Of a stretch of 39,554 nucleotides of DNA, positions 1 through 39,554 are shown in pieces. Both the position numbers and the translations under genes were made by a program. Position 1 is the stretch's first letter, and each line of letters starts with the position of its first letter. The stretch is from Aestuariivirgaceae bacterium (GTDB lineage Bacteria; Pseudomonadota; Alphaproteobacteria; Rhizobiales; Aestuariivirgaceae). The stretch spans positions 1 to 39,554 of the forward strand of contig JANQIR010000200.1 in NCBI GenBank assembly GCA_028282065.1, in the 5' to 3' direction. Below the pieces are notes generated by a model that saw only the letters and a program-made list of their open reading frames with translations, did no database searches and had not been told where the DNA came from.

Positions 1-195
1 TCCGGCATGGCCTAGGATCTCGACGTCGATGTCGCCATCAAGACCGCATGCCAGCGCGTGAACGCCGCCGGGACTTGCCACGCGATAGGCACCCGGCTCA
101 CCCGGCCCATTGTGGCTCTGCAGCCGCTCATTGACCTCACGCAAGCTCAACTGCGCAAGATTGAGGGTCTCGATGTTATCCCCGGCACCGGTCAC
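1..195 (-). CDS. glxC: GlxC/MgsB-like glutamate-synthase-family subunit, N-terminal 65 codons only
   Basis: The reading frame starts at a GTG that overlaps the glxB stop as GTGA, and it runs off the left edge of the window without a stop. The 65 visible residues (MTGAGDNIETLNL...GDIDVEILGHAG) match the start of the GXGXG-domain subunit that follows the amidotransferase subunit in glxBCD/mgsABC operons. In that family the subunit is part of a split glutamate-synthase-like enzyme, best known as N-methylglutamate synthase in methylamine use. The overlap implies translational coupling with glxB. Only the N-terminus is visible, so the call leans on operon order as well as sequence. The paralogous alternative is a GXGXG protein of unknown substrate. 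Confidence 0.72.
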   Translation of the reverse strand, partial: MTGAGDNIETLNLAQLSLREVNERLQSHNGPGEPGAYRVASPGGVHALACGLDGDIDVEILGHAG

Positions 196-1094
196 TGCCC
201 ACCTCCCCAGCTATAGACTACGCCGGGTTCCGGCTCCCAGACCCTGGCATTCCCGATATCGGGTAGCGTCGCCAGCGCCCGGTACTCCGAGCCGAACGCG
301 ACATAGTCGTCCGTCTCCGCCAGCACGGCCGGTTTGCAGGCGATCGGATCGCGCAACACGGCAAATCCGTCACGCGTACCGGCAACAAAGGTGTAGAAGC
401 CATCGAGATCGTCCAACCCGTCTTCCAGCGCCCTGCGCAGGCTGGCACCGTCTCGCAACTTCCAGGTCATATAACCGGCCGCCACCTCGGTATCGTTTTC
501 CGTATCGAAGGTCACGCCATGCCGGGCGAGATAGCGCCGCAGCCGGTTGTGGTTCGACAGCGATCCGTTGTGCACCAGGCAAAGATCCAGTCCGGTGGCA
601 AACGGATGGGACCCGGCGGTCGTGACGGCACTTTCTGTCGCCATCCTGGTGTGACCGATGGCATGGCTGCCGGAGGCCTGTTCAAGCGCAAAATGTCCGC
701 AAACCTCGGCCGGCAGACCGGTCTGCTTGAAGATCTCCACCGTCGTACCGGACCCGACGACACGAATTTGCGGCATGTTTTCCGCCAGCCAGTCCCGTAC
801 ATCGCGTTCCGTCGCATCGGTAATAACGATTGCATGATCGGACAGGACATCGACATGGACGTCGCAGCCAAGGCCTGCCTCCAGACCGGTATCGAGCGCC
901 TTCCAGTCCTGTTCGGGGTCATCCGAAGCAAGCGTGAACTTGACCTGACCTTGATCGACGGGATCTCGGTAAATGGCAAACCCGGCCGAGTCCGGTCCAC
1001 GGTCCGTCATCTCCACCAGCATGGGCGCGAACATCTTACCCAGATCCGGCTTCAATGCCTCGTTCTTGAGGTAGAGTCCAACAATGCCGCACAT
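192..1094 (-). CDS. glxB: GlxB/MgsA-type class II glutamine amidotransferase
   Basis: A 300-residue class II (Ntn) amidotransferase that would release ammonia from glutamine for a partner synthase subunit. Cys2 directly after the initiator Met (MCGIVGLY) is the expected N-terminal nucleophile. Further family motifs are DRGPDSAGFA (about residues 32-41), GHTRMATES (near 150) and HNGSLSNHNRLR (near 175). The length and the lack of any synthase domain separate it from GltB and from GlmS/PurF. The start has a clear AGGAG six bases upstream. It lies downstream of a same-strand XRE-cupin regulator and overlaps glxC. By analogy it belongs to an mgsABC/glxBCD complex. Whether the acceptor is methylamine cannot be told from this window, because gmaS and mgd genes are not visible. 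Confidence 0.85.
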   Translation of the reverse strand: MCGIVGLYLKNEALKPDLGKMFAPMLVEMTDRGPDSAGFAIYRDPVDQGQVKFTLASDDPEQDWKALDTGLEAGLGCDVHVDVLSDHAIVITDATERDVRDWLAENMPQIRVVGSGTTVEIFKQTGLPAEVCGHFALEQASGSHAIGHTRMATESAVTTAGSHPFATGLDLCLVHNGSLSNHNRLRRYLARHGVTFDTENDTEVAAGYMTWKLRDGASLRRALEDGLDDLDGFYTFVAGTRDGFAVLRDPIACKPAVLAETDDYVAFGSEYRALATLPDIGNARVWEPEPGVVYSWGGGQ

Positions 1095-1202
1095 AGCGCG
1101 CTCCTGAATATGGCGGGCCCGGAAACGTCATCCGGACCCGCTCACGTCACACCGCAGGCAGTGTAGTCGCGCTTGGCACAACAATCAATGCAGTGAAATA
1201 AA

Positions 1203-1219
1203 GTTTCTTGACAGGAAAC
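1203..1219. promoter_or_regulatory. 17-bp palindrome upstream of glxB, candidate operator
   Basis: GTTTCTTGACAGGAAAC is self-complementary around a central A except for one T/G pair. It lies about 110 bp upstream of glxB, just after the stop of the XRE-cupin gene. The position and symmetry suit a dimeric HTH regulator, most simply the neighbouring XRE-cupin protein. Binding is inferred. Confidence 0.45.
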
Positions 1220-1244
1220 AACAGCACGCGCCCGACGCTTACCA

Positions 1245-1925
1245 TCATCGGGTTTCGCGCGAATAGCTGATGACGGACAGAAACCGGGCGGGCAGTTCCA
1301 CAAGCTCTTCTGGACCATGCGGGGCATCCGCATCGAAGAACAGGGAATCTCCCGGCACAAGCCGGTAGGTTTTGCTGCCGTGCCGATATATCACCACGCC
1401 TTCCAGCATATATATGAACTCGTGGCCGGAGTGCTGGAAGACCGGAAACACCTCGGATTTGTCCGTCAATGTAATCAGATAAGGCTCGACGGCGAGCGAC
1501 CCGTGCGGCGTATGTCCAAGCAGTTCGTACTGATGCCCGGAGCGCGTGCCACGCCGCTCGATGGTCAAGCCCTCGCCGGCCTTGACGAAAGTTGCGTCGC
1601 GCACCTGGTCGTAGCCTCGAAACAAAGCTGTCACCGGCACATTCAACGCCCGTGACACCGATTGCAGGGTCGACAGCGAAGGCGATGTCGAGCCGTTTTC
1701 GATCTTTGACAGCATGCCAGCCGAAATGCCGGCAGCGCCCGACAATTCGCTGATGGTCATTCCGAGTTTTTCTCGAAAATCCTTGACCTCGTGACCGATA
1801 TAGGCTTCCAGCTTACGCACGCTGCTGCGTGCTGTATCGTGCGGGTCCTGTGCGCCGGTTTCATATCCGGTATTGTCGCGATTTGGCATGCGGGCGTAAT
1901 GCCTCTCATGGTGTGAGTCATTCAT
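1245..1925 (-). CDS. XRE-family HTH regulator with C-terminal cupin domain
   Basis: This is a transcriptional regulator of up to 226 residues. Residues about 47-103 form a lambda-repressor-type HTH ([20 protein letters not shown], then [11 protein letters not shown] and [17 protein letters not shown]). Residues about 150-220 form a small cupin ([14 protein letters not shown], then [18 protein letters not shown]), the usual ligand-sensing part of this family. Two starts are possible: ATG at 1925, or ATG at 1889, which has AGAGG 12 bases upstream. The second leaves a more normal leader. The open frame extends further upstream, but that stretch reads unlike the family and overlaps cysD. The gene sits directly upstream of glxBC on the same strand, so it probably controls that operon. 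The ligand is unknown. Confidence 0.85.
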
Positions 1926-1949
1926 GACATTTGTTATCGTAATCGAGCT

Positions 1950-1966
1950 ATTGTCACATTGACAAT
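1950..1966. promoter_or_regulatory. Perfect 7-3-7 inverted repeat between the XRE-cupin gene and cysD
   Basis: ATTGTCACATTGACAAT has perfect 7-bp arms around a 3-bp spacer. It lies in the divergent gap between the XRE-cupin gene and cysD. Read on the minus strand, TTGTCA with TACGAT 18 bp further on could be a promoter for the regulator. The repeat is therefore a plausible autoregulatory operator, or a site controlling cysDNC. No experimental link is known to me. Confidence 0.4.
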
Positions 1967-2048
1967 AAACCTGGGCACAGCCCACAAGCACATCAGAAAA
2001 TTCTCTAATTCCAGCAAAACAACAGCAACCGGACCGCAACCGCTCACA

Positions 2049-2954
2049 ATGACGCACGGACTTACGCATCTTCAGCGCCTCGAATCCGAAGCCATCCACA
2101 TCATGCGCGAGGTGGTCGCCGAATGCGAACACCCTGTCATGCTCTATTCAATCGGCAAGGACTCCGCCGTCATGCTCCATTTGGCCATGAAGGCGTTCCA
2201 TCCCTCCAAGCCGCCATTTCCGATCTTGCATGTCGACACCACATGGAAGTTTCGGGAGATGATTGTGTTTCGAGACGATACCGCAAAGAAACTCGGTCTT
2301 GATCTGATTGTCCATACAAACCCGGACGGTTTGGCCAAAGGCGTGAACCCGTTTGACCATGGCTCGGCGCTGCATACCGAGATCATGAAGACCGAAGCGC
2401 TCAAACAGGCGCTCAACCAGTATGGTTTCGATGCCGCATTTGGCGGCGCACGCCGCGACGAGGAGAAATCCCGCGCCAAGGAGCGGATATTCTCGTTCCG
2501 CACGGCGCAGCACAGATGGGACCCGAAGAACCAGCGCCCGGAACTCTGGCAGCTTTACAACACGCGCATGAACCGGGGCGAATCCTTACGCGTCTTTCCT
2601 CTGTCAAACTGGACCGAACTCGACATCTGGCAATACATCTATCTGGAGAACATTCCTATCGTACCGCTGTACTTCGCCAAGGAACGCCCCGTCGTGGACC
2701 GCGACGGCCAGTTGATCATGGTGGATGACGAGCGCATGCCGCTTCTGCCAGGTGAAGAACCCGAAATGCGCGTGGTACGATTCCGCACATTAGGTTGCTA
2801 CCCACTGACGGGTGCGGTCGAAAGCCCGGCGGCAACCTTGCCGGAAATCATCCAGGAAATGCTCTTGACGACGTCGTCAGAGCGCTCCGGCCGTGTCATC
2901 GATCACGATCAGGCCGCCTCCATGGAGAAGAAGAAGCAGGAGGGGTATTTCTGA
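2049..2954 (+). CDS. cysD: Sulfate adenylyltransferase subunit 2
   Basis: This is CysD, the catalytic small subunit that forms adenosine 5'-phosphosulfate from sulfate and ATP with the GTPase CysN. The 301-residue protein begins [19 protein letters not shown], and the family PP-loop follows as [15 protein letters not shown] near residue 37. Other CysD signatures are [19 protein letters not shown] and the C-terminal [14 protein letters not shown] at 2049 was chosen because the family begins at this point; the open frame extends 30 codons further upstream without similarity. The stop overlaps the next start as TGATG, so cysD and cysNC are translationally coupled. No strong ribosome-binding site precedes the start. 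Confidence 0.96.
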
Positions 2955-4852
2955 TGTCTTCCGCGCAGGCCGATGCGGCCATCCAAACCTACCTTGATGC
3001 ACAGCAGGACAAGGATCTTCTTCGGTTCATCACCTGCGGCAGCGTCGACGACGGCAAGTCGACCCTGATCGGCCGTTTGCTTTACGAATCGAAGCTCCTG
3101 TTTGAAGATCAGCTCACCGCGCTGGCATCCGATTCCAGAAGGGTCGGAACGCAGGGCGAAGAACTCGATTTCGCGCTGCTTGTTGACGGCCTGTCGGCAG
3201 AACGCGAACAAGGTATCACGATTGATGTCGCCTACCGTGCGTTCACGACGGACAAACGCAAGTTTATCGTCGCCGACACACCCGGCCACGAGCAATACAC
3301 GCGCAATATGGCCACCGGCGCCTCGACAGCGGACCTGGCCGTGATCCTGATCGATGCCAGAAAGGGTATCCTCACGCAGACCCGGCGGCACAGCTACATT
3401 GTCACACAGCTCGGCATTCGCCATCTCGTCGTTGCCATCAACAAGATGGACCTGGTGGAGTACAACCAAGAAGTATTCGAACGGATCGAAAGCGACTACC
3501 GCGAACTGGCAACGTCCATGGGCGTGGATGACATCGTCTGTATTCCCGTTTCGGCTCTGAAGGGCGACAATGTCACGGAACCAAGCACGGTAATGACCTG
3601 GTACCATGGTCCAACCCTCCTGGCACACCTGGAAACCGTTTCGAACACCGATGGTAAAGCGGATGAACGCTTTCTCATGCCTGTTCAGTGGGTAAACCGG
3701 CCCAACCAGAACTTCCGCGGATTCGCCGGTCAAATCGCATCGGGCAGGGCCCGCCCGGGAGACGAAATCCGCGTCCTGCCGTCCGCGCGCACGAGCAAGA
3801 TTGCCAAGATCGTCACCTATGATGGCGAATGTGAAGACGCTGTCGCCGGCCAGTCCGTCACACTTGTGATGGAAGATGAGGTCGATGCCAGCCGCGGCAG
3901 CGTGATCTGTGCCGCAGATGATCCGGTTTCCGTGGCCGACCAGTTCGAGGCTTCCATCCTGTGGATGGACAATGAACCCATGCTGCCCGGCCGGCCCTAT
4001 ATGATCAAGATCGGCACGCGCCTGCTGCCCGGCGCCATCGCCGTGCCGAAATACACCGTCAACGTGAACACCTTCGAGCACATTGCCGCAAAGACGCTCG
4101 AACTGAACGAATTCGGTGTGTGCAACATCTCGCTCGACGATCCGGTTCCATTCACAGCCTATACGGAAAACCGGGACCTCGGCGGTTTCATCATTATTGA
4201 CCGCTTCACCAACAATACCGTTGGCATGGGCCTGATCCATTTCGCATTGCGCCGCGCCTCGAACATTCACTGGCAGGCGCTTGATGTCGGCAAGGACACC
4301 CGCGCCAAGAAGAAGAAGCAAAGACCGTGCGTTCTCTGGTTCACCGGCCTGTCCGGTTCGGGAAAATCGACCGTGGCAAATCTGGTTGAAAAACGGCTAC
4401 TGTCCCAGGGGGCCCATACCTACCTGCTCGACGGCGACAATGTCCGTCACGGCCTCAACAAGGATCTTGGCTTTACCGATGCGGACCGCGTTGAGAATAT
4501 CCGGCGGGTGGCAGAGGTTTCCCGATTGATGGTCGATGCCGGTCTGATCGTGCTGGTATCCTTCATCTCGCCATTCCGTTCCGAACGCCTGATGGCCCGG
4601 GAGCTCGTCGAGCGCGAGGAGTTCTTCGAAGTGTTCATCGACACACCGCTAGAGATCTGCGAGCAACGTGATCCCAAGGGGCTGTACGCAAAGGCTCGGC
4701 GTGGCGAAATCAAGAATTTCACAGGCATAGATTCCGATTACGAACAGCCGGAAAATGCCGAATTACGCATAGACACCTCGGTCAAGTCGGCTGAACAGTC
4801 GGCCGATGAAATCGTCCGCTTCCTGGAAGACGCCGGAAAACTGGTCACCTGA
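2954..4852 (+). CDS. cysNC: Bifunctional sulfate adenylyltransferase subunit 1/adenylylsulfate kinase
   Basis: A 632-residue fusion. The N-terminal CysN GTPase half has the G1 loop GSVDDGKST (residues 29-37), the G3 motif [12 protein letters not shown] and the G4 motif NKMD. It drives sulfate activation with CysD. After a lysine-rich linker (AKKKKQ), the CysC half carries its own P-loop GLSGSGKS (465-472) and the APS-kinase motif [17 protein letters not shown], and makes PAPS. This fusion is common in alphaproteobacteria (there often called NodQ or CysN/C). The ATG at 2954 overlaps the cysD stop and begins [15 protein letters not shown] longer open frame begins upstream inside cysD but has no support. 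The gene ends convergently with hutG, 42 bp away. Confidence 0.96.
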
Positions 4853-4894
4853 ATCCGCGATCACCGGCGGGCAATCTGCCGGAGGCAAAGCGCT

Positions 4895-5692
4895 CTAAGG
4901 CCGCCACTCCAGCAAGCCGCAAACAACCCGACTGAGAACGGGGATGACATGGGCTGCCTTGTCGTCGTCCCAGGCGTAGCTGCCATCATCGGAGAGATAG
5001 GCATCGCAGCCCAGTTCCATCTGTAGGGCATGCAACCCTGTCGCGGGCTGCCCATATGTCCGCGTGATATGCCCTCCGATGAAACGCCCGTTCACCACCC
5101 AGCTCATGCCCGATCCGGCCAGAATGTCCTCGCTCTGCTGCTCCAGTTCCGGTGCGCAGCTGGATCCGTTCACCGTGCCGAGATTGAACACCGGCAACGT
5201 CCCCTCAAACAGCCGCGGCACCCTGGAAGCAATGGAGTGGCAGTCGTAAAGAACGGCAAATCCGTGCTTTTCGTGAACCCGCTTGAGCTCCGCGACCAGC
5301 GCCAGGTGATAGGGCCGCCAATAGGTCCGTATCCGCGACGAGATCTCTTCCTGACTGAGGATTGCGTTTTCCCGATAGAGCGGCGAGCCATCAAACTGGA
5401 TCTGCGGACACAGACCCGTCGTCGCCTGACCCGGATAGAGGCTCTCGTTCGAAGCCGGCCGGTTAAGGTCGATCAGATAGCGCGAGTAGTTGGCCTTGAT
5501 CACCGTTGCGCCCAGGCCTGAAGCAAACCCGTACAGCCGGTCCACATGCCAATCCGTGTCCGGCAACGTGCATGCCTCGTCGGTCAGGCGCAACCGGATA
5601 TCTTCCGGCAGGCGGGTGCCGGCATGCGGAATTGACAAGATGACGGCACTTTCACCACGCTTGAGATCGAAAAGATCATCGGGAACGTTCAT
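4895..5692 (-). CDS. hutG: N-formylglutamate deformylase
   Basis: A 265-residue N-formylglutamate amidohydrolase that releases formate and glutamate, the last step of the HutF-type histidine route. Family motifs are LSIPHAGTRLPEDI (from residue 19, His23), DTDWHVDRLYGF (from 45), LIDLNRP and YDCHSI, which supply the metal and substrate ligands of the FGase fold. It is the Pseudomonas-type HutG, not the arginase-like formiminoglutamase of Bacillus, which agrees with the presence of hutF. The start overlaps the stop of the upstream fusion gene as ATGA. It is the last gene of the minus-strand hut operon, separated from hutH by two genes that are not normally hut members. Confidence 0.93.
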   Translation of the reverse strand: MNVPDDLFDLKRGESAVILSIPHAGTRLPEDIRLRLTDEACTLPDTDWHVDRLYGFASGLGATVIKANYSRYLIDLNRPASNESLYPGQATTGLCPQIQFDGSPLYRENAILSQEEISSRIRTYWRPYHLALVAELKRVHEKHGFAVLYDCHSIASRVPRLFEGTLPVFNLGTVNGSSCAPELEQQSEDILAGSGMSWVVNGRFIGGHITRTYGQPATGLHALQMELGCDAYLSDDGSYAWDDDKAAHVIPVLSRVVCGLLEWRP

Positions 5693-6681
5693 CGCCCCGC
5701 ATCCCGCATCAGGTGACGTTCCAACAGGTCGAACCGGTCCTGGCCGAAATAGAGCTTGCTTCCGGTATCCACCGTAGGAACACCGAAAATTCCGCGGTCT
5801 ATGGCAGCTTGCGTATTCGTTTCGACCCGATTCTTATAATCTTCGGACTGGGCCGCGGCCACCGCCGCATCGCCATCCAGACCTGCATCCCGCGCCAGCG
5901 ACGCAAGCACGGCGAAATCGGAAATGTCCGCCTCTTCTGCCCAATAAGCCCTGGTCAACCTTTGCACATAAGGCTCCACCAGCCCCTGGTCGTCCGCATA
6001 GAGGCAGGTGCGCAGCGCCCTGGAATTGCGTAAAGGAAAGTCCGGATGGAAGGTGAACGGCAATCCCATCTGCTCGGCATGGTCTTCGATATCCTGCCGG
6101 AACCAGGAAACGAACGCGGCATTTTCCTCCAACGGCCGGCGTCCCCCGATTGTCTCGACCAGTCTGGGTAAGTGAAACGGACACCACGTAAGCCGCGCAC
6201 CATGCCGTCTGGCAAGATCACCGATGCGGTGCACGGCGAGATAGACCCACGGACTGTGCACGTCGAACCAAAACGTAATGTCCGGCGCATCCGGTTTCAG
6301 CGCCGTATCCTTCTTTAGAAACCTGTCGAGATGAACAAGCGCGCGAACATGCGTGCCGGACATGACCGTCCGGCCGCCCTGGGCCGCCTTGACCTTGAAC
6401 GACAAACGCTTGCCATCATTGCCCACGAGTTCCGCTTCGACATCGACGGGCTGGCCCACATAGGCAGCCGACAAATGCTTCAGATCGAAACCGACGCCGA
6501 CCGTCGCCTCATCGCCTTCAAACAGATGATCGATCAGGTGATGACAGGCAATCTCCAGATATCCGATGGTTGCCGGCGATGACACGACATCGACGCCCTT
6601 GTTGCCGATCGCAGACGCCATGTCCGACAATGCCGGCATGACCTGTCCGCGATAGACGGAGCCAACGTCTACCGGCTTCAT
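5689..6681 (-). CDS. Hotdog thioesterase (FlK-like) fused to DsbA/HCCA-isomerase-like domain
   Basis: This 330-residue protein has two recognisable halves. Residues 1 to about 130 resemble FlK-type hotdog acyl-CoA thioesterases: IGYLEIACHHLIDHLF, an LSAAYVGQPVDVEAEL strand, and the closing SGTHVRALVHLDRF. Residues about 138-325 resemble the thioredoxin-like DsbA/2-hydroxychromene-2-carboxylate isomerase family: FWFDVHSPWVYLA, LRNSRALRTCLYA, and GIFGVPT with the cis-proline. The CxxC position reads SPWV, so it is not a thiol oxidoreductase; glutathione-dependent isomerase or transferase chemistry is more likely. ATG at 6681 overlaps the SDR stop as ATGA. The hutG start overlaps its own stop, so it is tightly coupled inside the hut operon. 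The real substrate is unknown; a CoA-thioester or glutathione adduct is a guess. Confidence 0.78.
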   Translation of the reverse strand: MKPVDVGSVYRGQVMPALSDMASAIGNKGVDVVSSPATIGYLEIACHHLIDHLFEGDEATVGVGFDLKHLSAAYVGQPVDVEAELVGNDGKRLSFKVKAAQGGRTVMSGTHVRALVHLDRFLKKDTALKPDAPDITFWFDVHSPWVYLAVHRIGDLARRHGARLTWCPFHLPRLVETIGGRRPLEENAAFVSWFRQDIEDHAEQMGLPFTFHPDFPLRNSRALRTCLYADDQGLVEPYVQRLTRAYWAEEADISDFAVLASLARDAGLDGDAAVAAAQSEDYKNRVETNTQAAIDRGIFGVPTVDTGSKLYFGQDRFDLLERHLMRDAGR

Positions 6682-7448
6682 AACGCGCACCATCCACCAT
6701 CGACCAGCAGGTTGACGCCTGTCACGTAACTTGCGGCATCCGACGCCAGAAAGATTGCCGGCCCGGCCATCTCTTCCACATCAGCCACACGCCGCAAAGG
6801 CGTGCGCGCAATGATGCCGTCTTGTTCCTGCTCCATGATTTCGGTGCTGTTCGAATTCATCTGGTGATAAGTGTAACCCGGATTGATCGAATTAACCCGA
6901 ATTCCCAAGGGTCCCCATTCTGCGGCAAGCGATCTGACAAGCGCATCGATGCCGCCTTTGGACGCACAATAGGGCGTCAGCCGCTCAAAGGCAGCCATCG
7001 ATGCATTGGAAGATGTCATGACGATAGAGCCGCCCGTGCCCTGTTTGATGAACTGGCGTGCTGCAGCATGAGCCGTTAGGTAAGCCGATGTCAGGTTGGA
7101 CCTGATCACCTGGTCAAATTCTTCAGGCGTGAAGTCGAGGACCGGCTTGGTGATATCCATGCCGGCATTGGCCACGACGATATCGACCTTACCAAAAGCC
7201 TCTGCCGCCTCGGCCATGAGCCGGTCGACGTCTGCCGGGTTCGTCACATCGCAGGCAAGGCCGATGGCCTCCCCTCCGCGTTCCGCGATATCCGCCGCCG
7301 TCGCGCCGGCGCCATCGGCGGATCTGGCACAGCCTGCAACCTTGGCACCGGCATCGGCAAAGCCCATGGCAAGCGCCCGGCCGATGCCGCGGCTGGTTCC
7401 GGTGATCACCGCCACCTTGCCGGTGAGATCGAACATCTGACCTGTCAC
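6678..7448 (-). CDS. SDR-family oxidoreductase embedded in the hut operon
   Basis: A classical short-chain dehydrogenase of about 256 residues. The cofactor loop is GTSRGIGRALA, the stabilising motif is VVANAGMD, the catalytic residues are in VMTSSNAS and YCASKGG, and the C-terminus is the usual ASYVTGVNLLVDGGW. It resembles 3-oxoacyl-ACP-reductase/glucose-dehydrogenase-type SDRs; the substrate cannot be read from sequence. GTG at 7448 is preferred because GGGGAGG stands eight bases upstream. An ATG at 7436 is the alternative. An in-frame ATG at 7481 would overlap the hutH stop. The gene lies between hutH and the hotdog/DsbA fusion, and its stop overlaps the next start (ATGA). A job in histidine use or in a urocanate side route is inferred from location only. 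Confidence 0.85.
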   Translation of the reverse strand: MTGQMFDLTGKVAVITGTSRGIGRALAMGFADAGAKVAGCARSADGAGATAADIAERGGEAIGLACDVTNPADVDRLMAEAAEAFGKVDIVVANAGMDITKPVLDFTPEEFDQVIRSNLTSAYLTAHAAARQFIKQGTGGSIVMTSSNASMAAFERLTPYCASKGGIDALVRSLAAEWGPLGIRVNSINPGYTYHQMNSNSTEIMEQEQDGIIARTPLRRVADVEEMAGPAIFLASDAASYVTGVNLLVDGGWCAL

Positions 7449-7473
7449 GTACCGCACCTCCCCGCACAGACCA

Positions 7474-9009
7474 TCAGTCATCGGCCGTCACCGGCCTGCC
7501 CGTCAATTCGGTGAAACTGTCCTCGCGGATCAACTTGGCAACCGCCTCGATGTCACCGGTAAACACCCGGTCGGACCGGCGCACCGCCACCTGGGACCTG
7601 ATGGTGGCATGAGATTGCTGCAACAGGGGTGATGTTTTCAAGGGTGTGCGGAAGTCGATTCCATCTGCCGCCGCCAGCAGTTCGATGCCGACAATCCTGC
7701 GCGTATTGGCATTCATGCGTTTCAGGCGAAGACTGCCGTGGGTGGCCATGCTGACATGGTCTTCCTGGTTGGCCGATGTCGGCAGGCTGTCGGTCGAGGC
7801 CGGATGCGAAAGCTGCTTGTTCTCGCTGGCAAGCGCGGCCGCCGTCACCTGGGCCAACATGTAGCCGGAGTCGAGCCCGGGGTTCTCGGCCAGGAAAGGC
7901 GGTAGTTCACTGATCGAGCTGTCGATCAGCGCCGCAAGCCGGCGCTCCGACAAGGCGCCGGTTTCGGCAATCGCCAGGGCGATGATGTCCGCAGCAAAGG
8001 CCACCGGCTCCGCGTGGAAGTTGCCGCCCGAAAGGACCTCCGGGCCATCGGTAAACACCAGCGGATTGTCGGTCACCGCATTGGCCTCGGCACGCAGGGT
8101 TCGCCAGGCCTGCGTGAGCAGATCCACACAAGCGCCCATGACCTGCGGTTGGCAACGGAAGGAGTAGGGATCCTGCACGCGTTCGCAGTCGACATGCGAA
8201 GCCCGGATTTCGCTGCCGGACATCAATTTTCGGATCGCGCCCGCCACCATGATCTGGCCGGGCTGGCCGCGCAACGCATGGATGCGGGCATCGAACGGCG
8301 TGTCGGACCCCATGATCGCATCGACCGACATGGCACCGGCGACCAGCGCTGCGGCACAGTTTCGCTCCGCCTCAAAGAGTCCGGACAAGGCCAGAGCGGT
8401 CGACACCTGAGTGCCATTGAGCAGCGCCAAACCCTCTTTCGGTCCCAACCGCACCGGTTGCAGCTTAGCGGCCTGAAGGGCCACGGCAGCCGGTATGGAC
8501 GTCGTCCCGTCGAAGATCTCGCCTTCGCCAATTACGGCAAGGCTCATATGCGCCAGTGGAGCCAGATCGCCAGAGGCCCCGACCGACCCCTGTGACGGGA
8601 TCAGTGGCAACAGGTCTTGGTTCAGCAGCGCGAGCAGGCTCTGCACGACCTCGACGCGAACGCCCGATGCACCGCGTGCCAGGCTCGCCGCCTTGAGCAG
8701 CATCACCAGCCGCACGATTCCCGGCGGCAAAGGCTTGCCGACCCCGGCTGCATGTGAGCGGACAATGTTGACCTGCAGCATGTCCAGATCCTCACGATCG
8801 ATCCGCTGCTTGGCCAGCTTGCCAAAGCCTGTATTGACACCATAGATCGGATCCCCGCTGTCCAGCAGTTGCAGGATCGCGGCCTGACTCGCATTGATCT
8901 GCCGGACCGCATCGTCTGACAGCTTCACTTTTATGGGCCCGGCCAGCGCGGCACGCATGTCTTCAGCATTGATATCACGGCTTCCAATGGTGATCTGATG
9001 GTCCGCCAT
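7474..9009 (-). CDS. hutH: Histidine ammonia-lyase
   Basis: HutH, 511 residues, converts histidine to urocanate and ammonia. The autocatalytic MIO group is formed by Ala145-Ser146-Gly147 in [15 protein letters not shown]. The catalytic tyrosine region IYGVNTGFG is at about 55-63. Further family motifs are [25 protein letters not shown] and [14 protein letters not shown]. The length is normal. The start has GGAG six bases upstream, inside the end of hutF, and only three bases separate the two genes. This is the first enzyme of the pathway although it is the second gene of its operon. Confidence 0.97.
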
Positions 9010-9012
9010 TTG

Positions 9013-10398
9013 CTACTCCATTGCCGTCAGGCGCGAGATCGCCGCGCGATAGTCTTCAAGAATTTCGTCTGCCCTGACATGCCGGCCGGCTTCGACAACC
9101 TGGTCGCCACTGGTGATAACGTCCCTGACGCAAGGGTTGCCGCCGGAGAAGACCCAGGCGTCCAGCGCATCATCACCGGTCTTGCCAATGAGCAGCGGGT
9201 GATCTGCATCAAGAACCACGATGTCAGCCGGTGCACCCACTTCAAGTCCTGAGGACGCTTGCGCCATGGCCGCCTGACCGCCACACAACACCGTATCGAA
9301 CAGAAACCGTCCGTTGGACCGGTGCGGCCCTCCAGTCAGTACCGTCCGTTTGAGATCCCGCAACCGTTGAGAATACTCAAGCTGACGCAGGTCATGCGCC
9401 GGGGAGATGTCGATATGGCTGTCGGACCCGATGGCAATCCGGCCACCGGCATTCGCATAGGTCACCGCATTGAAAACACCATCGCCGAGATTGGCTTCCG
9501 TGGTGGGACACAATCCGGCGGTCGCGCCTGTGCACGCCAGCCCGATAGTTTCTTGTTCGTCCATATGAGTGGCATGGATGAGACACCAGCGGCCATCGAC
9601 CCCGAAGGCGTTCAGCAACCACTCGACCGGCCGCTGCCCAGACCATGCAATACAGTCCTCGACCTCCTTGACCTGTTCGGAAATGTGGATGTGAACAGGT
9701 GCATCGCTAGTGAGGTCATCCAGCACGGTGATGGCCTGCTCCAACTCCTCCTGTGTAACGGCCCGCAGGGAATGAGGCGCTATGCCAAGATTATCCTCAG
9801 GCCGTCCGGCAAGTGCACCGTGCAAGATGTCGAGCACCTGCGAGAAGCTATCCACATCGTTGATGAACCGGCGCTGGGCCTCGCCGGCCGGCACTCCGCC
9901 GAACCCGCCATGCGCATAGAGCACCGGCAGCATGGTCATATGGATGCCGGCGGCCCGGGCCGCGTCCACACATCGCAAGGAAAGCTCTGCCCGGTTGGCA
10001 TAGGCCGTCCCGTCCGGCTGATGATGCAGATACTGGAACTCGCCCACCCGTGTGAAACCCGCCTGCAACATCTCCGCATAGGCCTGCGCCGCGATCGCCT
10101 GCAGGTCGTCCGGGCTCATCTTCAGCGCAAAGCCATACATTGTCTCACGCCACGTCCAGAACGAATCCGCACCCGGTCCGGAACGTTCCGCCAGCCCGGC
10201 CATCGCACGCTGATGCGCATGGGAATGGACATTGGCCAGACCCGGTAGCGCAAAGCCGTCGAACCGCCGGGCATCGCCAGGTGAGCGACTGCCGCGTATC
10301 TCCGAGATGAGTCCGGCCTCATCCACCACGATCAGGACGTCTTGCTGCCATCCTTTCGGCGTCAGGGCATCGGCAAAATGGAACTTGCGTTTGGTCAT
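9013..10398 (-). CDS. hutF: Formimidoylglutamate deiminase
   Basis: A 461-residue amidohydrolase that hydrolyses formimidoyl-glutamate to N-formylglutamate and ammonia, defining the five-step histidine route. The metal-binding HxH of the TIM-barrel family is in LPGLANVHSHAHQRAMAGL (His58, His60). Later motifs are HIHISEQVKEVEDC, HATHMDEQE and IGSDSHIDISPAHDLR, which carries the catalytic aspartate. Its length and the SHAHQRAMAG motif separate it from HutI. It is the first gene of the minus-strand hut operon and begins 64 bp from hutI across the shared control region. No strong ribosome-binding site is visible before the ATG. Confidence 0.93.
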   Translation of the reverse strand: MTKRKFHFADALTPKGWQQDVLIVVDEAGLISEIRGSRSPGDARRFDGFALPGLANVHSHAHQRAMAGLAERSGPGADSFWTWRETMYGFALKMSPDDLQAIAAQAYAEMLQAGFTRVGEFQYLHHQPDGTAYANRAELSLRCVDAARAAGIHMTMLPVLYAHGGFGGVPAGEAQRRFINDVDSFSQVLDILHGALAGRPEDNLGIAPHSLRAVTQEELEQAITVLDDLTSDAPVHIHISEQVKEVEDCIAWSGQRPVEWLLNAFGVDGRWCLIHATHMDEQETIGLACTGATAGLCPTTEANLGDGVFNAVTYANAGGRIAIGSDSHIDISPAHDLRQLEYSQRLRDLKRTVLTGGPHRSNGRFLFDTVLCGGQAAMAQASSGLEVGAPADIVVLDADHPLLIGKTGDDALDAWVFSGGNPCVRDVITSGDQVVEAGRHVRADEILEDYRAAISRLTAME

Positions 10399-10404
10399 GT
10401 GGTC

Positions 10405-10435
10405 AGTTTAAACTGTATATACAACCTTGTACAAG
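10405..10435. promoter_or_regulatory. Divergent hut control region with three adjacent palindromes (candidate HutC operator)
   Basis: The 64-bp gap between hutF and hutI contains three perfect 10-bp palindromes side by side: AGTTTAAACT (10405-10414), TGTATATACA (10414-10423) and CTTGTACAAG (10426-10435). The last two resemble the TTGTATATACAA-type operator of HutC repressors, with centres 12 bp apart on one helical face. HutC binding to control both operons is inferred from this resemblance and from the neighbouring hutC. Confidence 0.62.
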
Positions 10436-10462
10436 CAAGATCGCAAACCATACTGAACGAAC

Positions 10463-11674
10463 ATGCCCTCCACGCTGCTGAAAAACGCCCGAATTGCCAC
10501 AATGGTGGAAACTGCAGACGACTATGGCATGATCGAGGATGGTGCCATCCTCATTGAAAACAAAGAGATTTCCTGGGTTGGGCCGGCACAGGCTGCCCCA
10601 TCCGGCGATACCACGGTTGATTGCGACGGGGTGTTGATGACGCCCGGCCTGATCGATTGTCACACCCACCTTGTATATGGCGGCAACCGGGCAAGAGAGT
10701 TCGAGATGCGCCTGAACGGTGTTTCCTATGAAGAGATCGCCCGCTCGGGCGGTGGCATATTGTCAACGGTTAACGCCACCCGAGACGCCAGCGAGAATGA
10801 CCTCGTGACAAGTGCCCTACCAAGGCTTGATGCGCTGCTCTGCGAAGGTGTGACGACCGTAGAGATCAAGTCGGGATACGGCCTCGATGTCGACACGGAA
10901 TGCCGCATGCTCCGGGCCGCCAGGGCATTGCAGGACCGGCGTCCGGTGGATGTGGTGACAACGTTTCTTGGAGCGCATGCCTTTCCGCCGGAATACGCCG
11001 GCGACCGGGATGGCTACATAGATCTCGTCTGCAACCGGTCCTTACCTGCTACCGCACAGGACGGTCTGGCCGACGCAGTTGACGGCTTCTGCGAGGGCAT
11101 CGCCCTGAGTGTCGCTGAAATGGAGCGCGTGTTTGACGCGGCACAAGCCCTTGGGTTGCCCATCAAGCTGCATGCCGAACAACTGTCCAACCTTGGCGGC
11201 GCGGCCATGGCAGCACGGCGTGGGGCCCTGTCCGCAGATCACATCGAATATCTCGACGATGACGGCGTGCGCGCCATGGCCGAGGCAGGCACGGTTGCGG
11301 TGCTGCTTCCAGGCGCCTTCTATTATCTGGGCGAGACACAGAAACCACCGGTTGAGGCTCTTCGCAAAAAGGGCGTGCCGATCGCGGTTGCCACCGATCT
11401 GAACCCCGGCTCCTCACCCGTTCACTCGATCCTGTCGGCCATGAACATGGCCTGCGTGCTATTCGGCCTGACACCTCACGAAGCGCTGTGCGGCGTCACC
11501 CGCAACGCGGCCCGCACGCTCGGCAAGCCGGACCGTGGAGAGATTGCGCCGGGCAAACGCGCCGACCTCGCCCTGTGGTCGGCTGCAGCGCCGGGGGAAT
11601 TGTCCTATCCGTTGGGGTTCAACCCGCTTAAAGCCGTGATCCGCGCCGGCGAATTGGTAAGGGGTACACTATGA
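10463..11674 (+). CDS. hutI: Imidazolonepropionase
   Basis: HutI, 403 residues, opens the imidazolone ring to give formimidoyl-glutamate. It is an amidohydrolase with the metal HxH in [20 protein letters not shown] (His67, His69). Substrate and metal motifs follow as [44 protein letters not shown] and [10 protein letters not shown]. The length matches the family. It is the first gene of the plus-strand hut operon, divergent from hutF. Its stop overlaps the hutC start as ATGA, so the repressor is translationally coupled to a catabolic gene. Confidence 0.97.
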
Positions 11675-12423
11675 GCCTGACCGACCAGGCGGGCACCCTC
11701 GCCGGCCAGCCGCTGTATCAGCACATCAAGCAGCATATCCTGAGCCAGATCCAATCCGGTGATTGGCCGCCCGGCACACGGGTGCCTTCGGAAAACGAAC
11801 TGGTCGAGACCTTCGGCGTATCGCGCATGACGGCAAATCGTGCATTGCGCGAACTGGCCCATGAAGGCGTGCTCTCACGCGTGCCCGGTGTCGGCACTTT
11901 TGTTGCCGAAAGGGCAAGGCGTACCAGCCTGATCGAGATTGCCAATATCGCCGAGGAAATTGCAGGCAGGGGCAATCTGCATGAAACCGAAGTCCATGCG
12001 CTCGAAGAGGTGCATGCGACAGAAGCCCAGGCCGAACAGTTCGAGCGCGAACCCGGCAGCAGACTGTTCCACATCGTTCTGGTGCATTTCGAAAACGGCC
12101 TGCCCGTGCAGTTGGAAGACCGCTATGTCAATCCGGATGTCGCACCCCACTTCCTCGATCAGGACTACCTGACGACAACTCCGACCGCCTACCTGATCTC
12201 CACCGTTCCGGCCGACGAACTGGAACACACGGTTGAGGCGATCAACCCGAACAGCCGGCAGCAACGCCTTCTCGGCATAGAAGACGGCGATCCCTGTCTG
12301 GCGCTTTACCGGCGAAGCTGGTCGTCCGGCCAGGTCGTAACGCTTGTCGAACTGACCTATCCAGCCAGCCGCTACTCCCTCTACAGCCGCTACAAGCCGA
12401 AATCCACGCGGCAAACCTCCTGA
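11671..12423 (+). CDS. hutC: HutC-type GntR repressor of histidine utilisation
   Basis: A 250-residue GntR-family regulator of the HutC subfamily. Residues about 14-82 are the winged helix ([40 protein letters not shown], then VPGVGTFVA). Residues about 100-240 are a UTRA ligand-binding domain, which in known HutC proteins binds urocanate. In that family urocanate releases the repressor from DNA. The gene is cotranscribed between hutI and hutU, so it would be autoregulated. Candidate operators lie in the hutF-hutI gap. Confidence 0.93.
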
Positions 12424-12431
12424 TCTAACCA

Positions 12432-14123
12432 ATGGATCCAAAGATGAGCACCCTAACCCCCCGGCGCGACAACCAGCGCAAGATCACCTCTCCCAGAGGC
12501 GGCGACATCACCGCCAAGGGTTGGCTCACCGAAGCCCCCTTGCGCATGCTGATGAATAATCTTGATGCCGAGGTTGCCGAACACCCCGAAGAACTTGTCG
12601 TCTATGGCGGCATCGGCCGGGCCGCACGCACCTGGCAGGACTTCGACCGCATCATCGCCAGCCTCCGGTCGCTGGAGGCGGACGAAACGCTGCTCGTCCA
12701 GTCGGGCAAACCCGTCGGGATCTTCCGCACCCATGAAGACGCACCACGCGTGCTGATCGCCAACTCCAATCTCGTGCCGGCCTGGAGCACCTGGGATCAC
12801 TTCAACGAGCTCGATCGCAAGGGCCTGATGATGTACGGCCAGATGACGGCCGGGTCATGGATCTATATCGGCTCACAGGGCATCGTGCAGGGCACGTACG
12901 AGACCTTTGTCGAAGTCGGACGCAAGCACTTCGGCGGCGATTTGCGCGGCAAGTGGATCCTGACCGCCGGGCTTGGCGGCATGGGTGGCGCCCAGCCGCT
13001 TGCCGCCACCATGGCAGGCGCCTCGATGATCGCCATCGAATGCCAGCCAAGCCGGATCGAGATGCGCCTCAAGACCCGCTATCTCGACGAAAAGGCCGAC
13101 ACCGTCGACCAGGCCATGCAGATCGTCGAGCGCGCCCACAAGGAGGGACGGGCGGTGTCCGTCGGCGTGCACGGCAATGCCGGCGAGATCTTACCGGAAC
13201 TGGTCGCCCGCGGCATCCGGCCCGACGCGGTGACCGATCAGACCTCAGCTCATGACCCGGTCAACGGGTATCTGCCGGTCGGCTGGACCGTTGCCGAGTG
13301 GGAGGACAAGCGCCAAAGCGATCCGAAGGCCGTCGAAGCGGCAGCCCGAGCATCCATGAAGGTACATGTCGAAGCCATGGTCAAATGGTACCATGACGGA
13401 ATCCCTGTCCTCGACTACGGCAACAACATCCGCCAGGTCGCCTATGACATGGGCCAGAAGGATGCCTTCGACTATCCGGGATTCGTGCCGGCCTACATCC
13501 GCCCGCTGTTCTGCCGGGGCGTCGGACCGTTCCGCTGGGCGGCGCTGTCCGGTAATCCGGAGGACATCTACCGGACCGACCAGCGGGTCAAGGAACTCAT
13601 CCCCGACGACCCGCACCTGCACAACTGGCTCGACATGGCGCGCGAGCGCATCGCCTTTCAGGGCCTGCCGGCCCGGATCTGCTGGGTCGGGCTTGGACAG
13701 CGCCACCGGCTGGGTCTGGCCTTCAACGAAATGGTCCGTAACGGCGAACTGGACGCGCCCATCGTGATCGGCCGTGATCATCTGGATTCAGGCTCGGTGG
13801 CAAGCCCGAACCGGGAAACCGAGTCCATGCTCGACGGCTCCGATGCGATATCGGACTGGCCGTTGCTGAACGCCCTTCTAAACACGGCGTCGGGGGCGAC
13901 CTGGGTCTCGCTGCACCATGGCGGCGGCGTCGGCATCGGCTATTCGCAACATGCCGGCATGGTGGTCGTTTGCGATGGAACCGAAGCGGCAGACCGGCGG
14001 CTCGAACGCGTCTTGTGGAACGATCCGGCAAGCGGCGTCATGCGCCACGCCGATGCGGGCTATGACATTGCCATCGAATGCGCCAGGGAAAACGGCCTGA
14101 AACTGCCTGGCGTCACGATGTAA
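12432..14123 (+). CDS. hutU: Urocanate hydratase
   Basis: HutU converts urocanate to imidazolonepropionate using tightly bound NAD as an electrophile. The protein is 563 residues from ATG at 12432. ATG at 12444 ([10 protein letters not shown]) is an equally good start, with GG eight bases upstream. Motifs are [25 protein letters not shown], the NAD loop GLGGMGGAQ (from residue 180), [13 protein letters not shown] and the active-site stretch [20 protein letters not shown] with Cys361. It ends only three bases from the stop of the convergent Gfo/Idh gene, so any terminator must lie inside coding sequence. Confidence 0.97.
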
Positions 14124-14126
14124 GGC

Positions 14127-15158
14127 TCACGCGATTTCGATCCACCGGCGTTCTTCGCTGGACCGGTAGACGGCATCCTCGATCTTCAGGTTCGTCAGAT
14201 ACTCCGCCGCCGTGTTCTCCAGCGGCGTCCCTTTGACAAGATGTTCGATCACGTGGCGGTTGGTTTTGTAGACACAGTCTCCGGCAAAGCCCCGATCCGA
14301 CCAGTCATACTCGACCGGTTTCTCTTCGTTGTCACCATGCGCACGCAGCCACAGCCCCCCATTGCCGTCCAGCCGCAAGGTCCCGGCAGAACCGTCGATC
14401 AGCATGTCGCCCATGGTGAAACGCCGGTTCTGCGCAATGTGATCGGCCAACCGGTTGCCGTCATAGACACCGCGCACGCCCGATGCGAACCGGAACAGGA
14501 TAACGCCCGCGTCCTCGCCTGCAATGACCGGATTGAGCCTGCGCAAATCAGCCAAAACCGATGACACGTCGCCGAACAGATACCGGAACGTGTCGATGAA
14601 GTGGATCGCGGTTTCGTGGACAAGAAAGCGCGGCATCTCTTGAAAGTATGGTTGGCGCGACAGATAGGCCTCAGGCCCCTGCCCATCGCCCGGTCGCATG
14701 CGGAAGCTGACGGAGTAGACGTCCCCCAATGCGCCCTCGTCCAGCATAGCCTTGATCTGGCGGTACCAAGGCTGAAACCGGAAATTCTCATGCACCACAA
14801 GGAGCTTCCCAGCCTGCTTGGCACATGCGATCGCCTGGTGCGCTTCCTCAAGCGTCGGGCAGAACGGCTTCTGGCAGATGGCATGGATGCCCCGGTCCAT
14901 TGCCGCCTTCACGAAGTCGGCATGGGTCTGCGGCGGTGTGATGATGTCGAGCAGATCCGGCCTGGTCTCATCCAGCATCTCATCGAGATCATCGTAGATA
15001 GCGGGTACGCCATACCGGCCGGCCAACGCCTGGGCAGCCTCGCGATCACGCGCGCACATGCCGACAATCTGCACGTTATCCATGCGCGCCCATCCGTCAT
15101 AGTGAAATTGCGAGAAATAGCCCGAGCCGATGGCGGTAACCCTGACGGGATCAGTCAT
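14127..15158 (-). CDS. Gfo/Idh/MocA-family oxidoreductase
   Basis: A 343-residue NAD(P)-dependent sugar or cyclitol dehydrogenase. The N-terminal Rossmann motif is VTAIGSGYFSQFHYDGW. The family EKP motif appears as CQKPFCPTLEEA near residue 97, with Gln replacing Glu. HETAIHFIDTFRYLFGD is the helix with the catalytic histidine. AGG stands six bases before the start. It is the last gene of a minus-strand operon behind the IlvD-like dehydratase (39-bp gap), which suggests a role in oxidising a sugar or sugar lactone that feeds the dehydratase. The substrate is unknown. Confidence 0.88.
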   Translation of the reverse strand: MTDPVRVTAIGSGYFSQFHYDGWARMDNVQIVGMCARDREAAQALAGRYGVPAIYDDLDEMLDETRPDLLDIITPPQTHADFVKAAMDRGIHAICQKPFCPTLEEAHQAIACAKQAGKLLVVHENFRFQPWYRQIKAMLDEGALGDVYSVSFRMRPGDGQGPEAYLSRQPYFQEMPRFLVHETAIHFIDTFRYLFGDVSSVLADLRRLNPVIAGEDAGVILFRFASGVRGVYDGNRLADHIAQNRRFTMGDMLIDGSAGTLRLDGNGGLWLRAHGDNEEKPVEYDWSDRGFAGDCVYKTNRHVIEHLVKGTPLENTAAEYLTNLKIEDAVYRSSEERRWIEIA

Positions 15159-15197
15159 GGCGTACCTGCATGAATGAAAACCCGCAGACGTCCACCA

Positions 15198-16970
15198 TCA
15201 ATGGCTCTCTCTGGGCACCGGAGCACCGGAACTGCCGACCAGGAAATCGAAGTCGCAGCCGGTATCGGCCTGCATGACATGATCGTGGAAGATCTTGGCA
15301 TAGCCACGCGTCGGCGCCGGGTCCGGCTTCCAGGCCTTTCGGCGAGCTTCCAGTTCCTCGTCGCTGACATGCAAATGAAGCCGTCGCTTGCCGACGTCCA
15401 GCTCGACGATGTCACCGTCCTGCACCAAGGCCAGCGGACCGCCCGCTGCAGCCTCAGGTGCCGTATGCAAGACGACTGTACCATAGGCCGTACCCGACAT
15501 CCGGGCATCAGACACCCGCACCATGTCGGTTACACCCTTCTTGATGAGCTTCTGCGGCAGCGCCATGTTGCCGACCTCGGAGAACCCCGGATACCCTCTG
15601 GGTCCACAGTTCTTCAGCACCATCACGCAGGTCTCGTCGATATCCAGCTTTGGATCGTCGACCCGTTCCTTATAGTGCTCGATGTTCTCGAACACGACCG
15701 CCCGGCCTTTGTGCTTCATGAGTTTCGCCGTCGCCGCCGACGGTTTCAGCACCGCGCCCTGGGGCGCAAGATTGCCGCTCAGCACGACAATGCCACCGGT
15801 CTTCTTGAACGGTTTCTTGAAAGAATGGATGACGTCCCGGCTGTAGCACTTGGCATCCTTGACGTTCGCCCATTGGGTCTTGCCGTTTACCGTCTTGGCC
15901 GACTTGTGCAAGAGGCCGTTCTCCGCCAGCTCCTTCATGACGACCGGCAACCCGCCCGCATAGTAGAAGTCCTCCATCAGGTAGGACCCCGATGGCATCA
16001 AATTGACCAGACAGGGGATGTCACGGCCGAGCACATCCCAGTCATCAAGCTTCAGTTTCACACCCATACGACCGGCAACCGCCAGAAGATGCACCACCGC
16101 GTTTGTCGACCCGCCAATAGCGCCGTTCACCCGCACCGCGTTCTCAAACGCCTTGCGGGTCAGGATCTTCGACATTCTCAGGTCTTCCTCGACCATTTCG
16201 ACAATTCGCCGGCCGGCCATGTGGGCAAGCGCATTGCGCCGTGAGTCGGCAGCCGGAATAGCTGCATTGCTCGGCAGGCCCATCCCAAGGGCCTCGACCA
16301 TCGAGGCCATGGTGGAGGCGGTACCCATGGTCATGCAGTGGCCTACCGAGCGCGACATGCAGGCTTCGGCATCCACCATGTCCTGCAAAGACATCTCGCC
16401 GGCCTTTTCACGCTCCACGAATTTCCACACATGCGTGCCCGATCCGATGGTTTCGGTACCGAAGCGCCCGTTCAGCATTGGCCCACCCGACAGCGCAAGC
16501 GTCGGCAGGTCGCAGGACGCCGCCCCCATGAGCAATGCCGGCGTGGTCTTGTCGCACCCGACCAGCAGAACGACACCGTCCAGAGGATTGGCGCGGATCG
16601 ACTCTTCCACATCCATGGATGCCAGGTTGCGGAACATCATGGTGGTCGGCCGCATGAGGGTCTCACCAAGCGATGTCACGGGAAACTCCAGCGGAAATCC
16701 ACCCGCCTCGTAAACCCCGCGCTTGATCCGTTCGGCCAGCACCCGAAAATGCGCGTTGCAAGGCGTGAGCTCCGACCATGTATTGCAGATGCCGATCACC
16801 GGCCGGCCGTCGAACAGATGATGCGGCAGGCCCTGGTTCTTCATCCAGCTGCGATGGTGAAACCCGTCCATGCCGGGCTTGCCGAACCACTCCGCCGACC
16901 GTCTGACCGCGTTCCTGGCCGGTTGTTTCCGCGCCCGCGACCGGCCCTTGATGAGTGTTTTCTTCGCCAT
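15198..16970 (-). CDS. IlvD/Edd-family sugar-acid dehydratase (pentonate dehydratase type)
   Basis: A 590-residue iron-sulfur dehydratase that removes water from a sugar acid to give a 2-keto-3-deoxy acid. Cluster and active-site motifs are GICNTWSELTPCNAHF, LVGCDKTTPALLMGAAS, ACMSRSVGHCMTMGTAST, GAIGGSTNAVVHLLA and SDARMSGTAYGTVVLH. The long N-terminal arm and the ELTPCNAHFRVLAERIKRG segment resemble L-arabinonate/pentonate dehydratases more than the biosynthetic IlvD. GGGAGG stands just before the ATG. It lies between a DenD-like dehydrogenase and a Gfo/Idh protein on the same strand, supporting a role in sugar-acid catabolism. Pentonate as substrate is inferred. Confidence 0.88.
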   Translation of the reverse strand: MAKKTLIKGRSRARKQPARNAVRRSAEWFGKPGMDGFHHRSWMKNQGLPHHLFDGRPVIGICNTWSELTPCNAHFRVLAERIKRGVYEAGGFPLEFPVTSLGETLMRPTTMMFRNLASMDVEESIRANPLDGVVLLVGCDKTTPALLMGAASCDLPTLALSGGPMLNGRFGTETIGSGTHVWKFVEREKAGEMSLQDMVDAEACMSRSVGHCMTMGTASTMASMVEALGMGLPSNAAIPAADSRRNALAHMAGRRIVEMVEEDLRMSKILTRKAFENAVRVNGAIGGSTNAVVHLLAVAGRMGVKLKLDDWDVLGRDIPCLVNLMPSGSYLMEDFYYAGGLPVVMKELAENGLLHKSAKTVNGKTQWANVKDAKCYSRDVIHSFKKPFKKTGGIVVLSGNLAPQGAVLKPSAATAKLMKHKGRAVVFENIEHYKERVDDPKLDIDETCVMVLKNCGPRGYPGFSEVGNMALPQKLIKKGVTDMVRVSDARMSGTAYGTVVLHTAPEAAAGGPLALVQDGDIVELDVGKRRLHLHVSDEELEARRKAWKPDPAPTRGYAKIFHDHVMQADTGCDFDFLVGSSGAPVPRESH

Positions 16971-16991
16971 TGTTTCCTCCCGGTGGATGGG

Positions 16992-17993
16992 CTATGCGCC
17001 CAGGCCATCCACATAATCTTCAATGTAGTAGCGCACGATTTCGTCGAGGCTATCTTCGATCGGCAAACCCAATTCCAGCGCCCTGTCGAAATAGGTGTCC
17101 AGCGGCCATGTCGCGACGATCTCCTCTATGAACGGATCGGGTTCGATAGAGATCGTCCCGAGCTTGCGGTCGTGCGCGACCCGATGCAGGGCATCGATCA
17201 TGTCCTGCACCGTGACCGTATGGGCCGGCAGGCTGACGGCACGGTCATCGCCCAGTTCGTCGCCATCCACTTCATGCAGCCGGATGATCCCGTCCACGAT
17301 AGCGCGATAGCCCAACAACGGCATCACGGCATCAGGCTTTACGGGAAGCGTATAGTCGATACCGTTGAGCGGCTCCCGGAACACGGCGGACACAAAGGAC
17401 GACGCCGCAAGATTGGGCTTGCCCGGCCGGATGATCACGGTGGGCAAACGTGCCGACCTGCCGTCGAAATACCCTTTGCGGGTGTAGTCATTGACCAGCA
17501 GTTCGCAGATCGCCTTGGTTGCGCCATAGGTCGTCTGCGGCGTTCGCTTGGTCTGATCGCCGACACTGTCCGGCATGCCCGATCCGCCGAACACCGCGAT
17601 GGAGCTGGCGAACACCACGCGCGGTGCACCTTCCCGCGCCCTTACTGCCTCGAACACATTCAGCCCGCCGGTCAGGTTCACCCTGATGGCCATGTCGAAA
17701 TCTTTTTCCCCGCCGCCGGAAACCACAGAGGCCAGATGAAACACGCTGATGTCGTCCCGGTCGATCAGACCCGAAACAGTCCCGGCATCCGAGATATCAC
17801 CGGTCACGGCCCGAACCCTGGCATCATTGCCAAGACCATAGGGCAATATCTCAGGGTGACCGACGTCGAACAGCAGCACTTCATCGACATCGACCGGCGC
17901 GCCGTCCGGGCCCTTGAGCCGGCCGAGATCAAGGATACGGCGAGCAAGCCTGAGGCCGATGAACCCCATGCCGCCGGTGATGACAACCTTCAC
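16992..17993 (-). CDS. denD: DenD-like NAD-dependent epimerase/dehydrogenase (D-erythronate dehydrogenase family)
   Basis: A 333-residue extended SDR. The Rossmann loop is ITGGMGFIGLRLARRIL at the N-terminus, the catalytic YxxxK is in TTYGATKAICELL, and the stretch ARLPTVIIRPGKPNLAASSF followed by REPLNG is typical of DenD proteins, which oxidise D-erythronate at C2. GTG at 17993 was chosen because CGGAGG precedes it by seven bases and the Rossmann motif follows at once. The longer frame from 18029 lacks similarity. It is the first gene of the operon with the dehydratase and the Gfo/Idh protein. denB and denC partners are not seen nearby, so the true substrate may be a different aldonate. Confidence 0.8.
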   Translation of the reverse strand: MKVVITGGMGFIGLRLARRILDLGRLKGPDGAPVDVDEVLLFDVGHPEILPYGLGNDARVRAVTGDISDAGTVSGLIDRDDISVFHLASVVSGGGEKDFDMAIRVNLTGGLNVFEAVRAREGAPRVVFASSIAVFGGSGMPDSVGDQTKRTPQTTYGATKAICELLVNDYTRKGYFDGRSARLPTVIIRPGKPNLAASSFVSAVFREPLNGIDYTLPVKPDAVMPLLGYRAIVDGIIRLHEVDGDELGDDRAVSLPAHTVTVQDMIDALHRVAHDRKLGTISIEPDPFIEEIVATWPLDTYFDRALELGLPIEDSLDEIVRYYIEDYVDGLGA

Positions 17994-18056
17994 AAGCGTT
18001 CCTCCGGACAAACGTGTTTGCAGTGGCACTTTGGTCTCTGGACCCTAGCTACACTT

Positions 18057-18067
18057 ATGTATACGTT
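18057..18067. promoter_or_regulatory. ATGTATACGTT motif in the denD-like/SDR divergent gap, candidate GntR operator
   Basis: ATGTATACGTT contains the palindromic core GTATAC. The identical 11-mer occurs inverted at 20224-20234, ahead of the GntR gene. Both sites lie in divergent gaps of the same cluster, as expected for operators of the local GntR/FCD regulator. Binding is inferred. Confidence 0.55.
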
Positions 18068-18174
18068 GTTGGCAAATCCAAATAGCGCATGGCGGAACCG
18101 GTTCCAGCTAAGAGGACTTATCGTCGCTTCGCGCTCATCACATCAGCTGCACACGCACGTCAGGGAGACCGGTA

Positions 18175-18930
18175 ATGCCAGGCCGCGTTCAGGGAAAAAC
18201 AGCCATCATCACAGCCGCAGGACAGGGCATCGGGCGGGCCAGCGCGCTCGCCCTTGCACGCGAAGGTGCAACCGTCTTTGCAACTGACGTCAACAAGGAA
18301 GCCCTGAAGGACCTCAAGCAGGAATACCGCAAGATCAAGACATTTGCCCTGGACGTCCTGAAACCAAGGCAGATCGAAAGAGCCGTCGAACGGACCGGCC
18401 CGGTCGATATCCTGTTCAACTGTTCCGGCTTCGTGCACCACGGCACCGTGCTCGACTGCGACGACACCGCCTGGGACTTCTCCTTCAACCTCAATGTCAG
18501 GGCGCACTACCGGATGATCCAGGCCTTCCTGCCGGGCATGCTGGAAAAGGGCGGCGGCTCGATCATCAACATGTCGTCCGTTGCGTCCAGCATCAAAGGC
18601 GCGCCGGACCGGTTTGTGTACGGCGCCACCAAGGCAGCAGTGATCGGCATGACCCGGTCGATTGCCATTGACTACATCAAGCAAGGCATAAGGTGTAATG
18701 CCGTGTGCCCGGGAACCATCGACACACCGTCCCTTGCGGATCGGATCTCGGCTCTGGCCGATCAGTTCGGCAGTTATGACAAGGCACGCGAGTACTTCAT
18801 TTCGCGCCAGCCAACCGGCAAGCTTGCCGGCCCGGAGGAAGTCGCCTCTCTGGTCGTATTCCTCGGCAGCGATGAATCCTCGTTCGTCACCGGGCAAAAC
18901 ATGATCGTCGATGGCGGCTGGTCGATCTAG
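18175..18930 (+). CDS. SDR-family dehydrogenase (BDH2/2-keto-3-deoxy-L-fuconate dehydrogenase type)
   Basis: A 251-residue SDR. The cofactor loop is TAAGQGIGRASALA, with an aspartate (ATDVNKEAL) after beta-2 suggesting NAD preference. The catalytic serine lies in INMSSVASS and the YxxxK motif in YGATKAAV; the tail is VTGQNMIVDGGWSI. The overall pattern resembles DHRS6/BDH2 and bacterial 2-keto-3-deoxy-L-fuconate dehydrogenases. Beside an IlvD/Edd dehydratase, the second fits well: it would oxidise the dehydratase product. GGGAG lies seven bases before the ATG. It diverges from the DenD-like gene and its stop overlaps the convergent IMDH-like gene. Confidence 0.85.
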   Translation: MPGRVQGKTAIITAAGQGIGRASALALAREGATVFATDVNKEALKDLKQEYRKIKTFALDVLKPRQIERAVERTGPVDILFNCSGFVHHGTVLDCDDTAWDFSFNLNVRAHYRMIQAFLPGMLEKGGGSIINMSSVASSIKGAPDRFVYGATKAAVIGMTRSIAIDYIKQGIRCNAVCPGTIDTPSLADRISALADQFGSYDKAREYFISRQPTGKLAGPEEVASLVVFLGSDESSFVTGQNMIVDGGWSI

Positions 18931-20042
18931 CGTCGGAACCCCAACCCTTTTAGGTTGTCCAAAACACGTCCGGCGATTTCCGTAAGGCCCGCGTCCCCGC
19001 CGACCTCGCACGGCTTCAGGTCGCCTGGCGCGAAGGCATCACGCACCGCAGCATCCAGAAGCCGTCCAGCTTCGGCTAGCTTATCGCTGTTGTAACGTTC
19101 ACCCAGCCAATCGAGCATCATCGCGCCAGACAGGAACATTGCCGTGGGATTGGCCCTGCCCGTGCCGATGATGTCCGGAGCGGTGCCGTGGCATGGCTGA
19201 AACAGCGCATGCTTCATACCGATATCCGCAGAAGGCGCCATGCCCATGCCCCCCATCAGGGCCGCTCCTGCGTCCGACAGGATGTCACCGAACATATTCT
19301 CCGTCACCAGGACATCGAAGTCCCATGGGTTTCGCAACATGGCCAGGGCCGTCGCATCGACATAACGGTGATCCGTGGCAATGCCGGGAAACCCTTCGGC
19401 ACGTTCATCGAAGATCTTCCGGAAGAAGGCAAAACTGCCGAACACGTTCGCCTTGTCGACACAGGTCAGCTTTCCCGGCGTTCCCAGCCGCTCGCACCGG
19501 CTGCGCGTATAGGCAAAGGCAAAATCGAACAGCCGCTCCGATGCCTTGCGGGTTATGACCATGGTTTCGCGCGCCTCGTCGTCACCGGTCATGTCCGTCT
19601 TGCCACGAGAAGCGAACAGACCTTCCGTCGATTCCCGTATCAGCACGAAATCCACAGACCGGGCTTTCGGGTCCGACAGCGGCACCGGAAAACCCGGAAA
19701 CGTCTTGACCGGACGGACACCGGCAAACAGCTCGAAAATCTCGCGCAGATCTATCTGAGGCGCGATTTCCCGGCCGTCCGGATAGCGGATATGCGGCAGC
19801 CCCATGGCACCCAAAACCATCACATCAGCCACTTCGGCCCGCTTCACCACGTCATCGGGCAAGGCCGCGCCGGTTTCGGCATAGACAGTCGCACCTGCTT
19901 CAAGCATCTCATAGTGCAGGGAAAATCCACCAATCCGCCCGGCCAGGACGTCAAACGCCGCAAGGCAAGGCTCAATAACCTCCCGTCCGATCCCATCGCC
20001 AGGCAGGACCGCAACATGAATGCTGTTCGATGAGGACACCAT
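18927..20042 (-). CDS. Isocitrate/isopropylmalate dehydrogenase-family beta-decarboxylating dehydrogenase
   Basis: A 371-residue hydroxyacid dehydrogenase. Family motifs are VAVLPGDGIGREVIEP, the substrate helix IDLREIFELFAGVRPVKTF, the VLIRESTEGLFAS loop, DKANVFGSFAFFR and ENMFGDILSDAGAALMGGMGMAPSADIG. The context is not leucine biosynthesis (no leuCD), and paralogues of this kind act on tartrate, homoisocitrate-like or other 3-substituted malates. AGAGG nine bases upstream supports the ATG. It diverges from the GntR gene across an ATGTATACGTT site, so it probably belongs to the sugar-acid regulon. The precise substrate is open. Confidence 0.85.
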   Translation of the reverse strand: MVSSSNSIHVAVLPGDGIGREVIEPCLAAFDVLAGRIGGFSLHYEMLEAGATVYAETGAALPDDVVKRAEVADVMVLGAMGLPHIRYPDGREIAPQIDLREIFELFAGVRPVKTFPGFPVPLSDPKARSVDFVLIRESTEGLFASRGKTDMTGDDEARETMVITRKASERLFDFAFAYTRSRCERLGTPGKLTCVDKANVFGSFAFFRKIFDERAEGFPGIATDHRYVDATALAMLRNPWDFDVLVTENMFGDILSDAGAALMGGMGMAPSADIGMKHALFQPCHGTAPDIIGTGRANPTAMFLSGAMMLDWLGERYNSDKLAEAGRLLDAAVRDAFAPGDLKPCEVGGDAGLTEIAGRVLDNLKGLGFRR

Positions 20043-20223
20043 GGGAATACACCTCTGATTGGTCGTTTCAAGACGGGGCAGTTTGAAACCAGCCTGCGGG
20101 AACAGCCGAACGACTGGCCGGCACGGACAGATGCTCTTGGTTTAGTCCCTGTCGCGGCTTCGCCGCTCCCCGCCTTGTCTGTTGAAGAGCTCCAATAGAC
20201 GCGCTTCACACCTTTGAGTCAAT

Positions 20224-20234
20224 AACGTATACAT
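20224..20234. promoter_or_regulatory. AACGTATACAT motif upstream of the GntR gene, candidate autoregulatory operator
   Basis: This is the exact reverse complement of the 11-mer at 18057-18067. It lies 36 bp before the GntR start and about 180 bp before the divergent IMDH-like gene. The rest of the 227-bp gap shows only a short GCGGC-TTC-GCCGC hairpin (20154-20166) and no gene. Confidence 0.55.
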
Positions 20235-20269
20235 TAATTTCAGGAGAACCCCGACCGGAGGCCCCAACA

Positions 20270-20965
20270 ATGGACCAGGCAAGCAAGCCGCTTTCGGGCG
20301 CGCACAAGGCGTCCGGGCTGGTGGCGCGGGCCTATCACGAGATCAAGGCGCGCATTCTGTCCAACCATTATCCCGGCAACCACACGGCACTGGAAAGCGC
20401 ATTGGCCGAAGACCTGGGCATGAGCCGCACGCCCGTCCGCGAGGCCCTGATACGGCTGGAACGCGAGCGGCTGGTTGAGGTTATCCCAAGACGCGGTATG
20501 CGGGTCCTGCCCGTATCGGCCGGGGAAATGCGCGAAATCTATGAAGTGCTGACCTGCCTTGAGGCACAGGCGGCGTGGCGGCTGGCAACCGCAAATCCCG
20601 ATCATCGCAAGCTGCAACCCATGTTTGATGCGGTGTCGGACATGGAAGCAGCGCTGCGGCATCGTGACCTGAACCGTTGGGCACGCGGTGACGAGGCGTT
20701 TCACACCCACCTCTTGAAACTGGCAGGCAACGAACGGCTCAGCGACCTGGCGGCCACCGTGGCCGACCAGGCTCAACGCACCCGCATGATCACCTTGCAC
20801 CTGCGACCACCGCCAACACGGTCAAACGATGATCATCGTGCACTTCTCAAAGCCATCGCCGCAGGGGACGCGGACTTGGCAAGAGATATCCACACCAGAC
20901 ACCGCCGGCAGGCGATGAATGTGCTGTGCGGCCTGCTTGAACAGCTCGAAAGTGACGGACTGTAA
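20270..20965 (+). CDS. GntR-family regulator, FadR/FCD subfamily
   Basis: A 231-residue regulator. The N-terminal winged helix (about residues 18-85) reads ARAYHEIKARILSNHYPGN, EDLGMSRTPVREALIRLE and VEVIPRRGMRVLPVS. The all-helical FCD domain follows, with the metal/ligand histidines plausibly in DEAFHTHLLKLAGN and the DDHRALLKAIAAGD helix. FCD regulators usually sense carboxylates or sugar acids, which suits the enzymes alongside. GGAGG stands eight bases before the ATG. An ATGTATACGTT-type site lies in its own promoter and in the promoter shared by the DenD-like gene and the SDR. Confidence 0.92.
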   Translation: MDQASKPLSGAHKASGLVARAYHEIKARILSNHYPGNHTALESALAEDLGMSRTPVREALIRLERERLVEVIPRRGMRVLPVSAGEMREIYEVLTCLEAQAAWRLATANPDHRKLQPMFDAVSDMEAALRHRDLNRWARGDEAFHTHLLKLAGNERLSDLAATVADQAQRTRMITLHLRPPPTRSNDDHRALLKAIAAGDADLARDIHTRHRRQAMNVLCGLLEQLESDGL

Positions 20966-21049
20966 GCCGCCTTCATCCGGAAGCTGGATGTTAACCAAGC
21001 TAGGCTATCTTCCAGGAAATTCGTTCTGCCCCAGAGCAACCGGTGAATC

Positions 21050-23779
21050 GTGTTTTTGTCCGCCAAGATTGCCCGTTCGATCGGCCACAAGATCATGGCC
21101 GTCGTGATTGTTTCTGTCGTCGTCTCGGTCACCGCGGCATCCGGCCTGTTCACCTGGATACAGACCGAAGGGAACATTCGCGCCAGGCAGGCGCAGGCAA
21201 CGGCAACCGCGCAGGTATTTGCATCGGTTGTTGCCCCGCACGTTGCTCACGGCAACAAAGCCCAGGCACTGAACGCGCTGCGCGCCATTGGAAAAATGCC
21301 GTCCGTCCCCTATGTCGTTATCACCGATAAGAACGGGAAGCCGTTCGCCGCCCTTGGGGGCGCAGTGCTTGTAAAATCCGGCGAACGGTCGGCACCGCAA
21401 AGCGATGACCACGACACGACATCCGTATGGTCAATGCTCAGCGACCCGACCGTGTTCACTGAGATTCCCATTGTGAACGCCGGAGAGCCGGTCGGCAGTC
21501 TGCTTCTGCTGAGCGACATCTCCGACCTCCGGGGCCGCTTGCTCGAAAGCATGTGGAACACACTTTTGATAGCCTCGCTGGCCGGCATTATTGGTGTATT
21601 GGTCACCTATCGGATGAGAACCCGCATCACCGATCCGATCAATACCCTGACCGGCGCCATGAGCGAGGTCCGCAAAAGCCACGACTATTCGACCCGCGTC
21701 AAACGCTCCAGCAATGACGAGACCGGCGTTCTGGTTGACGCCTTCAACGACATGCTGGACCAGATCAGCACCCGCGACCGCGAACTGTCCGAACACCGCG
21801 AGAATCTTGAGCAAACCGTTGATCAGCGCACACGTGAGCTGCGGCTTGCAAAGGAAGACGCTGAAGCCGCCAATGCCGCCAAATCCGACTTTCTGGCAAC
21901 CATGAGCCATGAAATCAGGACGCCGATGAACGGTGTAATGGTCATGGCCGAACTGCTGGCCGGAGCCAAACTGCCGGCGCGCCACCAGCGCTATGCGGAG
22001 GTCATTGTTCGTTCGGGACGCGGATTGCTGTGCATCATCAACGACATCCTCGATCTGTCGAAGATCGAGTCGGGAAATCTCGAACTCGAGGAAGTGCCTG
22101 TCAGGCCCGGCACCATCGTGGAAGATGTCATGAGTCTTTTCTGGGAACGCGCCTCCGGCAAAGGGCTGGACCTTGCAGCTTTTGTCGCACCGGACGTTCC
22201 TGCGGAGATATCGGCCGACCCGGTCCGCCTGAATCAGGTTCTCACCAATCTGACAAACAACGCGCTGAAATTCACCGAGCAAGGTCATGTGGCGATTTCC
22301 ATACGCCGCATCGCCGGTCAGGGTTCTGCTTCAACGGCAAAACCACTGTTGGAATTCGCGGTCGTCGATACCGGCATCGGCATTGCCGAAGACAAACTGG
22401 ATCACGTTTTCGACGCCTTCGCCCAGGCCGATCAGTCAACCACACGAAAATTTGGAGGCACAGGCCTCGGCCTGGCCATCTGCAAGCGGCTTGTCGATGC
22501 CATGGGCGGAACACTCAAGGTCGAAAGCAAGGCAGGTCAAGGTTCCCGGTTCTCCTTCTGCGTACCGGAACATGCCTTGAAACCCGCCCCTCAACTGCCC
22601 GATATCTCAAGGCTGCCCCACCGACGCGCCGCAGTCGCCGTTCGCGGCAAGGCCTCCCGGCAGGCATTGGCGGGATACCTCAATGTAAACGGCTTTGAGG
22701 TGGAAATCCTGATGCCGGGCAAGAACGGCTACGACGTGATCTTTGCCGATGCGGACATTTTACGTGAAAGCCCCGACCTCGGCACCGGAAGCACGCCTGT
22801 CATTGTCATTTCCGCTCTCGGCGACGGTTTCGGCGAGGACGCGCTTTGCCGCGGCCTGGCGCAGGATCTGCTCATGCATCCCGTCACGCGCTCTGATATA
22901 CGCGACATGGTCAAACGCTTGATTTCCGGCGCTTTGCGTGGGCCGGAAGCCATCTCCGCCGTACTGCAGCCGGAAAGCACATTGCCGAGCTTTAGCCACG
23001 TTCGCCTGCTCGTCGCCGACGACAACGCAGTCAACAGAGAGATCGTCATTGAAGTCCTGCGGCAGTTGCAGATCGACGCCGATGTCGTGTCTGACGGTCA
23101 GGAGGCCTTTGATGCCTGGTCCGCCGGCCAATACGACCTCATCTTTATGGACTGCAGCATGCCGGTGATGGACGGATATGAAGCAACCCGGCTGATCCGC
23201 GACCATGAAACAGCCAACCGATTGCGGCGCACGCCCGTGGTCGCGCTGACCGCGCAGGTTGCCGGTGAGGTCATCAAACAGACCAAGGATGCCGGCATGG
23301 ACGATTTCGTGTCCAAGCCCTTCACCATCAATGCGATCGCGGAGTGTATTGGCAGGTGGGTGGAAACACCTGCCGAAATACCTGCAACCGAACCTACCGA
23401 GACACCTTCCCGGCCAGCCTTGGATCAGCGGCATTCAGATACGATCGACTATGACGTGATTGCCAATCTCAGGGCCATGACCGGCGGTGAAGCCCTCATC
23501 TCCAAGGTTGTCAGGCTCTACCTGACCCACGCACCCGAAGCGTTCCAAAAGCTGAAACAGGTCGAGCCAGATGAGCGCAAGGCACTGCGCGATGCCGCCC
23601 ACGCCCTGAAGTCCATGAGCGCCAATATCGGCGCCGTCCGCATGGCGAAAGCCTGCGAAACCATTGAAACGGCGGCGCAGGGCGACGAGCCCTTCGACGC
23701 ACAGACCATGATCGGCGACGTGGAGCGGGAGCTGAGTTCGGCGATAGCCGGGCTCACCGCCCTTGCCGAAGCCGCCTGA
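21050..23779 (+). CDS. Hybrid histidine kinase with HAMP, HisKA/HATPase, degenerate receiver, receiver and HPt
   Basis: A 909-residue membrane-bound phosphorelay protein starting at GTG. TM1 is at about residues 14-37, an extracytoplasmic sensor at 38-165, TM2 at 170-188 and HAMP at 190-245. HisKA has the phospho-His287 in [10 protein letters not shown]. HATPase boxes are [19 protein letters not shown] and GGTGLGLAI. Residues about 525-625 read as a receiver without the N-terminal acidic pair, although [10 protein letters not shown] keeps a possible Asp567. A complete receiver follows with Asp656/657, phospho-acceptor Asp701 ([13 protein letters not shown]) and Lys756. The HPt histidine is His851 ([14 protein letters not shown]). 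No response regulator is adjacent, so the output partner and stimulus are unknown. Confidence 0.93.
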
Positions 23780-23916
23780 TCCGTTCGAATGCGCGCCCGC
23801 TTTGATGAACCTGCCATGCGACGACGTTGCGACATGACGCACCGGCCCTGTATCCTGTAAGACCCGCCTGCGTGGCTTGGAGTGTCCAGCAGCCCCGCGG
23901 AGCACAAGGTGCAATC

Positions 23917-25278
23917 ATGAACGAAACCATTCCGGTCACCTCAGATCAAGGACCTAAGGACAGACTACGTGAACGCATCCGCGGGCGCACCGCCCGCATT
24001 GGCGTGTGCGGCCTTGGCTATGTCGGCCTGCCGCTATGCGTTGCAACCGCGCAGCAGGGCTTCAAGGTGTCCGGATTTGACATCAACGAGGCACGGGTCG
24101 ATGAGCTTAACGGCGGGCGCTCAGGGATAGGCGCGGTCAGCGACGAGGAACTGCAAACCCTGATCGCCCAAGACACGTTTTCTGCCAGTCAGGATCCCTC
24201 GGGCCTGGCCGACTGCGATGTTATTCTCATTTGCGTGCCCACGCCTTTGACCCGTCATCGTGAGCCCGATCTCCAATATGTCCGCGCAACTGCCGAAACC
24301 ATTGCCGCCAACCAGCGCCCGGGGCAGCTGGTTGTCCTGGAATCCACCACCTATCCCGGCACGACAAACGAAGTCATCCGGCCGATCCTGGAACAGCACG
24401 GACTGAAGTCCGGCAGCGATTTCTTTCTTGGCTTCTCGCCGGAACGCGAGGACCCCGGCAACCGTCACTTCGATACCGCCAGCATCCCGAAGGTCGTTTC
24501 CGGAGATGGCGATACAGCACGCGAACTTGCAGTTCTGTTCTATGACGCTGTCGTGGATCAGGTCGTCCCGGTATCGACAAACCAGACGGCCGAAGCCGTC
24601 AAGCTGACCGAGAACATATTCCGTGCCGTCAACATCGCATTGGTGAACGAATTGAAGGTCGTCTATGACGCCATGGGCATAGATGTCTGGGAAGTCATCG
24701 ATGCGGCAAAGACCAAGCCTTTCGGATACATGCCGTTCTATCCGGGCCCCGGCCTCGGCGGTCACTGCATACCGATCGACCCGTTCTATCTGACCTGGAA
24801 ATCGCGCGAATATGACCTGTCGACACGGTTTATCGAGCTGGCCGGAGAAATCAATGTCGCCATGCCGCGCTTTGTCGTGGACCGTCTGGCGCAGGCCCTG
24901 AATGACCGCTCCGGCCGGGCACTGGCAAAGGCCCGGATTCTGCTGATCGGCATGGCATACAAAAAGAATGTCGAGGATATTCGCGAAAGCCCATCGTTCA
25001 AACTGATGCAGCTTATCGAGCAGCGCGGTGCGACAGTCGACTATCACGACCCGTTCGTAGATGAAATTCCCGGCACCCGGGAACACCCGGAGTACCAGGG
25101 CAGAAAGTCTGTTTCGCTGACAAAGGACAGCGTTGCCGGATTTGATGCCGTGCTGATCTCGACCGACCACGACACGGTCGACTATGCGCTGATCGCCAAC
25201 GCCGCATCACTCATTGTCGATACGCGCAATGTCTTCGCGCGCCTCGGGCTGGATATGTCGAACGTCGTCAAGGCTTGA
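23917..25278 (+). CDS. Nucleotide-sugar dehydrogenase (UDP-N-acetylglucosamine/UDP-glucose dehydrogenase family, WbpA-like)
   Basis: A 453-residue enzyme that oxidises C6 of a UDP-sugar to the uronic acid for surface polysaccharide. Motifs are RIGVCGLGYVGLPLC (NAD), CVPTPLTRHREPDL, STTYPGTTNEV, FSPEREDPGN, KLTENIFRAVNIALVNE and the catalytic GPGLGGHCIPIDPFYL with Cys284. A C-terminal NAD/UDP-binding domain carries GMAYKKNVEDIRESP. The STTYPGTT/FSPEREDPGN pair points to the WbpA/TviB branch (UDP-GlcNAc or UDP-GalNAc type) more than to Ugd. ATG at 23917 was chosen because AAGGTG precedes it and the family N-terminus fits. It converges on an export lipoprotein gene. Confidence 0.92.
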   Translation: MNETIPVTSDQGPKDRLRERIRGRTARIGVCGLGYVGLPLCVATAQQGFKVSGFDINEARVDELNGGRSGIGAVSDEELQTLIAQDTFSASQDPSGLADCDVILICVPTPLTRHREPDLQYVRATAETIAANQRPGQLVVLESTTYPGTTNEVIRPILEQHGLKSGSDFFLGFSPEREDPGNRHFDTASIPKVVSGDGDTARELAVLFYDAVVDQVVPVSTNQTAEAVKLTENIFRAVNIALVNELKVVYDAMGIDVWEVIDAAKTKPFGYMPFYPGPGLGGHCIPIDPFYLTWKSREYDLSTRFIELAGEINVAMPRFVVDRLAQALNDRSGRALAKARILLIGMAYKKNVEDIRESPSFKLMQLIEQRGATVDYHDPFVDEIPGTREHPEYQGRKSVSLTKDSVAGFDAVLISTDHDTVDYALIANAASLIVDTRNVFARLGLDMSNVVKA

Positions 25279-25326
25279 GGGCAGCTGCGGTCATAACCTG
25301 CACAAGCACAGCCGTAAGGTGAGGGG

Positions 25327-25938
25327 TTACCTGACGTCGGGAACGCGAATCACATCGCCAGGCGTAAGCGGTGGCAGTTCGGCAACCCGGTAGGCCCGTT
25401 CACCGGTCTGACCAGACCTGGTCAGATAGACCATCTTGGTGTCGGCACGGCGTGTATATCCGCCCGCCAGGGCAACGATGCCAGCCAGATCAAGCCCCTG
25501 CTTGAAATTGTATTCGCCCGGGCGCTGCACCTCGCCGATCACATAGACCGGCTTCGCGATGTCGAGCAAAACGCTGACCTGAGGGTTGTCCAGCCCACCT
25601 TGATTGAGCCGTTCGGTGAGTGCCGCTTCCATGCCCCGCACGGTCAACCCGGCAACCGTCACCTCTCCCAACTGTGGAAAGGTCACCGTTCCACCGGGAT
25701 TGATTCGATAATTGCCGGAAAACTGATCCTGTCCGAACACCACAACCTTCAGGTTGTCGCCGGGTTCCAGCTTGTACCCGCCATCGGTGGAAGAAAGCGA
25801 TGACGTCTGCGGAATGTCTGGCGCAGGTTCCGTATCCGAAAGGGCGCATGCGGCCAATCCAAGCGCAAGCAGGACCAGCAAAGCAGTCCGCGCACTGATC
25901 CGGCAAACCGCCGCGATCGGGTCATTCAGCCGCGCCAT
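25327..25938 (-). CDS. Polysaccharide export outer-membrane lipoprotein (Wza/KpsD family, short form)
   Basis: A 203-residue secreted lipoprotein. A signal peptide (about residues 17-30) ends in the lipobox LAAC with Cys31. The Poly_export domain follows (GYKLEPGDNLKVVVFGQDQFSGNY, then PQLGEVTVAGLTVRGMEAAL). A single SLBB-like segment comes next (VYVIGEVQRPGEYNF), ending in TPGDVIRVP. The length is that of the minimal export proteins common in alphaproteobacteria, shorter than full Wza with its C-terminal helix. GAGG lies seven bases before the start. It converges on the nucleotide-sugar dehydrogenase, but no glycosyltransferase, Wzc or Wzx/Wzy gene is adjacent. Confidence 0.9.
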   Translation of the reverse strand: MARLNDPIAAVCRISARTALLVLLALGLAACALSDTEPAPDIPQTSSLSSTDGGYKLEPGDNLKVVVFGQDQFSGNYRINPGGTVTFPQLGEVTVAGLTVRGMEAALTERLNQGGLDNPQVSVLLDIAKPVYVIGEVQRPGEYNFKQGLDLAGIVALAGGYTRRADTKMVYLTRSGQTGERAYRVAELPPLTPGDVIRVPDVR

Positions 25939-26051
25939 CCGATAACCTCACCCCTCACCGGCAATCCGTTCAGCCGTCGTCCCCTTAATGCCTCGAATCA
26001 ATCATGTCCGTGGTTGACGGCGACAATATGGCAGAAGGTCTGACCAATCCT

Positions 26052-27311
26052 TTACAACGCCTCATAGCCGCTGACCATCATTCCGTCCAGCGGGATCGCC
26101 GTCTTTTGACCAGCAATCAAATCGGCACAAAGCCGTGCCGCACCGTGACTCATGGTCCATCCCATATGCCCCTGTCCGGTGTTGTACCACAGGTTGCGAT
26201 GCCGCGCCCGGCCGAGGATCGGCGTGCCCTCCGGCGTCATCGGCCTCAGGCCCGCCCAGTAGTCCGGCTGTCCATAGTCGGCGGCATTCGGAAACAGGCT
26301 TTGCGCCACATTCAGCATGTGCCGGAAATCGGACGGCGAGTGGGTGGTGGAATAGCCGGAAAACTCCGCCGTCGCGGTGATCCGCATACGATCGCCCATC
26401 GGGCAATAGGCAACGAGGCTTTCTTCATCGACACCGCCAAGACGTGGGACGTTATTGTAGCCGGCGGTTGGCACGGTCACCGAATATCCCTTGACCGGGT
26501 AGATCGGCAGGCTCACGCCAAGCTGCCTGGCCAGGTGGGGGCTGTAAACGCCAAGCGACAACACATAAAGATCAGCGGTTTCCCGTCCAGCGCCGGTCAC
26601 TACAGCCGTGACCTCATCACCCTGCGTCTCGAAACCGGTAACCTCTGTGCCGAATTTGAAGACAACCCCGCGCGCAGCCAGCCAATCGCCCAACCGCCGG
26701 GTGAACAGCCGGCAATCGCCGCTCTCATCGGTCCTGGCATAAAGCCCTCCGGCAAAACGGTCTTGCGATGGCGCCAGTGCCGGATCGAGTTCGGCGGCAC
26801 CTTTCGCATCGACGACATCGATATCGCAACCATTGCTCATCAAGATGTCAGCCTTGGCCGCTGCGGCATCCAGAGTGGATTGCGAGCGATACAGATATAA
26901 AAGCCCGCCGGTATTACCGTCATACTCCACACCTGTGGCCGCGCAGGTCTCATGGAACACCGATTGCGAATAGTTGCACAAGCGGACCTTGCGCGTCGTA
27001 TTGATCGCCGCACGCCCCGCCGTGCACTGGCGCCAGAACTTCCACATCCAGCTCCAGAATGCGGGATCCAGGCTCGGTTTGAACCTAAGGGCCTGATCAT
27101 CCCGCCAAAGCGACTTCAGCAGGATACCCGGCGCGGCCGGCGATGACCACGCATAGGAGTGCCCCGGGGCGAACAGGCCCGCATTGCCATAGCTGGTAAA
27201 GGACGCCGGCTGTTCCTCCCGGTCGATAACCGTGACGTCATGACCGTCCTTGTGCAGTTCATAGGCTGTCGTGACGCCGACAATCCCGGCGCCCAGTATG
27301 ATGACCTTCAT
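26052..27311 (-). CDS. DadA-like FAD-dependent amino acid dehydrogenase
   Basis: A 419-residue DAO-family flavoprotein. The FAD-binding motif is VIILGAGIVGVTTAYELHKD at the N-terminus, followed by SYGNAGLFAPGHSYAWSSP as in D-amino acid dehydrogenase DadA. Near the C-terminus are WAGLRPMTPEGTPILG and YNTGQGHMGWTMSHGAARL. Enzymes of this family oxidise D-amino acids (or glycine-type amines) to the 2-oxo acid and pass electrons to the respiratory chain. It is the last gene of a cluster with a thiamine-diphosphate decarboxylase and a YihU-like reductase, which suggests that it supplies a 2-oxo acid to the decarboxylase. The amino acid is unknown. Confidence 0.85.
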   Translation of the reverse strand: MKVIILGAGIVGVTTAYELHKDGHDVTVIDREEQPASFTSYGNAGLFAPGHSYAWSSPAAPGILLKSLWRDDQALRFKPSLDPAFWSWMWKFWRQCTAGRAAINTTRKVRLCNYSQSVFHETCAATGVEYDGNTGGLLYLYRSQSTLDAAAAKADILMSNGCDIDVVDAKGAAELDPALAPSQDRFAGGLYARTDESGDCRLFTRRLGDWLAARGVVFKFGTEVTGFETQGDEVTAVVTGAGRETADLYVLSLGVYSPHLARQLGVSLPIYPVKGYSVTVPTAGYNNVPRLGGVDEESLVAYCPMGDRMRITATAEFSGYSTTHSPSDFRHMLNVAQSLFPNAADYGQPDYWAGLRPMTPEGTPILGRARHRNLWYNTGQGHMGWTMSHGAARLCADLIAGQKTAIPLDGMMVSGYEAL

Positions 27312-27357
27312 TGGCCTTATCTCCCGTCAGGCCGGTTACCCGCCAAACGTCGGCCTG

Positions 27358-27930
27358 TCACGGCACCCCGCCGACCGCCTGTTTGAAACGCTGCCGCAGA
27401 AAATGCCCATCACGCGACGGTAATACGCGCTCGTGCTCGCCCGCATTGGCCTTGATCACACCGAGCACAGGTCCTTCCGCCCCCATGACCAGATTGCGCA
27501 ACTCCGTCATCTCGCTTTCGGTTCGCGCGGTAACTGTCCGCTGAAATCCGCAGGCCGATGCTATTTGGGCGAGATCCGGCCGGCCCGCCGTATGGCTCTT
27601 CTGGCCACCGGTCTCCCCATACGCCTCGTTGTCGATTACGACGATGGCGAGGTTTCGCGGCTGCGCCACACCAACGCTGGCAAGTCCGCCAAGCCCCATG
27701 AGCAGTTCGCCATCACCGGTGACGCACAAAACCCGCATGCCGGGTTGCGCCAGCGCCAACCCGAGCGCCATAGGCACCGCACCGCCCATAGCACTCCACA
27801 GATAGAAATTGTCCGCCCGGTCGGCCACTGCCGCGACATCATACGTCGGCGAACCGAGCCCTGTAACGATCAGCACATCACCGCCGCGCTGCGCCAGGAG
27901 AGACTTTACGGCTTTTCGCCGGTCCAGCAT
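27358..27930 (-). CDS. Thiamine-diphosphate-dependent 2-oxoacid decarboxylase, beta subunit (ComE-like)
   Basis: A 190-residue protein corresponding to the C-terminal, cofactor-binding half of ThDP decarboxylases. The ThDP motif begins GDGELLMGLGG and ends NLAIVVIDNEAYGETGGQ. FYLWSAMGGAVPMALGLALA is the preceding core helix. The size equals that of sulfopyruvate decarboxylase beta (ComE). ATG at 27930 was chosen because GGGGTG precedes it and it follows the alpha-subunit stop by 14 bases; the open frame further upstream overlaps that gene. The substrate may be sulfopyruvate, phosphonopyruvate or another 2-oxo acid. Confidence 0.83.
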   Translation of the reverse strand: MLDRRKAVKSLLAQRGGDVLIVTGLGSPTYDVAAVADRADNFYLWSAMGGAVPMALGLALAQPGMRVLCVTGDGELLMGLGGLASVGVAQPRNLAIVVIDNEAYGETGGQKSHTAGRPDLAQIASACGFQRTVTARTESEMTELRNLVMGAEGPVLGVIKANAGEHERVLPSRDGHFLRQRFKQAVGGVP

Positions 27931-27944
27931 GTCCAACACCCCTT

Positions 27945-28475
27945 TCAGAAGATCTTGGAGCCGATAAGGCGCTGCGACAGCAGGACGGCGACCGCACATT
28001 CACTGTCAAAACAGATGCGCGCCGCCGCCTCGACAATCTCCGCCACATCGTCAGGCCGCTCAGCCCGATAGACCAGGAACCCACTTCGCCTGAATGTCTC
28101 TTCACTCGCCTGCCCCATCGGAATCTGCCAGGGATTGAACTCGGCCCATTCCCCGCGCATCGTCACCAGCGTCAGAAAGGGAAATCCGCATACGGACAAA
28201 AGCGAGAACATGTTGACGCAGTTGCCGATACCGCTGGACTGCATCAGCATCACGCCACGCTGACCGCCGAGATCAGCGCCGGCGATCAGGGCAACGCCCT
28301 CTTCCTCCGTTGTCAGCACCGTCGTGATCAGGTCGGATGTCTCGTGACAGGCCTCTATCAGGCTGGAGTGGCCGGCGTCGGGCACATAAGCCACCTGCCT
28401 GATATCCTGCCGCATGAGTGCATCGAACACGCCCTGACGCCAGTCACCGTCCTGCCATTTATAATCTGCGGTCAT
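27945..28475 (-). CDS. Thiamine-diphosphate-dependent 2-oxoacid decarboxylase, alpha subunit (ComD-like)
   Basis: A 176-residue protein matching the N-terminal (Pyr) half of ThDP decarboxylases, the size of ComD. The cofactor-activating glutamate lies in LTTEEEGVALIAGADLGG. GVMLMQSSGIGNCVNMFSLL is the conserved helix. Where sulfopyruvate and phosphonopyruvate decarboxylases as I recall them have an EPEH-type loop before the MG, this protein has EFNPWQIPMGQ, so its substrate may differ. ATG at 28475 overlaps the stop of the reductase gene as ATGA. The beta subunit follows after 14 bases, giving a split two-subunit enzyme. Confidence 0.83.
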   Translation of the reverse strand: MTADYKWQDGDWRQGVFDALMRQDIRQVAYVPDAGHSSLIEACHETSDLITTVLTTEEEGVALIAGADLGGQRGVMLMQSSGIGNCVNMFSLLSVCGFPFLTLVTMRGEWAEFNPWQIPMGQASEETFRRSGFLVYRAERPDDVAEIVEAAARICFDSECAVAVLLSQRLIGSKIF

Positions 28476-29386
28476 TGTTGTGACGCATCCGGCAAACGCA
28501 CCTTTGGCAGTCCCGCCCGTGCGCACCAGTGGTCGAGAAGTGCGGAGAAATCTTTCAGCCCGAACTCGCCGCTTCGCGCCAGGGACAGGGCTTCGCGCGC
28601 CACGGCGGCCATCGGCATCGGCACCCGCCCGGCATTGGCCGCCTCCACAACAAGACTTAGATCCTTATGTGCCAGGTCGATCGTGAAGCCCGGCTCGATA
28701 TCGCCGGTCAGCACCTTGGTGGCGTAGTTGACCTTCAGCTGCCCGTTGGTCGCCGTCGTTCCGTGAATGACATCAAGCGTCTTGTCGAGGTCCAGACCGA
28801 ATGCCGCCGCCAGGCTCAAGGCTTCGGCATTCATCTGACACGATGCAATCGCCAGAAAGTTGTTGATCAGTTTGGTTCGGATACCTGCCCCGACCGGACC
28901 GCAGTGGTAGATCGCCGTGCCCATCGCTTCCAGCATCGGTTTCACAACGGCAAACTGAGCATCGCCGGCACCAACCATGAACAGGCTCTCGCCGGCATCC
29001 GCATGACTGGCCAGCCGACCGACGGGCGCATCGACAAGGATCATGTCTTTCGCCTTAAGATGCGTGGCAAGCTCGTCGGTGGTCAACGGATCGATAGTGC
29101 TCATATCCATGACCAGCGTGCCCGGCTGCGCATTGGCGGCAATTCCATCGGGCCCCATGATCGTTGCCGTAACGTCCGGCGATCCGGGCAGCATCGTCAC
29201 GATAATCTTGCACTCTTTCGCAACCTGCGCCACGGAACCACCGTTTTCGGCGCCAAGCGCCACAAGCGCTTCGACCGGCTGATTGCGGACATCATGCACG
29301 CTCAGGCTGAAGCCCTTGCGCTGCAGATTGGACGCCATGGGCTGGCCCATGCGGCCCAACCCGATAAATCCCACTTTGCCTGCCAT
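28472..29386 (-). CDS. YihU-like beta-hydroxyacid dehydrogenase (3-HIBDH family) with GR substrate loop
   Basis: A 304-residue NAD(P)-dependent dehydrogenase or reductase. The Rossmann motif is FIGLGRMGQPMASNL, the catalytic Lys172 is in TKLINNF, and the C-terminal helices carry IDLAHKDLSLVVEAAN. In most relatives the substrate loop reads DAPVSGG and binds a carboxylate. Here it is DAPVGRLAS (residues 119-127), like the GRTS loop of the E. coli sulfolactaldehyde reductase YihU, which it resembles over its whole length. This suggests a sulfonated aldehyde or acid as substrate. It is the first gene of a four-gene cluster, with GAGG before the start. Reduction of the decarboxylase product is inferred. 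Confidence 0.85.
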   Translation of the reverse strand: MAGKVGFIGLGRMGQPMASNLQRKGFSLSVHDVRNQPVEALVALGAENGGSVAQVAKECKIIVTMLPGSPDVTATIMGPDGIAANAQPGTLVMDMSTIDPLTTDELATHLKAKDMILVDAPVGRLASHADAGESLFMVGAGDAQFAVVKPMLEAMGTAIYHCGPVGAGIRTKLINNFLAIASCQMNAEALSLAAAFGLDLDKTLDVIHGTTATNGQLKVNYATKVLTGDIEPGFTIDLAHKDLSLVVEAANAGRVPMPMAAVAREALSLARSGEFGLKDFSALLDHWCARAGLPKVRLPDASQQ

Positions 29387-29558
29387 TTGTCCTCGCGATT
29401 TCCTGCACCCAAGCTTGCATTTGTGCGCGCTTGCGCGTCAAGTTCGGATTGGCTGGCGCAAACCACACAATGAAATTCGCACAGCTGCCCACTGCTTGTG
29501 AAACACCACAAGGCCCTGAATTGTCCGCTCACGCACGTTCGAAGCGCGATATGCTTAA

Positions 29559-30899
29559 TCAATCGCTGTCTGGACGCATCTGGAACAGCCGGTCGGACAG
29601 TTCCTCGACACGCGGAACCGGCTTGCCGGCCAGGTCCGCCAGCCTTTCCAGCCGCTTTGTGATCGCCGCGGTATCTATCGGCGGAAACTTGTGATCGACA
29701 TAGGCCGGATTGGCTGGCGAACGGCTGGACAACGCACTGAACGACTTTTCCAAGGCGCGCGCCCCTGCGGCCACCTTGGCAACGGCTGCAGAAAGTCCTG
29801 CCGCTCCGGGCACCTTGAGGCCGGCAAGATCATCGGCAATCCAGTCAGCACTCAGTTTACCGTCATGGCTGGCGATGAGCGCACCCAACCGCACCGAGAG
29901 ATCCTCCTGCTGGCGTTCCATGAGTTCCGGACGCTCCAGCAGCGACAGAACGTCTTCATCCGTACAGGCAATGGCACTCACTGCCTGCGGTTGACGGATT
30001 TCGTAAGGTCCGCCGTCCACCGGTGTGTAGGCGATGGGAATCCGGCCCAGCAGGGCCGACTCGATGGCCGTCGTGCAGCCATTGTGGATCATTGCACCCG
30101 CACCAAGCAGCCAGGGCACCAGATCGCTATCATAGCGCACCGAGACATTCTCAAGCCCCGCGGCCGCCTCACGCCAGCCTTCCGGCGACTCCGAAGGGTG
30201 AGGCCGCACGATGATCTTGCGGTCTGCAAATCGCTCGGAAAGTTTCGGCAACAGCCCGCAAAGGGCACGAAAGATCGCATAGCGATGCTCCAGATAGCCG
30301 ATCGGATGGCGGGCCTTCGTTGCCAGCGCGGCAAGTTCGCCCCGCGTGCGCTCTGCGCCCGGGTCGCCGGAAAGTGCATAGTTCAACCAGCCAAAATTGG
30401 AGTTTACGAGAATGAAATCGCCAAGCTCGCGCTTCAGTTCTTCAGCCCGCGGCCGGTACAGCGCCAGAAAGGCAGGCGACAGCAAATCGGCGCGCGGGTT
30501 TCCGGCGGCAACGACCTCCACGTCAAGGGCTGCAGCCCGTTCACGCAGAACATCCGCATGAGCTTCGCCCCAGGCATAGAACCTATCCACATGTTTCAGC
30601 GTTGCGCAGTTCACACGGCGTTGCAGATAGGTCGGACCGTCAACCCAGACGAGACCTTCTTCATCCCAGGCAACGACGGCATGCCCAAGTTTGCGCAACA
30701 ACGCCAAAATACGCGCCCGACCCTTGTCGATGTTATGAGACAGATAGATGCCCGGCGGCAGCCTGTGAATCCGGTTGTTCAGCAACTGCCGGTTTCCAAG
30801 GCACACATTCATGCCCCGCGCCACGGCGAACAAGGCCAGCAGCAATTTGCCGTCCAGTTCGCGGGCCGCCGTTTCGACCGGGAGATATAACGTCGTCAT
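29559..30899 (-). CDS. Surface carbohydrate biosynthesis protein (capsule/CDP-glycerol transferase-like fold)
   Basis: A 446-residue cytoplasmic protein starting MTTLYLPVETAARELDGKL, typical of the surface carbohydrate biosynthesis family. Two GT-B-like halves are visible. The second carries IVRPHPSESPEGW (about residue 240) and MIHNGCTTAIESALLGRIPIAY, motifs shared with capsule and CDP-glycerol:glycerophosphate transferases. The reaction and acceptor are unknown. The C-terminal 100 residues are alanine- and leucine-rich helices without a recognised domain. It diverges from putA and has no carbohydrate neighbours on its own strand. No clear ribosome-binding site is seen. The flanking gaps (29387-29558 and 30900-31046) hold nothing I can identify. 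Confidence 0.72.
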   Translation of the reverse strand: MTTLYLPVETAARELDGKLLLALFAVARGMNVCLGNRQLLNNRIHRLPPGIYLSHNIDKGRARILALLRKLGHAVVAWDEEGLVWVDGPTYLQRRVNCATLKHVDRFYAWGEAHADVLRERAAALDVEVVAAGNPRADLLSPAFLALYRPRAEELKRELGDFILVNSNFGWLNYALSGDPGAERTRGELAALATKARHPIGYLEHRYAIFRALCGLLPKLSERFADRKIIVRPHPSESPEGWREAAAGLENVSVRYDSDLVPWLLGAGAMIHNGCTTAIESALLGRIPIAYTPVDGGPYEIRQPQAVSAIACTDEDVLSLLERPELMERQQEDLSVRLGALIASHDGKLSADWIADDLAGLKVPGAAGLSAAVAKVAAGARALEKSFSALSSRSPANPAYVDHKFPPIDTAAITKRLERLADLAGKPVPRVEELSDRLFQMRPDSD

Positions 30900-31046
30900 G
30901 ATGCCGGGCCAGAACCCCTGATTTGAGACGCAACGCAGGCGTTCGTGCTGTGTGAATCCACGCAGACTTGAAGCCTCGCTGCCGATCCGTCAACATGCAA
31001 TCTACGTTTAATTCCGGCCAATCGCCGCAAGGGGGTCCAAGGCGCT

Positions 31047-34000
31047 GTGAGTATGGACGAAACCGCCATGTCACTCAAAGACCGGATCCGGCAGGATCAT
31101 CTGGCCCCCGAAGCTGACATCATCGCGCGGTTGGTCGGCCAGGCTGGTCTCAGCCGGCAAGATCGGGAGACAATCAGCCGGAACGCCGCACAGCTCGTGC
31201 GCACCGTGCGCGAGACGACCGATCCGACCATGATGGAGAGCTTCCTGGCCGAGTATGGCCTGTCAACGCGCGAAGGTATTGCCTTGATGTGCCTGGCCGA
31301 AGCGCTGCTGCGCGTCCCGGACGCCGGTACGATCGATGCGCTCATAGAGGACAAGATCGTACCCGGCCGCTGGGGCAGGCATCTCGGCCAGTCCAGCTCT
31401 TCTCTGGTCAATGCCTCGACCTGGGCCTTGATGCTGACCGGAAAGGTGATCGCCCCCGGCGACGAAGGTGGCCTTACCGTGGCATTACAGTCCATGGTCA
31501 AGCGGCTTGGAGAACCGGTCGTGCGCACAGCCGTTTCGCAGGCAATGCGGGAATTGGGCCGGCAGTTTGTGCTCGGGCGCACCATTGAGGAAGCTGTCGA
31601 GCGGGCAGCTGAACTGGAAGAGCGCGGCTATACCTACTCCTACGACATGCTGGGAGAAGCCGCCCGCACCGATGCAGATGCGCGGCGCTATCACCTGTCC
31701 TACTCAGATGCGATCACCGCCCTGTCGCCCGCCTGCCGCAGCGACGATATTCGCCGCAATCCGGGCATTTCCGTCAAGCTGTCGGCGCTCCATGCGCGCT
31801 ATGAGTTTCCCCAACACGATCGCGTCATGTCTGAGCTGGTTGCCCGCGCCCGTTCCCTCGCAATGCTCGCCAAATCCGCCAATATGGGGTTCAACATCGA
31901 CGCCGAGGAGTCGGAGCGGCTTGACCTGTCGCTCGATGTCATCGAGGCGGTTTTGTCCGACCCGGCCCTCGCCGGCTGGGACGGCTTCGGCGTCGTGGTT
32001 CAGGCTTTCGGACAGCGTGCGTCAGGCGTGATCGACTGGCTCCATGATCTTGCCTGCCGGCTGGACCGCAAAGTGATGGTTCGCCTAGTGAAGGGTGCCT
32101 ATTGGGACACCGAGATCAAACGGGCGCAGGTGTTGGGCACATCCGGTTTTCCGGTCTTCACCCGCAAGGTGAGTTCAGATGTGTCATTCATCGCATGCGC
32201 CCGCAAGCTGTTATCCATGACGGATCGGGTCTACCCGCAGTTTGCCACCCACAATGCCCATTCGGTCGCCTCTGTCCTGCAGATTGCCGATGACAAACAG
32301 GCATTCGAGTTCCAGCGATTGCACGGCATGGGCGAGGCACTGCATGACACTGTCATGGCCAATGAACAGACCGCCTGCCGGATCTACGCACCCGTCGGCG
32401 CACACCAAGACCTTCTTGCCTATCTGGTCCGCCGCCTGCTCGAAAACGGCGCCAACAGCTCCTTTGTGAATCAGATCGTCGACGAGACGATACCACCGGA
32501 AGAAATCGCCGCAGACCCCTTCGAAGCCATTGAGCAACTGGACGGGGACCTAGCCAACCCGGCAATCGTGCGGCCACAGAACCTGTTCGGCGAACACCGT
32601 CCCAATGCCAGGGGATGGGACATCTTCAACGCCGATGACGTGGCCGGGATTGAATCGGGCAGGCAGCCCTTTGCCAAACATCGCTGGCAGGCCGGACCGC
32701 TGGTTGACGCAGATATCTCAGGGGCCTGTTCAGCCGAAATTATCAATCCTGCGTGCCCGGAAGACATTGTAGGCCATGCCGTCCAGGCATCGCGCGAGGA
32801 CGTTGATAAGGCAATAGAGAGAGCGCAAGCCGGGTTCAAGGACTGGTCCGGGACATCAGCCGCCGCACGGGCTGCCTGTCTGCGCCGCGCCGCTGACCTT
32901 TACGAACGCGATGCCTGCGAGTTTTTCGCCCTGGCAGCGCGCGAGGCCGGCAAAACACTTTTGGATTGTATTGGCGAAGTCCGCGAGGCGGTAGATTTCG
33001 CCCGCTACTATGCCTGCGAAGCCGAACGCAATGCCGGCGCCGGCACGCCACGTGGACTAATCAGCTGCATTTCGCCGTGGAACTTCCCGCTTGCCATCTT
33101 TTCAGGTCAGGTGCTCGCCGCACTTGCGGCAGGAAACGCTGTTCTCGCCAAGCCGGCCGAGCAGACACCATTGATCGCCGCCAAGGCCGTCAGCCTGATG
33201 CACGAAGCCGGTATTCCACGCGCTGCCATACAGCTTCTGCCCGGCGATGGCCCGGACGTTGGGGCCGCCCTTGTGTCCGATCCAAGAATATCAGGTGTCT
33301 GTTTCACCGGATCGACGCAAACCGCGCAAATCATCAACCGTGCGATGGCTGAACACTTACCGCCCGATGCGCCGTTGATCGCCGAAACGGGCGGTATCAA
33401 TGCCATGATTGTCGACTCCACCGCCCTGCCCGAGCAGGCCGTGCGAGACGTTCTGGCCTCCGCATTCCAGAGCGCCGGACAACGCTGTTCGGCACTGCGG
33501 CTGCTCTACGTGCAGGAAGACGTGGCCGGCCGGCTACTGGAAATGCTGCAGGGTGCCATGGAGGAACTGCGCATCGGCGATCCCTGGGCCCTTTCCACAG
33601 ACATCGGACCTGTGATCGACCAGGCAGCCAGATCGGACATCAAAGCCCATTGCCAGAAATGGCAATCCCGTGGGCGGTTGATGAAACAGCTCGATGAACC
33701 GGAAACCGGGCTGTTCGTACCTCCAACCCTGATTCAACTCGACGGGATAGACGATCTGGAACGGGAGGTCTTCGGCCCCGTCTTGCACGTTGCAACGTTC
33801 AAGGCTGAAGATCTCGACACGGTCGTGAACAAGGTGAATGCCACCGGTTACGGCCTTACATTCGGATTGCACACCCGCATGGACTCCCGGGTACAGAAGA
33901 TTGTCGACCGCGTCCATGCCGGCAATATTTATGTCAATCGCAACCAGATCGGCGCCGTTGTCGGCTCGCAACCTTTTGGCGGCGAAGGCTTGTCCGGCAC

Positions 34001-34673
34001 AGGGCCAAAGGCAGGCGGGCCCTTCTATGTGCGCCGCTTTATGCAAAAAACCCGGCCGCAACCGGCCCATTCGCGGGAAGCGCCGCGAATAACAGCCACA
34101 CAGGTACAAAACGCCGCAGACGCGCTCGATGCATCACACTGGGCAACGGATCCGGGCCGGCATGCCCGCGTGGCCGATGCCTTCGGTCAAAACGCAGCGT
34201 GCATGCGCGAGATCGCCGATACGGAACTGGACTTGCCGGGCCCGACCGGAGAGTCGAACAGGCTGTCCCTGTATCCGCGCGGTGTCATATTGTGCCTGGG
34301 TCCCGATCAGAATGCCACGGTCACCCAGGCGGCAACGGCGCTGGCGGCGGGCAATGCCTGTGTCGTCGCAGCGCCGCAAATCGGCGAAGCGTTTATGGAC
34401 GCCGTTCACGCCGGCCTGCCGGTTTGCGTTCTGCACGGAACACTTGAGCCGGCGGACCTGGCCGCCCTTTCCGGGATCGACGCCGTGGCCTTCAGCGGCG
34501 GTTCCGAACAGCTGCAGGCCGTCCGAACGGCCCTGGCACAGCGTGAAGGCCCCCTGATTCAGTTGATTACCGGATCGGACGGCCCCGAACGATACATCCT
34601 GGAACGCCACGTATGCGTCGACACAACCGCCGCCGGTGGTAATGCAACCTTGCTGGCGGCCGCATCCGAGTGA
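31047..34673 (+). CDS. putA: Bifunctional proline dehydrogenase/L-glutamate gamma-semialdehyde dehydrogenase, long form without RHH
   Basis: A 1208-residue PutA. After an N-terminal helical arm (about 1-150) comes the FAD proline dehydrogenase barrel (RLVKGAYWDTEIKRAQ, YPQFATHNAHSVAS, NGANSSFVNQ). The aldehyde dehydrogenase half (about 550-1000) has SPWNFPLAIFSGQ, TGSTQTA, ETGGINAMI and catalytic Cys814 in SAGQRCSALR. A C-terminal aldehyde-dehydrogenase-like domain ends in the conserved VDTTAAGGNATLL motif. There is no ribbon-helix-helix at the N-terminus, so unlike E. coli PutA it should not repress its own gene; this is the type B layout. The start is GTG with AAGG six bases upstream. No putP or Lrp-type regulator is adjacent. 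It would convert proline to glutamate in two channelled steps. Confidence 0.96.
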   Translation: MSMDETAMSLKDRIRQDHLAPEADIIARLVGQAGLSRQDRETISRNAAQLVRTVRETTDPTMMESFLAEYGLSTREGIALMCLAEALLRVPDAGTIDALIEDKIVPGRWGRHLGQSSSSLVNASTWALMLTGKVIAPGDEGGLTVALQSMVKRLGEPVVRTAVSQAMRELGRQFVLGRTIEEAVERAAELEERGYTYSYDMLGEAARTDADARRYHLSYSDAITALSPACRSDDIRRNPGISVKLSALHARYEFPQHDRVMSELVARARSLAMLAKSANMGFNIDAEESERLDLSLDVIEAVLSDPALAGWDGFGVVVQAFGQRASGVIDWLHDLACRLDRKVMVRLVKGAYWDTEIKRAQVLGTSGFPVFTRKVSSDVSFIACARKLLSMTDRVYPQFATHNAHSVASVLQIADDKQAFEFQRLHGMGEALHDTVMANEQTACRIYAPVGAHQDLLAYLVRRLLENGANSSFVNQIVDETIPPEEIAADPFEAIEQLDGDLANPAIVRPQNLFGEHRPNARGWDIFNADDVAGIESGRQPFAKHRWQAGPLVDADISGACSAEIINPACPEDIVGHAVQASREDVDKAIERAQAGFKDWSGTSAAARAACLRRAADLYERDACEFFALAAREAGKTLLDCIGEVREAVDFARYYACEAERNAGAGTPRGLISCISPWNFPLAIFSGQVLAALAAGNAVLAKPAEQTPLIAAKAVSLMHEAGIPRAAIQLLPGDGPDVGAALVSDPRISGVCFTGSTQTAQIINRAMAEHLPPDAPLIAETGGINAMIVDSTALPEQAVRDVLASAFQSAGQRCSALRLLYVQEDVAGRLLEMLQGAMEELRIGDPWALSTDIGPVIDQAARSDIKAHCQKWQSRGRLMKQLDEPETGLFVPPTLIQLDGIDDLEREVFGPVLHVATFKAEDLDTVVNKVNATGYGLTFGLHTRMDSRVQKIVDRVHAGNIYVNRNQIGAVVGSQPFGGEGLSGTGPKAGGPFYVRRFMQKTRPQPAHSREAPRITATQVQNAADALDASHWATDPGRHARVADAFGQNAACMREIADTELDLPGPTGESNRLSLYPRGVILCLGPDQNATVTQAATALAAGNACVVAAPQIGEAFMDAVHAGLPVCVLHGTLEPADLAALSGIDAVAFSGGSEQLQAVRTALAQREGPLIQLITGSDGPERYILERHVCVDTTAAGGNATLLAAASE

Positions 34674-34714
34674 ATTGAAGGGCACGGCCAGCACGGAATC
34701 TAGGGTCGAGACCC

Positions 34715-34841
34715 ATTATGCCAGCGGTTTAATTTTCTGCTGTTATACAATTTCAACGTAGTATACTCACCCTCTGAAATAATATACATTCTTGTGAAAT
34801 ACTGTTAACCGTCGCGACAAAAATCGAAAATTTGACGTAAT
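34715..34841 (+). promoter_or_regulatory. AT-rich leader of the TIR-NTPase operon with several TATAC boxes
   Basis: After putA the base composition shifts abruptly to AT-rich up to the TIR start. TTATACAA, GTATACTC and ATATACAT occur at 34743-34788 and could serve as -10 elements. No good -35 partner or Shine-Dalgarno sequence stands out. TTGACG lies immediately before the ATG, too close to be a useful promoter for it. The composition marks a likely boundary between the housekeeping putA region and an acquired module. Confidence 0.4.
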
Positions 34842-35933
34842 ATGTCTTATGTAGGTGATCCGTTCTTGCACGACATCTTTATCTCCTACAGCCATGGAGA
34901 TGTGGATGGCCACGGAAATGCACGTCTGCAACAATGGTCGGAAAGTTTCGCATTGGAGTTGGAAGCAGAGTTAAAGGCGTTCCCTGACATTGGCGCCGGC
35001 ATCAGCGTTTTTCTGGACCAGCACTACCGGCATGGCAGCGGGGTCGATCCGATGGATCCGCTCGATCCCCAACTCAAAAAGAAGATCACAGGCTCGGCAA
35101 TTCTTGCGGTTTTGATGTCACCTCACTACTTGACATCCCGCTGGTGCGGCGATGAGCGCGACTGGTGGTTTGAAGCGCAGGCGCAGCATGAACTGCCAGC
35201 GGAAGGCAGGGTAAGCGTTGCACGAATCTGGCCGACGGCCGACGCCTGGCCGGACAGCCTCGCCGATCACAAGGGCAACCAGCTGGTTGGATATCACTTC
35301 TTCGACAGGGCCAGAGCCGAGACCCGCCCACAGCCCTTCGGCTGGCCGAAGGTCGACCGTGAAACCGGAAACCCGTTTCGCGACGCCGTTCTCAACATGG
35401 TGGGAGATCTGCGCGTCAAACTACTGGCCCTGCACGAGGAGCTGGAGGACCGCAAACGGCGGGCAGAGAACATGAAACGGCTGTCCGCCACAGATGGCCA
35501 GATCATCTACCTTCACGGCCGGCAATCCCAGGAAGAAAAATGGAACCAGATGAACGAATTCCTCGCACAGGAGGGATTTGTGGTCGGCAATGTCGGTCCT
35601 GAACCGATGGAAAGCGATCCGCGGCTGATCCGGCAGTCGCAAAACCTGCGGGTTCAGACAATGAGCGGATGCGACGCAATCTTCCTGGTCGGCGCCGAGG
35701 ACGAACGTGAACTGGCCGCGGATCTGATGGTGGTCGGCCGGTTGGACCGGCATGCCGCGGTGGCCCTGTCGAACAAGCTCTTGCCATGCGCCGTGCTGGA
35801 CACCGCCGGCGCCATCAATGTGAACAACGATTGGCAGCGCAAAGCCGCGGCGCTGGACATAGAGTGGTTTGACGCCAGTACCGAACCATGGCTGCCCGGC
35901 GTGCAGACATGGCTCCAGGAAATCGCTGAATGA
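34842..35933 (+). CDS. TIR-domain protein with unassigned C-terminal domain, putative effector of an nSTAND NTPase module
   Basis: A 363-residue soluble protein. Residues about 9-190 form a TIR domain: the first strand and box 1 as HDIFISYSHGD, an ISVFLDQHY strand, and ILAVLMSPHYLTSRWCGDERDW, where Glu105 matches the catalytic glutamate of NAD-cleaving TIRs. A charged helix (about 185-215) links to residues 219-363. These begin IIYLHGRQSQEEKWNQMNEF and include GCDAIFLVGAEDERE, an alpha/beta pattern that might be a second, degenerate TIR/flavodoxin-like fold. I do not recognise this part. The stop overlaps the NTPase start as ATGA, so the two proteins are coupled. An effector role in a conflict system is inferred. 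The ATG has no strong ribosome-binding site. Confidence 0.85.
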   Translation: MSYVGDPFLHDIFISYSHGDVDGHGNARLQQWSESFALELEAELKAFPDIGAGISVFLDQHYRHGSGVDPMDPLDPQLKKKITGSAILAVLMSPHYLTSRWCGDERDWWFEAQAQHELPAEGRVSVARIWPTADAWPDSLADHKGNQLVGYHFFDRARAETRPQPFGWPKVDRETGNPFRDAVLNMVGDLRVKLLALHEELEDRKRRAENMKRLSATDGQIIYLHGRQSQEEKWNQMNEFLAQEGFVVGNVGPEPMESDPRLIRQSQNLRVQTMSGCDAIFLVGAEDERELAADLMVVGRLDRHAAVALSNKLLPCAVLDTAGAINVNNDWQRKAAALDIEWFDASTEPWLPGVQTWLQEIAE

Positions 35934-38900
35934 CGGCCGATTCCGCAACGTCCCTGGACGCGCTGTTTGACGTCAGCCTGCCCGACGCGCCCTATCCGGG
36001 ACTTCGCCCGTTTGAAAAGAACGAATGGCCGGTCTTCTTTGGTCGCGAAACCATCACCGGCGACGTCATCGAACGGCTGATCGACCATCAATTCGTCGCA
36101 GCGCACGGCGATTCGGGATGCGGCAAGAGCTCCCTTGTGCGCGCAGGCGTTATGCCCCGCCTGGAGCGTGATCATGCCAGAGGCGGCGTGACCTGGCGAA
36201 CCTGCAGCATGCTGCCGCGCAACGCGCCAATGCGCAACCTCGCCGAAGCACTGGCCCAACTGGCTGGCGATGGTGATGGTGATACCGCTACCGAAATTCG
36301 GCGCATTCTCAATCTGGGCGCCATTGCGGGCCCTGACCTTGCACAACGCATCCGCAGGGACGACCGGGACTATGTTTGCGTGCTGATCGATCAGTTCGAG
36401 GAGATCTTCGCGTTTGCAGACGCCGGTCATTCCAACGAGGCGAACCAGTTTATCGAGGTGCTCACCGGCCTGCAGCGCAACCCGCAACCGGGCATACACG
36501 TCATTTTGACCATGCGTTCGGAATTTCTCGGCGCCTGCGCACGGTTCAAAAGCCTGGCCGAAACCATTAACGAGAGTCAGTTCCTCCTGCCCAGGATGGA
36601 CAAGCCGGCGCTCATGCGCGCGGTTCGCGAGCCCGCCAGACTCTTCGGCGGACGGGTCGAGCGCGAACTGGCTGAACGCATCATTGCCGATGCAGGGCAG
36701 GGGCAAGACCAGCTGCCGCTCATGCAGCATGCGATGATGCTGCTGTATCAACGCAAGAAAATGTCGGGACCGTCCGGTCGCAAGGGCTGGATCCTGTCAG
36801 CACAGGATCTTGCCGGCACAGGCGGGGTCGCCCGGCTGCTGTCCGACCACGCCGATGACGTGTTCGGCACCATTGTCCGGCAGGCCAAGACCGAAACCGC
36901 ACGCACAGAACTTTCTGCGATCGTCGAGCGGGCATTCAAGGCACTCACCGACATCAACGCGGAGGGCCACGCCGTGCGCCGGCCGCAAAAGATCAGTGAA
37001 CTTATGGCCGTGACCGGTGCCAGTTATGAAGACCTCATGCTGGTCTTCGAGCCCATGTGCGCCGACGGTGTGTCTTTCATCAAGATTTACGGCACGCCGC
37101 CATTTGGCGAGAACGAACTCGTCGATATTTCGCACGAAGCACTGATCCGGTGCTGGTCCAGGATTGCAGACGAACAGACCGGTTGGTTGCAGCAGGAATT
37201 CCGCGACGGTTTGATCTGGCAGTCGCTGCTCTTACAGGCGGACAATTTCGCCGACGACCGAAAACAGTATCTGTCGCCGATGGTCACCCGGGAACGGGAA
37301 CGCTGGATTCGCGACAAGAACCGAAACTGGGCGAAGCGCTACCAAGGCACAGGACGTACGGTGGACGGCTGGGAGCGCGTCCAGTCGCTACTTCAGACAA
37401 GCAGGACAAAGTCGCGCATATGGGGAGCCCTGGCCCTCGCCGCGGTCGTCATCATCGGCGTCGCAGTGGTGGCCCTGGTTGTGTCGCGCTGGCAGACGGC
37501 CGAACAGGAAAGGCTTGCGTCCGAATTGCGTGCCGTACTGGCCCAGGAACAGGCGCAACGCGAACGCGCCGAGAGCAAGGAGGCAGCAGCGCTCAAAGCA
37601 CAGGCGGAAGCCAACAGGCAGCGCAAGATCGCAGAATTCGCCAAGGACCTTGCCGAAAAGAGAACACAAGAACTTCAGGCCACGTTGAAGGAACTGAGTT
37701 CTTCGGAACAGGCACGCAAGACGGCCGACGCGAACTACAAGGTTGCACAGAGTACAAACCTTCAGTTGCGGTCCCGTCTGCTGAGCGAAAAGGCTGTCGA
37801 GGCGAACTCCGGCGGAGATCACGGCTCGGCCCTGGCCTATACGCTCTGGCCGCTAAAGGGTGATAGGGACTTTCCATATATACCCCAGGCCGAAGCGGCG
37901 GCCTACCAGGCCCTGTACGGATTACGCGAACGTCTCGTCATCAATAGCGACGTACCGAGCCGCGTACCGGCGGCACAGGCCATCTACAGCCACAACGGCA
38001 GAACGATTGCAACGGTCAGTGGCAACTCAATCCTGGAGTTCTGGGATGCCAAGACAGGCCGGCCGGCCAGAGACTCCATTCAGATCGATGGCCTCATGCT
38101 CGCTGCGTCATACAGTGCAAACGGATCACGGATACTGATCCGCTTCCGCAACTGGGTATCCGTCGCCGAGGCTGCTGATGGAATAATCGTCTCATTGATC
38201 GCGTCCAAGGAACAAATCGCATCAGCCGCAATCAGTCCGGACGGCCGGCGGGTTATCATCGGTTACCCAAGCAGCGCCGCGCGCATTTGGGATGCCGACA
38301 ACCGCAAGGTCTTGTTCGAATTTACCGGACACAAGGCCAGTGTGACGGCCGTGGCGTTCAGCCCGGACGGCAGCCGCGTGGCGAGCGGCTCTGTGGACGG
38401 GACGGTGCTCATCTGGGATGCTTCGACCGGAAAGATATTGTCCGAACTCGAAGGGCACACCAACGCCGTTTCTTCGATTGACTTCAGTCCGGACGGCTCG
38501 CGTGTCGCCACGTCGTCTTTTGACAGGACGGTGCGCGTGTGGGAATTGCAGGGCGTGATCGACTCCTACATCGTGCTGCGCGGCCACAAGGATCGTGTCC
38601 GTTCCGCACGCTTCAGCCCGGATGGCCGGCGTGTCGTGACGGCTTCGAACGATGGGACGGCACGTGTCTGGAACGCCAGCACCGGGGCCTTGGGGGTCAC
38701 ACTGGCCGGTCACGAAGATGACGTCACATCCGCTGAGTTCAGCCCGAACATGCGCAATATCGTGACCGCATCCATCGACGGCACAACCCGTGTTTGGGCG
38801 ACATCACCCGCATTGAAACAAGTCAGGGGATACACCTTTGCGCAAGACATACGGGCGGCATTCGCTCCGGACTTGCAACAACAGGCCGTCGCACCGGAGA

Positions 38901-39554
38901 TCGCCAAACCACTCACCGGTTTTGCCGCGGTTTCGGCAGATGGCAGTGAGACGGTACGCGTCACCTCGAATGGCGAGAAGACCTTAAGCTCACTTTGGAA
39001 TTGGTCGTCCGGCACGGCAGCCGGACCGTTTGACCTGCCTGACGGCGCAATTCCACGCAACGCCGGCGTAATGGGTGGCAAGCCGGTGGTCATCTATTCC
39101 ATCTATGGTGAGCCGGCCGAACGCAAGACTGGCGCCGCCATCGGCAGCACCCGGGTAGAGTTCCAGACGGTGAACGGCCAGAGCCCGAATTCGGTGGCAC
39201 TGACGCCCGATGCGAAACGTGTCGCCCTGACATTCCTGGAAGCAGGGCGCATCGACGTCTTCGAACTGGCAGACGGGGCCGCCACCAAACTGGCGTCCTT
39301 GCTGTTGCCTTCAGACAAAGACCGGCCATGGACCGTGGCGTTCAATCAGTCAGGAACGCAGCTCGCCGGTCTGTCCGCCACAGGCAAGATGTTCCGGCAC
39401 GACATTCCCGGTCCATCCGAAGCAACTGCCGCCGAGTTCCCCGTCGACGTAACGCAATCTGCTCACCCGGACGGTGGGATTGGCGACATTCTGGACATCC
39501 GTCCGTTAAGCGATGGCAGGATCCACGCGCTGACCGTGACCATGGTGGCGCCGG
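35930..39554 (+). CDS. nSTAND-type P-loop NTPase with TM segment, coiled coil and WD40 repeats (3' truncated by window end)
   Basis: An open frame of at least 1208 codons that leaves the window without a stop. Residues 21-40 ([20 protein letters not shown]) are the entry typical of nSTAND1 NTPases. Walker A is GDSGCGKSS (60-68), Walker B VLIDQFEE (151-158), a sensor arginine lies in ILTMRSEF (192-199), and the [12 protein letters not shown] motif is near 400. A transmembrane helix follows (about 497-519), then an Ala/Glu/Arg-rich coiled coil (520-635) and WD40 repeats, four of them canonical (800-965) with degenerate ones before. The rest is beta-rich and may be a second propeller. It overlaps the TIR gene by ATGA. 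By family it is a signal-transducing STAND switch; the WD40 part probably senses, and TIR activation is inferred. Confidence 0.9.
38327..38830 (+). repeat. Four consecutive WD40 repeats inside the nSTAND NTPase
   Basis: GH dipeptides at residues 800, 842, 885 and 927 begin units of 42, 43 and 42 residues with the pattern GH-x-V-FSPDG-R-V-TAS-DGT-RVW. More diverged units with FWD or IWD ends lie upstream from about residue 670. The unit-to-unit divergence is moderate, so these are established blades and not a fresh tandem expansion. Confidence 0.88.

What the first reader, a model, noticed from the sequence alone, without database searches (positions are those of the whole stretch)
26052..29386. 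Putative amino acid to alcohol pathway with a sulfonate-type reductase
Gene order YihU-like reductase, ComD-like alpha, ComE-like beta, DadA-like flavoprotein gives a logical sequence: oxidise an amino acid, decarboxylate the 2-oxo acid, reduce the aldehyde. The reductase has GR in place of the carboxylate-binding SGG, as in sulfolactaldehyde reductase. With D-cysteate as input this would give sulfopyruvate, sulfoacetaldehyde and isethionate. The decarboxylase loop EFNPWQIPMG differs from the usual EPEH loop, so a different sulfonate or another substrate is possible.
Basis: partly seen in the sequence, partly recalled or inferred. Interest (0 to 1): 0.62.

Follow-up and report, generated by a model that had tools for sequence, protein, structure and literature searches.

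The report
Amino-acid-to-alcohol enzyme operon, substrate unknown

Summary
The minus strand carries a tight operon: YihU-like beta-hydroxyacid dehydrogenase (29386-28472), a two-subunit ThDP decarboxylase (28475-27945 and 27930-27358) and DadA-type D-amino acid dehydrogenase (27311-26052). The GR-for-SGG change and the EFNPWQIPMG loop are real, and both are conserved clade-wide.

The pathway logic gains support. A sister genus keeps decarboxylase and DadA, adds a Rid imine deaminase, and has an aldo/keto reductase instead of the window's reductase. Across 297 genomes of the order, the window-type reductase and the decarboxylase alpha subunit co-occur in 21 of the 24 reductase carriers, sometimes unlinked, and the pairing appears in about five separate places of the decarboxylase tree.

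The sulfonate reading is not supported. No enzyme reaches the curated sulfopyruvate-decarboxylase or sulfolactaldehyde-reductase cut-off. None of 102 loci has taurine/Xsc genes within 8.5 kb. The decarboxylase subfamily sits among varied, mostly CoA-, carboxylate- or aldehyde-oxidation genes. The organism's taurine/Xsc cluster is elsewhere. PEP mutase was not found, so phosphonate biosynthesis is unlikely.

Best reading: an Ehrlich-type amino acid to aldehyde to alcohol operon with unknown substrate. A weak Xsc co-occurrence keeps sulfonate open at about 0.15.

The parts
28472..29386 (-). beta-hydroxyacid dehydrogenase/reductase, 304 aa, 'GRL' clade (YihU-like)
   Evidence: PF03446+PF14833; best solved relative 6sm7 sulfolactaldehyde reductase (226 bits); NF012005 282.9 bits, cut-off 348 not reached
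29012..29020 (-). GRL codons (residues 123-125) of the PVGRLxxHA motif, replacing the SGG of ordinary beta-HADs
   Evidence: GRL kept in all orthologs of 52% identity or more; all more distant beta-HADs in the alignment (YihU apart) have SGG or AGG
27945..28475 (-). ThDP decarboxylase alpha subunit (ComD/RhiE-like, N-terminal half), 176 aa; ATGA overlap with the reductase stop
   Evidence: TIGR03845 105.8 bits, cut-off 147.95 not reached
28113..28142 (-). EFNPWQIPMG loop of the alpha subunit
   Evidence: EFNPWQ, M120 and G121 invariant in 7 relatives
27358..27930 (-). ThDP decarboxylase beta subunit (ComE/RhiF-like, C-terminal ThDP-binding half), 190 aa
   Evidence: PF02775; TIGR03846 126.5 bits (cut-off 221.5), TIGR03297 118.9 (cut-off 312.5); nearest solved chain RhiF 9iz3_B, 66 bits
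27628..27717 (-). ThDP motif GDG(x26)N in the beta subunit
   Evidence: read directly from the sequence
26052..27311 (-). DadA-type FAD-dependent D-amino acid dehydrogenase, 419 aa
   Evidence: NF001933 443.6 bits, cut-off 383 reached; 36% identical to E. coli DadA, 67% to the sister-genus DadA

Best explanation
The operon encodes an Ehrlich-type route. DadA oxidises an amino acid (most likely a D-amino acid) to an imine that hydrolyses to a 2-oxo acid. The heteromeric ThDP decarboxylase removes CO2 and releases an aldehyde. The GRL-clade beta-HAD reduces the aldehyde to an alcohol, probably with NADH. The net effect would be nitrogen and electron recovery from an amino acid, with the carbon skeleton leaving as a one-carbon-shorter alcohol. 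Shown here: gene content, order, conserved cofactor motifs, recurrent pairing of reductase and decarboxylase, and a Rid protein beside DadA in sister genomes. Inferred: the order of the reactions, the direction of the last step, D-stereochemistry and cofactor. Not determined: the substrate; a non-sulfonated amino acid is judged more likely than a sulfonated one.
For: Translational coupling and short gaps. Five of six sister-genus genomes have alpha-beta-Rid-DadA with a divergent aldo/keto reductase in place of the window's reductase, i.e. an unrelated enzyme for the same step. In Pseudomonas aeruginosa DadA releases iminoalanine that the neighbouring Rid protein DadY deaminates (PMC9714295). 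The GRL reductase lies beside the decarboxylase in G145, G179, f20/g29 genomes, Bosea, Methylobacterium and Paracoccus. 21 of 24 reductase genomes also carry the alpha subunit (Fisher p 6e-15; genus level with both in one genome 9 of 11 against 18 of 112, p 1e-5), in seven of them on other contigs. Reductase-paired decarboxylases fall in about five places of the decarboxylase tree. Three other loci have a different beta-HAD after the beta subunit.
Against: DadA is linked to the decarboxylase only in the window's genus and one sister genus, so it could be a local addition. The reductase may run as an alcohol dehydrogenase. No transporter or regulator adjoins the operon in the window to hint at a substrate. 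No activity data exist. Species are not independent, so the Fisher values overstate significance.
Confidence: 0.55

Rival explanations
1. Sulfonate route as first proposed: D-cysteate to sulfopyruvate (DadA), to sulfoacetaldehyde (alpha/beta), to isethionate (reductase).
For: The reductase's nearest solved relative is the sulfolactaldehyde reductase YihU and it shares the GR arginine. The decarboxylase halves score best or second best among NCBIfam models with the sulfopyruvate decarboxylase models. Genomes with the reductase more often carry Xsc (11 of 24 against 64 of 273, p 0.018; 9 of 12 outside one genus). The organism has a taurine cluster with Xsc.
Against: All sulfonate-enzyme cut-offs are missed. 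No Xsc, Tpa or TSUP exporter within 8.5 kb of the alpha subunit in 102 loci. The Ser of YihU's NNYMS stretch is Ala in the window's NNFLA (its role in sulfonate binding is recalled, not read). Sulfoacetaldehyde is already a substrate of Xsc in this organism, so reducing it would be wasteful. Ten of the twelve f20/g29 reductase genomes lack Xsc. No paper on D-cysteate with D-amino acid dehydrogenase was found in the held library.
Confidence: 0.15
2. The same three-step logic on a carboxylated amino acid, for instance D-glutamate or D-aspartate analogues, with the 2-oxo acid being a C4-C6 dicarboxylate (a sub-case of the best explanation).
For: Relatives of the decarboxylase sit beside acyl-CoA dehydrogenase and CoA-transferase (23 of 102 loci each), MaoC (16), aldehyde dehydrogenase (10), MmgE/PrpD, aconitase, tripartite tricarboxylate transporters and CitE lyase.
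Against: These neighbours belong to other branches of the decarboxylase tree. The window's reductase lacks the SGG motif that binds carboxylates in other beta-HADs (that role is from general knowledge).
Confidence: 0.2
3. Decarboxylase plus reductase form a self-contained module and DadA is the organism's general D-amino acid dehydrogenase that happens to be co-transcribed.
For: Reductase-decarboxylase pairs occur without DadA in all other lineages examined. The genome holds no other DadA-like protein above 28% identity over its length, and DadA passes the DadA subfamily cut-off.
Against: DadA is kept next to the decarboxylase across two genera with different reductases, together with a Rid protein in one. 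No alanine racemase gene adjoins it, unlike E. coli dadAX.
Confidence: 0.2
4. Phosphonate route: phosphonopyruvate to phosphonoacetaldehyde to 2-hydroxyethylphosphonate, perhaps decorating the neighbouring exopolysaccharide.
For: RhiEF, the closest solved heteromeric decarboxylase by beta subunit, is a phosphonopyruvate decarboxylase (PMC12141560). Polysaccharide export genes lie downstream of DadA on the same strand in the window and in the sister genus.
Against: Phosphonopyruvate decarboxylase cut-off missed. No PEP mutase over the cut-off in the genome (97 against 319.6 bits), whereas the same search finds one (414 bits) in G051, where a ComD-like decarboxylase gene lies beside it. The genome is about 89% complete, so absence is not final.
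Confidence: 0.04
5. Carboligation like glyoxylate carboligase plus tartronate semialdehyde reductase, fed by amino acid oxidation.
For: Same pairing of a ThDP enzyme with a beta-HAD reductase (general knowledge of the Gcl-GlxR pair).
Against: The alpha subunit keeps glutamates in TEEEG where decarboxylases have the catalytic Glu, which glyoxylate carboligase lacks (general knowledge; sequence). The reductase lacks SGG.
Confidence: 0.06

Closest known systems
ComDE sulfopyruvate decarboxylase (coenzyme M biosynthesis)
   Same: Two separate subunits with the same domain split; best NCBIfam model for the alpha subunit, second best for the beta subunit
   Different: 105.8/147.95 and 126.5/221.5 bits, below the curated cut-offs; no taurine/Xsc genes around the subfamily
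RhiEF phosphonopyruvate decarboxylase (rhizocticin), PDB 9iz3
   Same: Heteromeric ThDP decarboxylase; the beta subunit is the nearest solved chain by sequence (66 bits)
   Different: No PEP mutase over the cut-off in the genome; phosphonopyruvate decarboxylase cut-off missed
YihU 3-sulfolactaldehyde reductase, PDB 6sm7
   Same: beta-HAD fold, PVGR in place of PVSGG, NADH-type Asp after the glycine-rich loop
   Different: 43-44% identical to annotated yihU genes on plasmids; motif is GRLxxHA, not GRTSANA; below the NF012005 cut-off; no sulfoglycolysis genes seen in the annotated part of the window
DadA and the dadAX(Y) alanine system
   Same: DadA subfamily cut-off reached; 36% identical to E. 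coli DadA; Rid partner in the sister genus as in Pseudomonas DadY
   Different: No alanine racemase in the operon; linked instead to a 2-oxo acid decarboxylase and aldehyde reductase
LumKL, two-subunit ThDP heterocycle decarboxylase of riboflavin catabolism (PMC12746152)
   Same: Another catabolic two-subunit ThDP decarboxylase, showing that such pairs are not confined to sulfonates and phosphonates
   Different: Acts on a quinoxaline carboxylate in a different gene cluster; sequence relation to the window not tested

Membership tests
Sulfopyruvate decarboxylase ComDE | Curated equivalog scores TIGR03845 (alpha) and TIGR03846 (beta) | tested here: not met
   105.8 against 147.95 and 126.5 against 221.5 bits
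Sulfopyruvate decarboxylase ComDE | Two-subunit ThDP decarboxylase architecture | tested here: met
   alpha = N-terminal half, beta = C-terminal ThDP half
Sulfopyruvate decarboxylase ComDE | Sulfonate-metabolism neighbourhood | tested here: not met
   0 of 102 loci with Xsc, Tpa or TSUP within 8.5 kb
Sulfopyruvate decarboxylase ComDE | Activity on sulfopyruvate | not testable with these tools
   needs an enzyme assay
Sulfolactaldehyde reductase YihU | Curated equivalog score NF012005 | tested here: not met
   282.9 against 348 bits
Sulfolactaldehyde reductase YihU | Arg of the PVGR motif | tested here: met
Sulfolactaldehyde reductase YihU | Full YihU motif (GRTSANA, Ser in NNYMS) | tested here: not met
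   window has GRLASHA and NNFLA
D-amino acid dehydrogenase DadA | Curated subfamily score NF001933 | tested here: met
   443.6 against 383 bits
D-amino acid dehydrogenase DadA | Oxidation of D-amino acids | not testable with these tools
   needs an enzyme assay
Phosphonopyruvate decarboxylase | Curated score TIGR03297 | tested here: not met
   beta 118.9, alpha 50, cut-off 312.5; the model is for the fused protein, so separate halves are at a disadvantage
Phosphonopyruvate decarboxylase | PEP mutase in the genome | tested here: not met
   best 97.4 against 319.6 bits, genome about 89% complete; positive in G051

The most novel reading that the evidence does not exclude
A widespread, uncharacterised branch of two-subunit ThDP decarboxylases (EFNPWQ type) works with a distinct GRL-type reductase as an aldehyde-forming and aldehyde-reducing module. 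In the window it is fed by a D-amino acid dehydrogenase, giving a D-amino-acid Ehrlich pathway not described for bacteria as far as the few searches of the held literature show.
Probability: 0.4. Interest if true: 0.55.

Novelty: new variant of a known kind. Interest (0 to 1): 0.4.

Why it matters
Two-subunit ThDP decarboxylases have been called rare and assigned only to coenzyme M and rhizocticin synthesis and, recently, riboflavin catabolism (PMC12746152). The window and its sister genus give a compact version in which all steps could be assayed together. The result also warns against naming these genes sulfopyruvate decarboxylase from homology.

Tried and rejected
(1) Sulfonate-gene neighbourhood: seeds for Xsc, Tpa and TSUP against 102 loci found none. 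(2) Phosphonate biosynthesis through PEP mutase: not found in the genome. (3) Pot-type transporter and Doe/Eut-like genes in G145 as a guide to substrate: mostly below cut-offs, not conclusive. (4) Histidine-utilisation genes near the pair in the window, in g29 loci and (hutC) in Variovorax: window distance is 12 kb or more with unrelated genes between, so treated as coincidence. (5) Thiamine transporter and thiamine diphosphokinase beside the sister-genus cluster: may only supply ThDP. (6) Promoter and terminator scans and inverted repeats: no more sites than in shuffles, nothing usable. (7) Literature: the YihU structure paper is not held; nothing found on D-cysteate with D-amino acid dehydrogenase. 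(9) Structure prediction was not used, because folds would not separate the candidate substrates and coordinates are not readable here.
Full report
What is there. On the minus strand four genes follow each other with almost no gaps: reductase 29386-28472, decarboxylase alpha 28475-27945 (start overlaps the reductase stop as ATGA), beta 27930-27358, DadA 27311-26052. The reductase has both beta-HAD domains, a GxGxxG loop followed by Asp (suggesting NADH) and the KLINN stretch with the catalytic Lys of the superfamily. The beta subunit has the ThDP motif GDG(x26)N. The alpha subunit keeps TEEEG where decarboxylases carry the catalytic glutamate. The motif readings are from the sequence and general knowledge; domains are. 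The upstream gene 29559-30899 (surface carbohydrate family) lies 172 bases away and the downstream polysaccharide export lipoprotein starts 113 bases after DadA; neither is part of the chemistry.

Names by curated models. Only DadA reaches a curated cut-off (443.6 against 383). The decarboxylase halves and the reductase resemble sulfopyruvate decarboxylase and sulfolactaldehyde reductase best or nearly best, but all stay well under those equivalog cut-offs. The beta subunit is about as close to the phosphonopyruvate model as to the sulfopyruvate model.

Relatives in the family. Of 69 genomes of the same family, five of six in one genus (g3) have the alpha subunit at 70-73% identity; a further genus has it at about 51%. 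In g3 the order is alpha, beta, a 117-118 aa Rid-family protein, DadA (65-67% identical to the window's), with a divergently transcribed aldo/keto reductase where the window has its beta-HAD. A Rid protein next to DadA has a studied parallel: in Pseudomonas aeruginosa DadA releases iminoalanine and DadY deaminates it (PMC9714295). Two unrelated NAD(P)H reductase families at the same place support an aldehyde-reduction step. Upstream of the g3 cluster lie a thiamine ABC transporter and a thiamine diphosphokinase, which would fit ThDP supply. Polysaccharide export genes lie downstream in both genera.

The wider decarboxylase branch. Among 102 loci examined (many from Bradyrhizobium, so not independent), neighbours within 8.5 kb were acyl-CoA dehydrogenase and CoA transferase (23 each), an RND pump (19), MaoC (16), aldehyde dehydrogenase (10), the window-type reductase (9 including the window), DadA (7 including the window) and Rid (6). 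L027 and L038 are the same record, so DadA counts six genomes and Rid five. None had Xsc, taurine-pyruvate aminotransferase or the TSUP exporter. Annotated plasmid loci add MmgE/PrpD, aconitase, tripartite tricarboxylate transporters and 5-oxoprolinase-like genes. This branch therefore probably serves several oxo acids and is not a sulfonate marker.

The reductase clade. Orthologs at 52% identity or more all keep [VI]GRL and nearly always a following HA; paralogs and more distant beta-HADs have SGG or AGG. Among 297 genomes of the order, 24 have this reductase, 53 have the alpha subunit, and 21 have both (p 6e-15; by genus with both in one genome, 9 of 11 against 18 of 112, p 1e-5). In seven of the 21 the two genes are on different contigs. 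On a tree of the joined subunits, reductase-paired members fall in about five places, and the window groups with g3 (support 0.98). These facts argue that the two enzymes act in one pathway. Relatedness of the genomes makes the p-values optimistic.

Sulfonate or not. For: the shared arginine with YihU, and a modest co-occurrence of the reductase with Xsc (11 of 24 against 64 of 273, p 0.018; 9 of 12 once the large g29 genus is removed, while g29 itself has 2 of 12). The organism has a classic taurine cluster (Xsc at 969 bits by model; aminotransferase, regulator, alanine dehydrogenase, acetate kinase, exporter and Pta recognised by reading the neighbouring frames) on another contig. Against: the missed cut-offs, the empty neighbourhoods, the different motif context, and the oddity of reducing a compound that Xsc can use. 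I put the D-cysteate to isethionate reading at about 0.15. The phosphonate reading is lower still, since PEP mutase was not found in the genome.

Conclusion. An operon for conversion of an amino acid to a one-carbon-shorter alcohol by oxidation, ThDP decarboxylation and reduction is the best reading (0.55). The substrate remains open and needs assays.

Noticed in passing
window 34842-35933 and 35930-39554: A TIR-domain protein followed directly by an nSTAND1 NTPase with WD40 repeats that runs off the window; no PADLOC model matches. Possibly an uncatalogued immune-type pair.
   Followed up: partly
window 4895-14123: Histidine-utilisation cluster (HutG, HutH, HutF, HutI, GntR-type regulator, HutU). 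Hut genes also lie a few kb from the reductase-decarboxylase pair in g29 genomes.
   Followed up: partly
window 14127-20965: Sugar-acid catabolism genes: Gfo/Idh-type oxidoreductase, IlvD/Edd dehydratase, D-erythronate dehydrogenase (above cut-off), SDR, isopropylmalate/tartrate dehydrogenase-like protein and a GntR regulator.
   Followed up: no
L164 (G000:C103:1-20000): Taurine-type cluster with Xsc elsewhere in the same genome.
   Followed up: partly
L031:4000-8260: ThiB-ThiP-ThiQ transporter and thiamine diphosphokinase next to the sister-genus decarboxylase cluster.
   Followed up: partly
L170, L172, L168, L169, L109: Recurrent cluster of the same decarboxylase with aldehyde dehydrogenase, DAO-type flavoprotein, SDR, VOC, 5-oxoprolinase-like proteins and an acyl-CoA dehydrogenase/CoA-transferase/MaoC/CitE set in various combinations; looks like an undescribed catabolic pathway.
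   Followed up: partly
G051:C516:3127-4496: PEP mutase over the cut-off (414 bits) beside a ComD-like decarboxylase in a genome of the same family, probably true phosphonate biosynthesis.
   Followed up: no
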